From Closterium sp. NIES-65 (lineage: Eukaryota; Streptophyta; Zygnematophyceae; Desmidiales; Closteriaceae), in NCBI GenBank assembly GCA_948144175.1, contig CANXME010000387.1, forward strand, positions 1,268,501-1,332,500: a stretch of DNA of 64,000 nt. The letters run 5' to 3'. The notes under the pieces are model-generated. The model did not search any database. It was not told the origin of the DNA and saw only the letters and a list, made by a program, of their open reading frames with translations. A program made the position numbers and the translations under genes. Shown piece after piece: positions 1-64,000 of this stretch (positions within the stretch are counted from its first letter, which is position 1; every line of letters begins with the position of its first letter).

Positions 1-2253
1 TACTTCGTTCCGCTCCTGGAGCAGGTTCTTGGTCTCCCGCCCTCTACTGGTCATGCTCCTCCCTTAGAGTGTCCACAACCTGTCCAATCGCAGTCACAGT
101 TACAGCCCGCCTCCCCTCTACCTGCTCCTTCTCCCTACACTGGTCCTACTGGAGGTCTTGCTGAGCGTCGTGAGCCTGCGTCTCGTCCTGCGTCGCCTGT
201 TCGTGCTGCTCGCACTAGTGGTCGTACTGCGCGTCCGCGTCCTCCTGCGGTCCCCGGCACACACCAGATGGCGGTGCGTCCTTCCACTGCTCCTCTGCGT
301 GTCCCTTTGCCGTCTCCTCCAGAGTCCTCTCTGCCTGTCCTTCCTGACCTTGAGTCCAACTCTCTTCGTGCTACCAGTCCTACTGTCACGCATTTCCTGG
401 CCACTGTTCTCACTGACCCTTCCTTTAAGTCCACTGCTGCGTCTGCCTTAGTGGCTGAGCTTCTCGACTTCGCTGCTCGCTGTCGTCTAGACTACGCCAC
501 TAGTCTTGTTGCTGAGTCTGAGTCTGTCTGTCCTCCGTCCGTTGGGGGTGGGTGTGCTCTTAGCATGGACGTCCTTGAGGACAGGCAGGAGGAGTTCCAG
601 TGTTTTGCTGCTGCTTTGCCTCATCTCGTGTCCACGTTGATTGCCCTTGAGGGAGACCCGGATGCACCAGACATCCCGACTCCTCGATCGTACGCTCAGG
701 CGATCAAGGGTCCCTACTCCTCTCAGTGGCAGTCAGCCATGGACGCAGAGATGGCTTCCTGGAAGTCCACAGGAACCTACGTCGACGAGGTTCCCCCACC
801 TTGGGCGAACATCGTCAGTGGCATGTGGATTTTCAGGGTGAAGCGGCCGCCGGGTTCTCCGCCTGTCTTCAAGGCGCGTTACGTGGCTCGAGGCTTCAGT
901 CAGCGGCAGGGAGTTGACTACTTTCAGACCTTCTCTCCCACCCCGAAGATGACCACTCTTCGGGTGCTGCTGCACATAGCCGCTCAGCGCGACTACGAGC
1001 TTCACTCTCTTGACTTCAGCACTGCTTTTCTGTAGGGCAGCCTGCACGAGGAGATCTGGCTGCGCCGCCCACCTGGCTTCACTGGGTCGTTTCCTCCTGG
1101 TACCCAGTGGAGCCTCCGGCGGCCAGTCTACGGTCTCCGCCAGGCACCCCGTGAGTGGCACGACACACTGAGGACTACACTTGCGGCTCTTGGGTTTGCT
1201 CCCTCTACTGCCGACCCGTCGCTATTTCTGCGTACTGACACCTCTTTGCCGCCGTTCTACATTCTCGTGTACGTTAACGACTTGGTCTTTGCCACTGCTG
1301 ACACTGCTGAACTTGCCCACGTGAAGTCGGTGCTGTAGAAGAGACACACGTGCACAGACCTGGGTGAACTGCGAAGCTACCTTGTCTTGCATTTCACCTG
1401 GGACAGAGCACAGCGCACCATTACCCTGACTAAGTCACACATGGCGCAGCAGGTCCTTCAGTGCTTCGGCTTTACGTACTCCTCGCCTCAGGCCACTCCT
1501 CTCTCTACTCGCCACTCACTCTCAGCTCTGCCTTCGGATGAGTCCGTAGAGCCGAGTGGCCCGTACCCAGAGCTTGTTGGCTGCCTCATGTACTTGATGA
1601 CCTGCACACGACCTGACCTTGCATACCCTCTTAGCATCTTGGCACGCTATGTTGCTCCTGGGAGACACCGACTAGAGCACATGGCTACAGCGAAGAGGGT
1701 GTTGCGCTACGTGTGCAGTACGTTGGGCATGGGGCTAGTGCTTGGAGGGCGACGTCGAGTGGTCCTCACAGGTCACGCAGACGCTTCTTGGGCTGACGAC
1801 CAGCCGACACAGCGGTCGTCACAGGGTTACACCTTCAGCCTTGGCTCTGGCTCTGTTTCGTGGTGGTCTACCCGCTCGTCTTCTGTTCTCACCTCCAGCT
1901 GTGAGGCTGAGATCTACGCGGGGGCCATGGCTGCACAGGAGCTACGCTGACTCACCTACCTGCTGACTGACCTAGGAGAGCCGCCTTGTTCTCCTCCAGT
2001 TCTGTATGTAGACAACAAGGCCATGCTGGCTTTGTGTCGGGAGCACAGACTGGAGCACAGAACGAAGCACATTGCTCTTCGCTACTTCCTGGCTCGTGAG
2101 CTGCAGTAGCGTGGTCACCTCCGCCTCACCTACGTGGCCTCTGAGGCCAACACTGCTGATATCTTCACCAAGGCTCTTCCGCCTTGTGATCATCAGCGCT
2201 TCTGTGCTATGCTAGGTCTTGTGCCTACTTGGCCTCACTTGCTCACTTCTTGA
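1..2253 (+). pseudogene. C1 pol remnant: linker, RT and RNase H
   Basis: Frame 1 is continuous from base 1 to the natural stop at 2251-2253, with no frameshift, but four in-frame stops interrupt it. By comparison with the sister copies in this window they are Q to TAG at 1033, Q to TAG at 1336, W to TGA at 1948 and Q to TAG at 2107. The Pro/Ser-rich linker covers about 1-640 and RT begins near 720. The polymerase YVDD box reads YVND (1271-1282) because a CpG has become TpA. RNase H follows, with the SCEAEIYAG and YVDNKA motifs. The protein is dead; the family assignment is secure from near identity to C3, C5 and C6. Confidence 0.92.
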
Positions 2254-2452
2254 CCTTGTTTGTACAGTACTCTTTCTATACCTGCACTTGCTTGTTTACC
2301 TTTATATATATGATCTTGCATGTGAACTGGCCTTGTGGCCTTGCTCTTGTGCTCGGACTGTGTGGTGACGTTATGATCCACCCTGAGCTTGCCTTGCTTT
2401 TCTTGACTGGTCTTGTGACCCCTTGTTCTCCCCCACTTTGCCTATGGGGGTG
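2254..2452 (+). other. C1 3' UTR with polypurine-tract hairpin
   Basis: This non-coding tail lies between the pol stop and the 3' LTR. Near its end CCCCCA and TGGGGG flank a short loop, forming an inverted repeat directly before the LTR; the G-rich arm is the likely polypurine tract for plus-strand priming. The same arrangement appears in C3, C5 and C6, and slightly varied in C4. Confidence 0.7.
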
Positions 2453-2578
2453 TGTCAGGCATATATGCTATAGTCTGTGTAGGCTGTAGTGGGGCAGTTC
2501 ATATGGGGTACAACACTTTAGGGTTTACTACTTGTACTCCTCATTCTGCTCAATGCATTCATTCCTCGTTTCTTTTCA
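2453..2578 (+). repeat. C1 3' LTR (126 bp)
   Basis: It starts TGTCAGG and ends TTTTCA. It shares the GTAGGCTGTAGTGGGG core and the GGGGTACA motif with the other short copia LTRs of the window. The partner 5' LTR is outside the window. Confidence 0.8.
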
Positions 2579-3563
2579 GGAGGTTGCTCGTACCTTCATG
2601 ATCTATGCGGCTGCTCCCCATTTTCTGTGGGCGTTTGCGGTCCGATACGCTGCGCATCAGCTCAACCTCTCGCCCCGTGTCTCTGAGCCAGAGACCTCGC
2701 CCACCCTCTGGTGGACAGGGAAGGTAGGCGATGCGTCGGTGTTCTGGGTCTCGGGCGCGCTTTCCTTTGTTCGCGATGCCAAAGCGAGTAAGCTCTCCTC
2801 TCCCACTCTTCGCTGCGTCTTCCTTGGCTTCCCCACCGACGCCCCGCAGTGGCAGTTCTATTACCCACGTGACCGTCGCGTGTTCTCCTCCCAGGACGTC
2901 ACCTTTGACGAGTCGGTCTGTTTCTATAGACTACACCCGCATACGTCCCACCCGGTCCCCCTAGCGCCTCTCTTCCTGGTACCAGTCTCCCCCCCCCCAA
3001 GTAGACCCTCTCCCCCTGGAGGGTCCTGCTCCCTCAGGTGTGTCTCAAGTAGACCCACCCCCCTTGGTTGAGCCTTTCGAGATCTCTTCTGACTCCTCTG
3101 GCCCGCCTGAGGGGGTGACCCCACCGCTGACGACACGGCGGCCACTTGCCGCTCTCCACGCTTGGAGACCCCCCCTGGTTTTCCGCCTCGGCCGTCTTCG
3201 CCACCTCCGCAGCCTGCTGCTGTGGACTCTGGAGCCGAGACTGCTGGTGCTGAACCTGGGGGTGCTGAGACAGAGGGTGAGGGTTCTGGGGGTGCCGCGA
3301 CTGGGGGTGCTGCGACTGGGGGTGCTGGTTCTGGGGGTGCTGCGTCTGGGGGTGCTGCGAGTCCTAGTGGCGGTGGAGCTGTGGGTTCTGGAGCTGGACA
3401 GCCACCGCAGCCTGATCTACTTTAGACGCTCTCGCCGCAGGCGATTCGTGCATGGATCGTTCGGGGAGGCAGTCCTGGTGGTGGAGGGTACGGTCCTGCT
3501 GGTGCTGGAGCTACTAGTCCTGGAGGTACTGCTGCTGCTGGAGGTGCTGGAGGTACTGCTGGA
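2579..3563 (+). pseudogene. C2 integrase C-terminus and linker start
   Basis: Frame 3 encodes VARTFMIYAAAPHFLW and VGDASVFWV, the family's integrase C-terminal region, followed by the capped RRVFSSQDVTFDES motif. Frame is lost in a run of C at about 2990 and again in the C-rich run near 3168, where reading returns to frame 3. The Gly/Ala-rich linker then runs to the solo LTR, with a TAG at 3423-3425. Both slips lie in C homopolymers. The product is not functional. Confidence 0.8.
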
Positions 3564-3940
3564 TGTGAGAGTACGACGGCTTATGCCAGCTATGCTTGCT
3601 TGCCTTTACTTTATTATGCTATTTCTAGCGTAGGATAATTATATGCATGCATGAATTGCTTGATTTCCTAGGCTAGGTGCTTTCCTATATTTAATTATAG
3701 TTATAGCACCGAGCTAGGTTGCGTGCACTGAATTCTGGCTTTCCGGTTGCCACCGAATTGCCTTCTACCGAATTCGGTAAGGATCTGTTCGGGACGCTTC
3801 GCGACCTGCGGAACCTTCGCGTAACACCTGGTTACGGGGCCTTGTGTCGAGCCTATATATAGCATCGTGTTGTACCCAGGTGATCATTCAATTCATTCAA
3901 TTACAATTCTCTTTTCTGAGCTCGATCCTAGATCCTCACA
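3564..3940 (+). repeat. Solo LTR S1 of the G1 chromovirus family
   Basis: It is 377 bp, starts TGTGAGAGTACG and ends GATCCTCACA, and is closely similar to the 389-bp LTRs of G1. The 5-bp target duplication CTGGA flanks it at 3559-3563 and 3941-3945. Removing the LTR and one duplication (382 bp) rejoins the C2 linker in frame, from frame 3 to frame 1. It probably arose by LTR-LTR recombination after a full insertion. It contains a TATA-like CTATATATAG (3852-3861) and the palindrome ACCGAATTCGGT (3767-3778). Confidence 0.93.
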
Positions 3941-5922
3941 CTGGAGGTGCTGCAGGTGCTGGAGGTACTGGAGCTGCTAGTGCTGGAGGTGCTGCTAGTG
4001 CTGGAGGTACTGGAGCTGCTCGTGCTGGAGGTGCTGCTAGTGCTGGAGGTGCTGGAGCTGCTAGTGCTGGAGGTGCTGCTGGTGCTGGAGGTGCTAGAGC
4101 TACCAGTGCTGGAGGTGCTGGATCTACTAGTGCTGGAGGTTCTGGTGTTGGAGGTGCTGGAGCTGCTGGTGCTGGAGGTGCTGCTGGTGCTGGAGGTGCT
4201 AGAGCTGCTGGTGCTTGAGCTTCTGGAGCTGCTGGCGCTGGTGGTGCTGGAGCTGCTGGTTCTGGAGTTGCTGGAGCTGCTGGTGCTGGAGGTGCTGCAC
4301 CTGCTGGTGCACTTCGCCACCTTCTCGGTCTTCCGCCAGCTCCGACGGAGTTCCCAGTCGCTGGTACTACTCCTCCGTTACAGTTCCCACAGATACTGCC
4401 TCACTCCCCACTGCTTGCTCCTGCTCCTTACACTGCTGTGCCAGAGTCCTTGCCTGAGCGTCAAGAGCCTGAAACTCGTGCTTCCACTCCTGAGCGTCGA
4501 GAGCCTGAGCCTAGAGCGTCCATTCCTGCTCGTGGTAGTCGTGTGCGTTGTCCTCGTACTTTGGCTGTCCCAGGCACTCACGATATGACACTCCGTCCTT
4601 CCTCTGTTCCACAGCGTGTTGTCCTACCGTCACCTCCTGCGTCGTCTCTTCCTGCCGTTGCTGACCCTTCGCCTGACCTTGCTCGTGCATCCAGTCCAAT
4701 TGTCACTCGCTTGCTTGCTACAGTTGTGACGGACCCTACGTTTTTGTCTCCTGCTGCGTCTGCCCTAGTCGCTGAGCTAGTTGACTTTGCTGCTGCGCGC
4801 CGCCTAGACTACCTTGCGAGTCTTGTTACTGACCCTAACCCTGTCTGTCCTCCGTCCGTCAGGGGTGAGGTTGCCCTTGGTTGTGCCGTTCTTGAGGAAA
4901 GACAGGAGGAGCTGGAGTGTCTTGCCGCCGCTGCACCTCATCTTGTGACCATGCTACTTGCCCCTGAGGGAGACCCGGATGCACTTGACATCCCCACTCC
5001 GCACTCTTACAGAGAGGCGATCTCGGGTGAGTACTCCTCTCAGTGGCAGACAGCCATGGACGCAGAGATGGCTTCCTCAAAGTCCACAGGCACCTATGTC
5101 AATGAGGTTCCCTCACGTGGGGCGAACATCATCAGTGGCATGTGGATCTTCATGGTGAAGCGGCCGCCGGGTTCTCCGACTGTCTTCAAGGCACGGTACG
5201 TTGCTCGAGGCTTCAGTCAGCGTGAGGGGGTCGACTTTTTTCAGACCTTCCCCCCCACCCCGAAGATGACCACTCTTCGGGTGTTGCTACATGTTGCCGC
5301 TCAGCGTGAGTACGAGCTACACTCCCTCAACTTCTCGACAGCTTTCTTGCAGGGTAGCCTTCACGAGGCCATCTGGCTGCGCCGTCCACCTGGCTTCACT
5401 TGGTTGTTTCTTGAGGGTACCTAGTGGAGCCTACGGCGTCCAGTGTACGGCCTCCGTTAGGCACCTCGCGAGTGGCACGACACACTGAGGACGACACTTG
5501 CAGCTCTTGGGTTTGCTCCTTCGACTGCTGACCCGTCTCTGTTTCTTTGCACCGACACTACCCTGCCGCCGTTCTATGTTCTCGTGTATGTCGCCGACTT
5601 GGTCTTTGCTATTGCCAACATAGAGACGCTGGTCCTAGTGAAAGGGGAGCTGCAGGAGAGACACACCTGCACTGACCTGGGTGAGCTGCGGAGCTATATT
5701 GGCTTGCAGATCACCCGGGACAAAGCACGGCGCACCATCACCCTGACTTAGTCACACATGGTGCACCAGGTCCTCCGGCGCTTCCGCTTCTAGTATTCCT
5801 CTGTCTACCGGTCACTCGTTCTCAGCTCAACCTTTGGACGAGTCCGTAGAGCCGAGTGGTCCGTACCCAGAGCTTGTGGGTTGCCTCTTGTACCTAATGA
5901 CGTGCACACGACTTGACCTGGT
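3941..5922 (+). pseudogene. C2 linker and reverse transcriptase remnant
   Basis: Frame 1 carries a Gly/Ala-rich repeat tract (about 3941-4310) with a TGA at 4216, then a Pro-rich linker and the RT fold, including GMWIFMVKRPPGSP and ARGFSQREGVDFFQTF. Stops are Q to TAG at 5422, 5458 and 5749, plus TAG at 5791. The catalytic YVDD reads YVAD (5588-5597). A small deletion near 5800 moves reading to frame 2, where YPELVGCLLYLMTCTR is seen before the break at 5922. RNase H is absent. Confidence 0.88.
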
Positions 5923-6794
5923 GGAAGACACCGAAGACGCCCGGGCTCAGTACTACAGTGAGTCTCTCATGGCGTGCAGTGTGCTGCAGCGAAATATGAC
6001 GCCCGCGGAGCAACTCGGCATCCGCTCCTACAAAGAGACCGATCCAACCTTGGAGGCTCGGAAGAACCTCATTGAGGTTTATCAGCCGAAGGACTCAGTC
6101 ACCTCCAGCAGGCTCCTGCAGCAACTCATGGAGATAAAGATGGGGCACGGAGAGAGAGCGAACTCATATATCAACCAGTGTAAGAATGCTCGTGATCAAA
6201 TCATGAAGCACGGAAGCGCAATTTCGGAAGAAATCTTGATAAACATCGTGCTCCAAGGACTTGGGCCCGAGTGGAAGCCCTGCAAGGCGCTAATTCGACA
6301 GAAGGGGGTTATCTCAGAAGCTACCCTCTGTGTCGCTCTACTGAAAGAGCAACAAGACATGGACTCAAGCAAAGAGAGTCGCGCACTGCGACGAAATCAA
6401 CTCGCCTTCTAGGTTATCTCAAAAGCTACCCTCTGTGTAGCTCTACTGACAGAGCAACAAGACATGGACTCAAGCAAAGAGAGTCTCGCACTGCGATGAA
6501 ATCAACTCGCCTTCTACGCCGACAACCGTGAAGAGTGACGACAAACGCGGCGCCACTGCTGCAAAATCTGCAAAATCTTTGGACACTCAATGGACCGATG
6601 CAGATACTGGTTCAACAATCGTCCCCAGAACTCCACTCACCAAAACAACTGGGTCAGCCAACAATATGCTCAACAGCAATCACAGCAATCGCAGCACCAA
6701 GATCCCTGTCCACCTGCTCACGAACAACAGCAGTAGTCACAAGCATCTCCGACGTGAGCGGCGAGAAACGTGATCGCGAACATGGCGACAAGGC
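5923..6794 (+). pseudogene. H0 gag with CCHC zinc knuckle
   Basis: Frame 2 encodes a copia capsid: DARAQYYSESLMACSVLQ, then LIEVYQPKDSV and LQQLMEIKMGHGERANSYI, typical of the UBN2/retrotran gag fold. A canonical CX2CX4HX4C knuckle (CKICKIFGHSMDRC) lies at 6560-6601 in the same frame. A 105-bp in-frame duplication precedes it and creates a TAG at its joint (6410-6412). A TGA at 6533-6535 looks like CGA to TGA. A Gln-rich tail follows. The N-terminus is lost at the 5922 junction. C3 inserted at 6794. Confidence 0.85.
6307..6516 (+). repeat. 105-bp tandem duplication in H0 gag
   Basis: Bases 6307-6411 and 6412-6516 are two near-identical copies of a 35-codon unit starting GGTTATCTCA. They differ at a few positions, mostly transitions. 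The unit is a multiple of three, so frame is kept, but the joint makes a TAG. Confidence 0.92.
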
Positions 6795-6919
6795 TGTCAG
6801 AACATTATAGCTTATGCTTTTGTGTAGGCTGTAGTGGGGTAGCCCATATGGGGTACAACCCAATTAGGGTTAGTACTTGTACCCAACTGTTTCATAGTTC
6901 ATCCATTCTCATTTTCTCA
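6795..6919 (+). repeat. C3 5' LTR (125 bp)
   Basis: It runs TGTCAGAACATT to TTTTCTCA and is identical to 15487-15611. It includes GGCTGTAGTGGGGTAGCCC and the GGGGTACAACCC motif common to the family. At this length a complete U3 promoter is doubtful. Confidence 0.96.
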
Positions 6920-6933
6920 TGGTATCGAGCAGG
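6920..6933 (+). other. C3 primer binding site
   Basis: TGGTATCGAGCAGG follows the LTR immediately. It resembles the plant copia site TGGTATCAGAGC, which pairs with initiator Met-tRNA, less one A. The same variant is found in C5 (and TGGTATAGAGCAGG in C6), so the change is a family trait. Confidence 0.85.
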
Positions 6934-8021
6934 TTCCCCCGTGGGAACTGTGCCTAGGGCCCACCACATCGACCTTTTTTTCCTGCCCGAAGCGCGCTCC
7001 GCCCGAGTCGCACTTCGTCGAGCCACCCTAGCGGCCCTTTCCCCTAGCGGCCCCGCTGCATGTCGCCTCGACCCCGCCGCCCGTCGCTTCGGTCCCGCCG
7101 CCCGTCGTCGCGGCCCCGCCGCCCTACCTCGCGGCCCCGCCGCCCTACCTCGCGGCCCCGCCGTCCTACCTCGCAGCCCCGCCACCCTACCTCGCGGCCC
7201 CGCCGCCCTACCTCGCAGCCCCGCCGCCCTACCTCGCGGCCCCGCCACCCTACCTCGCGGCCCCGCCGCCCTACCTCGCGGCCCCGTCGCCCTACCTCGC
7301 GGCCCCGCCGCCCTACCTCGCGGCCCCGCCGCCCTACCTCGCGGCTCCGCCGCCCTACCTCGCGGCCCCGCCGCCCTACCTCTCGGCCCCGCCGCCCTAC
7401 CTCGCGGCCCCGCCGCCCACGCGGCCCCGCCGCCCTACCTCGCAGCCCCGTCGCCCTACCTCGCGGCCCTGCTCAGCGGCCCTGCTCAGCGGCCTCGCCG
7501 CCCTTCTGCACCGGCCCCTGCCGCCCTACTCCTGCGGACCCGCCGCCCTACTCCTGCGGCCCCGCCACCCTACTCCTGCGGCCCCGCCGCCCTCCTCTTG
7601 CGGCCCCGCCGCCCTACTCCTGCGGCCCCGCCGCCCTACTCCTACGGCCCCGCCGCCCTACTCAGCGGCCCCGCCACCGTTCACCAGCGGCCCTGCCGCC
7701 CTACACCGCCCGCGCCGCCCGAGCTGCCACAACAGCCCGAGCCGCCCGAGCCACCCGAGCCGCCCGAGTCGCCCGAGCCGCCTGAGCCACCCGAGCCGCC
7801 CGAGCCGCCCAAGCCGCCCGAGCCGCCCGAGCCGCCCGAGTCGCCTGATCAGCCGAGTCGCCGGTGCCGCGGAGCCGCAGTCGCTACTGAGCCGTCCGAG
7901 CAGCCGTGTTGCCGTGTTACTGCACTACTGAGCTGCCCGACTTGCCCTGTCTGGTGAGAACAGCGCTTCTGTCACTGCACAGCCCCTGTCCTACAGTTGG
8001 TCTCGCTAGTCTACTGCTGTC
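6934..8021 (+). repeat. C3 leader with GC-rich tandem arrays
   Basis: About 1.09 kb separates the primer site from the gag ATG. From about 7100 to 7460 it is a 21-bp tandem array (some 16 units built on CCGCCCTACCTCGCGG). About 7510-7670 is a second array containing CCTACTCCTGCGGCC, and about 7735-7850 a 9-bp array of GAGCCGCCC. Because 21 and 9 are multiples of three, several frames stay open here. I take it as an untranslated leader rather than a gene: the open frames are pure repeat, and the family gag start lies downstream. Confidence 0.8.
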
Positions 8022-9300
8022 ATGGCTTCCCCTAGTGTTCTCGCTTTTGACGCTGAGGGTCGAGCCATTGACTTTGAGGTTTGGGTAGATGACCTGCAGC
8101 TCTTCTTACAGTGCGATAGGGCAGACGGTCTCTCCCTCTTTGACCTCACCTCTGGCGCCTCTCCTGCCCCTGCTGCTGATGCAGACCCCACTGTTCGCTC
8201 CCAGTGGGCCACGCGCGATGCTGCTGCATGTCTTGCTGTGCGTCGCCACCTGCCTACCTCTGAGCGCGCGCACTTTAGTCAGTACAAGAGTGCTCACACT
8301 TTATACGACGCTGTAGTTGCACGCTACTCTTCCCTTGCCACTGCTGCACTGAGCCACCTTATGCTACCGTACCTCCTTCCTGACCTTGCTGCCTTTCCCA
8401 CAGTCGTTGACCTCGTTACGCACCTCCGCACTAGTGACACTCGCTACCGCGCCGCACTTCCTGCTGAGTTCTGCGCCAAGAATCCCCCCCCCCATGTACA
8501 TCACTCTCTATTTTATAGTCACTCGCCTCCCTGACTCCCTTCGCGTAGTCAGGGACCACTTCCTCTCAATCTGTCCCACCACTCTCACTGTTGACCTCCT
8601 AGAGAAGGCCCTCCTAGCAGTGGAGAAGAGCATAGTCGCTGTAGGAGCCTCTCGTGGTGACCCTCGCACCCCCATCTTTGAGGGGTGTTCCCCTTCCCCC
8701 CTGTTGCCCTCTGTCGCCTCTGCTGCTGCGGCCGACCTTGTTGGTCTTGAGTCGGTCGGTGCGGCGTCTGCCCCTAGCGGGAGACGCCGCTCTGGCAAGG
8801 GCAAGGGGGGCAAGGGCGCGGGTGGGGCTAGCGGGGGTGGTGGAGGTGGCGGTGGGGGCGGCGGGGGGAGTGGGGATGGCGGTGGGAGTGGTGGCGGGGG
8901 TGGAGGTGGCGGTGGCAGCGGCGGAGGCGGAGGCGGCGGTGGCGGTAGCAGTGGGAGCGGAGGCGGCGGTGGCGGCGGAGGTGGAGGCGGCGGTGGTGGA
9001 GGAGGTGGAGCTGGTCGGGGTGGCACTTCTCAGCGGAGCGGCACCGGGAGTGGTCAGCGCCAGCAGCAGCAGCAGCAGCAGCAGCGTTCTCGGGACATCC
9101 CCCCTCCTCAGCAGCTCCGTGAGTGGTACACGCAGCGTCAGCGTGGTGGGGGTTTTGGCCCGTGCACCTACGTCCTCCGCTCCGGCGACCGCGCGGGTGA
9201 GCAATGTGGGGGTGCTCACCCCTCCCAGCGCTGCTTTGGCCGCCTGACGGACGCTTGGCGTCAGCAGTTCCCGGAGGCTAGTGAGATCCCCCGCTGGGGA
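8022..9300 (+). pseudogene. C3 gag
   Basis: The ATG at 8022 opens MASPSVLAFDAEGRAIDFEV, matched by C4 gag (MATLSVLTFDPKGRP), which supports the start. The capsid continues in frame 3 to a run of ten C at 8484-8493, where one extra C moves reading to frame 1 (MYITLYFIVTRLPDSL). A Lys/Gly stretch and a poly-Gly tract (about 8827-9015) follow, then a Gln run, PPPQQLREWYTQR, and a zinc-knuckle-like motif C-x13-C-x3-H-x4-C near 9160-9236. The poly-Gly tract may replace the usual basic nucleocapsid; that role is inferred. Confidence 0.88.
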
Positions 9301-10698
9301 GAGCTGTCTAGGGCAGGCGTAGCTATCTTTGATCTTGACTTTGATGCTATCCTTGCTGCCATGTATGCTGTGACTATTAGTGATGAGGGTGACTGTTACC
9401 GGTGTTTCCCGCCCGACCCGGGCATTGGTACTGTTGCTCTAGGTACTGGTGAGGATGCTGCTCTAGGTGCCAGTGCGTCCGCGCCCTCAGGTGCTGGTGA
9501 GTCTGCGCTCTCAGGTACCACGTCGGCTTCGGCCTCCCTCACCTTCACACTTGACTCAGGGGCTTCTCGCTCCTTCTTTCGAGACCGCACCACACTCACG
9601 CCGCTTGGTCAGCCAGTTGCAGTCTCCCTGGCAGACCCCTCTGGGGGTCCTGTCCTCTCTCACTTCTCCACTGTCCTCCCGTGTCCGGCTGCCCCCTCTA
9701 GCACCTTGTCTGGTCTTTACCTCCCCTCGTTCTCTACAAACTTGGTGAGTGGTACTGACCTGCAGGATACGGGGGTTCACCAGTTCACTCCTGCGAGTCA
9801 GCGGGTGACCCACTACACGGACGCTCGGACAGGCCGACACCTGGCCACGTTTACACGTCGGCCGGGGTCGAGCCTGTACACACTGACCACTGAGTCTCCT
9901 CCAGTCACTGCGTCTGGTCAGGTAGCTGCGTCGGGTCAGGTGTTTGCTGCAGCGTCCAGGTCTGGTCCTGAGTCTGCCCCCTGCTCGTGTCGCCTCCTAT
10001 CTCACGAGACTCTTCTCTGGCACCACTGTCTTGGTCACCCCTCCCTGCCTCGTCTCCGAGGCATGGCTTCCCGTGTCCTTGTCTCTGGTATTCCCCGGTC
10101 CCTCCCTCCCCTTCCTACGGGGCCTGGTCCTTCCTGTGTCCCCTGTGTTGAGGGGCGGCTCCGAGCTGCCCCTCACTCCTCTCAGTTTCCCCCGACAGAG
10201 GCCCCGCTGCAGACGCTTCACATGGACGTGTGGGGCCCGGCCCGCGTCCGTGGACAGGGTCACGAGCGCTACTTCCTGCTGGTGGTTGACGACTACTCGC
10301 GTTACACCACAGTCTTCCCCTTGCGCAGCAAGGGTGATGTCGCTGAGGTGTTGATCAACTGGATCCGCGCAGCTCGTCTCCTGCTCAGGAGGAGCTTCGG
10401 CTCGGACTTTCCTGTTCTGCGTCTGCACTCTGACCGAGGCGGAGAGTTCTCCTCTGGCCTTCTGCGAGCCTACTGTCGTGCGCGAGGCATCCGCCAGACC
10501 TTTACGCTTCCGGACTCTCCACAGCAAAATGGGATTGCTGAGCGCCGCATTGGCATGGTCATGGACGTCGCTCGTACGTCCATGATGCATGCGGCTGCCC
10601 CCCATTTTCTGTGGCCGTTTGCGGTTCGGTACGCGGCGCATCAGATCAACCTTCACCCCAGGGTCTCCAGACCGGAGACCTCCCTAGCTCTGCTTTGA
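9301..10698 (+). pseudogene. C3 protease and integrase
   Basis: Frame 1 is open here. The aspartic protease carries TLDSGASRSFF, with the catalytic Asp at 9553-9555. The integrase zinc region shows LLWHHCLGHPSL and CVPCVEGR. The DDE core shows HMDVWGPA, HSDRGGEFSS and QQNGIAERR, so all three acidic residues are present. The ORF ends at TGA 10696-10698, where sister copies have TGG in LLWTGKVGDAS. That base is also the left edge of the 1.36-kb duplication. Protease and integrase look structurally intact but would be released only as a truncated polyprotein. Confidence 0.9.
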
Positions 10699-13449
10699 AC
10701 GGGGAAGGTCGGCGATGCGTCTGCGTTCCGTGTCTGGGGATCTCAGGCGTTTGTCCGCGACTTGTGTGTGGACAAGCTGTCCCCTCGTGCTGCTCCCTGT
10801 GTCTTCCTAGGCTTCCCCCCTGACGCCCCAGGGTGGCAGTTCTACCACCCCTCCTCTCGTCGTGTTCTGTCCTCCCACGACGTCACGTTCGACGAGTCAG
10901 TCCCCTTCTACCGCCTCTTCCCCTACCGCACTCCTTCCCTCCCCCCGCCACCGCACTTCCTTGTGCCAGGTCCCCCCCAGGTAGACCCCCTTCCCCCTCA
11001 GGGTCCTGCCCCTTCAGGTGTGTCCCACGTAGACGCAGTCGAGCCGGTCGAGGTTGCTGGTGACTCTGGTACTGCTGCGGGTGCTGAGCCTTGGGGTGCT
11101 GACTCTGGGGGTGCTGCGCGCGTGGGCGCTGAGCCTGGGGGTGCTGAGCCTGGGGGTACTGCGACTGGGGGTGCTGAGCCAAGGGGTGCTGAGCCCAGGG
11201 GTGCTGAGCGTGGGGGTGCTACGTCAGGAGCTGCTGAGCCAGGGGGTGCTGCTGCGCCTGGAGTTGCGGAGCCTGCGGCCACTGGACCTCCCCTTCTGGC
11301 GTCTGGGGGTGCGGGGCCTGGAGGCTCTCCGGGTGCTTCGTCTCGGCGGGAGCCACTCTCTCCACAGGAGCTGCGCGAGTGGTTTGCTCGCCGCTGGAGG
11401 CGTACTGCTGGAGCTGGAGCTTCTTCGGCCGCTGAGGGTACTTGTGTCGCCGGTCCCGGGGCTCCTAGGCCTTCGGGTCCGCCTGTCGCTGGAGCTACTG
11501 AGGGTGTTGGTGCTGAGACTGCTGCTGTCCTTCCTGACGGTGGTCCTGCTGCGGGTGCTGCTGGTGCTGCTGGAGGTCCTGCAGCTGGAGGTGCTGTTGG
11601 CGCTGGTGCTGCCGCTGAGGGTGCTGGTGCTGTCCCTGCTGTGTCTGAAGTTGCCGCGCGGCCTCGGCCGTACTTCGTTCCGCTCCTGCAGCAGGTTCTT
11701 GGTCTTTCTCCTCCTGTAGAGTGTCCACCGCCTGTCCAGTCACAGTCACAGTTAGAGCCCGCCTCCCCACTTCCTGCTCCCTCTCCTTACACTTGTCCTA
11801 CTGGAGGTCTTGCTGAGCGTCGTGAGCCTGCGTCTCGTCCCGTGTCGCCTGTTCGTGCTGCTCGCGCTAGTGGTCGCGGTTCGCGTCAGCGTCCTCCTCC
11901 TGTCCCTGGCACCCACCGGATGTCTCTGCGTCCGTCCACTGCTCCTCTGCGTGCCCCTTTGCCTTCTCCTCCTGAGTCCTCTCTTCCTGCACTTGCCGAC
12001 CCAGAGTCAGAATCTCTCCGTACTGCCAGTCCTACTGTCACGCGTCTCCTTGCTACTGTGGACGGAGAAGGTCGGCGATGCGTCTGCGTTCCGTGTCTGG
12101 GGATCTCGGGCGTTTGTCCGCGACTTGTCTGCGGACAAGCTGTCCCCTCGTGCTGCTCCCTGTGTCTTCCTTGGCTTCCCCCCTGACGCCCCTGGGTGGC
12201 AGTTCTACCACCCCACCTCTCGGCGTGTTCTGTCATCCCAGGACGTCACGTTCGACGAGTCAGTACCCTACTACCGCCTCTTCCCCTACCGCACTCCTTC
12301 CCTCCCCCCGCCACCGCACTTCCTTGTGCCAGGTCCCCCCCGGGTAGACCCCCTCCCCCCTCAGGGTCCTGCCCCTTCAGGTGTGTCCCAGGTAGATGCA
12401 ATTGAACCGGTCGAGGTTGCTGGTGAATCTGGTACTGCTGCGGGTGCTGAGACTGGGGGTGCTGACTTTGGGGGTGCTGCGCACGTGGGTGCTGAGCCTG
12501 GGGGTGCTGCGTCTGGAGCTGCTGAGCCTTGGGGTGCTGGGTCTGGAGCTACTGAGCCTGGGGGTGCGGAGCCTAGGGGTGCTGAGCCTGGGGGTGCTGC
12601 GTCTGGAGCTGCTGAGCCTGGGGGTGCTGAGTCTGGAGCTACTGAGCATGGGGGTGCGGAGCCCGCGACCGCTAGACCTGCTCGTGTGGCGTCTGGCGGT
12701 GATGGGCCTGCTGGTTCTCCGGGTGCTTCGTCTCGGCGGGAGCCACTCTCTCCACAGGAGCTGCGCGAGTGGTTTGCGCGGCGCTGGAGGCGTACTACTG
12801 GAGCTGGTGCTTCTTCGGCTGCTGAGGGTGCTGGTGCCGCCGGTCTCGGAGGTACTAGTCCTGCGAGTGCTACTGGAGTCGGAGCTGCTGAGGGTGTTGG
12901 CGCTGAGGCTACTGCTGTCAGTCCTGGCGGCGGTCCTGCTGCGGGTGCTGCTGGTGCTGCCGGAGATACTGGAGCTGGAGGTGCTGTTGACGCTGGTGCT
13001 GCCGCTGGGGGTGCTGGTGCTGTCCCTGCTGTGTCTGGAGTCGCCGCGCGGCCTCGGCCGTACTTTTTTCTGCTCCTTCAGCAGGTTCTTGGTCTTCCTC
13101 CTCCCTTGGAGTGTCCACCGCCTGTCCAGTCGCAGTCACAGTTACCGCCGGCCTCCCCTCTGCCTTCTCCTTCTCCGTACACTGGTCCTACTAGAGATCT
13201 TACTGAGCATCGTGAGCCTGCGTCTCGTCGTGCGTCGCCTGTTCGTGCTGCTCGCACTAGTGGTCGCAGTTCGCGTCAGCGTCCTCCTCCTGTCCCTGGC
13301 ATGCACCGGATGTCTCTGCGTCCGTCCAGTGCTCCTCTGCGTGCCCCTTTGCCCTCTCCTCCTGAGTCGTCTCTTCCTGTGCTTGCCGACCCTGAGTCGG
13401 ACTCTCTTCGTGCTGCCAGTCCTACTGTCACGCGTCTTCTTGCTACTGT
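10696..13449 (+). repeat. 1.36-kb tandem duplication in the C3 linker
   Basis: Segment 10696-12058 is repeated as 12059-13449 (about 1363 and 1391 bp). Each copy runs from the integrase C-terminal VGDASAFRV motif through the Gly/Ala/Glu linker to LLATV. The copies differ by substitutions and by repeat number in the linker, so they came from related templates rather than a recent exact duplication. The first unit is not a multiple of three and shifts reading from frame 1 to frame 2. Confidence 0.9.
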
Positions 13450-15276
13450 CATCACTGACCCCTCCTTTGAGTCCACTGCTGCGTCTGCTCTTGTTGCTGA
13501 GCTCGTCGACTTTGCTGCTCGCTGTCGTCTAGACTACGCTGCTAGTCTTGTTGCTGAGTCTGCGTGTCTGTCCTCCGTCCGTCGGGGGTGAGTGTGCTCT
13601 TGGCACGGACGTCCTTGAGGACAGGCAGGAGGAGTTCCAGTGTCTGGCTGCTGCTTCACCTCATCTCGCGTCCGTACTACTTACCCCTTAGGGAGACCCG
13701 GATGCACTAGACATCCCGACTCCGCGCTCTTACGCGGAGGCCGTAGAGGGTCCCTACTCTTCTCAGTGGAAGGCAGCTATGGATGCATAGATGGCTTCCT
13801 GGAAGTCCACAGGCACCTACGTTGACGCGGTTCCCCCTTCTGGGGCGAACATCGTCAGTGGCATGTGGATCTTCAGGGTGAAGCGGCCGCCGGGCTCTCC
13901 ACCTGTCTTCAAGGCGCGGTACGTGGCTCGTGGCTTCAGTCAGCGGCAGGGAGTTGACTACTTTCAGACCTTCTCTCCCACCCCGAAGATGACCACTCTT
14001 CGGGTGCTGCTACACGTAGCAGCTCAGCGTGACTACGAGCTTCACTCCCTTGACTTCAGCACTGCTTTCCTGCAGGGTAGCCTGCACGAGGAGATCTGGT
14101 TGCGCCGTCCACCTGGCTTCACTTGGACTTTCCCTCCTGGCACCCAGTGGAGCCTCCGACGGCCAGTCTACGGTCTCCGCCAGGCACCGCGCGAGTGGCA
14201 CGACACACTGAGGACTACACTTGCGGCTCTTGGGTTTGCTCCCTCTACTGCTGACCCGTCGCTGTTTCTACGCACCGACACCTCTCTGCCGCCGTTCTAC
14301 ATCCTCGTGTACGTCGACGACTTGGTCTTTGCCACAGCTGACCCTGCTGGACTTGCCCACGTTAAGTCCGAGCTGCAGAAGAGACACACGTGCACAGACC
14401 TGGGTGAACTGCGCAGCTACCTTGGCTTGCACATCACCCGGGACAGAGCACGCCGCACCATTACCCTGACTCAGTCACACATGGTCCAGCAGGTCCTTCA
14501 GCGCTTCGGCTTCACGTACTCCTCGCCTCAGGCCACTCCTCTATCTACTCGCCACTCGCTCTCAGCTCTGCCTTCGGACGAGTCCGTAGAGTCGAGTGGC
14601 CCGTATCCAGAGCTTGTTGGCTGCCTCATGTACCTAATGACCTGCACACGACCTGACCTTGCATACCCTCTTAGCATTCTTGCACGCTATGTTGCTCCTG
14701 GGAGACACCGACCAGAGCACATGGCTGCAGCGAAGAGGGTGTTGCGCTACTTGTGCAGTACGTCGGGCATGGGGCTAGTGCTTGGAGGGCGGAGTCCAGT
14801 GGTCCTCACTGGGCACGCGGACGCTTCTTGGGCAGCGGTCGTCACAGGGTTACACCTTCAGCCTTGGTTCCGGCTCTGTTTCGTGGCGGGCTACTCGCTC
14901 GTCTTCTGTTCTCGGCTCGAGTTGTGAGGCTGAGATCTACGCCGGGGCCATGGCTGCACAGGAGCTTCGCTGGCTTACCTACCTGCTGACTGACCTCGGA
15001 GAGCCGCCTCGTTCCCCTCCGGTGCTGTACGTAGACAACAAGGCCATGCTAGCCTTGTGTCGGGAGCATCGCCTGGAGCACAGAACGAAGCACATTGCTC
15101 TCCGCTACTTTCTTGCTCGTGAGTTGCAGCAGCGTGGTCAGTTGCGACTTGCGTACGTGGCCTCTGAGGCCAACACTCCTGATGTTTTCACCAAGGCACT
15201 TGCGCCTTGTGATCATCAGCGCTTCTGTACTCAGCTTGGTCTTGTGCCTGTCTTGCCTCACTTGCTCACCTCTTGA
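10699..15276 (+). pseudogene. C3 linker, reverse transcriptase and RNase H
   Basis: Reading starts in frame 1 and passes to frame 2 after the duplication joint (about 12059). A 2-bp loss near 13565 moves it to frame 3, and a 17-bp deletion near 14834 returns it to frame 1, ending at TGA 15274-15276. Stops in frame 3 lie at 13689 and 13788, both GAG to TAG. The RT is otherwise well kept, with SGMWIFRVKRPPGSPP, the QTFSPTPKMTTLR stretch and an intact YVDD (14310-14321). RNase H has SCEAEIYAGAM, LYVDNKAML and HIALRYFLARELQQRGQ. The linker has many GGAEPGG-type repeats. Confidence 0.9.
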
Positions 15277-15486
15277 CCTTGCTTGTACTGTTACATATAT
15301 ATAATCCTGCTCTTGCTTGTCTAGCTTTCTATATATATGTACTCATGCATGTGAACTGGCCTTGTGGCCTTGAACTTGTGCTCGGAATGTGTGGTGACTT
15401 TGTGATCCACCGTGAGCTTGCTTTGCTTTGCTTTGCTTGACTGGTCTTGTGACCGCTTGTTCTCCCCCACTTTGCCTATGGGGGTG
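15277..15486 (+). other. C3 3' UTR and polypurine region
   Basis: Non-coding tail containing GTGAACTGGCCTTGTGG and, directly before the LTR, the CCCCCA...TGGGGG inverted repeat whose G-rich arm is the likely polypurine tract. No ORF of note. Confidence 0.7.
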
Positions 15487-15611
15487 TGTCAGAACATTAT
15501 AGCTTATGCTTTTGTGTAGGCTGTAGTGGGGTAGCCCATATGGGGTACAACCCAATTAGGGTTAGTACTTGTACCCAACTGTTTCATAGTTCATCCATTC
15601 TCATTTTCTCA
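15487..15611 (+). repeat. C3 3' LTR (125 bp)
   Basis: Identical to the 5' LTR at 6795-6919 and followed by the target duplication AAGGC (15612-15616). Confidence 0.96.
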
Positions 15612-15616
15612 AAGGC

Positions 15617-15985
15617 GACGCCCACGAGCTACGTCACCGGACGAAGAAGATAAACCCGTCAGCGAGCTCATTCAACAAGAAGTGGGGTACAAGAACCCAC
15701 TCACTAACGGAGACTACTACTATGAAGATGAAGACCGGCAAGAATGGCACTTACCTATTCAGCTGAGACGAAGCTCACATTACCGTCACGATCAGCGACG
15801 AGTTCCCTTGCGATTGGCGACAAGAGGAAAACTTCTTTATAGTCGATACACCGACCACCGTCACGCCGCGACTTGCGCTATTGCTGTAGAGGAATAACCC
15901 TGAACCCACAACCAATGGTACCAGGACAGTTGCTGCAGTCAACACATGGTAGGATCAGTACGCTACATCTCGAACATCAGCCGCG
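15617..15985 (+). pseudogene. H0 gag-protease junction region
   Basis: This H0 piece lies between C3 and C4. One frame reads SDEFPCDWRQEENFFIVDT followed by PTTVTPRLAL, which resembles a copia protease start (I-V-D-T-G-A-T), with the catalytic DTG degraded to DTP. Its continuation, VTVADNGQLRMNAQG, lies across C4 at 42710. Stops are present. The assignment rests on short motifs and on position between gag and integrase. Confidence 0.6.
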
Positions 15986-16112
15986 TGTCGAGAAGAATAG
16001 GATGGTCATTAGGTCAAGGGGAGGGGTACAAGAACAACATCGAGTGAAATTCTGTACCCCCTAGTGCTAACACCCATATAGCCTAAACAACATAAGCATA
16101 TATGTTTTGACA
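15986..16112 (-). repeat. C4 3' LTR (127 bp)
   Basis: On the plus strand it starts TGTCGAGAAG and ends GTTTTGACA. It pairs with 42566-42692. Confidence 0.92.
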
Positions 16113-16375
16113 CACCCCCATAGGCGAAATGGGGGATAGATAGAGAAAGCAATGGCCACAAGACCAATCAAGAGAAACGACAACACAACGCAAGCTGAGG
16201 GTGGATCACGAAGTCACCACGCAGTCTGACCACAACCAAGTGGCCACAAGGCCAGTTCACATGCGGAGTTATAAATATAAAGGAGAACAAGCAGTACAGT
16301 GATCACAACCTAGGAAGTGCAAGCATGCACGTATAAGTATACAGATCACAGTACAGGCAAAGTCAAGAAGTGAGC
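16113..16375 (-). other. C4 3' UTR
   Basis: On the minus strand this follows the end of RNase H. It keeps the GGCCTTGTGGCC-type tail of the family and, next to the LTR, a variant of the inverted repeat with ATGGGGGTG as the polypurine tract. Confidence 0.65.
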
Positions 16376-19300
16376 AAGTGAGGCAAAGTAGGCACAAGGC
16401 CTAGAACAGTACAGAAACGCTAATGATCACAAGGCTGAAGTGCCTTGGTGAAGATACCAGCTGTGTTGACCTCAAAGGCCACGTAAACAAGACAAAGCTG
16501 ACCACACTACTGCAACTCTCGAGCAAGGAAGTAGCGCAGAGCAATGTGCTTCGTTTTGTGCTCCATTCTGTGCTCTTGACACAAGGCAATCATGGCCTTG
16601 TTGTCGACGTACAGTGTTGGAGGAGAACGAGGCGGCTCTCCCAAGTCCATAAGCAGGTAGGTGAGCCAGCATAACTCCTGTGCAACCATGGTCCCTGCGT
16701 AGATCTCAGCCTCACAACTGGAGCGGAGAACAGAATCGAGAGGGTAGACTGCCACGAAAGAGATTCGGAGGCAAGGCTGAAGGTGTAACCCTGTGACGAC
16801 CGCTGCGTAGCCAAGTCGTCAACCCAAGAAGCGTCTGCGTGACCACTGAGGACAACTCGAGCCCGTCCTCCAAGCAATAGCCCCATGCCCGACGTACTGC
16901 ACAAGTAGCGCATCACCCTCTTAGCGGCCTTCCAGTGCTCTGGTCGGTGTCTCTCGGGAGCAACGTAGCATGCCAGGATGCTAAGAGGGTAAGCAAGGTC
17001 AGGTCTAGTGCAGGTCATCAGGTACATGAGCCAGCCCACAAGCTCTAGATATGGGCCACTCGGCTTTACGGAATCATCCGAAGGCAGAGCTGAGAGCGAG
17101 TGACCGGTAGGCAGAGGAGTGGACTGTGGGGAGGAGTACTAGAAGTCGAAGCACTGAAGGACCTGCTGCACCATGTGTGACTGAGTCAAGGTAATGGTGT
17201 GCTGTGCTCTGTCCCGGGTGATCTGCAAGCCAAGATAGCTGCGCAGCTCACCGAGGTCTGTGCACGTGTATTTCTTCTGCAGCTCCGACTTCACGTGGGC
17301 CAGTCCAGCAGTGTCACCACTGGCAAAGACTAAGTCGTCTACGTACACGAGGATGTAGAACGGCGGCAGAGAAGTGTCGGTGCGTAGAAACAGCGACGGG
17401 TCAGCAATCGAAGGAGCAAACCCAAGAGCCGCAAGCGTCGTCCTCAGTGTGTCGTGCCACTCGCGAGGCGCCTGGGGGAGACCGTAGACTGGCCGTCGGA
17501 GGCTCCACTGGGTACCTGCACGGAACGACCCTGTGAAGCCAGGAGGGCAGCGCAGCCAGATCTCCTCGTGCAGGCTCCCCTATAGGAAGGCTGTGCCGAA
17601 GTCAAGAGAGTGAAGCTCGTAGTCACGCTGAGCAGCGACGTGCAGCCGCACCCGAAGAGTGGTCATCTATGGGGTAGGGGAGAAGGTCTGGAAGAAGACA
17701 ACTCCCTGTCGGTGACTGAAGCCTCGAGCAACGTAACGCGCCTTGAAGACAGGCGGAGAACCTGGCGGCCGCTTCACCCTGAAAATCCACATGCCACTGA
17801 CGATGTTCGCTCCAGGTGGGGGAACCTTGTCGACGTAGGTTCCTGTGGACTTCTAGGAAGCTATCTCTGCGTTCATGGCTGTTTGTCACTGAGAAGAGTA
17901 GGGACTCTGAATCGCCTCTGCGTTAGAGCATGGGGTCGGGATGTTTGGTGCATCCGGGTCTCTCTCAGGTGCAATCAGCATGGACACGAGATGAGGTAAA
18001 GCAACTGCAAAACACTCAAAGTGCTCTTCCCTGTCCTCGAGGATGTCCGTGCCAAGATCACACTCACCCTCGACGGACGGAGGATAGAAACACTCAGACT
18101 CAGCAACAAGACTAGTAGCGTAGTCTAGGCGATAGGCGGCGGCAAAGTTAACAAGCTCAACAACTAGGGTAGACGCAGCAGTGGACTCAAAGGAAGGGTT
18201 AGTGGCAACAGTGGGCACAAGATGTATGACAGTAAGACTAGTAGCACGAATTCAGTCTCACACAGGGTCCGATCTGTCAGCAAGAGAGGATGCAGGAGGA
18301 GACGGCAAAGGGACACGTAGTGGAACAGAGGAAGGACGAAGTGCCATCTGGTGCGTGCCGGGCACAGGAGGAGGACGGTGACGCGGAACACGACGACTAG
18401 TGCGAACAACGCGAACAGGTGACGCAGGACGAGACGCAAGCTCACGACGCTCTGTAAGTCCACCGGGCTGCTCAGTGTAAGGAGAGGGAGCCGGCAGTGG
18501 GGAGGCTGGCAGTAGCTGTGGCTGTGACTGATCAGGCGGTGGACGCAGTAAGGGAGGAGTAAGGTCAGTAGAAGGCGGGAGACCAAGAATGTGCTGAAGG
18601 AGTGGAACGAAGTACGGTCGCAGCTGCACAACGCCTCCAGAACAAGCTCCGACAGAACCAGCACCCCAAGGGCTAGTACCTCCAGCTTTAGGGCCTCCAG
18701 CAGCTCCAACGCCTGCAGGACCACCAGCTCCAGTAGCTCCAGTACCTCTAGCAGCTCCAGCTCCAGCAGGACCCCCAACTCCAGCAGCTCTAGTACCTCC
18801 AGTGAGAGCACCTCCGGGACCAGCGGCTCCAGCACCTCCAGCAGCTCCAGCTCCAGCAGCACCTGTACCTCCTGTACGAGCACCTCCGGAACCAGCAGCT
18901 CCAGCACCTCCAGCAGCTCCAGCTCTAGCAGTACCTCCAACTCCAGCAGCTCCAGTACCTCCAGTACGAGCACATCCGGGACTAGCGGCTCCAGTACCTC
19001 CAGCAGCTCCAGCTCCAGTAGCACCTCCAGCTCCAGGGCCTCCAGCGGTAGGCCCCTCAACTCCAGCAGCACCACTCCGGAGGCTCCAGCGCCGAGAAAA
19101 CCACTCACGCAGCTGTAGTGGAGAGAGAGACTCCTGCCGGGACACGACACCCAACGGACCTCCAGGCTCAGCTCACTCGGGCTCAGCACCCCCGGGCTCA
19201 GCACCTCCAGGCCCCGCATGCTCAGGCTCAGCACCCCCAGGCTCTGCACCCTCAGGCTCAGCACCCCACACTCAGCAACCCCAGGCTCAGTAACCCCACG

Positions 19301-19880
19301 CTCCGCACGCTCAAGCTCAGCACCCCCAGGCTCCGTACCCGCAGGCTCAACACCCCCATACGCAGGACCCCAAGCAGCACCAGAGTCAACAGCTTCCTCG
19401 ACAGGCTCGACGAGGTCTACCTAGGACACACCTGAGGGAGCAGGACCCTGAGGGGGAGGGGTCTACAGGAGGAAGACCTGGTGCGAGGAAGAGCGGCGGG
19501 GGAGGGAGAGGGGCAGTGCAGTAGGGGAAGAGACGGTAAAAAGGAACCGACTTGTCAAACATAACGTCCTGAGAGGACAGTACACGGCGCGAGGTGGGGT
19601 GGTAAAACTGCCAGCCAGGCGCGTCAGGGGGAGAGCCAAGGAAGACGGATGGAACGGCGCGGGAGGAGAGCTTGTCCGCGGAGGTATCGCGGACAAAAGC
19701 ATGACATCCCCATACCCGGAACACCGACTCATCGCCAACCTCCCCCGTCCATCGCAGTGCGGGCGAGGTCTCCGGCAAGGAGACACGGGGCCAAAGGTTG
19801 AGCTGATGCGCAGCGTACTGGACTGCAAACAGCAAAAACAAATAGGGGGCAGCTGCATGGATCATGGAGGTACGAGCCAC
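16376..19880 (-). pseudogene. C4 integrase tail, linker, RT and RNase H
   Basis: Read on the minus strand, the order is integrase tail (VARTSMIHAAAP, YHPTSRRVLSSQDV), a Gly/Ala/Thr-rich repeat linker (about 18600-19150), RT (SGMWIFRVKRPPGSPP) and RNase H (YVDNKAM, HIALRYFLARELQ). The polymerase YVDD is intact near 17336-17347. There are many lesions: a stop at the VM-ARTS position (19878-19880), stops in SSQ-QTAM, EIAS-KST, TP-MTT and TAFL-GSL, and several frame changes. It cannot be translated as one protein. Confidence 0.87.
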
Positions 19881-20250
19881 CTACATGACTAAGCCAATGT
19901 GGCGATCAGCAACCCCATTCTGCTGCGGAGAGGCTGGAAGCGTGAAAGACTGGCGAATGCCCTCCCCACAACAAAAGTCCCGCAAGAGGTCGGAGGAAAA
20001 CTCACCACCTTTGTCAGGTTGCAGACGCAGGACAGGAAGGTTTGTCTCGAACCGCTCGCAGAGCTGGAGACGAACATCGCAGATCCAAGGGATTAGAACA
20101 TCAAGGACCTCCCCATTGCGGCGCAAGGGGAAGACCGTGGTGTAACGCGTGTAGTCGTCGACAACCAGCAGAAAGTACCGCTCGTGGCCCTGTCCACCGA
20201 CGCGGGCTGGGCCCCACACGTCCAGGTGGAGAGTCTGCATCGGTAAGACA
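19881..20250 (-). pseudogene. C4 integrase core
   Basis: The minus-strand frame carries QTLHLDVWGPARVGGQGHER, the core's first Asp region, then QPDKGGEFSSDLL with the second Asp. The third acidic residue is changed: the motif reads QQNGVADRH where sister copies have GIAERR, an E-to-D substitution. Upstream it is fused directly to the gag knuckle at about 20250, so the protease and the integrase HHCC domain are missing. Probably inactive. Confidence 0.85.
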
Positions 20251-21066
20251 AGAGAAGCAGCGGTACTGGGTGTGGCGCTTCCCGCATGTCTAACCAGTGC
20301 GGTCACCCGTGCGAATGACATACGGGCAGGGACCACTACCCCCAGCCGCCCCACGCTGAGCAAACCACTCACGTAGCTCCTGGGGCGAAAGCTGACGCTG
20401 CTGCTGTCTCTGACCCCTGCCCAGGCCTCTTCTCTGACTCGTACCACCCCGACCACCACCAATGTCACCACCTCCACTCCCACTGCCGCCACCACTGCCT
20501 CCACCACTACCGCCACCAGTGCCGCCACCTACACCTCCACCCCCACCACCACTCCCTCCGACACCGCTGCCCCCTCCACCACCTCCACCGCCCCCACCAC
20601 CGCCTCCACCTCTGCCGCCCCCACCGCCCCTGCATCCCTTGCCCCTGCCGCTGCAGCGCCTCCCACTACCTCCTCGTGAGCAGACGGAGCTCCTACCTCC
20701 TCAGCACGAAGGTAGTCAACAGCGGCAACAGACGCGACCGAGGGGAGAAGGGGGGAGGGCGAACACCCCTCAAAGAAGGGGGTGCGATGAGTGTCACGAG
20801 AAGCGCCTCCAGCGACTATGCTAGTCTCAGCTGCAAAGATGTGCTTCTCGAGCAGGTCGACAGTGAGGGTGGTGGGGTCAACAGCTAGAAGGATGTCCGT
20901 GACATTGCTAAGAGAGTCAGGGAGGCGGGTGACTATGAAGTAGAGAGTGATGTACATGGGAGGAGGGTTCTTGGTTTGAAACTCGGCGGGAAGCGCAGCA
21001 CGGTAGCGAGTTTCACTAATACGAAGGTGATTGACGAGATCGACCACTGTGGCAAAGGCGGACAGC
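20251..21066 (-). pseudogene. C4 gag, C-terminal two thirds
   Basis: The minus strand reads TVVDLVNHLRISETRYRAAL and TKNPPPMYITLYFIVTRLP with nine C in the Pro run, so the frame is intact where C3 has slipped. A Gly-rich tract follows (about 20460-20640), then LSPQELREWFAQR and the motif C-x13-C-x3-H-x4-C at 20257-20328, with a TAG inside it (20290-20292) from CAG. The sequence then jumps straight into integrase, which marks an internal deletion. Confidence 0.87.
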
Positions 21067-21235
21067 GTTGGTGTGAGAGTACGACGGCTTATGCCAGCTA
21101 TGCTTGCTTACCTTTACTTTTATCATGCTATTTCTAGCATAGGATATTTATATGCATGCATGAATTGCTTGATTTCCTAGGCTAGGTGCTTTCCTATATT
21201 TTATTATAGTTATAGCACCGAGCTAGGTTGCGTGC

Positions 21236-21287
21236 ACCGAATTCTGGCTTTTCGGTTGCCACCGAATTGCCTTCTACCGAATTCGGT
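21236..21287 (+). promoter_or_regulatory. ACCGAATT motif cluster in G1 U3
   Basis: ACCGAATT occurs at 21236, 21261 and 21276; the last is part of the perfect 12-bp palindrome ACCGAATTCGGT (21276-21287). The cluster lies about 75-125 bp upstream of the TATA box and is repeated in the 3' LTR and largely in S1. An enhancer-type protein site is plausible but inferred. Confidence 0.5.
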
Positions 21288-21361
21288 AAGGATCTGTTCG
21301 GGACGCTTCGCGACCCGCGGAACCTTCGCGTAACACCTGGTTACGGGGCCTTGTGTCGAGC

Positions 21362-21371
21362 CTATATATAG
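21362..21371 (+). promoter_or_regulatory. G1 LTR TATA box
   Basis: CTATATATAG lies about 90 bp before the LTR end and is conserved in the 3' LTR (41348-41357) and S1 (3852-3861). It is the likely core promoter; transcription would start some 30 bp downstream. Confidence 0.65.
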
Positions 21372-21462
21372 CCTCGTGTTGTACCCAGGTGGACATTCAA
21401 TTCAATTCAATTCGACTCAATTCTCATTCTCTTTTCTGAACTCGATCCTAGATCCTCACACT

Positions 21463-21475
21463 TGGTAATCAGAGC
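21463..21475 (+). other. G1 primer binding site
   Basis: TGGTAATCAGAGC lies two bases after the LTR and matches the initiator Met-tRNA site TGGTATCAGAGC with one extra A. The leader to the gag ATG (21476-21888) shows no other clear feature. Confidence 0.75.
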
Positions 21476-21888
21476 GGGTTTACACGCGAGGTCTTCAACC
21501 GCTTAGTTCCGGCCTTTAAAAACCGCGGGGGCGACGACGAAAGCGCCGATACGGGTATGTAAAACCAGTTCCGCGCAATTTTTTTTAGTCCCCCTCGATT
21601 CGGTTTTCGAACCCCCTCAGATTTACTGGTGGAAAGGTTGGAGTTTCGACCGTTCGATCGAGTTTCATCTCAACGGCCCAGAGAATTTCGCCCAAAAAAG
21701 TTGGAATTTGGAGCGTCGGATCGATTTCTCCTCAACGGTCAAGATCGGACGCGAATTTCGCCTAAGGGAGATTTACGCAACCTACAGAATTCGCGCTCGT
21801 CGATTCTACAGTCCATTTGACTCGCAATAAGTCGACCAGCATCTAGAATTCGATTATTTTCGTCGCGCATCTTCCTGTAAATCACCAA

Positions 21889-22801
21889 ATGGAGGGCCAA
21901 GGCGACAACTACGCGACTACGAGCGACATCGCGAGCCTCCGCACCGACATAGAGCAGACGCAGGCGACGCTTCGTCGACTCGAGGCTTTTCTGACAAGCC
22001 AACCAGGGTTCGCCACCGCAGCAGCAGCGACCACAGCGACTACAGCACCGACAACTCCAGCAGCAGTGGCGACACCGACATTTCACGGACCAATGGCACC
22101 ACTGTCGCCGAACCTCGAAGCAACACGACTGAGGCTCCCGGAGGCGTTCGATCCAAGCGCGAAGGGATCCGACGTCCGGCGATTCGTGGCCACCCTCGAA
22201 ATTTACTTCGAGGCCATTGGCTGTTCGACCCCGCAACACGACGCAGCAAGGATTCGGCTCGCAGCGACACTGTTACGTGGACCGGCTCTCGAATGGATTT
22301 ACTACACCGACGTAGCCCGCGGGGAGAAAACGTGGCAGCAGTTTCGGGCAGATTTAATCGAGCGTTTCGAACCAATTAATACAACCTACATGGCGCGGCA
22401 GCAAATACACCGACACAAGCAATACAGTAGTGTAACACAGTACACGCAGCAGATGGAGTTACTGTTCAACCGCATCACCGACCTGACCGAAGGCGAAAAA
22501 ATCCAGGCGTACACCGAAGGATTAAAAATGGAGATTCGGTGGCAGGTGATTGCGGCGAATTACAACAGCTACAGAGACATCGTGCGTGCTGCCGAGCGAT
22601 ACGACGCGCTGACTCGAAGTCAACCCGAAACACGACGCTTCACGCCGAACCGTACATTCGGCACGGAGCGATCGGCACCCCCCACGTTCACCGAACCGAT
22701 GGATATCGACAAATACGAGGCGAAGCAGCAGCCGACAAAATGCGAATTTTGCGGCGCAGCAGGACATCAGTTTTTGTTGTGCTACAAAATGAAGAAAGCA
22801 C
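21889..22801 (+). pseudogene. G1 gag, cut by C5
   Basis: The ATG at 21889 opens MEGQGDNYATTSDIASLRTD, an N-terminal helix-rich segment. An Ala/Thr/Pro stretch and a Retrotrans_gag capsid follow (LRLPEAFDPSAKGSDVRRF, LEWIYYTDVARGEKTWQQF, DLIERFEP). A canonical CX2CX4HX4C knuckle, CEFCGAAGHQFLLC, is at 22741-22782. C5 interrupts after the AGCAC target site. Across C5 the frame continues for 14 codons to a TAA at 29775-29777. The part present has no lesion. Confidence 0.92.
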
Positions 22802-22937
22802 TGTGGAGAATAGAACGAGAATGAATGAACTATGAGTGAAGTGAGTACAAATAGCAAAACCCTAATTGGGTTGTACCCCCTATGGTATACCCCACTGTAG
22901 CCTACACAACAGCATAAGCTACATATATGTTCTGACA
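22802..22937 (-). repeat. C5 3' LTR (136 bp)
   Basis: Plus-strand ends are TGTGGAGAAT and TTCTGACA. Identical to 29593-29728. Confidence 0.96.
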
Positions 22938-23145
22938 CACCCCCATAGGCAAAGTGGGGGAGAACAAGGGGTCACAAGACCAGTCAAGCAAAGCAAAGCA
23001 AAGCTCAGGGTGGATCACAAAGTCACCACACAGTCCGAGCACAAGAGCAAGGCCACAAGGCCAGTTCACATGCAGGAGTACACACATATATATATAAAGC
23101 TAGACAAGCAAGAGCAGGTATATCTATGTGACAGTACAAGTAAAG
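22938..23145 (-). other. C5 3' UTR and polypurine region
   Basis: Between the pol stop and the 3' LTR on the minus strand. It contains the family tail and the CCCCCA...TGGGGG inverted repeat that ends at the LTR. No ORF. Confidence 0.7.
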
Positions 23146-26100
23146 TCAAGAGGAGAGCAAGTGAGGCAAGACAGGCACAAGACCCAGCTGGGTGCAGAAG
23201 CGCTGATGGTCACAAGGCGCGAGTGCCTTGGTGAACACAGTGTTGGCCTCAGAGGCCACGTACGCAAGCCGCAACTGTCCACGCTGCTGTAGCTCACGAG
23301 CAAGGAAGTAGCGAAGAGCAATGTGCTTCGTTCTGTGCTCCAGACGCTGCTCTCGACACAAGGCCAGCATGGCCTTGTTGTCTACGTACAGCACTGGAGG
23401 AGAACGAGGCGGCTCTCCAAGGTCAGTCAGCAGGTAGGTGAGCCAGCGAAGCTCCTGTGCAGCCATGGCCCCTGCGTAGATCTCAGCCTCACAACTCGAG
23501 CTGAGAACCGAAGACGAGCGAGTAGCCTGCCACGAGACAGAGCCGGAGCCAAGGCTGAAAGTGTAACCCTGTGACGACCGCTGCGTAGCCTGGTCGTCAG
23601 CCCAAGAAGCGTCCGCGTGACCTGTAAGTACCACTGGACTCCGCCCTCCAAGCACTAGCCCCATGCCCGACGTACTGCACAGGTAGCGCAATACCCTCTT
23701 CGCTGCAGCCATGTGCTCTGGTCGGTGTCTCCCAGGAGCAACATAGCGTGCCAGAATGCTAAGAGGGTATGCAAGGTCAGGTCGTGTGCAGGTCATCAGG
23801 TACATGAGGCAGCCAACAAGCTCTGGGTACGGGCCACTCGACTCTACGGACTCATCCGAAGGCAGAGCTGAGAGCGAGTGGCGAGTAGACAGAGGAGTGG
23901 CCTGAGGCGAGGAGTACGTGAAGCCGAAGCGCTGAAGGACCTGCTGCACCATGTGTGACTGAGTCAAGGTAATGGTGCGGCGTGCTCTGTCCCGAGTGAT
24001 CTGCAAGCCAAGGTAGCTGCGCAGTTCACCCAAGTCTGTGCACGTGTGTCTCTTCAGCAGCTCGGACTTCACGTAGGCGAGTCCAGCAGTGTCCTCTGTG
24101 GCAAAGACCAAGTCGTCGACGTACACGAGGATGTAGAATGGCGGCAGTGAAGTGTCGGTGCGCAGAAACAGCGACGGGTCAGCAGTAGAAGGAGCAAACC
24201 CAAGGGCCGCAAGCGTAGTCCTCAGTGTGTCGTGCCACTCACGTGGTGCCTGGCGGAGACCGTAGACTGGCCGTCGGAGGCTCCACTGGGTGCCAGGAGG
24301 GAAAGTCCCAGTGAAGCCAGGTGGACGGCGCAGCCAGATCTCCTCGTGCAGGCTCCCCTGCAAGAACGCAATACTGAAGTCGAGAGAGTGAAGCTCGTAG
24401 TCGCGCTGAGCGGCTATGTGCAGCAGCACCCGAAGAGTGGTCATCTTCGGGGTGGGAGAGAAGGTCTGAAAGTAGTCAACTCCCTGCCGCTGACTGAAGC
24501 CACGAGCGACGTACCGCGCCTCGAAGACAGGTGGAGAGCCCGGCGGCCGCTTCACCCTGAAGATCCACATGCCACTGACGATGTTCGCCCCAGGAGGGGG
24601 AACCGCGTCAACGTAGGTGCCTGTGGACTTCCAGGAAGCCATCTCTGCATCCATAGCTGCCTGCCACTGAGACGAGTAGGGACCCTCTACGGCCTCCGCG
24701 TAAGAGCGCGGAGTCGGGATGTCTAGTGCATCCGGGTCTCCCTCAGGAGCAAGCAGTACAGACGCGAGATGAGGTGAAGCAGCAGCCAGACACTGGAACT
24801 CCTCCTGCCTGTCCTCTAGGACGTCCGTGCCAAGAGCACACTCACCCCCGACGGACGGAGGACAGACAGACGCAGACTCAGCAACAAGACTAGCAGCGTA
24901 GTCTAGACGACAGCGAGCAGCAAAGTCGACGAGCTCAGCGACAAGAGCAGACGCACCAGCGGACTCAAAAGAGGGGTCAGTGACGACAGTAGCAAGCAGA
25001 CGCGTGACAGTAGGACTGGCAGCACGAAGGGAGTCCGACCCTGGGTCGGTAAGCACAGGAAGGGAGGACTCAGGAGGAGAAGGCAAAAGGGCACGCAGAG
25101 GAGCAGTGGACGGACGCAGAGACATACGGTGCGTGCCAGGGACAGGAGGAGGACGCGGACGCGAACCACGACCACTAGCGCGGGCAGCACGAACAGGCGA
25201 CGCGGGACGAGACGCAGGCTCACGACGCTCAGCAAGACCTCCAGTAGGACCAGTGTAAGGAGAGGGAGCAGGCAGTGGGGAGGTAGGCTCCAACAGTGAC
25301 TGCGACTGGACAGGCTGTGGACACTCTACCGGAGGAGAAAGACCAAGAACCTGCTGCAGAAGCGGAACGAAGTACGGCCGAGGCCGCGCGACAGCTCCAG
25401 ACTCAGCAGGGACAGCACCAGCACCCTCAGCGGCAGCACCAGCGCCACCAACACCTCCAGCGGCAGGACCTCCAGCAGCACCAGCAGCAGAACCACCGTC
25501 AGGACAGACAGCAGCAGACTCAGCACCAACGCCCTCAGCAGCCCCAGCTCCAGTAGGACCCGCAGGCGTAGCACCTCCGGGACCGGCGGCACCAGTACCC
25601 TCGACGGTCGAAGAAGCTCCAGCTCCAGCAGTACGCCTCCAGCGGCGAGCAAACCACTCGCGCAGCTCCTGTGGAGAGAGGGGCTCCCGCCGAGACGCAG
25701 CACCAGGAGAAACCCCAGGCTTAGCGGCTCCAGACGTAGCACCCCTAGGCTCAGCAGCTCCAGACTCAGCACCCCCAGGCTCAGCAGCTCCAGACTCAGC
25801 ACCCCCAGGCTCAGCAGCTCCAGCTCCAGTAGGACCCGCAGGCCCAGCAGCTCCGGGACCGGCAGCACCAGCACCCTCAGCAGTCGAAGGAGCTCCAGCT
25901 CCAGCAGCACGCCTCCAGCGGCGAGCAAACCACTCGCGCAGCTTCTGTGGAGAGAGCGGCTCTCGCCGAGACGGAGCAACCGGAGAGCCCCCAGGTCCAG
26001 CAGTCGCAGGCTCCGCACCTCCAGGCTCAGCACCCCCAGGCTCAGCAGCTCCTGACGTAGCACCTCCCGGCTCAGCACCCCCAGCAGCAGCACCCCCAAG

Positions 26101-28458
26101 CTCAGCACCCCCCGGCCTCGCACCCCCAGGCTCAGCACCCCCAGCAGCAGCTCCCCCAAGCTCAGCACCCGCAGGCGTAGCACCCCCAGACTCTGCACCC
26201 GCAGCAGGACCAGACTCAGCAGCAACCTCGACTGGCTTGACTATGTCTACCTGGGACACACCTGAAGGGGCAGGAACCTGAGGGGGGAGGGGGTCTACCG
26301 GGGGGGGAACTGGCACCAGGAAGTCCGGTGGGGGGGGGAGGGAAGGAGTACGGTAGGGGAAGAGGCGGTAGAAGGGGACTGACTCGTCGAACGTGACGTC
26401 CTGGGAGGACAGAACACGACGAGAGGAGGGGTGGTAGAACTGCCACCCTGGAGCGTCAGGGGGGAAGCCAAGGAAGACACAGGGAGCAGCACGGGGGGAC
26501 CGCTTGTCCGCAGACAAGTCGCGGACAAACGCCCGAGATCCCCAGACACGGAACGCAGACGCATCGCCGACCTTCCCCGTCCACAGTAACACTGGGGACA
26601 TATCGGGCCGAGAGACCCTGGGGTGAAGGTTGAGCTGATGCGCCGCGTACCGAACCGCAAACGGCCACAGAAAATGGGGGGCAGCCGCATGCATCATGGA
26701 CGTACGAGCGACATCCATGACCATGCCAATGCGGCGCTCAGCAATCCCATTTTGCTGTGGAGAGTCCGGAAGCGTAAAGTTCTGGCGGATCCCCTGTGCA
26801 CGACAGTAGTCTCGCAGAAGGCGAGAGGAGAACTCCCCGCCTCGGTCAGAGTGCAGACGCAGAACAGGAAAGTCCGAGCCGAAGCTTCTCCTGAGCTGGA
26901 GACGAGCCTCGCGGATCCAGTCGATCAGCACCTCAGTGACAGCACCCTTGCTGCGCAAGGGGAAGACTGTGGTGTAACGCGAGTAGTCGTCAACCACCAA
27001 TAGGAAGTAGCGCTCGTGACCCTGCCCACGGACGGGGGCCGGGCCCCACACGTCCATGTGAAGTGTCTGCAGAGGAGCCTCTGTCGGGGGAAATTGGGAG
27101 GAGTGAGGAGCAGCCCTGAGGCGCCCCTCGACACAGGGGACACAGGAAGGTCCTGGTCCCAAAGGAAGAGGAGGGAGAGACTGGGGAAGACCAGAGACAA
27201 GGACACGGGAAGCCATGCCCCGAAGACGGGGCAAGGAGGGGTGGCCAAGACGGTGGTGCCACAGGAGAGTCTCGTGAGACAAGAGGCGACACGAACAGGG
27301 GGCAGACTCAGGACCAGACCTGGACGCAGCAGCAAACACCTGACCTGGCGCTGCTACCTGACCGGACGCAGGGACAGGAGGAGACTCAGTGGTCAGGGTG
27401 TAGAGGCTCGACCCCGGCCGACGCGAGAACGTGGCCACGTGCCGGCCTGTGCGTGCGTCCGTGCAGTGGGTCACCCGCTGACTCGCAGGAGTGAACTGGT
27501 GAACCCCCGCATCCTGCAGGTCTGCACCACTCACCAAGTTCGTCGAGAACGAGGGGAGGTACAGGCCAGACAGGGTGCCCGAGGGGGCAGCCGGACACGG
27601 GAGGACAGTGGAAAAGTGAGAGAGGACAGGACCCCCAGAGGGGTCAGCCAGGGAGACTGCAACCGGCCGACCAAGCGGCGTGAGTGTGGTGCGGTCTCGA
27701 AAGAAGGAGCGAGAAGCCCCAGAGTCAAGTGTAAAGGTGAGGGAGGCCGAAGCCAACGTGGTACCTGAGAGCGCAGCCTCACCCGCACCTGAGGAAGCAG
27801 ACTCACTAGCACCTAGAGCAGCAGCCGCACCTGTACCTGGAGCAGGAGACTCACTAGCACCCAGAGCAGCAGCAGCCTCACCAGTAGCTAGAGCAGGAGG
27901 TCCTATACCCGGGTCAGGCGGTACGCACAGGTGACCGGCACGGTCAGCACTAGTAGGCAATGCATACATGGCAGTGAGAATAGCATCATAGTCAAGAGCA
28001 AATATATCTACCCTCTGCCTAAGCAACTCCACCCAGTCGGGGAGCTCAGCCTCGTCGCCAAACACGGTACGCCAGGCGTCGCTCAGACGGGCAAAGCAGC
28101 GGGACTGTGTATGACTAGGTGTCCCACAAGGCTGACCAGTCCGAGCACCAGTGAGAATCACGTAAGAGCAGCGAACAGAACTGAGAGACCCTCCACTCTG
28201 AGCGTACCACTCACGAAGCTGCTGAGGCGTGAGAGACGCGCGGGGGGGTCGCGGGAGCTGCATCTGGCCGCCACCAGTAGTAGAAGCAGCAGGAGTGGTA
28301 GCAGTAGTAGCGCCACCACCCCTACAGCCCCAACCAGCGTACCACTCACGCAGCTGCTGGGGCGTGAGGGACTCACGCAGACGTCGATGGGGCTGCATCT
28401 GGCTCCACCAGTAGAGGCAGGAGCAGGAGTAGCAGCAGTAAGGCAGGCAGCCAGGCAA
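23146..28458 (-). CDS. C5 copia polyprotein (1770 aa), capsid-less
   Basis: An uninterrupted ORF. Residues 1-95 hold two copies of an LTPQQLREWYA segment; a zinc-knuckle-like C97-x13-C111-x4-H116-x4-C121 follows. The aspartic protease has D245-S-G-A-S. Integrase shows LWHHRLGHPSL, CVPCVEGR, HMDVWGPA, HSDRGGEFSS and QQNGIAERR. A long Gly/Ala/Glu repeat linker contains two further LSPQ-LREWFARRWRR blocks. RT has YVDD (24112-24123 on the plus strand) and RNase H has SCEAEIYAGAM and LYVDNKAML. All catalytic residues I can check are present. The start at 28458 is uncertain; no capsid fold is seen before the knuckle. It could supply enzymes to its defective relatives, with capsid coming from another copy. 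Confidence 0.9.
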   Translation of the reverse strand: MPGCLPYCCYSCSCLYWWSQMQPHRRLRESLTPQQLREWYAGWGCRGGGATTATTPAASTTGGGQMQLPRPPRASLTPQQLREWYAQSGGSLSSVRCSYVILTGARTGQPCGTPSHTQSRCFARLSDAWRTVFGDEAELPDWVELLRQRVDIFALDYDAILTAMYALPTSADRAGHLCVPPDPGIGPPALATGEAAAALGASESPAPGTGAAAALGASESASSGAGEAALSGTTLASASLTFTLDSGASRSFFRDRTTLTPLGRPVAVSLADPSGGPVLSHFSTVLPCPAAPSGTLSGLYLPSFSTNLVSGADLQDAGVHQFTPASQRVTHCTDARTGRHVATFSRRPGSSLYTLTTESPPVPASGQVAAPGQVFAAASRSGPESAPCSCRLLSHETLLWHHRLGHPSLPRLRGMASRVLVSGLPQSLPPLPLGPGPSCVPCVEGRLRAAPHSSQFPPTEAPLQTLHMDVWGPAPVRGQGHERYFLLVVDDYSRYTTVFPLRSKGAVTEVLIDWIREARLQLRRSFGSDFPVLRLHSDRGGEFSSRLLRDYCRAQGIRQNFTLPDSPQQNGIAERRIGMVMDVARTSMMHAAAPHFLWPFAVRYAAHQLNLHPRVSRPDMSPVLLWTGKVGDASAFRVWGSRAFVRDLSADKRSPRAAPCVFLGFPPDAPGWQFYHPSSRRVLSSQDVTFDESVPFYRLFPYRTPSLPPPPDFLVPVPPPVDPLPPQVPAPSGVSQVDIVKPVEVAAESGPAAGAESGGATPAGAELGGAAAGGAEPGGARPGGAELGGAAAGGAEPGGATSGAAEPGGAEPGGAEPATAGPGGSPVAPSRREPLSPQKLREWFARRWRRAAGAGAPSTAEGAGAAGPGAAGPAGPTGAGAAEPGGAESGAAEPGGAESGAAEPRGATSGAAKPGVSPGAASRREPLSPQELREWFARRWRRTAGAGASSTVEGTGAAGPGGATPAGPTGAGAAEGVGAESAAVCPDGGSAAGAAGGPAAGGVGGAGAAAEGAGAVPAESGAVARPRPYFVPLLQQVLGLSPPVECPQPVQSQSLLEPTSPLPAPSPYTGPTGGLAERREPASRPASPVRAARASGRGSRPRPPPVPGTHRMSLRPSTAPLRALLPSPPESSLPVLTDPGSDSLRAASPTVTRLLATVVTDPSFESAGASALVAELVDFAARCRLDYAASLVAESASVCPPSVGGECALGTDVLEDRQEEFQCLAAASPHLASVLLAPEGDPDALDIPTPRSYAEAVEGPYSSQWQAAMDAEMASWKSTGTYVDAVPPPGANIVSGMWIFRVKRPPGSPPVFEARYVARGFSQRQGVDYFQTFSPTPKMTTLRVLLHIAAQRDYELHSLDFSIAFLQGSLHEEIWLRRPPGFTGTFPPGTQWSLRRPVYGLRQAPREWHDTLRTTLAALGFAPSTADPSLFLRTDTSLPPFYILVYVDDLVFATEDTAGLAYVKSELLKRHTCTDLGELRSYLGLQITRDRARRTITLTQSHMVQQVLQRFGFTYSSPQATPLSTRHSLSALPSDESVESSGPYPELVGCLMYLMTCTRPDLAYPLSILARYVAPGRHRPEHMAAAKRVLRYLCSTSGMGLVLGGRSPVVLTGHADASWADDQATQRSSQGYTFSLGSGSVSWQATRSSSVLSSSCEAEIYAGAMAAQELRWLTYLLTDLGEPPRSPPVLYVDNKAMLALCREQRLEHRTKHIALRYFLARELQQRGQLRLAYVASEANTVFTKALAPCDHQRFCTQLGLVPVLPHLLSS

Positions 28459-29578
28459 GCCAAAAAGGGAGGCAGGCAGGCAAGCAGGCGACGCGCAGCG
28501 TGCTAGCAGGGCAGGGGCTCACCAGTGGTGGGTAGAGTAGGCTCGGCGACTCAGCGGCCGACAGCACGGCGGCTCTGCGGCTCGGGCGACTCGGGCGGCT
28601 CGGCGGCAGGGCGGCTCGGCAGCAACTGCAGCTCGGCAGCTCGGCGACCCGGCGGCGCGGCTGTAGGGCGGCTCGGCTGCTAGGAGGCTCGGGTGTAGAG
28701 CGGCTCGGCTGCAGGGCGGCTCGGCTGCTGGGAGGCTCGGGTGTAGAGCGGCTCGGCGGCGAGGCGGCTCGGCTGCAGGGCGGCTCGAGACGAAGGAGGA
28801 GGAGAAGCAGGGGAGACCACACACCTGCCACCCCTCAGCTGGCCATTCAGGTCGCCTCGACAGGCGACGGGAAAAGGGGGGGGGGGGGGGGGGGGGGGGA
28901 GGCGGCTCGGGCGGCTCGGGCGGCTCAGGCGGCTCGGGCAGCTCGAGCAGTCAGCGGCACAGGCGGCTCGGGCGGCTCGGCTCCTCAGCTGCGCAGACGG
29001 CTCGGGCGGCTCAGGCTGCACGGCGGCTAACGGGCGGCGTGGGGGGGGCCGGGACGGCGGCGTGCAGCAGGGACGGGAGGCGCACGGGCGGTGTGAGGCC
29101 GGGACGGGTGAGGGGCCAGGACGGGCGGCGTCCTGGCGCCGAGGGGCCGAGACAGGAGAGCGCGGCCGGGACGGGCGCGCGCGGGTGGCTAGGGGCCGGG
29201 ACGGGCGGCGCGCGGGCGGCTAGGGGCCTGAACGGGCGGCGCGCGAGCGGCTAGGGGCCGGGACGGGCGGCGCGCGGGCGGCTAAGGGCCGGGACGGGCG
29301 GCGCGCGGGCGGCTAGGGGCCTGAACGGGCGGCGCGCGAGCGGCTAGGGGCCGGGACGGGCGGCGCGCGGGCGGCTAAGGGCCCGGACGGGCGGCGCGCG
29401 GGCGGCTAGGGGCCTGAATGGGCGGCGCGCGGGCGGTTAGGGGCCTGAACGGGCGGCGCGCGAGCGGCTAGGGGGCCGCAGGGCAGGCCGAAAGAGTGAG
29501 AGCGAGGGCCCGGAGCGCGCTCCGGGCATAAAAAAGGTTTAAAAGTGGTGGGCCCTAAGCACAGTTCCCACGGGGGAA
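28459..29578 (-). repeat. C5 leader with GC-rich tandem repeats
   Basis: This 1.1-kb region between primer site and ORF is almost wholly repetitive. Two stretches (about 28540-28790 and 28895-29030) are built on GGCGGCTCG, the complement of the CGAGCCGCC units in the C3 and C6 leaders. A 24-base G run lies at 28876-28899. From about 29030 to 29470 there is an approximately 31-bp minisatellite containing GGGCGGCGCGCGGGCGG. No capsid-like coding is visible in any frame. Confidence 0.8.
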
Positions 29579-29592
29579 CCTGCTCGATACCA
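29579..29592 (-). other. C5 primer binding site
   Basis: On the minus strand TGGTATCGAGCAGG follows the 5' LTR directly, identical to the C3 site. Confidence 0.85.
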
Positions 29593-29728
29593 TGTGGAGA
29601 ATAGAACGAGAATGAATGAACTATGAGTGAAGTGAGTACAAATAGCAAAACCCTAATTGGGTTGTACCCCCTATGGTATACCCCACTGTAGCCTACACAA
29701 CAGCATAAGCTACATATATGTTCTGACA
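29593..29728 (-). repeat. C5 5' LTR (136 bp)
   Basis: Identical to 22802-22937. Outside it lies AGAAC, then the G1 gag continuation. Confidence 0.96.
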
Positions 29729-29733
29729 AGAAC

Positions 29734-30185
29734 GTGCGGCACTCCGGGACAGAAACAGTGGAGCACCCCCGAAGTAAAAAAACGGGAATCGCCAGTAGCC
29801 GCGGATCGACCTGGCGATCGCGTAAAGATCCGAAAAGAAGGAAAAGGCGACGACGTGGCGACTTCGGAGCGGGTGAAAAAAGGAGAAAATGATGGCGCGA
29901 ATTTAAGACGTCACGACCGGCCGGCATCAGGGGAAATCGCCGAGGCGAATGGAGGCTCCGCGAAAATAGACTCTGCACCGACCGGGAAATTCCAGCCGAA
30001 CTCCCACAAAAGTAAGAATTCGTTAAAAGTATCCTATAAAGATGCTCTAACGAAGAATATTGCTTCTCGTGGTTTACAAGCCTTCAAAAAATTCAGGGGA
30101 GGTCTAGAGGCCAAGAAAAAGCCTTTATAAATTATTCAGGTACCTGAGAAGTTGGGCAAAATACTACGGAGCGTAGAGAAGGGTC
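29734..30185 (+). pseudogene. G1 gag tail and gag-pol spacer
   Basis: The gag frame (frame 3 here) ends at TAA 29775-29777. Frame 2 is then open to TAA 30128-30130 with a charged spacer (EVKKRESPVAADRPGDRVKI, KKNIASRG-like end). The heptamer AAAAAAC (29777-29783) sits at this point, in the register of a -1 frameshift slippery site from frame 3 to frame 2. The TAA overlaps it and could be a mutated CAA. The spacer has no domain I recognise. Confidence 0.6.
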
Positions 30186-30733
30186 GTGCGTTCCGTGGAG
30201 TTAATATTCTCTCTCCCGCAGCACAGTGTTAAGGCTCCCCGTCGCCCACAGGTGAAGCCTACACAGCTGCCAAGGCTTAGAGGAGACATCCAGGCTCAGG
30301 AAAAACTATACAAGCCTCGGAAAAATCCTCCTACCCCCCAGGTGAAGTTGGAAAGCGCTGAGTCAGGTAGAGGAAAAAGGGAAGGTATTAAGGTTGATGT
30401 ACCCTATGATCCTGTTAACGAGACCCTCTTTGGCTACTCAGCACAGCAGAAACCACTACTCCTCGAGGTGTTATGCAATGGGCGATGCCTCCAGGCACTG
30501 GTGGACAGCGGTGCATCTCACTCGGTGTGTGACCGCGGAGCATTGGAGAAAATTGGAGAGAAGGCGGAAGAGACCCAGTTTTCAGCAACCATGGTGGACG
30601 GTACGAAGCTTCCTATCCACGGCGAAGCATCACTGCAACTGCATATAGGTGCGTTGAGGTGGAAGCCGAAGCTACCAGTCACCAACATCAAAGGATTAGA
30701 TTTTATCTTGGGGCGAGATTTCCTGAAGCGGTT
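30186..30733 (+). pseudogene. G1 aspartic protease, N-terminal part
   Basis: Frame 3 encodes a gypsy-type retropepsin: LLLEVLCNGRCLQALVDSGA with catalytic Asp at 30504-30506, then SHSVCDRGAL, TKLPIHGEASLQL and GLDFILGRDFLKRF. G2 inserts within the last motif. The next codons, FNPEIDWVNSK, resume at 38176, which fixes the insertion point. Reading from the upstream spacer needs a frame change near 30225. Confidence 0.9.
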
Positions 30734-31105
30734 TGTCATACATTTAATTGGAAGAATGAAGAGCAGGACCTAGCAATATAAATGCATGACAGGATACAGT
30801 AGTGAGTAGTTTTCAAGCGAAGTAGGCAGAGGCGAATAGCGCCAAATCAGAGAACTGACGAACAAAACCAACCGTTGCAGGCAACGGTAACCATGTGCAC
30901 ATACTTAGGCAAGCAACACGGGTCGGTTTCATTTGCTTGCTTGTATGTTTCCTCTATCAGCTAAGAGTTACTCGCTACTCGCGTTAGCCCACCAGGGAGG
31001 AGCCAATCCCAGCAAGCCCTTTTGTGCAGGTTCCCACTCAGTGTTCTCAGGCAGTCAGCCGAGCTAGGGAGACTCTGAGGGAAGCCCACGAGCCAGGAGC
31101 TTACA
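30734..31105 (+). repeat. G2 repeat A1 (372 bp, left LTR-like)
   Basis: It starts TGTCATACATTT and ends GAGCTTACA, and differs from A2 (37597-37968) at 3 of 372 positions. Unlike the right end it is not followed by a B repeat. The 45 bases between A1 and the ORF1 ATG (31106-31150) contain no TGG-type tRNA primer site that I can recognise. Confidence 0.94.
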
Positions 31106-31150
31106 ACATACAAGCAAGGAAATGCGACAGATCGCTGTTTCCAAGCTAGG

Positions 31151-34100
31151 ATGAACGATAGGTTTAGACTACGTTCAGGGCAGAGCTATCGAAGAGAAGA
31201 TATTTCAGCGGAACCTAGCTGGCGCGCCGCCGCGACGACCTCGTTAGACCGAGTGTCAGTGGTGGAGTCAAGGAGTTTGCCAGCGCCGACTACCGATGCG
31301 TATCGGACCCCGCACCAACGGGAACGAGGGCGACGCGCGGAGATGGAGCCAGCTCGGGCCGTCGCGTCAGATCCAGGAGAGACACCCCAAGATATGCGCT
31401 GGGCACGGGAAGCGAGAGCACGGTGGGAGAACCGCCCAGCTAGTAACTCCCCGGGGTTGATGCCGGGGATGGAAGCTGATCGAATGCCGGCACAGGCGAC
31501 CTGGCTGCGGCGCCAGCCAGAGGGAGAGTTCCGGTCGCCGACGCAGCGAGAGATTATAGCGAGTCGAATGGCGGAGCCACCGTCAACAACCGCCCCACCA
31601 GATCGGGCTACCGACAAGAGATGGCAGGCAGGATCCCTACCGAAGCTGGAGGTGGCCGAGCGGTTTACTGGCATTCCCGGCGTGGGTCCCACTCTGAAGA
31701 ACTATCTGATGCAGTTGGAGACAGTGCAGTACTGCTGGGAACGGGACGGGCTGGACCCGGCTGAATTCTTCCGGCGGATGGTAGTAACGTTAGCAGGAGA
31801 GGCCGAGACCTTCTATCGCATGACGCGGGAGGAGGTGCTGGAGGAGCTAGCGTGTGGAGAGATCGGGAACCCGACCGAGCGGTTTGTCGAGCTGCTGAAA
31901 AAGGAATTTCTAGGGCAAACTAAAGCGCGGGTTGAGGAATTTCGCGAGTTTCGCCGAGGAAAGGATGAGTCCCTGCTAGCCTACTACTGTCGACTGAGGG
32001 AGCTTGCAGAGGATCTGGAAAGCCGAGACGAACGGTTGCTGGTGCGCAAGTTCGTCCGAGGCTTAGATGACGATCTGCGGAATGTGGTGCGGAACACAGT
32101 GTACGGCATAGGTGCAGATGTCACCCTGAAGGACGTCTACGGATTGGCTAAAAGGACGGAGCACGCGCAGAGAATGTTGGATTTAGAGGACGGGGAGGTG
32201 CGTCCTAAAACGAAGTCCTCATGGGCGGCGGCGGCGCTGACGGAGGCGCCTCTAGCGGGACTACAACGGGCTGACGCACGACGGTGCCATGAATGTGGGG
32301 AAGCTGGCCATTTGAAGCGGGAGTGCCCGAAGCTGCCAGTGTGTGGGAATTGTGGACGGAAGGGGCATAAGGAGGATGCTTGCTACAGTCGGCGACGCTC
32401 TGAAGAGACTCCTAGTAAAGAGGAGCTGCAGGCAGAGATTAAACGGTTACAGCTGAGACTGGAGGCGAAGCCTCAAGTGGAGCAGAAGGCCAGAGCGATG
32501 CTGGCGTACGAGGAGATCAAAGGGGAGGAAGAAAGCGAGGGCGATTATCTGCGCGCAAGCGGCTTTATGGCGTTCCCAAGGGAGAGAGAGGACCTCGACC
32601 TTCGGATCCGGGGAAGCCAGTCGTCTGGAAGCCGTACGAGCAGAGTACGTGAGCCACGCGGCAACGTGCATGAGGGAAGCAGTACCTCCGAACTGAGGCG
32701 CCACCCTAACGAGAGACTGGTGTTCCAGGCATCTGTCCTGATAGCCGAAAAGGGGAGCCTGACGGTGGGTGGGTTGCCAGTGGGGCAAGCGATCATCGAC
32801 ACCAGGGCTCACCACGTGCTGATCGGGAAAGGATTAGCTAGACAACTGAAGCTCGACTTGCCCGGGAGGCTCGTGCCGAGGGGCATCCTGCTCATGACCG
32901 CCGAGGGAGGAGAGCCAAAATGGATGCCGCGGACGGTAAGGCCCATCGAGATAGTACTGCGTCCCGGCACTGACAAGGAATGCTGTATCCGCGTGACTTG
33001 TGGCGTGTCTGAGTCGGAGGATTATGATGCGTTGGTGGGCATGGACGTGCTTTACCGAGTTGGTGCCACCATCTGTACCTGGCAAGAGAAAGTGCTGTAC
33101 CGCGTGCACTACTGGGACGCTGCCAGTTCCGTGGGTACTTTGCTTGTGAAATTCGTGAAGCAAGAGCCCCGGGAGGCATACGGGGCACGGGCTGCTGACC
33201 TGGGACCGGTGCTGGACGACTGGAGCTGGGAGAGATACGCGGAGGAGTACGAACGGAGAATAGAGAGGAGGAGGCGGGGGCGGGAACCGACCTCGCTGAA
33301 AGAAAGAGTGACCAGGCTCTGGACATTAGAAGGAGCAGTGTGCATCATGGAGCTGTACGGGGGCATCGGCACAGGACTGGCGGCGGTGTTGCGTGCTGGC
33401 TGTAGGGTGAGGAAGTGGATTCACGTCGAAAGAGATCCGGTGGTGCGCCGGATGGCGCAGCATCACGCCCGGCAGCTGCTAGCCGAATATCCCGATCAGC
33501 TGGCCGAGTCCGCCCTACCCGTGGAATATGAGGAGGTGGTGGACGATGTCCGGGATATCTCGGAGGAGACACTGGAGCAGTGGAGGCAGATTGACATTAT
33601 TGTGGCGGGATGGGAATGTCAGGGTTATTCTAGGGCCGGACCAGGAATGGGAATGGCTGACATACGGGGGGCCTCCTTCAGGGACCTAAAGCAGGTGTTG
33701 GAGATGGTTCAGGAGAAGCAAGGGGAGGTGCTCTACATCCTGGAGAACATGGACTTTGCTGACGATCGCAGAGAGCCCGTACACAGGGCATTCGCCGAAG
33801 TAGAAGCCGCTGTCGGTAGGGGGCAAGCAGTAGACGCGGCGCAGCTTGGGTCCAGAGCGCACCGGCCCAGGAGATACTGGCAGAATGGGATCTCAGAGGC
33901 CCTTTTGCGCCACTCTCTGGCTCAGATGCAGCGGCCGGAACCGAGATTGGTTAGTGACATCCTGGGCCCCAACCGACTGCCAGCGCCAGTCACGGTGCCG
34001 GATCACCCGTCCCAGTACCAGTGTAATGTGCCTGGAAAGCCGAGACAGGCGCTGCCGACACTCGTGTCCTACGTGGACGCCTACGGATTCGCGATGGAGG

Positions 34101-34528
34101 GAGACTTGCCCGGGCCCGGAATGATCTATGATGTCATCGGGAAACAGTGGGAGCAACCGACGGCCGAAGAGCGGGAGTTAGCCATGGGGCATCTGCTGGG
34201 AGCTACTGCCCACCCTCGAGTGACTGAGCCACAACGGAGGGCAGCGCTGGGCAGAGCTATGGACCTGAATGTCATGGCGTGGCTGGTGGAAACTATTCGC
34301 ATGCACCTAAAGAGGAAAGAGCTCCAACGGGGTATTGAAGTCAGTGAGCTGTACCGAGAGGAAGAGGAGACAGAGGAGCAGAAACGCCAGCTGAGAGCCA
34401 TAGAAGAGCAACAGGAAGCGCGTATCTTGGAAGGATCGGCCTGCATGGCTGTGGAAGCCGAGAGTACGGCTACAGACCAAGGAGTACTGCCACCCGACGG
34501 GGAGACGGAGACGGAAAAGACAAGCTAG
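31151..34528 (+). CDS. G2 ORF1: gag, CCHC, protease-like and C5-methyltransferase
   Basis: 1125 aa, uninterrupted. Residues about 155-350 form a Retrotrans_gag capsid (LPKLEVAERFTGIPG, FVELLKKEFLGQTKARVEEF). Two CX2CX4HX4C knuckles lie at 379-392 and 398-411, followed by a coiled-coil-like stretch. The retropepsin-like domain has D550-T-R where DTG is expected, then ALVGMDVLYRVG. Residues about 725-1070 resemble a cytosine-5 DNA methyltransferase: motif I ELYGGIGTG (734-742), motif II-like HVERDP, motif IV GWECQGYSRAG with candidate nucleophile Cys823, ENM (865-867) for the ENV motif, AHRPRRYWQNG (903-913), which is DNMT3/DRM-like, and GRAMDLNVMAWL as motif X. The expected activity is methyl transfer from S-adenosylmethionine to cytosine. 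The usual PCQ reads ECQ. Activity is inferred, not shown. Confidence 0.88.
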   Translation: MNDRFRLRSGQSYRREDISAEPSWRAAATTSLDRVSVVESRSLPAPTTDAYRTPHQRERGRRAEMEPARAVASDPGETPQDMRWAREARARWENRPASNSPGLMPGMEADRMPAQATWLRRQPEGEFRSPTQREIIASRMAEPPSTTAPPDRATDKRWQAGSLPKLEVAERFTGIPGVGPTLKNYLMQLETVQYCWERDGLDPAEFFRRMVVTLAGEAETFYRMTREEVLEELACGEIGNPTERFVELLKKEFLGQTKARVEEFREFRRGKDESLLAYYCRLRELAEDLESRDERLLVRKFVRGLDDDLRNVVRNTVYGIGADVTLKDVYGLAKRTEHAQRMLDLEDGEVRPKTKSSWAAAALTEAPLAGLQRADARRCHECGEAGHLKRECPKLPVCGNCGRKGHKEDACYSRRRSEETPSKEELQAEIKRLQLRLEAKPQVEQKARAMLAYEEIKGEEESEGDYLRASGFMAFPREREDLDLRIRGSQSSGSRTSRVREPRGNVHEGSSTSELRRHPNERLVFQASVLIAEKGSLTVGGLPVGQAIIDTRAHHVLIGKGLARQLKLDLPGRLVPRGILLMTAEGGEPKWMPRTVRPIEIVLRPGTDKECCIRVTCGVSESEDYDALVGMDVLYRVGATICTWQEKVLYRVHYWDAASSVGTLLVKFVKQEPREAYGARAADLGPVLDDWSWERYAEEYERRIERRRRGREPTSLKERVTRLWTLEGAVCIMELYGGIGTGLAAVLRAGCRVRKWIHVERDPVVRRMAQHHARQLLAEYPDQLAESALPVEYEEVVDDVRDISEETLEQWRQIDIIVAGWECQGYSRAGPGMGMADIRGASFRDLKQVLEMVQEKQGEVLYILENMDFADDRREPVHRAFAEVEAAVGRGQAVDAAQLGSRAHRPRRYWQNGISEALLRHSLAQMQRPEPRLVSDILGPNRLPAPVTVPDHPSQYQCNVPGKPRQALPTLVSYVDAYGFAMEGDLPGPGMIYDVIGKQWEQPTAEERELAMGHLLGATAHPRVTEPQRRAALGRAMDLNVMAWLVETIRMHLKRKELQRGIEVSELYREEEETEEQKRQLRAIEEQQEARILEGSACMAVEAESTATDQGVLPPDGETETEKTS

Positions 34529-34567
34529 GAGAGGGGACCCGAGGATGCCTGGCCCATAGGCTCTGGA

Positions 34568-37039
34568 ATGGGGGCAGAGCCAGCGCAGGCATTACAGGAG
34601 GTACTGAAGCGGCACCGCAAGACGTTTGCATACACCTTATCCGAACTGGGGCAATGTCAATCGCATCAAATGCAGGTGAAGCTGAATACCGAGATGCCCA
34701 TATACGTACGAAAACGGAGGATGAGTCCAGGCGACTTGGACACCTGCCGGGAGAAGTGCGCGGAGCTGTTAGCAGCGGGTCTTATCCAGTTCTCTGACAG
34801 TGACTACGCAGCAGCGACGGTTGTAGCAGCACGGAAGGATCTCACGGGAGAGGTATCAGCCAGGAGAATGTGTGGGGACTACCGAGGACTTAATAAAGTG
34901 ACAGTGGCGGACAGGTACCCCATGCAATCGGCGGAAGAGATATTCGATCAGCTGCAGAGAGCAGTAGTGTTCAGCACGCTGGATCTCCGACAGGGATTTA
35001 ATCAAATACCGATCAAGGAAGAGGACCGGAGGAAAACGGCCTTCCACGGACCCGAGGGGCTGTATGAGTGGAAGTTCATGCCCTTTGGCATGAAGAACGC
35101 GCCAGCATTATTCCAGCGGGTGATGGACTCAGTGCTGAGGCACGTGCCGGCGCCAGCCTGCTACATCGACGATGTAGTCGTGTTCAGTGCATCCGCAGAG
35201 CAGCACGTGAAGGACGTGGGCGATACACTGGACGCCATTCAAGCAGCAGGGCTGACTTGCCACCCTAAGAAATGCAGTTTCGGGAACAGCACAGTGAAGT
35301 ATTTGGGCTTCGAAGTACAAGGGGGGCAGCTGAGCATCCAGCAAGCGAAAGTGGAGGTGCTGGACCGAGTCTCCGCCCCTAAGGACCGCAGTACGCTGAG
35401 GGCAGTACTGGGCTTCCTTAACTATTACAGGAAGTTCGTACCCAACTTCAGCCGTACTGCCGCAGTACTGAACAGGTTGCTGCGAGAGGACCAGGTGTGG
35501 CAATGGGGAGAGGAAGAGCAGGGGGCATTCAAAGCCCTCCTTAAGGCGGTGAAGACGGGGACCGTCCTTACACTGCCCAGTACGGAAGACCCGTTCGTAC
35601 TCTACACCGACTGGAGCAGTGCAGGCATGGGGGGAATCCTATGCCAGGAGAGGGACGGACAGGAAATGGTGGTGGCCTTTGCGAGCCGAAGCTGTAACCC
35701 TGCAGAAGCCAATTACAGTTCATACGAAGGGGAAGGGCTCGCGGCGGTCTGGGCTATCACCCACTTCCGGGTATATCTACAGGGGAGGCCATTCGTGTTA
35801 GTCACGGATCATCAGCCGCTGACGTGGCTGATGACCAATCAGGCCTTGACAGGCCGGAACGCTCGATGGGCCATGCGCCTGCAGGAATATGAGTTCACCA
35901 TTCGACACCGAGCAGGGAAGACATTGCAACACGTGGACGGGCTATCACGCAACCCGCCACCTGCGAGCCCAGAGGCGTGCCTCGTGGCTTTGGCGAGAGA
36001 AATCGACGGGGAAGGAGCTAAACGGAAAGCTCAAAAGGGAGCTGAAGACGTCTGGGAGGATGAAGAGACGCTGGGGTGGATCCAAGGAAAGAACTCAGAA
36101 GCAAAACCTGCAAGCGAGAGGGCCAGAGCCAGGGGCCTGCATTACCGGTGGTTCCGGGACCAGCTCCAGAAAAACACTAAGGAAGGATGGAAGCTGGTCC
36201 CGAGGCGAGAGGAACGGGAAGAGATCATAGCGAGGGTACACCGGCAGTTGGGGCACTATGGCAGCCTAAGGACGAGCCAGCTAATAGAGACGGGCTGGTG
36301 GTGGGCGGGAATGAGGGGAGACATTAAAGAGTGGGTGGGCGCTTGCGAATTATGCAGCAGGAACAAAGCAGAGATGGAGAGAGGGAGGGAAGAGCTGCAC
36401 TCGTTGCCCATCCGAGGCCTGGGGTTTCGGTGGTCGTTAGATATGGCCGGAGAAATGCCGCTCAGCCGAAGGGGGAAGCGATTCATACTCATCATGATCG
36501 AACACGGCAGTAAGTGGGTGGAGGTGAAGGCGCTGCCAAGCAAGAGCTCGGCCCGGATAGCAGAAGCATTTGAGGAACAGGTGTTGACTCGGTTCGGAGC
36601 ATGTGGGGAGGTATTAACAGATCAGGGCACAGAATTCTTGGGCAATTTCGAAAAGCTACTGAAAGCTAGCAGTATTACCCATCGGCGGACCTCCAGGTAT
36701 CACCCACAGAGTGACGGGCTCACAGAGCGGTTTGTGCAGACGGTGAAGAGAGGGCTGAGAGCCTACGGGGAACAATTCAAGAAGGACTGGGACCTGAGAC
36801 TCCCGTGGGTAGTCGCAGGATACCACTTCAGTAAGCAGGCAGCGCTAAAGGACTTCTCGCCGTACTACCTGCTGCTGGGAAGGGAACCTATCTTGCCCAT
36901 AGACGCGCCACGGGTACTGACAGATGTGGTCTCAGTGAGCTCGGAAGACGCCTGGGTGGGGCTGGCCGAGGTTAGGGCAAGGTACCTACGGGAGATGCTG
37001 CCAGCAGCGTTAGAGAACCTGCATGTGGCCCAGCTCTGA
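34568..37039 (+). CDS. G2 ORF2: RT, RNase H and integrase
   Basis: 823 aa in the same frame as ORF1. The 13 codons between the ORF1 TAG and this ATG are open. RT shows MCGDYRGLNKVTVADRYPM, LDLRQGFNQIPI and YIDD (residues 199-202). RNase H follows, with LYTDWSSAGMGG, EGEGLAAVWA and VTDHQPLTWL. Integrase has the zinc region HRQLGHYG to CELCSRN and the DDE core D625 (SLDMAG), D685 (TDQGTEF) and E720 (GLTERF). All catalytic residues are present. It ends at TGA 37037-37039, probably CGA changed to TGA, since the frame continues beyond. Confidence 0.93.
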   Translation: MGAEPAQALQEVLKRHRKTFAYTLSELGQCQSHQMQVKLNTEMPIYVRKRRMSPGDLDTCREKCAELLAAGLIQFSDSDYAAATVVAARKDLTGEVSARRMCGDYRGLNKVTVADRYPMQSAEEIFDQLQRAVVFSTLDLRQGFNQIPIKEEDRRKTAFHGPEGLYEWKFMPFGMKNAPALFQRVMDSVLRHVPAPACYIDDVVVFSASAEQHVKDVGDTLDAIQAAGLTCHPKKCSFGNSTVKYLGFEVQGGQLSIQQAKVEVLDRVSAPKDRSTLRAVLGFLNYYRKFVPNFSRTAAVLNRLLREDQVWQWGEEEQGAFKALLKAVKTGTVLTLPSTEDPFVLYTDWSSAGMGGILCQERDGQEMVVAFASRSCNPAEANYSSYEGEGLAAVWAITHFRVYLQGRPFVLVTDHQPLTWLMTNQALTGRNARWAMRLQEYEFTIRHRAGKTLQHVDGLSRNPPPASPEACLVALAREIDGEGAKRKAQKGAEDVWEDEETLGWIQGKNSEAKPASERARARGLHYRWFRDQLQKNTKEGWKLVPRREEREEIIARVHRQLGHYGSLRTSQLIETGWWWAGMRGDIKEWVGACELCSRNKAEMERGREELHSLPIRGLGFRWSLDMAGEMPLSRRGKRFILIMIEHGSKWVEVKALPSKSSARIAEAFEEQVLTRFGACGEVLTDQGTEFLGNFEKLLKASSITHRRTSRYHPQSDGLTERFVQTVKRGLRAYGEQFKKDWDLRLPWVVAGYHFSKQAALKDFSPYYLLLGREPILPIDAPRVLTDVVSVSSEDAWVGLAEVRARYLREMLPAALENLHVAQL

Positions 37040-37453
37040 GACGCACAGCGCTACAAAATAAGGAGAGAAGAGCAGGCAGGGGCAAAGGGGGCACCGTTGG
37101 GGGTGGGGGAAGAAGTATATGTCAAACAGGCCAGGCAAGACATGCTGGATATAGGGCTCAGCACTGAGAGGTGGAAAGTGAAAGAGGTCAAAGAGTCGGG
37201 AGTCGTAGTACTAGTGGGGGACAAGGGGCAAGAGAAGAGGGATCATCAGACGAATGTAGCTAAGGCAAGGCCCCCGCGAGTACCCCCAGGCCCTCTCAAG
37301 CAGAAGGAGCAGACAAGAGAAGAGCCTTTCAAAAAAGGGGTCCATCGGCGATACCTACCAGAGCGAGAGTTAGCGCCAAGGAGGGGGCAAGAGGGAAAGG
37401 CAGGGGTAGCCACCCAACGCATGAAGAGAGAGTTGAGGAACTTGATGGGGTGA
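37040..37453 (+). pseudogene. G2 polyprotein C-terminus after a TGA
   Basis: The same frame continues from 37040 to TGA 37451-37453: DAQRYKIRREEQAG, then GEEVYVKQARQDM, TERWKVKEVKESGVVVL and a basic tail. This matches the part of gypsy integrases around the GPY/F module. No chromodomain is seen, unlike G1. The last 21 codons lie inside repeat B1. It is cut from ORF2 by one TGA. Confidence 0.75.
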
Positions 37454-37595
37454 GACAGAGGGAGAGGGGATACAGAGAAGGGAGGGACAAGGTGGGAGGG
37501 GCTGGCACTAGACTAAAGACAGGGGCAGAAGGAAGAAGGTACTGAGCAGGGAAGGACAAAGCAAGAAGAGAGACAAAAGACCAAGTTTCCGACAG
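37390..37595 (+). repeat. G2 repeat B1 (206 bp)
   Basis: It is purine-rich, holds the end of the coding frame and 3' UTR, and ends TTTCCGACAG. It matches B2 (37969-38174) with one difference. Its left edge shares CAAGAGGG with the A2/B2 joint, leaving about 3 bases of ambiguity. Confidence 0.92.
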
Positions 37596-37600
37596 CTGTC
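37591..37600. other. Palindromic B1/A2 joint of G2
   Basis: GACAGCTGTC is a perfect 10-bp palindrome. Its left half is the element's right terminus (GACA) and its right half the left terminus (TGTC), with GC between. It looks like a circle junction of the two element ends. Confidence 0.75.
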
Positions 37601-37968
37601 ATACATTTAATTGGAAGAATGAAGAGCAGGACCTAGCAATATAAATGCATGACATGATACAGTAGTGAGTAGTTTTCAAGCGAAGTAGGCAAAGGCGAAT
37701 AGCGCCAAATCAGAGAACTGACGAACAAAACCAACCGTTGCAGGCAACGGTAACCATGTGCACATACTTAGGCAAGCAACACGGGTCGGTTTCATTTGCT
37801 TGCTTGTATGTTTCCTCTATCAGCTAAGAGTTACTCGCTACTCGCGTTAGCCCACCAGGGAGGAGCCAATCCCAGCAAGCCCTTTTGTGCAGGTTCCCAC
37901 TCAGTGTTCTCAGGCAGTCAGTCGAGCTAGGGAGACTCTGAGGGAAGCCCACGAGCCAGGAGCTTACA
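37597..37968 (+). repeat. G2 repeat A2 (372 bp)
   Basis: It differs from A1 at 3 of 372 positions (G/T, G/A and C/T). The element does not end here: the 5 bases after A2 do not match the left flank, and element sequence (B2) continues to the real host joint. Confidence 0.94.
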
Positions 37969-38174
37969 AGAGGGAAAGGCAGGGGTAGCCACCCAACGCA
38001 TGAAGAGAGAGTTGAGGAACTTGATGGGGTGAGACAGAGGGAGAGGGGATACAGAGAAGGGAGGGACAAGGTGGGAGGGGCTGGCACTAGACTAAAGACA
38101 GGGGCAGAAGGAAGAAGGTACTGAGCTGGGAAGGACAAAGCAAGAAGAGAGACAAAAGACCAAGTTTCCGACAG
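37969..38174 (+). repeat. G2 repeat B2, right end
   Basis: Second copy of B1, ending at the host G1 sequence. The element probably ends at GACA (38173), with GGTT (38174-38177) as target duplication. Base 38174 is shared between repeat and duplication. Confidence 0.9.
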
Positions 38175-38177
38175 GTT

Positions 38178-39769
38178 CAACCCCGAGATCGATTGGGTCA
38201 ACAGCAAGGTGTGCATCTACAACAATGGGAAGCGGATAGCACTGCGAACCTGGACGGATACAGGGGACGTAACCTGAAACGACACTGGCACGGTTCGAAC
38301 AGACGGTGAACAAGAGTAACATGGGTTACCTAGCACTGGTTATGGCAGCAGCAGAGGAGGAGAAGCCGAGTTCCGAGCTACCTGCAGCAGTGAAAGAGGT
38401 CTTGGAGCAGTACAAGGACATAATGCCCGACGACCTACCTGCGGGCGTACCTCCAGCACGCACCCACGAGCACGAGATCGTGGAGGAACCAGGTGCGAAA
38501 CCCGTCTGACGTGCACCATACCGACTGATTCCGACTGAACTGACAGACATGAAAAAACAGATAGAGTATCTACTGGACAGACAACTGATCCGCCCATCCA
38601 CCTCTCCCTACGGCGCACCAGTTCTCTTCACTCCAAAACCAGACGGCAGTCTACGGATGTGCATCGACTACTGCGCACTGAACAAACAGACAGTCAAAAA
38701 CAAATATCCCATACCGCGCATAGACGACCTACTCGATCAACTGCGTGGAGCAACAGTATTTTCGAAACTGGACCTACGATCGGGCTACTGGCAGATCAAG
38801 ATGGCAGACAACTCCGTCCACAAGACAACGTTCCGTACCAGATACGGCTCCTACGAATACTTGGTGATGCCGTTCGGACTCTGCAACGCACCAGCAACGT
38901 TTCAGGCGGAAATGAATCACATCTTACGACCCCTGCTGGACGAATGCGTGGTGGTGTACCTGGACGACATTCTCATCTACTCCAAGAACATGAAGGAGCA
39001 CGTGGAGCATCTGCGGAAGGTGTTCGAGATCCTGCGGAAAAACAAGTTCTACGTAAAGCTGTCAAAGAGCGACTTCGCCCTGAAGAAGGTGCAGTTTCTC
39101 GCGCACATGGTGAGTGCCGAGGGCATACACGTGGACCCACGGAAGATCGAAGCCGTCAAGAAGTGGAAAGTACCAGAGAACGTGAAGGAGTTACAGCAGT
39201 TCCTAGGCTTCGCCAACTACTACAACAGGTTCGTGCCGCAGTACGCTAAGATAGCAGCGCCACTGACCGACCTACTGAAAAAGGATACGCCCTACAAATG
39301 GGATACCCTTCATCAGCAAGCCATGGAGCAGCTACAGACAGCACTGACTACAGCGCCAGTACTCATCTTGCCGGATCCAGACAAGGACTACGTGGTGAAA
39401 GCAGACGCTAGTGACCAAGCAGTCGGAGCAGTACTGATGCAGGATCATGGACGCGGTTTGCAGCCCATCGCCTACCTCAGTAAGAAGCTACACGGAGCAG
39501 AACTAAACTACCCCATTCACGACAAGGAAGCCTTAGCGATAGTCATAGCCTTCAAGGCGTGGAGGTGTTACCTAGAGGGAGCCAAGACTACAGTCTATAC
39601 TGACCACTGCAGTCTCAAATACCTGAAGTCACAGCCGACACTCTCACGACGACAGGTGCGGTGGGTGGACTTCCTGGAAACTCACTTCCACTACGACATC
39701 GTCTACAAGCCCGGGCTACACAACAAGGCAGACGCGTTGAGCCGCCCCGGACATGTAGCAGGCATCTAG
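38178..39769 (+). pseudogene. G1 protease end, RT and RNase H
   Basis: Frame 1 finishes the protease (NPEIDWVNSKVCIYNNGKRI) to a TGA at 38275, where a small indel moves reading to frame 2. Frame 2 runs to TAG 39767, with one TGA at 38507-38509 before RAPYRL (CGA to TGA). RT has [31 protein letters not shown] and YLDD (38957-38968). RNase H has [27 protein letters not shown] and [11 protein letters not shown]. The enzyme domains are otherwise complete. Confidence 0.93.
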
Positions 39770-41047
39770 CTCGACGGGATGAACCCTCTGCTCAAGGGTC
39801 TATTCCAACATGGGTACTCCGTGGACGCAGAGATTGCTACAGCACAGACCAAGAAGCTATTACAGTGGGAGAAAGACTTAGCTGTAAGGAAGGGTTCAGG
39901 AAAGATATGGGTACCGAATTACGCCCTGCTACGGCAGATCCTATTGGAGGAGTTTCACGACGTACCTTACGCGGGACATTTCGGGAGCAACAAGACGTTA
40001 GCAGGGATAGCGAAGTATTACTACTGGCCCGGGATGGCAGCAGACGTGCAGCAGTTTGTCACCTCTTGCGACACGTGCCAGCGGATGAAGAGCAGCAAGC
40101 AGAAAAAAGCAGGGTTACTTCAGCCTCTACCCGTACCGGAGCAGCCATGGCAGGTCGTTAGCCTCGACTTCATCACAGGGCTTCCTTCGAGTAAGTTCTG
40201 GAAGGAGCTCATGGGACTATTGGGGACAAAGCTTGCAATGTCTTCAGCATACCACCCCCAGACTGACGGACAGACAGAGCGACTCAATCAAGTGGTTGAA
40301 CAGTTACTGCGCACAGCTTGCAAGGACGACGTCAGCCACTGGGACACACAGTTACCAACCCTAGAGTTCGCTTACAACAACGCATCACATGCGGCCACAG
40401 GGAAAACTCCTTTCTTCCTGTGTTACGGACGGGAACCACTCACACCACAGCAGCCAACTACACCGGCACACGTCCAAGCCGCACATGACTTCGTCACCAC
40501 CATGCAGCAGCTATGGGAGAAGACTCAGCGACGTCTCACCACGATGCAGAACTCCCAGAAGCAGTATGCCGATCGTCAGTGACGTGATCACTCAGTAGCA
40601 GTCGGAGATCAGGTGCTTCTTGACACGCGCAACTTGAACGTGTCTCACCTCCCATCCAAACTCCGGCCTCGCTTCTGTGGTCCTTTTCTCGTTGAGGCAC
40701 AGGTGACACCAGTTACATTCGGCTTGCGCTTACCAGATACATGGAAGCTTCACAACGCTTTCCATGTCCAGCTACTGAAGCCCTACAAGGACCCCAACCA
40801 ACAGTTCCAGGGACGGCAACTACCGCCACCACCACCCGTTCTCATACAGGATGAACCCGAGTACGAGATCGAGCGCGTTCGCTCTCATCGGCGCCGTGGT
40901 GGCAAGACTCTCGAGTTCCTAATACGTTGGAAGGGATACGACCCCACTGAGGACAGTTGGGTTGCAGAAGCTGATATGGGCAACGCACGCCGTGCTCTCA
41001 AGGACTATCTTGTCAAGCAGGGTGTATCCCACGCCACCCAGCTTTGA
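39770..41047 (+). pseudogene. G1 integrase (deleted core) and chromodomain
   Basis: Frame 2. The integrase zinc region is HDVPYAGHFGSNKT to CDTCQRMK, and the core opens SLDFITGLPSS. At about 40194 it jumps to KFWKELMGLLG and YHPQTDGQTERLN, so roughly 50 residues with the second catalytic Asp are deleted in frame. TGA at 40580 is probably CGA changed. After the GPY/F-like region a chromodomain (about 40859-41022) reads EYEIERVRSHRRR, then LEFLIRWKGYDPTEDSWV, which classes G1 as a chromovirus. In this family the chromodomain guides insertion to marked chromatin. Confidence 0.94.
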
Positions 41048-41057
41048 GGGGGGGACG
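41046..41057 (+). other. G1 polypurine tract
   Basis: GAGGGGGGGACG directly precedes the 3' LTR and overlaps the end of the polyprotein stop region. It is the expected plus-strand primer. Confidence 0.8.
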
Positions 41058-41446
41058 TGTGAGAGTACGACGGCTTATGCCAGCTATGCTTGCTTACCTT
41101 TACTTTTATCATGCTATTTCTAGCATAGGATATTTATATGCATGCATGAATTGCTTGATTTCCTAGGCTAGGTGCTTTCCTATATTTTATTATAGTTATA
41201 GCACCGAGCTAGGTTGCGTGCACCGAATTCTGGCTTTTCGGTTGCCACCGAATTGCCTTCTACCGAATTCGGTAAGGATCTGTTCGGGACGCTTCGCGAC
41301 CCGCGGAACCTTCGCGTAACACCTGGTTACGGGGCCTTGTGTCGAGCCTATATATAGCCTCGTGTTGTACCCAGGTGGACATTCAATTCAATTCAATTCG
41401 ACTCAATTCTCATTCTCTTTTCTGAACTCGATCCTAGATCCTCACA
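41058..41446 (+). repeat. G1 3' LTR (389 bp)
   Basis: Identical to 21072-21460 as far as I can read, including the TATA box (41348-41357) and palindrome (41262-41273). Followed by GTTGG. Confidence 0.97.
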
Positions 41447-41451
41447 GTTGG

Positions 41452-41808
41452 GAACAGGTAGGGCAGGAGAAGGCGCCCTAGAGCAGCAGTGGCCGGGAAG
41501 GAGTAACGAGCGACTATAACGTCGTACTGTGCTTTCGCAGTCTTATGCTGTCCAAAGTGAGCGCGTTCAGCTAACAGCAGGTGGTTGCGAACGGCTAAGC
41601 GAGCAGTAGTGTCATGAGTAAGCCACTGTGAGCGAGTCGTATTGTCAGCTGTGGCGGCAGGGGCGAGAGAGGCGCCAGACGTGAGGTTAAATATTGAGAC
41701 TCCGTCCTTGAAATCGCTCAGTAAGAACAGCGGTAGGCCGTTGAGCCACACATCGAACTCTATCGGGCGGCCCTTCGGATCGAATGTGAGGACACTAAGC
41801 GTGGCCAT
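41452..41808 (-). pseudogene. C4 gag N-terminus
   Basis: The minus-strand ATG at 41808 opens MATLSVLTFDPKGRPIEFDV, parallel to the C3 gag start. It continues GVSIFNLTSGASLAPAATAD and AERAHFGQHKTAKAQYDVIV to the G1 insertion point. The rest of gag is at 20251-21066. No lesion in this part. An upstream in-frame ATG at 41862 is less likely, because the C3 match begins at 41808. Confidence 0.88.
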
Positions 41809-42553
41809 AGCGGGCAGAGCGGTCGGGCGCGCTAGTAGCAGAGCAGCACGCAGGTAGGGCAAAGCAGGGCGGTGGCCTGCAGGGCGACTCTCAGAGCAGT
41901 AGCATGGAGTAGGGCAGGGTGGCAGTCATTAGGGCAGGGTGGCGCCGCTGTTAGCGGCGCTCAGGCAGGGCGGTGCGGCCAGCACGGGCAGGGCAGCGCG
42001 GCCAGCAGGGCAGTGCAGGGCGTTTCAGGCCAACAGGGTAGTGCAGGGCGCCGCTCAGTAGTGCAGGGCGGCGCGGCCAGTGCTTACACATGCAGGCAGG
42101 GCAGGGTAGTCGCGCTTGCTGGCACTACACTGTGCAGGGCTATGACAGTAGTCCTGTAGAAGTAGGGCAGGTGCAGCAGTAGGGCAGTAAGGACAGCGGG
42201 CCGGCAAGGTGTAGGGCCAGTGCAAGTGCACGGGCGGCAGGGCAGGTGCGCACGGGCCTGGCGCGGGCTGTACGGACCGCGTGCGGGTCTAGCGTGGGCT
42301 GTACTAGCTGCGCGCGGGCCTGGCACGGGCTGTACGAGCTGCGTGCTAGTCGTGTGCGGGCTGTACTGGCTATATGCGGGCGGCGCACGGGCTGTATGGG
42401 CTGCGCAAGGGCGGCGCGCGGGCTGAACGGGCCTGGCGCGGGCTGTACGATCCAAGCTCGGGCGGTTCGCGGGCTAAACGGGCAGATTTCAGGCAGGAAA
42501 AAAACAACTAATCGGTGGGCCCTCTAAAAAAAAATGGTCCTTAGGAAGGACCC
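41809..42553 (-). repeat. C4 leader, GC-rich repeats
   Basis: About 745 bp between primer site and gag. Degenerate short repeats fill it: CAGGGCGG-type units at about 41860-42110 and GCGCGGGCTGTACG-type units at about 42240-42480. No capsid or other domain. It corresponds in position to the C3, C5 and C6 leaders. Confidence 0.7.
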
Positions 42554-42565
42554 GCTCTGATACCA
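42554..42565 (-). other. C4 primer binding site
   Basis: On the minus strand TGGTATCAGAGC, the exact plant copia site for initiator Met-tRNA, adjoins the 5' LTR. Confidence 0.92.
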
Positions 42566-42692
42566 TGTCGAGAAGAATAGGATGGTCATTAGGTCAAGGG
42601 GAAAGGTACAAGAACAACATCGAGTGAAATTCTGTACCTTCTTGTGCTAACACCCATATAGCCTAAACAACATAAGCATATATGTTTTGACA
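42566..42692 (-). repeat. C4 5' LTR (127 bp)
   Basis: Differs from 15986-16112 at five positions, four of them transitions. The target duplication CCGCA follows. Confidence 0.92.
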
Positions 42693-42697
42693 CCGCA

Positions 42698-44150
42698 CTC
42701 CCCCCACCTACGTCACCGTCGCCGATAACGGACAGCTGCGCATGAATGCGCAAGGGATTGTCGTGCTGCAAGCACGAGACAACAATACGCATATTACATT
42801 CAACATACGACCTACTGTCCACATCACAATTTTCATACTGCGGAGTCACGTTCACCACCGACCCTTACACACGTGACCTCATCCTCAACAACTCTTGACA
42901 CACCTGTTGAATCTCACAAGTACCTGGGACGAGCACGCTCGATCAACGAAGTCTACGTGTCGAATTCGACATACCTGACTGTAGAGCATCATCGGACAAA
43001 CTAGTGGATATTTTTCCGCTGAACTTCAAATTCCCAGACGAGGACTTCTGGTAACACCTCGATGGGCGGCCTTGGATCAAACGCAGTCCTCACCCGCTTG
43101 AGATAAACCGGCACCAGCCCAGACCCGACGGACTCTGCACCACCTGTTTCACACCTACGGCGAGCCGCACAGAAGAAGTTGAGAGAGATTTTGCGGCAAT
43201 TCAAGAAGCAGAAAGCGCCGGGGCAGAGCCTGAAGGCATGACAGAGATAGATTTGGCTGTCATCACCCATCGCATCTTCGACACCGAAAACAAAAAACTC
43301 GCCATGGCGGAACAAGAGCGTCCAACACCAGCAGCAGAAACTCTTTGCTGGATCTTGGAGGAGGCCACGATTGGAACTTTTGATAAGGAGAATCGACCGC
43401 GCCCTTACCCCCGCGACGTCTACCGCACCATCGACAAGGAGTGGAAAGACCCCGACGCACCGAAGGAGCTTAGCGTCAAGGAGGAAGTAGATAAAGCAAA
43501 GGCAGAAGAAAGGAACGGCGTTACCAGGAGCGGCTCGCGGCCGGCTGGGAAGAAGAATCAGAACGGACCGAGGGCTGGGGAGATGAAGATACAGGAGCAC
43601 CATAGGGATCAGCAACTGGAGCCTCTGGCTCTGTAACCGGGTGGGGTACTGGAGGAGGCACCGGCGGAGGAGGCTGGGGCAACATCCGAGCATGGGGCGT
43701 AGCTGAAGGGAACTCACCCGAGAAGAACTAGAGGAGGCAGAGAAAGGGTTGCAGGCGACCCCTTCGGAATCCATCATCACCGCCCCGCTCACCTGAAACC
43801 TGGGACTAGACCTGGTCAGAGATTGAGGAGGGGAACATACCAACGACTCCACCCCATGACGCGCACGGACCAATCTTAAGCTTAGATCCCTTTGCCCGCT
43901 TCATCAAAGGCACCAGAATCCCGCTCAACATCATTCTCGATCGCAACTTTCTCGCGCTCTACCTCACAACAGCACCTGCAGAAGGGGAGACAACAGCAGA
44001 AGTAAAAGCAGAGGAGGAAGAAGACGAAGCAGAACCAGGAGAAGAAGAAGGACCTGTGCTACTAATCCCACATGAGACAGAAGCAGAGGAAGCCGAATAT
44101 CACGCACGTTATCTGCACACCCTAGGAGTTCGCGTAGAAGATGATCTCTA
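42698..44150 (+). pseudogene. H0 protease end and acidic spacer
   Basis: It starts in protease (VTVADNGQLRMNAQGIVVLQ, typical of the copia fold). Then comes about 1.1 kb with no copia domain I recognise: LVDIFPLNFKFPDEDF, a CTTC pair, and a 132-aa open stretch (43238-43636, MTEIDLAVITHRIFDTENKK). An acidic part follows, LNIILDRNFLALYLTTAPAE then EEEEDEAEPGEEEG. It ends before the integrase motif LWHQRLGQP, where W is now TAG. Several stops and frame changes. The spacer is unusual, since copia protease normally leads straight to integrase. Confidence 0.6.
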
Positions 44151-44968
44151 GCACCAGCGGCTTGGTCAACCCTTGTGTCAGACATTCAACAACTGCCTCC
44201 GCGCCAAAGTCTTCCATCCAGGAGCCCTACTGCGCCTTGCCGGCACAAAACCGCTCAACACAGCACAACCAACCACCTGTACCGTCTTCCCTCACACATC
44301 AAGCTTATCCCTTGCTGGAGCCAAGCACCAATCGCTAGAAGAAGCTACAGAAAGTCTACAGCAACTATATCGTGATAGCCTACGGAGGATTCAACGGTGA
44401 AGGCAACACCCTCACCTTCGTTGACGCATATTCACGCTACGTTTAGATCGCCAACGTTGATGTCCGTTCCAAGGCTCCTGAGATCTTCTACATCTAGCTG
44501 GCAAGCGTGCAACGGGAATCAAGGAAGAAGCTAAAAATTTGGAAGAGTGATGGCGCCAAGGAATTTCGCAACAACGAGCTGCAAGGGTTTCTTACGGAGA
44601 AGGGGATCAAGCACCATATCTCACTCCCCTACGCTCACTAGCAGAAAGGCGTCGCACAGCGGGTCAACCGTACTCTCATGACAAAATTCCGTGCGCTCAT
44701 GAACCAGTCTGGCCTACCCAATCAGTACTAGCCGTACGCCATGCACCTCGCAGTGAGGCTACACAACCTCCTTTCTACCACGGCGAACAGGGGAAACCTC
44801 TCCCCGCACATGAAGTGGATTGGGGCAAGGGGAGATACCTCCATGCTGAGGGTTTGGGGGTGCATGGTGCAGTACCAGTCGACATCTGCCACCATCGGCA
44901 AATTCACCGACGCATCGTGGACTGAAGATCAGCGCAGCAATGTCGCACAAGCCTACGCCAACAATGGT
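44151..44968 (+). pseudogene. H0 integrase
   Basis: HQRLGQPLCQTFNN is a decayed zinc-region start. The core in frame 2 reads GEGNTLTFVDAYSRYV, then KIWKSDGAKEFRNNELQGFL, KGIKHHISLPYAH and KGVAQRVNRTLM, continuing to AVRLHNLLST and LRVWGCMVQYQ. TAG codons stand where W or Q is expected (after SRYV, FYI, PYAH and PNQY). The third catalytic residue reads Q instead of E. Dead integrase of an old copia. Confidence 0.82.
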
Positions 44969-44973
44969 CGTAG

Positions 44974-45097
44974 TGTCAAACTTATATCATATAGCTTGTC
45001 TAGGCTATAGTGGGGTAGACACTATGGGGTACAGTTTCCTAGGGCTTCCTACTTGTACCCAACCTTGTGCTAGTTCATTCATTCCTCATTCTTCACA
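44974..45097 (+). repeat. C6 5' LTR (124 bp)
   Basis: TGTCAAACTTAT to CATTCTTCACA. Pairs with 47705-47828. Confidence 0.94.
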
Positions 45098-45111
45098 TGG
45101 TATAGAGCAGG
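45098..45111 (+). other. C6 primer binding site
   Basis: TGGTATAGAGCAGG directly after the LTR is a variant of the family initiator-tRNA site. Confidence 0.8.
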
Positions 45112-45925
45112 TTCCCTCGTGGGAACGCTTCTCAGGGCCCACCACCTAACTCGATCTTTTTTTTTTTTTCCTGCCCGAGGCGTGCCCCGTAGGCCGCTCT
45201 CACGTCGCGCCCTCCTAGAGGCCCCTCGCGCCACCCTTAGCGGCCCCGTCGCCGTCCTTAGCGACCCTGACGCCGCCCCTCTAGGCCCCTCGCGGCCCCT
45301 TCACAGCCCCGTCGCCGCCGCTCTAGGCCCCATCGCCGCCGCTCTAGGCCCCTCGCGGCCCCTTTACAGCCCCGTCGCCGCCACTCTAGGCCCCGTCGCC
45401 GCCCCTATAGGCCCCTCGCGACCCCTTTACGGCCCCGACGCCGCCCCTAGCGGCCTCGTCGCCACCCCTCTAGGCCCCTCGCCACCCCTTCGCGGCCCCG
45501 TCGCCTCCACTTGCGGCCTCGTCGCAACCCCCTCTAGGCCCCTTACGGCCCCTTCACGGCCTTGTCGCCGCCCCTATAGGCCCCTTGCGGACCCTCTGCG
45601 GCCTCGTCCCCGCCCCTAGCGGCCCCGTTGCCGCCCCTGGGCGGCCACCTCGCCGCCCTTAGCGGCCCCGACGCCGCCCCTAGCGGCCCCATCGCCGCCT
45701 CTACCGGCCCCGTCGCCGCCTCTACCAGCCCCGTCGCCGCCTCTACCGGCCCCTTCACCGCTGAGCCACCCAGCAGCTGAGCAGCCAAACCACCCAGCAG
45801 CCGAGCCGCCCAACAACTGAGCCGCCGAGCCGCCAAGCCGCCCAGCAACCGAGCCGTCGAGCCGCCCAGCAGCCGAGCCGCCGAGCCGCCCAGCAATCGA
45901 GCCGCCGAGCCGCCCAGCAGCCGAG
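45112..45925 (+). repeat. C6 leader, GC-rich repeats
   Basis: About 0.8 kb. A run of 12 T near 45158-45170 is followed by degenerate units of GCCCCTCGCGGCCCC and CGCCGCCCCTAGCGGCC type, then GCCGAGCCGCCCAGCA units (about 45770-45925) like those in C3 and C5. It joins RT sequence directly at about 45925. Confidence 0.78.
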
Positions 45926-47507
45926 CCAACTCCTCGATCGTACGCTGAGGCGATCAAGGGTCCCTACTCCTCACAGTGGCAGTCAGCCATGGACGCAGAG
46001 ATGGCTTCCTGGAAGTCCACAGGCACCTACGTCGACGAGGTTCCCCCACCTGGGGCGAACATCGTCAGTGGCATGTGGATTTTCAGGGTGAAGCGGCCGC
46101 CGGGTTCTCCGCCTGTCTTCAAGGCGCGTTACGTGGCTCGAGGCTTCAGTCAGCTCGAGGCAGGGAGTTGACTACTTTCAGACCTTCTCTCCCACCCCGA
46201 AGATGACCACTCTTCGGGTGCTGCTACACATAGCCGCTCAGCGCGACTACGAGCTTCACTCTCTTGACTTCAGCACAGCTTTCCTGCAGGGCAGCCTGCA
46301 CGAGGAGATCTGGCTGCGCCGCCCACCTGGCTTCACCGGGTCGTTTCCTCCTGGTACCCAGTGGAGCCTCCAGCGGCCAGTCTACGGTCTCCGCCAGGCG
46401 CCACGTGAGTGGCACGATACACTGAGGACTACACTTGCGGCTCTTGGGTTTGCTCCTTCTACAGCCGACCCGTCGCTGTTTCTGCGCACCGACACCTCTT
46501 TGCCGCCGTTCTACATCCTCGTGTACGTCGACGACTTGGTCTTTAACACTGCTGACACTGCTGGACTCGCCCATGTGAACTCCGAGGTGCAGAAGAGACA
46601 CACGTGCACAGACCTGGGTGAACTGCGCAGCTACCTTGGCTTGCAGATCACTCGGGACAAAGCACAGCGCACCATTACCCTGACTCAGTCACACATGGTG
46701 CAGCAGGTCCTTCAGCGCTTCGACTTCACGTACTCCTCGCCTCAGGCCACTCCTCTATCTACTCGCCGCTCGCTCTCAGCTCTGCCTTCGGATGAGTCCG
46801 TAGAGCCGAGTGGCCCGTACCCAGAGCTTGTTGGCTGCCTCATGTACCTGATGACCTGCACACGACCTGACCTTGCATACCCTCTTAGCATCTTGGCACG
46901 CTATGTTGCTCCTGGGAGACACCGACCAGAGCACATAGCTGCAGCGAAGAGGGTGTTGCGCTACTTGTGCAGTACGTCGGGCATGGGGCTAGTGCTTGGA
47001 GGGCGACGTCCAGTGGTCCTCACAGGTCACGCAGACGCTTCTTGGGCTGACGACCAGGCTACGCAGCGGTCGTCACAGGATTACACCTTCAGCCTTGGCT
47101 CCGGCTCTGTTTCGTGGCGGTCTACCCGCTCGTCTTCTGTTCTTGGCTCCAGCTGTGAGGCTGAGATCTACGCGGGGGCCATGGCTGTACAGGAGCTACG
47201 CTGGCTCACCTACCTGCTGACTCACCTAGGAGAGCCGCCTCGTTCTCCTCCAATTCTGTACGTAGACAACAAGGCCATGCTGGCCTTGTGTCGGGAGCAC
47301 AGACTGGAGCACAGAACGAAGCACATTGCTCTCCGCTACTTCCTTGCTCGTGAGCTGCAGCAGCGTGGTCAGCTGCGCCTTGCTTACGTGGCCTTTGAGG
47401 CCAACACTGCTGATATCTTTACCAAGGCACTTCCGCCTGGTGATCATCAGCGCTTCTGTACTATGCTAAGTCTTGTGCCTACTTGGCCTCACTTGCTCAC
47501 TTCTTGA
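45926..47507 (+). pseudogene. C6 reverse transcriptase and RNase H
   Basis: Reading begins in frame 2 at TPRSYAEAIKGPYSSQW, the start of the copia RT domain, and stops at 46169-46171 after a 4-bp insertion near 46154. Frame 3 then runs uninterrupted (46203-47507): YVDD intact near 46525-46536, RNase H with SCEAEIYAGAM, YVDNKAML and HIALRYFLARELQQRGQ, natural stop at 47505-47507. Only one frameshift separates it from a complete RT-RNase H. Confidence 0.92.
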
Positions 47508-47704
47508 CCTTGCTTGTACTGTGATTTTTCTATACCTGCATTTGCCTGCTTACCTTTATATATGATCTTGCATGTGAACTGGCCTTGTGGCCTTGCTCTT
47601 GTGCTCGGATTGTGTGGTGACGTTGTGATCCACCCTGAGCTTGCTTTGCTTTGCTTGACTGGTCTAGTGACCTCTTGTTCTCCCCCACTTTGCCTATGGG
47701 GGTG
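47508..47704 (+). other. C6 3' UTR and polypurine region
   Basis: Family tail with GTGAACTGGCCTTGTGG and the CCCCCA...TGGGGG inverted repeat adjoining the LTR. Confidence 0.7.
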
Positions 47705-47828
47705 TGTCAAACTTATATCATATAGCTTGTCTAGGCTATAGTGGGGTAGACACCATGGGGTACAGTTCCCTAGGGTTTCCTACTTGTACCCAACCTTGTG
47801 CTAGTTCATTCATTCCTCATTCTTCACA
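47705..47828 (+). repeat. C6 3' LTR (124 bp)
   Basis: Three transitions relative to the 5' LTR. Followed by the CGCAG target copy. Confidence 0.94.
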
Positions 47829-47833
47829 CGCAG

Positions 47834-48163
47834 CTCTGACCGCGACCCCGCCGACGAACATCCCGATGTGCCTCCTCGTTCACGCAACGACGACGGTGAC
47901 GACAATGATGATGCTCCTGCGCCTAGACCGTCACGTCACCGTGCTCCCTCAAGCATTTCTTCGCCCGTCCACGAGAGCGATGGCGATGATGTTGTGGAAG
48001 TTACCGCTCAGGAAGCCGAAGGCGCGCCCAACGTCACAGGTCTACAACTTCTCGGCCTACACATGCCAATCACTAACGCCCCGCGCATCATCGAGCCCAA
48101 GAACTCGTGACACGATCTCATAAGCCAACACTGCCAAGGAGTGGTGTGAATCCATGAATGTAG
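47834..48163 (+). pseudogene. H0 linker between integrase and RT
   Basis: Open reading of DPADEHPDVPPRSRNDDGDD, then SISSPVHESDGDDVVEV and ITNAPRIIEPKNS, the acidic linker before copia RT. A TGA near 48108 and a frame change precede TAKEWCESMN, the start of RT. C7 inserts after the Asn codon; RT continues as VELKALDSRDTWV at 59705. Confidence 0.78.
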
Positions 48164-49020
48164 TGTTATGTGATGCTATCATTTGCATTCACGTCTGTCT
48201 ACCTCCCATCATATGTTTCTGCATTGCATGCGTGGTGTGAGCGTGCGCAAGAATTGTGTCTGGTGTGGTTTGGATTTTCTTAGTGTGTGTAAATATCATT
48301 TGGCTTGGGCAAATAACTAAAGTGACTTCTCTGCTCAAGAGCTTTCCGACGAACCAAGAATCGTCGCGATCGGAGCAAGAACGACGAAGTTATGTTCGTT
48401 CGAAGTGTTGATTCGGATGCGACGACTTTGGGAAGTTTGTTGAGTGACTCAATATGGGGTACAGACTTCTGGGGGTTGGGAAATTCGTCTCCATTACTGT
48501 AGTTGATGCCAAAGTGGTTGGGAGAAGCCAAACCAGGTTGGCAAGTGTGGCCAAGTTGGGTGAAGTGGATGGCAAGGGATTTGGAAAGTGACAAATGTCA
48601 AAGTTGGGGTGCCAATAGCGAAGGAAATTGTGTGGTATGGGGTTTCCTTGGTTGGGGACTCTCTTGGGACCTTCCCTTTCGCCCTCCTCTTTCCTCCAGC
48701 CTGGTTCTTGTCACTTGAACTTTCTTTTGTAAAATTTGGGAGACAATTCTGATTAAGTTAAGTTTTTCAGTGGCAGCTTAACCCCTAGTGCGCTGAAATT
48801 CATAACTCAAGCAATACTCCACCTTTCCATACGATTCAAATAGGAAATTGTGGCCACGGACTAGGGCTACAGCATATCTGAGTTTAATGAAGCTTTAATA
48901 GTGCGTTTTCTGTCGACGGCGTTTCTTGTGAACTCGACGTTTCTGTCCAGAATTTTAGTCCAACGATTTAAAGATATTTCGGCCCCTAGTCTTCATAGAC
49001 TCCGTCCTTAGTCTCCAACA
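48164..49020 (+). repeat. C7 5' LTR (857 bp)
   Basis: TGTTATGTGATG to TTAGTCTCCAACA. Many differences from the 3' copy, so the insertion is old. No strong TATA box was identified. Confidence 0.94.
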
Positions 49021-49022
49021 AG

Positions 49023-49034
49023 TGGTATCAGTGC
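49023..49034 (+). other. C7 primer binding site
   Basis: TGGTATCAGTGC, two bases after the LTR, matches the initiator Met-tRNA site at 11 of 12 positions. The leader to the gag ATG (49035-49255) shows nothing else. Confidence 0.85.
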
Positions 49035-49255
49035 TTATTTAGGACATTTTGAAGAGTCTACTGAGGTGTGAACACCCTCCTAGACCCACCATGGTCTGTG
49101 GGCGTGCCTAAGTGGAGCTCTGGAGGTTGCATGTGACTTCCGCTAAGGAGAAACTCTGCCGAAATTTCTTTGGCGCCGACACTCGTAGAAATTGAGTGGA
49201 ACATCAGTGTGGACAGCAAAGAGGGAGCTGGAACCTGTGATTGGGAGCAGAGGAA

Positions 49256-49756
49256 ATGAGTCAATGGAGTGGAGATACAGCTGAGAAGAGGAATGAGCCG
49301 CCACCATCCAAGATTGAGGCATTGGATGGCTCCAACTATGAGGAATGGAGCGGGCGGATGCGGAGTGCGTTTAAGCACTACAAGCTGCTGAAACTTGCAA
49401 TGGGAGAAGAAAAGATGCCGGAGGAAGGCAACGCCCGTGATCGGTGGATTGAGAAGAGCGTGGTGCTGTACGATCTAATTCTTCAATCGGTCAACAACGA
49501 CATGTTCCAACACATCAAGGATTTGGTGGAGTTGGATGATTTCGGATCGAAGCTACTACGCGATGTGATTCAGCACAACACGCTGCCGATGGTGATTGTG
49601 TTGGAGAAGGAGCTGGCTGCCCTCTCCATGCGACCGGGTGATGATGTGAAGCCGGTCCTTGACAAGATCAAGGACACCTATGCGAGGATGGCAGCGGTGG
49701 GCAGCAATGTGTCACAGATGCAACAGTGCACCAAGATCATCTCGGTGAATACCTGA
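49256..49756 (+). pseudogene. C7 gag
   Basis: The ATG at 49256 opens MSQWSGDTAEKRNEPPPSKI. The copia capsid follows (ALDGSNYEEWSGRMRSAF, VLYDLILQSVNNDMFQHI, LEKELAALSMRPGDDV), ending at TGA 49754-49756. Downstream in another frame an Arg/Gly-rich stretch leads to a knuckle CWYC-KKA-stop-HLWFKC (49986-50027) with a TGA at 50007 where Gly is expected. Confidence 0.88.
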
Positions 49757-51941
49757 GTGGCTACAGCAGCAGATTCTGCAAGAGGACTTCCGCAAGCGCC
49801 ACACGGGAGTTGGTGCTGCCAACAACACTGCTAAGGGGTATGGAGCTGCAAGAGGCAGCAGAGGAAGAGGGGGTGGGAGAGGCCGAGGCCGTAGGAGAGG
49901 CTTAGGCAGAGGGAGAGGCCGAGGTGACTACAACGAGGGGCATGGAAGCTCTGGAGGCAGGGGGAGCACCCGAATGGAGGGTGCGTGCTGGTACTGCAAG
50001 AAGGCTTGACACCTATGGTTCAAGTGTTTCAGCCGGCCCGAGGGATGGGCGCCCCCAGGCATGAAGCCACCAAGTGGTGAACGAGCACAAGGTGGCGCTG
50101 TGTAAAGTTCAGGTGCACAAGGTGATGGTGCACAAGGTAAAGCCGACCCTGGGATGTTCCTTATGGTTGAGGATGTAAAAGAGAATGGGGGTGATGTGGG
50201 TTCAGTTGGGAAGGTTGTGATGCACCCCCTCACTCACTGGGTAATTGATTCAGGTTGCACAAGTCACATGACACCGAGGGCAGATTTGCTTGATGAGGTA
50301 AAGCCCCCTGGGAAGATCAAGTTTGTGGCTGCTGCTTTAGGTGCTTTGCTCCCTGTGATTGGTGTTGGGAATGCCAAGGTATTGGGAGCCAATGGGGGGC
50401 TTTTGGCCTGGGGAATGTGCTGTTGGTTGAAGGTTTTCCGCTAACCTTCTTTCTGTGCGCCGGCTGCAGAAGAGCAAGGCCAAAGTGACCTTCGGCCCAA
50501 GCAGCTGCCGTGCAAAGATTGGGAGGTTGCTGTTGTAGGATTTGGAGGAGAAGAGCAGCTGCATCAAGGACCTTTGGCAGCTGCCCATTATCCCTTGGAA
50601 CGGGAAACCACCAGCAACGGCAGCGTAAGCAGCAACGGCTAAAGCAACTGCGGGAGGAGAGGAGACTGCACCAACTGATAGGGCCCTGGATGCACACAAG
50701 AAGGTGCAGCAGCCACAGCAGCCACATTGTGAGGTGCTTGCTGGTGTGGATGCGACAGCTGCATGGGCAAAGGCTTCATCTGGGAGTGGTGAAGCCGATT
50801 GGGAGACGTGGCACGAGAGGTTGTGTCACATTAACATTCTGATGCTGCAGAACTTGGTGAAATATGGGAGCTTGAAGGGGTTGGAGGTGAAGAGGGCATC
50901 GAAGGAGATTGAGAGCTGCCCTACATGCCTTGAGACCAAGTTCACGAAATTTCCCTTCATCAGCAGCACGGGACCAGCCAAGGCTCCACTTGCACTTGTG
51001 CACATGGATGTGCTAGGCCCCACGAGGGCGTTTTCTCTCTCGGGCAGCCGCTACTTCTTAACCATTGTGGACAACCACACGCGTGCGGTGTGGGTCTACC
51101 CTCTCAAGACCAAGGGGGAGGTGGCAGCGGCTATTCTCCAGGAGTGGATGCTGAGAGCTCAAAGGGAGAGCGGACACAAGGTGAAGGTGATCCGCATGGA
51201 AAATGGGGGAGAGTTCATTGGTGCTGATTTTGAGGCAGTGATGAAGAAGGGATCCAGCATCAGCTCACGGTGCCCTACAACCCTCAGCAGAACGGCGTAG
51301 CTGAGCGCTTCAACCGGACCCTGCAAGAAGGTGCTCGCACTCTCCTTGGGCGTGTAGGGCTGCCGGATCCGTTTTGGGTGACTGCATTGTGGCAGGTCGC
51401 CTTGTGAAGAACCGGGTGTTGGAGACTGTGCGGGACAAGCAGTGGGTCCCCTATACCAAGTGTTATGGGAGTGCACGTACAGTCAACATGCTGAGAGCCT
51501 ACGGGTGCATGGTGGTGTTTCATGTGCCTAAGGAGAAGAGGGGAAAGCTGGAAGCTTCTGGGAGATGGGGTGTGCATTTGGGACTTGCTAAGGATCACAA
51601 GGGCTGGTTGATATGGGACTTGACCAGCCAGCAGCTGACTGTGTCAAGGGATGTGAAGTTCCTTGAGTCCTTGAACTACAAGGAGTGGAAGCAGCAGCAA
51701 CAGAACCTTCCTGCTACACCATTGATTGTGGAGACCGATGAGGTGCAGCGGCCTTCAAGGCAAGGGGAGGTTTCTGTCTCCGAGGAGGAGATCTCTGGGG
51801 TGACTGAGGATGGGGGAGAACCTGAGGTGGTGGAGCAACAGCAGCAGCAGCAGCGCCAATGTGCTCCACGACGTGCCCCACGCCCGCCTCAGCGTCCTAG
51901 GAGGGATGTGCGCCCACCTATCAGGATGAGCTGTAATCACA
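49757..51941 (+). pseudogene. C7 zinc knuckle, protease and integrase
   Basis: Protease in frame 3: THWVIDSGCTSHMTPRADLL, catalytic Asp at 50247-50249. Integrase zinc region: ETWHERLCHINIL and CPTCLETKF. The core has HMDVLGP (first Asp at 51007-51009), then MENGGEF, where sister families have SDNGGEF, so the second Asp is Glu (51199-51201). A frameshift near 51250 leads to YNPQQNGVAERFNRTL. The C-terminal part (51374-51941) ends in a Gln run and PPIRMSCNH, where C8 inserts. Inactive. Confidence 0.87.
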
Positions 51942-52588
51942 TGTAGAATTCCACTACTATTGCAGCGTGATAGAGCTCAGAAGCAAGATTCTAACGCACC
52001 AAAGATTGAAGGAAACGGTCCACTATAGCCAGAGATACATGCAAACATAGTAGTGGTAATGACTTGGTTAACTTCTGGTTTGTGCTCTCTGGTTTTATAC
52101 TAGGACGCATTACAAAATATAAGCACACAACAAAGTGTCGACCCGGGTGGCACGTTGAATTTCGTCAACGCGAAATTCGAAGCCTTGAATCTTGCCGAGC
52201 GAATTCCATTGACTGGAATTCAGTAGACGAGAATTTCCACGAGATGAATTCCGTCGGCCACCAACTGTAACTCCCGTGCGAATTCCGTTGACTTCGACAC
52301 TTCGCTGCCAAGTTTCAAACCGAACACGACCCGAGACCGATTTCGCCAAACTATCCCCAATCTGTCCCCAAACTGTCCCCAAACTGTCCCAAAACTGTCC
52401 TGACAAGACACTTTCAGGACACTTGAATCGAAAGGTCTCCAGTTCGAAACTCGCGTGCACCATAACTAGCGCCTTAGCAGAAACTGTCCCGAATCTGTCC
52501 TGAGACACTTTCATGACAGATTTGAAGGTCACGAGTTCGAATCCTATCGCAAACATTTTGTTGCTCATAACAGCATTTCCTTCTAACA
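51942..52588 (-). repeat. C8 3' LTR (647 bp)
   Basis: Plus-strand ends TGTAGAATTCC and TTCCTTCTAACA. It contains three to four short direct repeats of AACTGTCCCC type (about 52365-52400) that are reduced in the other LTR, which explains most of the length difference. Confidence 0.9.
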
Positions 52589-54106
52589 CGCCCCCTTGCT
52601 GTCAGGAGTACGCTGGACCAGCCCGGCTGCTGCACAGCATCGGCTGAAGGCTGCCTTGTCGAGCCGCTTCGTGAAGAAGTCCGCGGGCTGCGCCGTAGTA
52701 GGGATGTGCTGCACCTCCAACTTTTTCATTCATACCATGTCCTGTAGCCACAAGTGGCGACGGTCCACATGCTTCATGCGCCCCTACAGCCCGCCCGCCT
52801 GGCTGAGCTAGACCGCTGACATGTTGTCGATGTACAAGGTGGTGGGGACACCCTTCTTAAGCAGTTCAAACTCCCACAGCAGGAACCTTAGCTTGCACCC
52901 CTCCTTTCCCGCTTCCACCGCAGCCACAAATTCGGTCTCGGTGGAGGAAAGTTTGATCGCACCCTATAGCTTCTTGGCCTGCCATGAAATGGCAGCTCCG
53001 CCAAGCTTGAAGAGGTAGCCTCCCATGGACGACAGGTTCTCCTTGTCGCCTGCATCATCTGCATACGCATACCCCACGAGAGTCAAACTCTTTGGTCCTC
53101 CCTTGAACAGTAGCCCCTTGTCCGGTGAGGCAGCCCAGTAGGAGAGTGTGCGGAAGAGCTCATGCCAATGCGCATCCGTCCCGAGGTGTGCACCTGCTAC
53201 AAGGCGGTCGGTCATGGTGCGATCGGCAAACAGTTCAGCATTCTCCATGGTAAAGCTGGTGGAGGAGAGAGGGGTGATCGGCTGCTTCTTCGGTGGCGCC
53301 CCCTTGAAGAAGCGCTGGTGCACTTTCGCCACATATGCATTCGCTTGCAGGAGGGGTGTCTTGTTGGGGCGGTCACGCACAATCTGCAGACCAAGATTGC
53401 CTTCCGTGGATGACATGTATTCCACCACAAGGAGACCTTTGTCCACCACCTTGCCTTCAGGTCCTGTCAAGGTTACTCCGAGGTTGATGATGACGCTCCC
53501 CAATCCCCCTTCCTCCTCAGCAACCTCATCCAAGTACTCCACATCATACACGATGTTCGTGCCATAAACACCTCCAGCAAGGAATGCCATGTTGTACATG
53601 TTGTTGCCATCATCCGTATCTGAGGCCGTCATGGTTGATGTGGGAAACCGTACAGGTGGCATACCCTTGTTGGACTTGCTAGAATGACATGGGGGTTGGG
53701 GAGTGGGCTGGAGGGGCGGAACCGTGGGTATGGGGTCCTTCCCTTGGGTTGCCGCCGATTTCAGGTACGTTGCCTCTCCTTCCTTGTCTTCATCAGCTGC
53801 ACGACGTTCATCCGCAGAGGGACCAACCTCTGGTCCTACAGGTGCCAAGCCAGCAGTTAAGGATGGAGAGAGAGCAAGCGGAGTCATGGTTGCATTGCTG
53901 CCCGCAGGGTCAAACGATTGTTCGCCCCCTTCCATGGACGGCACTAGGATTATGATGACGGTACGTGACGACGGCTGATTTTGCTCAGGGCCAACCTCCC
54001 CCTCTCGCTCGTCAGGCAGCGGAAGCGTTTGACGAGTGAGTTTGGCTTCTTGGGAGGAGGCGCTCGACGTGTCCTCCCATCCTATCTTTGGATCCATGCC
54101 TAGCAT
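52589..54106 (-). pseudogene. C8 linker, RT end and RNase H
   Basis: The 380-aa open part (52964-54106) starts with an acidic linker (MLGMDPKIGWEDTSSASSQE). It passes DVEYLDEVAEEEGG to LGLQIVRDRPNKTPLLQ, so the RT fingers and palm with the YVDD box are missing. RNase H begins SLTLVGYAYADDAGDKENLS and GGAAISWQAKKL; a stop then interrupts. Further RNase H motifs (STETEFVAAVEAG, YIDNMSAV, PADFFTKRLDKAAF) follow with more stops. Confidence 0.82.
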
Positions 54107-56050
54107 GCCACTGTTTGTGGCTGTCCACTACACCGCACCAGCATGGTCATTCTCAAGGTGAGTGTGCCGCAGGTTGAGCATCGCCTCGGTCCCCACCGCA
54201 TATGTTGTGAGGCTGACCGCTTCGTCATTCTCTTCCGGCGCACTTGACACCACCTCAGCAAATGCCTTAAGCATACCGTTGCATGCCACCTCACCCGCCA
54301 TGCCATTGCATGCCACCACAGCCGCCGTGCCGTTGCATGCCGCCGCAAGTCGCCCTGCCGTTGCATGCCGCTGCAGCCCCTGTGCCATTGCTCGCCACTC
54401 CACCCGCCATATTGGTGCATGCCGCTGCAGCCGCCGTGCCGTTGCATGCCGCTGTAGCCGTTGCACCGTTCCTTGCTGGCCCCGGTTTCAGGTCAAGGCA
54501 ATGAAGGCGATGGCGGTATCGTGACGTTGCAACTACTTGACCTCCTGATGCGATGATGCGAGTGACACCTTCCTCGGTTTGCATCTTTGCTCCCTTGTCT
54601 AAGAGCTGCCCAGGGGAGACCAAGATGGCCTTCATTCCAAGGCACAAAAAGGACATCATGTAGGGTCACACGCAAGTCGTTAGTGCCCTCCAGCAAAACC
54701 TCACCAACACCGGCAACTTCCTGCATAGAACCATCAGACCCTTTGACTGATTTCGTTGCAGATGGGTCACGTATCACCGTGAACCACTCCTTGCGACCGG
54801 TCATGTGTTGGGAGCATCCTAAGTCAAGGAACCACAAGTCCTTGTTGTCGGCCAGCAACTTTGCAGCCGAACACGCGACGGTGAGCGCCACGCCCTTCCC
54901 GTCTCCTTTAGCTACGTTCGCGGCTGCCGCGGGCATTGTATCTTTCTTCTTGTTGGGGCACTTGGCAGCCATGTGCCCCTCCTCATTAGAGTTGTAGCAG
55001 CAACCCCTTGAAGGGGGCTCGCTTCTTCTCCTGCTTGCCATCCTTCTTCTTGTCCTTCTGCTCTCATCCCCCTTTTCCTTCCTTCCCGTTGACCCCCGTT
55101 GTAGCCACGATGGTGTTGACAGCGCCCGGGAAAGCAGATGCATCACTGGTGATCCGCTTGTAACTCTGTTCGATGGAGAGAGTCTGCTCCTCCATCAACA
55201 CCTCGCTGCACACGCGTTCCACCGTCATGTGAGGGCTGGAAATTTCGAGCTTGCGGCGAAGAAATCAGTACACCGGTGGTAGGCCCTTCAGCACGTGGGT
55301 GGCAAACGTGGCCATGTGGACCTCCTGTCCAATGGTCAGCAGCTCTGCTCGGATGGTGCAGGCCCTATTGCAGTAGGATTCCGCCGTCTCATCATCTCCC
55401 TTCATGAGTTGGGCTAACTGGGTCTGAAGTAGGGAAGCGTGGAGGGCATCACGAACTTGATAAGTAGACAATATGTATGCCCATGCTAGCTGCCTGACTT
55501 TCTCTTGCTGAGAGAAACCAGAGATGGACATTTGGATGGGTGGAGAAACACATCAGTTCAGCACCATGAATGCAAGCATTTGGCCCTTTGCGTACTCCCT
55601 TCGTTGCAAGGGGTTGTTCGTGGCCGGGCTTGGTGCTGTCCCGTTGCAGAACTGCCACAAATCAGCACACTGGAGCTGAGGTCGGATGGCGCTGACCCAC
55701 GCGGTAAGGTCGTACCTTCCCTCCAGCAGCGACGTCTTGGAGATGTGTTCAACTCCAAACTTGAATTGACCGTAGCTCGTCCCGATCAATCCCGTGTAAA
55801 TGGTCGGTGCAACAGCTCCTCCGCCAATGCCCACGACAGTTGGAGCTTCATGCACAGCTCCTCCTACACCAGTTCCTCCTTGCTGGCCGCTCGCAGATGC
55901 TTGTCCGCCGCGCGCTCCCGAACCATGCGTAGTAGATGACCATCCACAATGAGGGCGACCTCCTCATCATGCAAGTTAGGGTGGTCCTCACGAATGGACG
56001 CCGCCAGCTCCTGACGGGCATTCAGGCCCTCGGCGCTCATTAACCACTCC
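54107..56050 (-). pseudogene. C8 gag, knuckle and protease remnant
   Basis: Minus-strand gag pieces are MEWLMSAEGLNARQELAASI (56050), LLEGRYDLTAWVSAIRPQLQ, and SISGFSQQEKVRQLAWAYIL to LKGLPPVY. The knuckle (about 54965-55010) reads CYNSNEEGHMAAKC, with the second Cys changed to Ser. The protease reads WFLDLGCSQHMTGRKEWF, so DSG is DLG. A GC-rich minisatellite (about 54290-54480) built on GCCGTGCCGTTGCATGCCGC follows in place of integrase. Non-functional. Confidence 0.83.
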
Positions 56051-56148
56051 ATCCGCGGTCAAAACGAGCGTCGGCCACACCAACGTAGGAACGAAGTGAT
56101 GGGAGGACGGAATAAGGCCGCTAGTTGGATCGACGCAGATAACGAAAA

Positions 56149-56158
56149 TCTGATACCA
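56149..56158 (-). other. C8 primer binding site
   Basis: Minus-strand TGGTATCAGA adjoins the 5' LTR, the core of the initiator Met-tRNA site. Confidence 0.82.
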
Positions 56159-56783
56159 TGTAGAATTCCAATACTATAGCAGCTTGATAGAGCTCAGAAG
56201 CACGATTCCAACGCACCAAATATTGCAGGAAACAGTCCACTAAAGCCAGAGATACACACAAACATAGTAGTGATATTGACTTGGTTAACTTCTGGTTTGT
56301 GCTCTCTAGTTTTATACTAGGACGCAATACAAAATATAAGCACACAATAAAGTGTCGACCCGAGTCGCACGTTGAATTTTGTCGACGCGAAATTCGAAGC
56401 CTTGAATTTTGCCGAGCGAATTCCATTGACTGGAATTCCGTAGACGAGAATTTCCACGAGAAGAATTCCGTCGACCACCGACTTTATCTCCCGTGCGAAT
56501 TTCGTTGACTTCGACACTTCGCTGCCAAGTTTCAAACCGAACACGACCCGAGACCGATTTCGCCAAACTGTCCCCAATCTGTCCCTAAACTGTAATGACA
56601 AGACAATTTCGGAACAATTGAATCGAAAGGTCTCCAGTTCGAAACTCGCGTGCACCATAACTAGCGCCGTAGCAGAAACTGTTCCAAATATATCCTGAGA
56701 CACTTTTAGGACAGATTTGAAGGTCACGAGTTTGAATCCCAGCGCATACATTTTGTTGCTCATGACAGCATTTCCTTCTAACA
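56159..56783 (-). repeat. C8 5' LTR (625 bp)
   Basis: Clearly the same sequence as 51942-52588, with many substitutions and a shorter AACTGTCCC tract. Confidence 0.9.
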
Positions 56784-56788
56784 TCCCA

Positions 56789-57727
56789 GTGGCTCACAAA
56801 ATGTTGAGCATGCTGGAAGTGTGGCCAAGCAGTGTGATGAGGAGGAGATAGCACACTGCTACTGGGCAGCCGTCCCTGAGCCCAAGACGCTAGCTGAGGC
56901 ATTGAGCGGGCCAGATGCTGAGAAGTGGAAGCAGAGCTGTGAAGGAGGAGTATGACTATCTGTTGGAGAATGAGACTTGGGAGTTGTGTCAGCTGCCTTC
57001 CAAGAGGAAGGCAATCTCTTCGAAGCTAATCTTCAGGCACAAGTATGGACCTGAAGGGGAGCTGACCCGCTACAAGTCGTGGCTTGTGGCTAAGGGGTTT
57101 CAGCAGACGAAGGGAAAGGACTTCGATGAGATATTTGCACCTGTGGGGAAAGGGACAGCACTGAGAGTGTCATTGGCAATGGCTGCAAACCGTGGATGGC
57201 GGGTGAAGCAGATGGACATTACCACCGCCTTCCTCAATGGGATCGTTATGGAGGAGTTGTATATGCTGCAGCCTGATGGGATAGATGATGGGAGCAGCAG
57301 GGTGTGCAGGCTGAAGAAGGCCATCTATGGCCTGAAGCAGGCTCCTCGTGCATGGTGCCACAAGCTAGAGGAGGCACTGCTGGCTGGGGGTTTCAAGAAG
57401 AGCGAGTGTGATTACAGCTTGTTCCTATTGCAAGAGAAGGAGCAGTTCCTCATGCTCTTGGTGTACGTGGATGACATCCTTCTTTTCTCCGAATTGTCTG
57501 CAATGATTGAGCGGGTGGAAGAGATGCTGGAGATGCAGTTCAAGTGTTCCAAGATGGGAGATGTGAAGTACTATCTGGGGATGCATGTAGAGAGGGACAA
57601 TGACAAGGGAGTGTTGAGGTTGCAGCAGAGGAAGTATTGTGAAGGGCTAGTTGAGAAGTATGGGCTCCAGGATGGAGGAAAGCTAGCAACCCCACTGCCT
57701 TTGGGGTTCACCGTGGAGCCTTGCTGA
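56789..57727 (+). pseudogene. C7 reverse transcriptase
   Basis: After C8 the RT start is frame-shifted (VPEPKTLAEALSGPDAEKW in one frame). It is then open at 56915-57727: YDYLLENETWELCQLPSKRK, SWLVAKGFQQTKGKDFDEIF, VKQMDITTAFLNG, KKAIYGLKQAPRAW and YVDD (57466-57477). The RT core residues look intact. It ends at a TGA caused by a frame change (57725-57727). Confidence 0.92.
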
Positions 57728-58460
57728 TGAGGAGGTGGTGGGTGAGAGTGACAGAAAGGTATTTGACTCCATGGTTGGGGCACTCAACTATGCGGCTAAC
57801 CATACGCGACCTGACATTGCCTTTGCTACATACAGGCTAGCCAGTGTGGTCTCCCGCCCCAGTCATGAGGAGATGGAAGCGGCCAAGAGGTTGGTACGTT
57901 ATGTGAGCGCTACGTCATCAGTGTGATTGGAGTACAGTGCTGTACGACAGAGGCTGCAGAGGGGTGCAGCTGATTTGAGCAAAGGGGAGATGCTCTTGAC
58001 CTGCTATACTGACGCTAGCTTCAACTCTGTGAAGACGGATGGCACCAGCATTGGAGGCTATGTGTGCTTATTTGGAGGTGGTGTAGTGAGCTAGTGCAGC
58101 AAGAAGCAGAATGAGGTGGGGCTGTCCTTGTGTGAGACAGAGTACATGGTCCTGCATCATGGGGCTAATGAGGTGGTGTGGCTGAGGCGTTTGTTAAAGA
58201 GATTGGAGCTGGTCAGGGGGAGCCGACTGTGATGTTCCTGTGACAATGAGTCGGTAGTGAAGTTAGCCAAAAATGCTTGTCTTCATGGGCTGACCGAACA
58301 CATCAGGCCTATGTGGCATTGGGTGAGGAAGCTCTTGGAAAAGGAGATGCGGCTGGAGATTGTGAAAACCCATCAGCAGGCGGCTGACATTCTCACCGAG
58401 CGCTTGGCTGAACCTGAGCATTGGAAGGTCATGAAGCTTGCTGGGATGAGTGTGCATTGA
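57728..58460 (+). pseudogene. C7 RNase H
   Basis: Motifs in order: FDSMVGALNYAANHTRPDIA, EEMEAAKRLVRYVSATSS, CYTDASFNSVKTDGTSIGGY, LCETEYMVLHHGANEVVWLR, CDNESVVKLAKNA and VKTHQQAADILTERLAEPEH. Stops occur after TSSV and in VVS-CSKK, and a small frame change near 58225. Natural stop at 58458-58460. Polypurine tract AGAGGGGGAG is at 58506-58515. Confidence 0.87.
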
Positions 58461-58517
58461 GGGTGCATACTTGAGCTATGGCATGTGGGATGATGGTACG
58501 CAGCCAGAGGGGGAGTT

Positions 58518-59703
58518 TGTTATGTGATGCTATCATTTGCATTCACGTCTGTCTACCTCCCATCATATGTTTGTGCATTGCATGCGTGATGTGAGCTTGC
58601 GCAAGAATTGTGTTCGGTGTGGTTTGTATTTTCTTAGTGTGTGTAAATATCATTTGGCTTGGGCAGATATCTGAAGTGACTTCTCTGTTCAAGAGCTTTC
58701 TGACGACCAAGAATCATCGTGATCGGAGCAAGAATGAGGAAGTTATGTTCGTTCGAAGTTCTGATTGGGATGCGACGACATTGAGAAGTTTGTTGAGTGA
58801 CTCAATATGGGGTACACACTTCTGGGGGTTGGGAAATTCGTTCCCATCACTGTAGTTGATGCCAAAGTGGTTGGGAGAAGCCAAACCAGGTTGGCAAGTG
58901 TGGCCAAGTTGGGTGAAGTGGATGGCATGGGTTTCGGAAAGTGACAAAGGTCAAAGTTGGGGTGCCTATATGGAGGAAAATTGTGTGGTATGGGGTTTCC
59001 TTGGTTGGGGACTCTCTTGAGACCTTCCCTTTCGCCCTCCTCTTCCCTCCAACCTGGTTCTTGTCACTTAAACTTCCTTTTGTAAAACTTGGGCTGATTA
59101 AGGCAAGTTTTTCAGTGGCAGCATACCCCCTAGTGCGCCAAAACTCATAACTCAAGAAATATTCCACCTTTCCATACGATTCAAATTGGAAATTCTGGCC
59201 ACGGACTAGGGCTACATTTTACGAGTGCAATTGAGTGAACAAACGAAGATTGCACTATCGAAGCAAGAGTACAATGAGCGAAGGCATGAGCGAAGAATAT
59301 ATAGCAAAACTATAGTGGTAACGGTAATGCGTGAATATAGGGTGCGCGACGGGCCTGGCGCCGAGGTTGGGAAATGATGAGGCGGAGGTCTAGAGCACGG
59401 GTTACCAACCAAACTGTGAGGTTGGGGCGCGTCGTGAACAGTGGCGGAAACAGTGTCGAGGTGAATGTCGCGAGTGGTAACGGATTACTGTTGGGTGCTA
59501 TTGGCGGGAACAGTGGTGTACGCGCTGAGCAGGGACGCAAAGTAAGGAAAAGGAATTTTCCTTACACTACAACATATATGAGTTTAATAAAGTTTTAACG
59601 GTGCGTTTTTTGTCGACGGCGTTTCTTGTGAACTCGACGTTTCTGTCCAAAAGTTTAGTCCAACGATTTTAAGATATTTTGGCTTCGTCCTTAGTCTCTA
59701 ACA
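58518..59703 (+). repeat. C7 3' LTR, enlarged by I1
   Basis: TGTTATGTGATG to TTAGTCTCTAACA; about 831 bp after removal of the I1 insert and its duplication. Substitutions and small indels relative to 48164-49020 mark an old element. Confidence 0.92.
59217..59566. mobile_element. I1, 350-bp unclassified insertion
   Basis: The 5' LTR of C7 lacks this segment. It is flanked by CTACA at 59212-59216 and 59567-59571. It begins TTTTACGAGTGC and ends TTTTCCTTACA; no clear inverted termini, no coding, and a TATATAG near 59299. It may be a degraded solo LTR or a small non-autonomous element. Confidence 0.7.
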
Positions 59704-59708
59704 CGTAG

Positions 59709-60072
59709 AGCTAAAAGCGCTGGACTCGCGCGATACATGGGTCTAGTCGATCGTGCAGTAGTGAACGGGAGTAGGGTGCTAAGCGAAAAATGGATTTTTT
59801 CGTCTCCAGACCACTGCCGACTGAACTATCGAGCGTTTCAAGGCCCTCTAGGTTGTACGCGGCTATGACCAGCGCCACTGCATCGATTTCGACCAGACCT
59901 TTGCCTCCAGTCGCAATACCTCGGTATGGATCCTACTCGCCATCACTGCCGCTAAGCACCTACCACTGCAGCGGATCAACGTCAAAAATGCATTTCTATA
60001 CGCGTTGGTTGATGCAACCATCTTCGTGGAGCAACCTCACACCTACGTGGAAGGAGACCCAAAAGTCTGCCG
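59709..60072 (+). pseudogene. H0 reverse transcriptase, N-terminal part
   Basis: The sequence continues RT from 48163: ELKALDSRDTWV, then in shifting frames KPRPLPTEL-like decay, SISTRPLPPVA and, clean in one frame, AKHLPLQRINVKNAFLYALV followed by DATIFVEQPHTYVEGD and KVCRL. These match copia RT fingers and the first Asp region (VKNAFL for the usual VKTAFL). It breaks off at about 60072; the YVDD part is not present anywhere in the window. Confidence 0.8.
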
Positions 60073-60091
60073 GCTGATGTAATCCCATATA

Positions 60092-62227
60092 CGGACACGA
60101 GATGAGGTGAAGCAGCAGCCAGACACTGTAACTCCTCCTGCCTGTCCTTAAGGACGTCCGTGCCAAGGGCACACTCACCCCCGACGGACGGAGGACAGAC
60201 AGACTCAGACTCAGCGACAAGACTAGCAGCGTAGTCTAGACGACAGCGAGCAGCAAAGTCGACGAGCTCAGCAACTAGGGCAGACGCAGCAGTGGACTCA
60301 AAAGAAGGGTCAGTGATGACAGTAGCAAGGAGACGCGTGACAGTAGGACTGGCAGCACGAAGAGAGTCCGACTCCGGGTCGGCAAGAGCAGGAAGAGAAG
60401 ACTCAGGAGGAGAAGGCAAAGGGGCACGCAGAGGAGCAGTGGACGGACGCAGAGACATCCGGTGCGTGCCAGGGACAGGAGGAGAACGCTAACGCGAACC
60501 GCGACCACTAGTGCGAGCAGCACGGACAGGCGACGCAGGGCGAGACGCAGGCTCACAACGCTCAGTAAGACCTCCAGTAGGACCAGTGTAGGGAGACGGA
60601 GCAGGCAAGTGGGGAGGCCGGCTGTAACAGTAACTGCGACGGGACAGGCTGTGGACACTCTAAGGGAGGAGGAGGACTAGTAGAAGACGGGAGACCAAGA
60701 ACCTGCTGAAGGAGCGGAACGAAGTACGGCCGAGGCCGTGCGGCGACTCCAGACACAGTAGGGACAGCACCAGCACCCCCACTGGCAGCACCAGCACCAG
60801 TAGCAGCTCCAGCTCTAGTACCTCCAGCAGCACCAGTAGTACTCTCAGCAGGACCGCCTCCAGGACCGACAGCAGTAGCCTCCTCGCCAACACCCGCAGC
60901 AACTCCAGCTCCAGAAGTACCCGCGGGCCCAGCAGCTCCAGTACTCCCAGTACGAGCACCTCCGAGACCCGTGGCACCAGCTCCCTCAGCAGAAACAGAA
61001 CCTCCAGTACCAGCAGCACCTCCAGCTCTAGCAGCTCGCCTCCAGCGCCGGGCAAACCACTCACGCAGCTCCTGTGGAGAGAGTGGCTCTCGGCAAGACG
61101 AAGCACCCGGAGAACCACCAGGCACAGCACCAGCAGGCTCAGCTCCCTCAGGGAGCGCACCCCCAGGCTCAGTACCTCCACGCGTAGCACCCCCAGGCTC
61201 TAGCACCCTCAGCAGCACCAGAGTCACCAGTAACCTCGACAGGCTCGACTGCGTCTACCTAGGACACACCTGAAGGGGCAGGACCCTGAGGGGGGAGGGG
61301 GTCTACCGGGGGGGGACCTGGCACAAGGAAGAGCGGTGGCGGGGGGAGGGACGGAGTGCGGTAGGGGAAGAGGCGGTAGTAGGGGACCAACTCGTCAAAC
61401 GTGACGTCCTGGGAGGACAGAACACGACGAGAGGTGGGGTGGTAGAACTGCCACCCTGGCGCATCAGAGGGGAAGCCAAGGAAGACGCAAGGAGCAGCAC
61501 GAGGGGACAGCTTGTCCGCAGACAAGTCGCGGACAAACGCCCGAGATCCCCAGACACGGAATGCAGACGCATCGCCTACCTTCCCCGTCCACAGCAAAGC
61601 TGGGGAGGTCTCCGGCATGGAGACCCTGGGGTGAAGGTTGATCTGATGCGCCGCGTACCGAACCGCAAACGGCCACAGAAAATGGGGGGCAGCTGCATGC
61701 ATCATGGACGTACGGGCGACGTCCATGACCATGCCAATGCGGCGCTCAGCAATCCCATTTTGCTGTGGAGATTCCGGAAGCGTAAAGGTCTGGCGGATGC
61801 CTCGCGCACGACAGTAGGCTCGCAGAAGGCCAGAGGAGAACTCTCCGCCTCGGTCAGAGTGCAGACGCAGAACAGGAAAGTCCGAGCCGAAGCTCCTCTT
61901 GAGCTGGAGACGAGCTGCGCGGATCCAGTCGATCAACACCTCAGTGACATCACCCTTGCTGCGCAAGGGGAAGACTGTGGTGTAACGCGTGTAGTCGTCA
62001 ACCACCAGCAGGAAGTAGCGCTCGTGACCCTGTCCGCAGACGCGGGCCGGGCCCCACACGTCCATGTGAAGCGTCTGCAGCGGGGCCTCTGTTGGGGGAA
62101 ACTGAGAGGAGTGAGGGGCAGCCTGCAGCCGCCCCTCGACACAGGGGACGTAGGTGGGGCCAGGCCCCGGAGGAAGGGGAGGGAGGGACCGGGGAAGACC
62201 AGAGACAAGGACACGGGAGGCCATGCC
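60092..62227 (-). pseudogene. C9 integrase and linker
   Basis: The minus strand is open at 61259-62224: MASRVLVSGLPRSLPPLPPG, CVEGR, HMDVWGPA, HSDRGGEFSS and QQNGIAERR (all three catalytic acids present), then the tail SRRVLSSQDVTFDELV. TGA at 62225-62227 stands where CGA is expected (L-R-GMAS), and TAG at 61259-61261 where CAG is expected (GVS-Q-VDA). The Gly/Ala/Glu-rich linker (60670-61250), with LSPQELREWFARRWRRA, then leads to VARPRPYFVPLLQQVLGL and LVAELVDFAARCRLDYAASL. Confidence 0.88.
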
Positions 62228-63585
62228 TCAGAGACGAGGCAGGGAGGGGTGACCAAGGCGGTGGTGCCAGAGGAGAGTCTCGTGAGACAGGAGGCGACAC
62301 GAGCAGGGGGCAGACTCAGGACCAGACCTGGACGCTGCAGCTAACACCTGACCCGACGCAGCTACCTGACCAGACGCAGGGACAGGAGGAGACTTAGTGG
62401 TCGGGTGTACAAGCTCGACCCCGGCCGACGCGTAAACGTGGCCAGGTGCCGGCCTGTGCGAGCGTCCGAGCAGTAAGTCACCCGCTGACTCGCAGGAGTA
62501 AACTGGTGAACCCTCGCATCCCGTAGGTTAGCACCACTCACCAAGTTCGTAGAGAACGAGGGGAGGTACAAACCAGACAAGGTGCCAGAGGGGGCCACCG
62601 GACACGGGAGGATAGTGGAGAAGTGAGAAAGGACAGGACTCCCAGAGGGGTCTGCCAGGGAGATTGCAACCGGCCGACCAAGCGGCGTGAGTGTGGTGCG
62701 GTCTCGAAAGAAGGAGCGAGAAGCCCCTGAGTCAAGTGTGAAGGTGAGGGAGGCCGAAGTAGACGCGGTACCTGCGAGCGCAGACTCACCAGCACCTGAG
62801 GACGCAGACGCACTGGCACCTAGAGCAGCAGCCTCACTGGCACCTAGAGCAGCAGCCTCACCAGTACCTAGAGCAGCAGTCTCAATGCCCGGGTCGGGCG
62901 GGAAACACCGGTAACAGTCACCCTCATCACTAATAGACACAGCATACATGGCAGAAAGGATAGCATCAAAATCAAGATCATAGATGGCAACTCCCGCCCT
63001 AGACAGCTCGCCCCAGCGAGGGATCTCTGTGGCCTCAGGGAACTGGTGACGCCACGCGTCCGTCAGGCGGCCAAAGCAGCGCTGGGTGGGGTGCGTACCC
63101 CCACACTGCTCACCCGCACGGTCGCCGGTGCGCAGGACGTAGGTGCACGGACCAAAGCCCCCACCCCGCTGGCGTGCAGTGTACCACTCACGGAGCTGCT
63201 GAGGGGACAAGGTCTCACGACCGCGGCGCTGCTGCTGGCGCGGACCACCACCGGAGCCACTTCTCTGCGTAGACCCGTGACCAGCTGCACCGCCACCCCC
63301 GCTGCCTCCGCTACTACCGCCGCCTCCGCCGCCTCCTTCACCGCCACCACCTCCGCCACCTCCGCTCCCACCGCCACCGCCGCCGCCGCCTCCGCCTCCA
63401 CTGCTGCCACCGACACTTCCACTCCCACCTCCACTCCCACCGCCACCCCCACTCCCCCCGCCGCCTCCACCTCCACCTCCACCGCCCCCGCTCGCTCCTC
63501 CAGCGCCCCTGCCTCCCTTGCCCCTGCCAGAGCGGCGTCTCCCGCTAGAGGCAGACGCCGCACCTACCGACTCAAGACCAAGTAA
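62228..63585 (-). pseudogene. C9 gag C-terminus and protease
   Basis: Minus strand: GLESVGAAS, a Lys/Gly stretch, a Gly-rich tract (about 63290-63530) and LSPQQLREWYTARQR. The motif C-x13-C-x3-H-x4-C follows (about 63075-63150), then protease TLDSGASRSFFRDRTTL with intact DSG near 62728-62736. A frameshift near 62400 (SSLYT) cuts protease from integrase. The capsid half of gag is deleted between LTR and GLES. Confidence 0.87.
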
Positions 63586-63673
63586 TGAAAGTGATACAAG
63601 TATGCAACCCTAGCATTGTGTACCCCATAAAAAGGCTACCCCACTACAGCCTACACAACATTATAATTTGACA
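63586..63673 (-). repeat. C9 5' LTR fragment (88 bp)
   Basis: Minus strand TGTCAAATTATAATG, then GGCTGTAGTGGGGTAGCC and GGGGTACA as in the other short copia LTRs. The LTR 3' third, primer site and leader are deleted. Confidence 0.82.
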
Positions 63674-63713
63674 AAGCCAGTTAGCCCCCAGCACACTCAG
63701 GCTTGAAGGAGAG
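63674..63713 (+). other. H0 3' UTR and polypurine tract
   Basis: Short H0 piece between C9 and the 3' LTR. AAGGAGAG (63706-63713) directly precedes TGTTACG and is the polypurine tract. Confidence 0.7.
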
Positions 63714-64000
63714 TGTTACGATATGAAATTCAATGAGAAGGCATTCATGTATGCTGTAAGAGACGACTCTTCCGAGTATCAAGTCGAGAAGTCAGAAGAG
63801 TCGAAGAGGCACCAGCAACCGTTAGATCAAGACCGATGCAGGTAGAAACATTTGAAATGGATAGAGCGGAAACATGTTTGGAACTGGTTACCGCGCCGCA
63901 CGGTTTGAACTTCGCTGTCATAAGGGAATGTACATGGCTAGTCTAGGTCGTTTCGTATTTCCTGTATTCATTATATAAACTTGATGTATGCCTACTTTTA
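63714..64000 (+). repeat. H0 3' LTR, left part
   Basis: It starts TGTTACGATATG after the polypurine tract and runs past the window end. TATATAAA at 63972-63979 is a likely TATA box. The partner 5' LTR was lost at the 5922 junction, so the LTR call rests on position, TG start and promoter-like content. Confidence 0.65.

What the first reader, a model, noticed from the sequence alone, without database searches (positions are those of the whole stretch)
33301..34350. A Ty3/gypsy-type retrotransposon encoding a C5-cytosine DNA methyltransferase
G2 ORF1 continues past gag, knuckles and protease into about 345 residues with the ordered motifs of a cytosine-5 methyltransferase: ELYGGIGTG, HVERDP, GWECQGYSRAG with Cys823, ENM, AHRPRRYWQNG and GRAMDLNVMAWL. 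The ORF is unbroken and the RT, RNase H and integrase beside it are intact. Methyltransferases inside retrotransposons are known from charophytes and dinoflagellates (de Mendoza et al. 2018, Nature Communications), so the principle is not new. This copy has ECQ in place of PCQ, lies in one polyprotein with gag, and sits in an element with unusual repeats. An element that can methylate its own or its host's DNA could shape its own silencing.
Basis: partly seen in the sequence, partly recalled or inferred. Interest (0 to 1): 0.92.

Follow-up and report, generated by a model that had tools for sequence, protein, structure and literature searches.

The report
Retrotransposon family carrying a DNA methyltransferase
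A jumping gene in this genome carries its own DNA-methylating enzyme, kept intact by selection in many copies, and its unusual end repeats suggest that it inserts itself by a different route from ordinary retrotransposons.

Summary

The unusual repeats are A-coding-B-A-B, reported in 2018 for KnitGypsy-Dnmt3 (PMC5890265). I add that insertions run from A's TG to B's CA with a 4-bp duplication (21 of 24 copies with both ends), that the inner B|A joint is a constant palindrome, and that the A|B joint varies in length in 10 of 24 insertions. Best reading: self-primed cDNA, joined ends, integrase cutting at the palindrome. Activity and this route are inferred; host identity and sequence kinship to the K. 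nitens element were not tested.

The parts
30730..30733 (.). left target-site duplication GGTT
   Evidence: identical 4 bases at 38174-38177; joining the flanks restores the reading frame of the older Gypsy element (...GRDFLKRFNPEIDWVNSK...)
30734..31105 (+). repeat A1, TG...CA, 372 bp (promoter and leader side)
   Evidence: 3 mismatches in 372 to A2
30936..30949 (+). self-primer stretch inside A1
   Evidence: 14-nt perfect complement of 31105-31118; 0 of 20,000 first-order resamples of A hold a 12-nt complement starting at 31104-31108; unchanged in 28 of 30 copies
31106..31118 (+). primer-binding site directly after A1
   Evidence: complement of the self-primer; exact in 29 of 30 copies, one substitution in L106
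31151..34528 (+). ORF1: gag, CCHC knuckle, protease, methyltransferase
31787..32068 (+). Retrotrans_gag (residues 213-306)
   Evidence: PF03732 E=4.7e-6
32282..32332 (+). CCHC zinc knuckle (residues 378-394)
   Evidence: PF00098 20.8 bits, at cut-off
32723..33160 (+). aspartic protease region (residues 525-670, my bounds); catalytic motif altered in this copy
   Evidence: PF13975 below cut-off; motif compared across 30 copies
33323..34360 (+). C5-cytosine methyltransferase domain, DNMT3 fold (residues 725-1070)
34526..34528 (+). single in-frame stop between ORF1 and ORF2 in this copy
   Evidence: 12 of 41 copies have one stop-free frame of 2,074-2,178 codons
34568..37039 (+). ORF2: RT, RNase H, H2C2, integrase core (rve)
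37378..37387 (+). polypurine-tract-like run just left of B1
   Evidence: AAGGAGGGGG; role inferred
37389..37594 (+). repeat B1, ends ...CCGACA
   Evidence: 1 mismatch in 206 to B2
37595..37596 (+). GC spacer; centre of the palindrome GACAGCTGTC at the B1/A2 joint
37597..37968 (+). repeat A2
37969..38173 (+). repeat B2, right end of the element (...CCGACA)
38174..38177 (.). right target-site duplication GGTT

Best explanation
It is one copy of a large, diversified lineage of Ty3/gypsy-type elements that carry a DNMT3-fold cytosine methyltransferase between protease and reverse transcriptase. Shown: the domain, its fold prediction, selection on it, the fixed ECQ, the A-coding-B-A-B layout with TG...CA outer ends and a 4-bp target duplication, a self-primer complement at the primer-binding site, a constant palindromic B|A joint and a variable A|B joint. 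Inferred: (1) reverse transcription is self-primed and, with plus-strand start at the purine run left of B1, makes a linear cDNA whose LTR is B-GC-A (BA-coding-BA). (2) The enzyme methylates this cDNA or its double-stranded extrachromosomal form. (3) The right end (A) and left end (B) of the cDNA are joined by end-joining. (4) The DDE integrase cuts the palindrome CA-GC-TG in the left B-A and inserts the new ends, giving A-coding-B-A-B with a 4-bp duplication. The methylation probably marks or protects unintegrated DNA, or tunes the silencing of new copies; which of these is not decided here.
For: Insertion route: 22 of 28 tallied copies have A-coding-B-A-B (21, plus L110); 21 of 24 with both ends located have identical 4-mers (L090 and L091 share flanks, so 20 of 23 independent). 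The B|A joint reads CGACA-GC-TGTCAT in 21 of 21 copies where it was read. The A|B joint departs in length from the commonest form in 10 of 24 independent insertions (my reading of the joints printed; the script itself left the B side open in 7 of 25 rows). L107's A2 lacks 28 nt that its own A1 has; L099's B2 lacks about 30 nt that its own B1 has. A1/A2 and B1/B2 differ at 0-3 sites each in most copies (L108 11 and 2, L098 4 and 5), so both pairs were made in one event. Three families with 49-54% methyltransferase identity have the same layout, palindrome and a 4-bp duplication (C343, C1819, C542). Precedent: recombinant foamy-virus integrase cuts the LTR-LTR palindrome on both strands after the conserved CA (PMC1180852, abstract and section 8).
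Against: Pro to Glu before the catalytic Cys is unusual (recalled, and all 7 phage enzymes have Pro), and no activity was shown; the K. nitens enzyme gave no methylation in yeast, which its authors call inconclusive (PMC5890265). Within the subfamily of this copy dN/dS is higher (methyltransferase 0.47, RT 0.44), as expected of copies decaying after insertion. If a two-LTR circle were cut at random, half the insertions should be A-B-A-coding-B; none of the 28 tallied copies was seen to be. Early cutting of the left B-A, which should become double-stranded first, would explain this but is only a guess. Three copies are A-coding-B only (L097, L101, L113, with 4-bp duplications); these fit a one-LTR circle, but also later recombination between B1 and B2. 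L093, L096 and L107 lack identical 4-mers. Four of seven sampled other families showed no complete layout in the stretches fetched. The purine run is not unique: several lie inside B. No extrachromosomal DNA was seen.
Confidence: 0.6

Rival explanations
1. DIRS-like templated ends: RNA spans A1-coding-B1-A2-B2, and the B1-A2 stretch serves as template to rebuild both ends. The integrase then uses an ordinary linear cDNA that already begins with A and ends with B.
For: The repeat order is that of DIRS elements (PMC5890265, legends of Figs 1e and 4c). The scheme explains why A-B-A-coding-B is not seen among the 28 tallied copies.
Against: The A|B joint would then be copied from RNA and should be as constant as its surroundings. 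Instead it varies at exactly that point by trims and additions, including trims absent from the same copy's A1 or B1. The primer-binding site lies right after A1, so minus-strand DNA should start at A's right edge, not B's.
Confidence: 0.25
2. The methyltransferase domain no longer methylates: ECQ disables it and it is kept as a nucleic-acid-binding or structural part of the polyprotein.
For: ECQ is fixed in 30 of 30 copies and 16 of 16 other hits; all 7 phage enzymes aligned have PCQ. The C-terminal motif also differs from the phage GNGWTVDVI type.
Against: The catalytic Cys and motif I glycines are kept in 30 of 30 copies; motif VI EN[VM]DFA was found in 29 of 30 and the motif VIII pattern in 27 of 30. 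Both halves of the domain are under dN/dS below 0.1 between subfamilies. A binding-only domain need not keep the catalytic Cys.
Confidence: 0.25
3. The domain was taken from a bacteriophage-type methyltransferase rather than from a eukaryotic DNMT3.
For: tblastn finds 80 phage records, best E=3e-10 at 26% identity; PHROG 116 matches most of the domain; 'CQG' after the Cys position resembles phage and bacterial enzymes more than the CN of DNMT3B shown.
Against: The fold ranks DNMT3 above HhaI (24.4 against 21.9), though HhaI, HaeIII and others also score above 20; DNMT3B is the best solved relative by sequence, sharing V.DVR.I and AHR..Y/FW.N; 11 viral rows are split from this clade at 100/100. 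No eukaryotic DNMT3 sequence could be placed in a tree, so this is open.
Confidence: 0.2
4. A neutral captured insert in a decaying element.
For: This copy has an in-frame stop between ORF1 and ORF2 and an altered protease motif; 20 of 30 copies have at least one stop in the stretch read.
Against: dN/dS 0.066-0.095 between subfamilies, like RT; motifs I and IV present in order in 30 of 30 ORF1 copies read and the domain present in diverged families.
Confidence: 0.02

Closest known systems
KnitGypsy-Dnmt3 of Klebsormidium nitens (de Mendoza et al. 2018, PMC5890265)
   Same: LTR Gypsy element with a Dnmt3-related, unpermuted, intronless DNMT in the Pol ORF; repeats in DIRS order A-coding-B-A-B; purifying selection on the DNMT (Ka/Ks < 0.2)
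   Different: ECQ signature, 4-bp duplication, self-primer, constant palindromic B|A joint and variable A|B joint are not described in the parts of that paper I read. Copy numbers were not compared like for like. Sequence kinship untested: no K. nitens sequence was reachable.
SymbioDIRS-Dnmt3 and SymbioLINE-Dnmt of Symbiodinium (same paper)
   Same: Retroelement-borne cytosine methyltransferase under purifying selection; SymbioDIRS has the same repeat order
   Different: Tyrosine recombinase (SymbioDIRS) or LINE machinery, not a DDE integrase with a 4-bp duplication
Tf1/sushi and Tcn1 Gypsy elements (PMC6317226 passages; Tf1 details recalled)
   Same: Self-priming from the element's own leader at a primer-binding site next to the repeat
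   Different: Ordinary LTR layout and no methyltransferase, as far as recalled
Foamy virus integrase acting on two-LTR circles (PMC1180852, abstract and section 8)
   Same: DDE integrase cutting a palindromic LTR-LTR joint after CA on both strands
   Different: There the palindrome is formed by the joined cDNA ends; here it is encoded inside the repeat unit and the joined ends lie elsewhere

Membership tests
C5-cytosine methyltransferase (PF00145) | profile match above the curated cut-off | tested here: met
   28.2 bits against 22
C5-cytosine methyltransferase (PF00145) | ordered motifs I, IV, VI, VIII, X and catalytic Cys | tested here: met
   this copy; copies
C5-cytosine methyltransferase (PF00145) | Pro before the catalytic Cys (usual, recalled; not needed for the profile match) | tested here: not met
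   Glu in 30 of 30 copies and 16 of 16 other hits
C5-cytosine methyltransferase (PF00145) | methylates cytosine in DNA | not testable with these tools
   no assay
DNMT3 | catalytic-domain fold closest to DNMT3A/3B | tested here: met
DNMT3 | places within eukaryotic DNMT3 in a tree | not tested
DNMT3 | unpermuted motif order (unlike DRM) | tested here: met
   motif I at 734 precedes IV at 820 and X at 1030
DNMT3 | PWWP and ADD domains of animal enzymes (recalled) | tested here: not met
   no such Pfam domain in ORF1 at E up to 1; so I file it as DNMT3-fold, not as a DNMT3
Ty3/gypsy LTR retrotransposon | order gag-PR-RT-RNaseH-IN with rve integrase | tested here: met
   protease match below cut-off
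Ty3/gypsy LTR retrotransposon | short target duplication with TG...CA ends | tested here: met
   21 of 24 copies with both ends
Ty3/gypsy LTR retrotransposon | insertion bounded by the same LTR at each end (usual, recalled) | tested here: not met
   left end A, right end B; hence 'Ty3/gypsy-type' by proteins only
KnitGypsy-Dnmt3 | Gypsy domains with DNMT in one Pol frame | tested here: met
   stop-free frames of 2,074-2,178 codons in 12 of 41 copies
KnitGypsy-Dnmt3 | A-coding-B-A-B repeats | tested here: met
   22 of 28 tallied copies
KnitGypsy-Dnmt3 | sequence kinship with the K. nitens copies | not testable with these tools
   protein database switched off
DIRS retrotransposon | tyrosine recombinase instead of integrase (PMC5890265); no target duplication (recalled) | tested here: not met
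   rve integrase and 4-bp duplications

The most novel reading that the evidence does not exclude
These elements integrate by an unusual route for a DDE integrase: the cDNA is made as BA-coding-BA, its two ends are joined, and the integrase opens an encoded internal palindrome, so that every insertion is a circular permutation of its cDNA. DNA methyltransferases would then recur in retroelements with split repeats (DIRS, SymbioDIRS, KnitGypsy and this lineage) because they act on that exposed extrachromosomal DNA stage.
Probability: 0.45. Interest if true: 0.86.

Novelty: new variant of a known kind. Interest (0 to 1): 0.72.

Why it matters
Retrotransposons that carry their host's silencing chemistry are rare, and what the enzyme does for them is open. 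This genome gives a large, young, diverse set of copies in which the enzyme is kept under selection about as strong as that on reverse transcriptase, with a changed catalytic motif shared by every copy looked at. The end structure gives a testable route for how such elements integrate, and a reason why DNA methylation might matter to them: an extrachromosomal DNA stage. If the route is right, cutting of a palindrome by integrase, shown in vitro for a retrovirus, is the regular mode of a whole transposon lineage.

Tried and rejected
Stop-codon readthrough at 34526-34528: the fold downstream is unremarkable (z -1.15) and 12 of 41 copies read straight through without a stop, so it is read as damage to this copy. 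ECQ as decay: rejected. Neutral insert: rejected. CpG depletion as a sign of self-methylation: observed/expected is 0.77 in the element, 0.76 in the methyltransferase stretch, 0.58 in A1 and 0.74 in the window, no clear difference. Between a copy's own repeats 12 of 36 C/T or G/A changes fall in CpG, which holds 30 of 293 G+C sites (binomial p 1.6e-4, with L090 and L091 both counted); this fits methylated copies but does not say who methylates. Structure from one sequence: poor, pLDDT 41.6. Relatives from single proteins in viral and prokaryote contigs: none; plasmids: none. A pol search for methyltransferase-free relatives was uninformative: the 55 scored of 26,604 candidates are all 87-100% identical. 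Host identity: searches for 18S and RuBisCO did not complete.

Rows dropped before counts: 3' stretches of 30 copies were fetched, 31 with the window; 28 are tallied. L089 and L112 had no A or B in the fetched stretch, and C2165 no CCGACA joint. In one search L100, L103 and L111 stayed unresolved, and L110 is printed as A-coding-B only because B1 lies outside the stretch. L113's B is diverged and came out in two pieces. L093 has a further B and 128 bp of element 3' sequence to its left. In the joint count L098 and L108 are counted as the commonest form with a substitution; in C1819 the edge of A is unsure. L102 and L110 share an A tail and an extra T, so they may not be fully independent. For RT, L111 and L116 were left out of between-group dN/dS. 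One search sampled 16 of 123 places; one search looked at 7 of those. Of 59 viral reading frames found, 42 entered the fold alignment and 11 the tree.
Full report

THE FAMILY. The window lies in an 874-Mb assembly without a name, a eukaryote by size and content. ORF1 has at least 41 copies there, 81-100% identical; 12 of the 41 have one stop-free frame of 2,074-2,178 codons covering gag, protease, methyltransferase, RT, RNase H and integrase. This copy has a stop between ORF1 and ORF2 and an altered protease motif, the latter in 3 of 30 copies. Its own repeats differ at 3 of 372 and 1 of 206 sites, so it is young. In 30 copies compared by Nei-Gojobori, the methyltransferase has dN/dS 0.066, 0.095 and 0.084 between three subfamilies, RT 0.070, 0.071 and 0.056, gag 0.031-0.083, protease 0.054-0.058; only the N-terminal 164 residues are much looser at 0.31-0.36. 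Within the subfamily of this copy the values are higher for most parts, 0.47 for the methyltransferase and 0.44 for RT, as expected of copies decaying after insertion. Selection thus holds the domain about as firmly as the rest of the polyprotein.

ECQ. All 30 copies have Glu before the catalytic Cys. A Pfam search of the genome scored 123 of 902 candidates, all over the cut-off. Sixteen of these were fetched, and all 16 read WECQG. Twelve of them, 48-56% identical to this domain, fall with it on one side of a 100/100 split, 11 viral rows on the other. The change is therefore an old trait of the lineage. Whether it changes chemistry is unknown. All seven phage enzymes first aligned have PCQ.

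THE REPEATS. The two 372-bp repeats (A) are not the whole of the ends. A 206-bp repeat (B) lies just left of the second A and again right after it: A-coding-B-A-B. The insertion runs from A's TG to B's final CA and duplicates GGTT; removing it restores the frame of an older Gypsy element. The layout recurs in 22 of 28 tallied copies. Identical 4-base duplications flank 21 of 24 copies in which both ends were found, among them 3 copies of the 82%-identical subfamily. Three more families of the clade show the same layout, each with a 4-base duplication (C343, C1819, C542). A fourth (C1532) has both A repeats and the palindrome but no second B in the fetched stretch, and three (C1450, C783, C1592) showed no A pair there. 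De Mendoza et al. 2018 say of KnitGypsy-Dnmt3 that its repeats have the structure of a DIRS element, spelled out as A-coding region-B-A-B, while its domains are those of Gypsy (legends of Figs 1e and 4c; I read parts 1-3, the Discussion and search passages of that paper). The layout is therefore known; no route is proposed in what I read.

THE JOINTS. The inner B|A joint is constant: CGACA-GC-TGTCAT in 21 of 21 copies where it was read. Four other families have the same palindromic core GACAGCTGTC, extended to CGACAGCTGTCG in C1532 and GCGACAGCTGTCGC in C1819. The A|B joint is different. In 14 of 24 independent insertions A is complete and B starts at the second base after GGGGGC; in 10 the length differs, by trims on either side or by added bases (my reading). 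In L107 A2 lacks 28 bases that A1 of the same copy has; in L099 B2 lacks about 30 bases that B1 has. These look like freshly joined DNA ends. One partner, A's right edge, lies next to a primer-binding site that is complementary over 14 bases to the element's own leader and is conserved in the copies, as in self-priming Gypsy elements (PMC6317226, passages). The other, B's left edge, lies next to a purine run. So the natural cDNA should be BA-coding-BA, and the inserted form is a circular permutation of it.

MECHANISM. The simplest route: self-primed reverse transcription makes BA-coding-BA; its ends are joined; the integrase cuts the encoded palindrome after CA on both strands and inserts. Recombinant foamy-virus integrase cuts palindromic LTR-LTR joints in this way in vitro (PMC1180852, abstract and section 8). 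Two facts need more. No A-B-A-coding-B insertion was seen among the tallied copies, so the left palindrome must be preferred; it should become double-stranded first, which may be the reason (inference). Three copies are A-coding-B with a 4-base duplication, which fits a one-LTR circle but also recombination between B1 and B2. The DIRS-like rival, with templated ends, explains the missing isomer but not the variable joint.

WHAT THE ENZYME DOES. Selection, domain order and fold point to a working enzyme. The 2018 authors propose methylation of the cDNA during retrotransposition; they showed activity for the two SymbioDIRS enzymes in yeast but not for the K. nitens one, a result they call inconclusive. 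I favour action on the unintegrated double-stranded DNA, because methyltransferases recur in split-repeat elements (DIRS with Dam-like enzymes, SymbioDIRS and KnitGypsy in that paper, and this lineage); the same paper's SymbioLINE, a LINE without such repeats, is a case against. This is a correlation read from one paper and this genome, not a test. CpG content does not separate the element from its surroundings.

KNOWN OR NEW. The principle is known. This is a close counterpart of KnitGypsy-Dnmt3 in layout; kinship by sequence was not testable. Not found in the listings of searches or in the passages read: the clade-wide ECQ, the 4-base duplication, the self-primer, and the constant B|A against the variable A|B joint in such elements, which together suggest the integration route. 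Supplementary files and subscription journals were not seen.

Noticed in passing
G000, 123 scored places of PF00145: The genome holds very many methyltransferase-bearing reading frames of several diverged families, far beyond this element.
   Followed up: partly
window 30186-30733 and 38174-40582: An older Gypsy element whose protease frame was split by this insertion; its RT, RNase H and integrase zinc-binding region lie downstream with a stop between two reading frames.
   Followed up: partly
L097, L101, L113: Copies with A-coding-B only, no terminal direct repeat, yet with 4-bp target duplications.
   Followed up: partly
L093: A copy preceded by a full B and 128 bp of the element's 3' side, as if part of a tandem unit.
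   Followed up: partly
G000:C995:460522-474898: Three methyltransferase matches spaced exactly 7,064 bases apart, suggesting a tandem array of elements.
   Followed up: no
window 29084-29548 and 42252-42475: Arrays of 31-bp direct repeats, G+C-rich, on both sides of the nested Gypsy elements.
   Followed up: no
window 4438-14927 and 46203-47507: Copia-type reverse transcriptase and integrase reading frames (RVT_2, rve, gag_pre-integrs).
   Followed up: no
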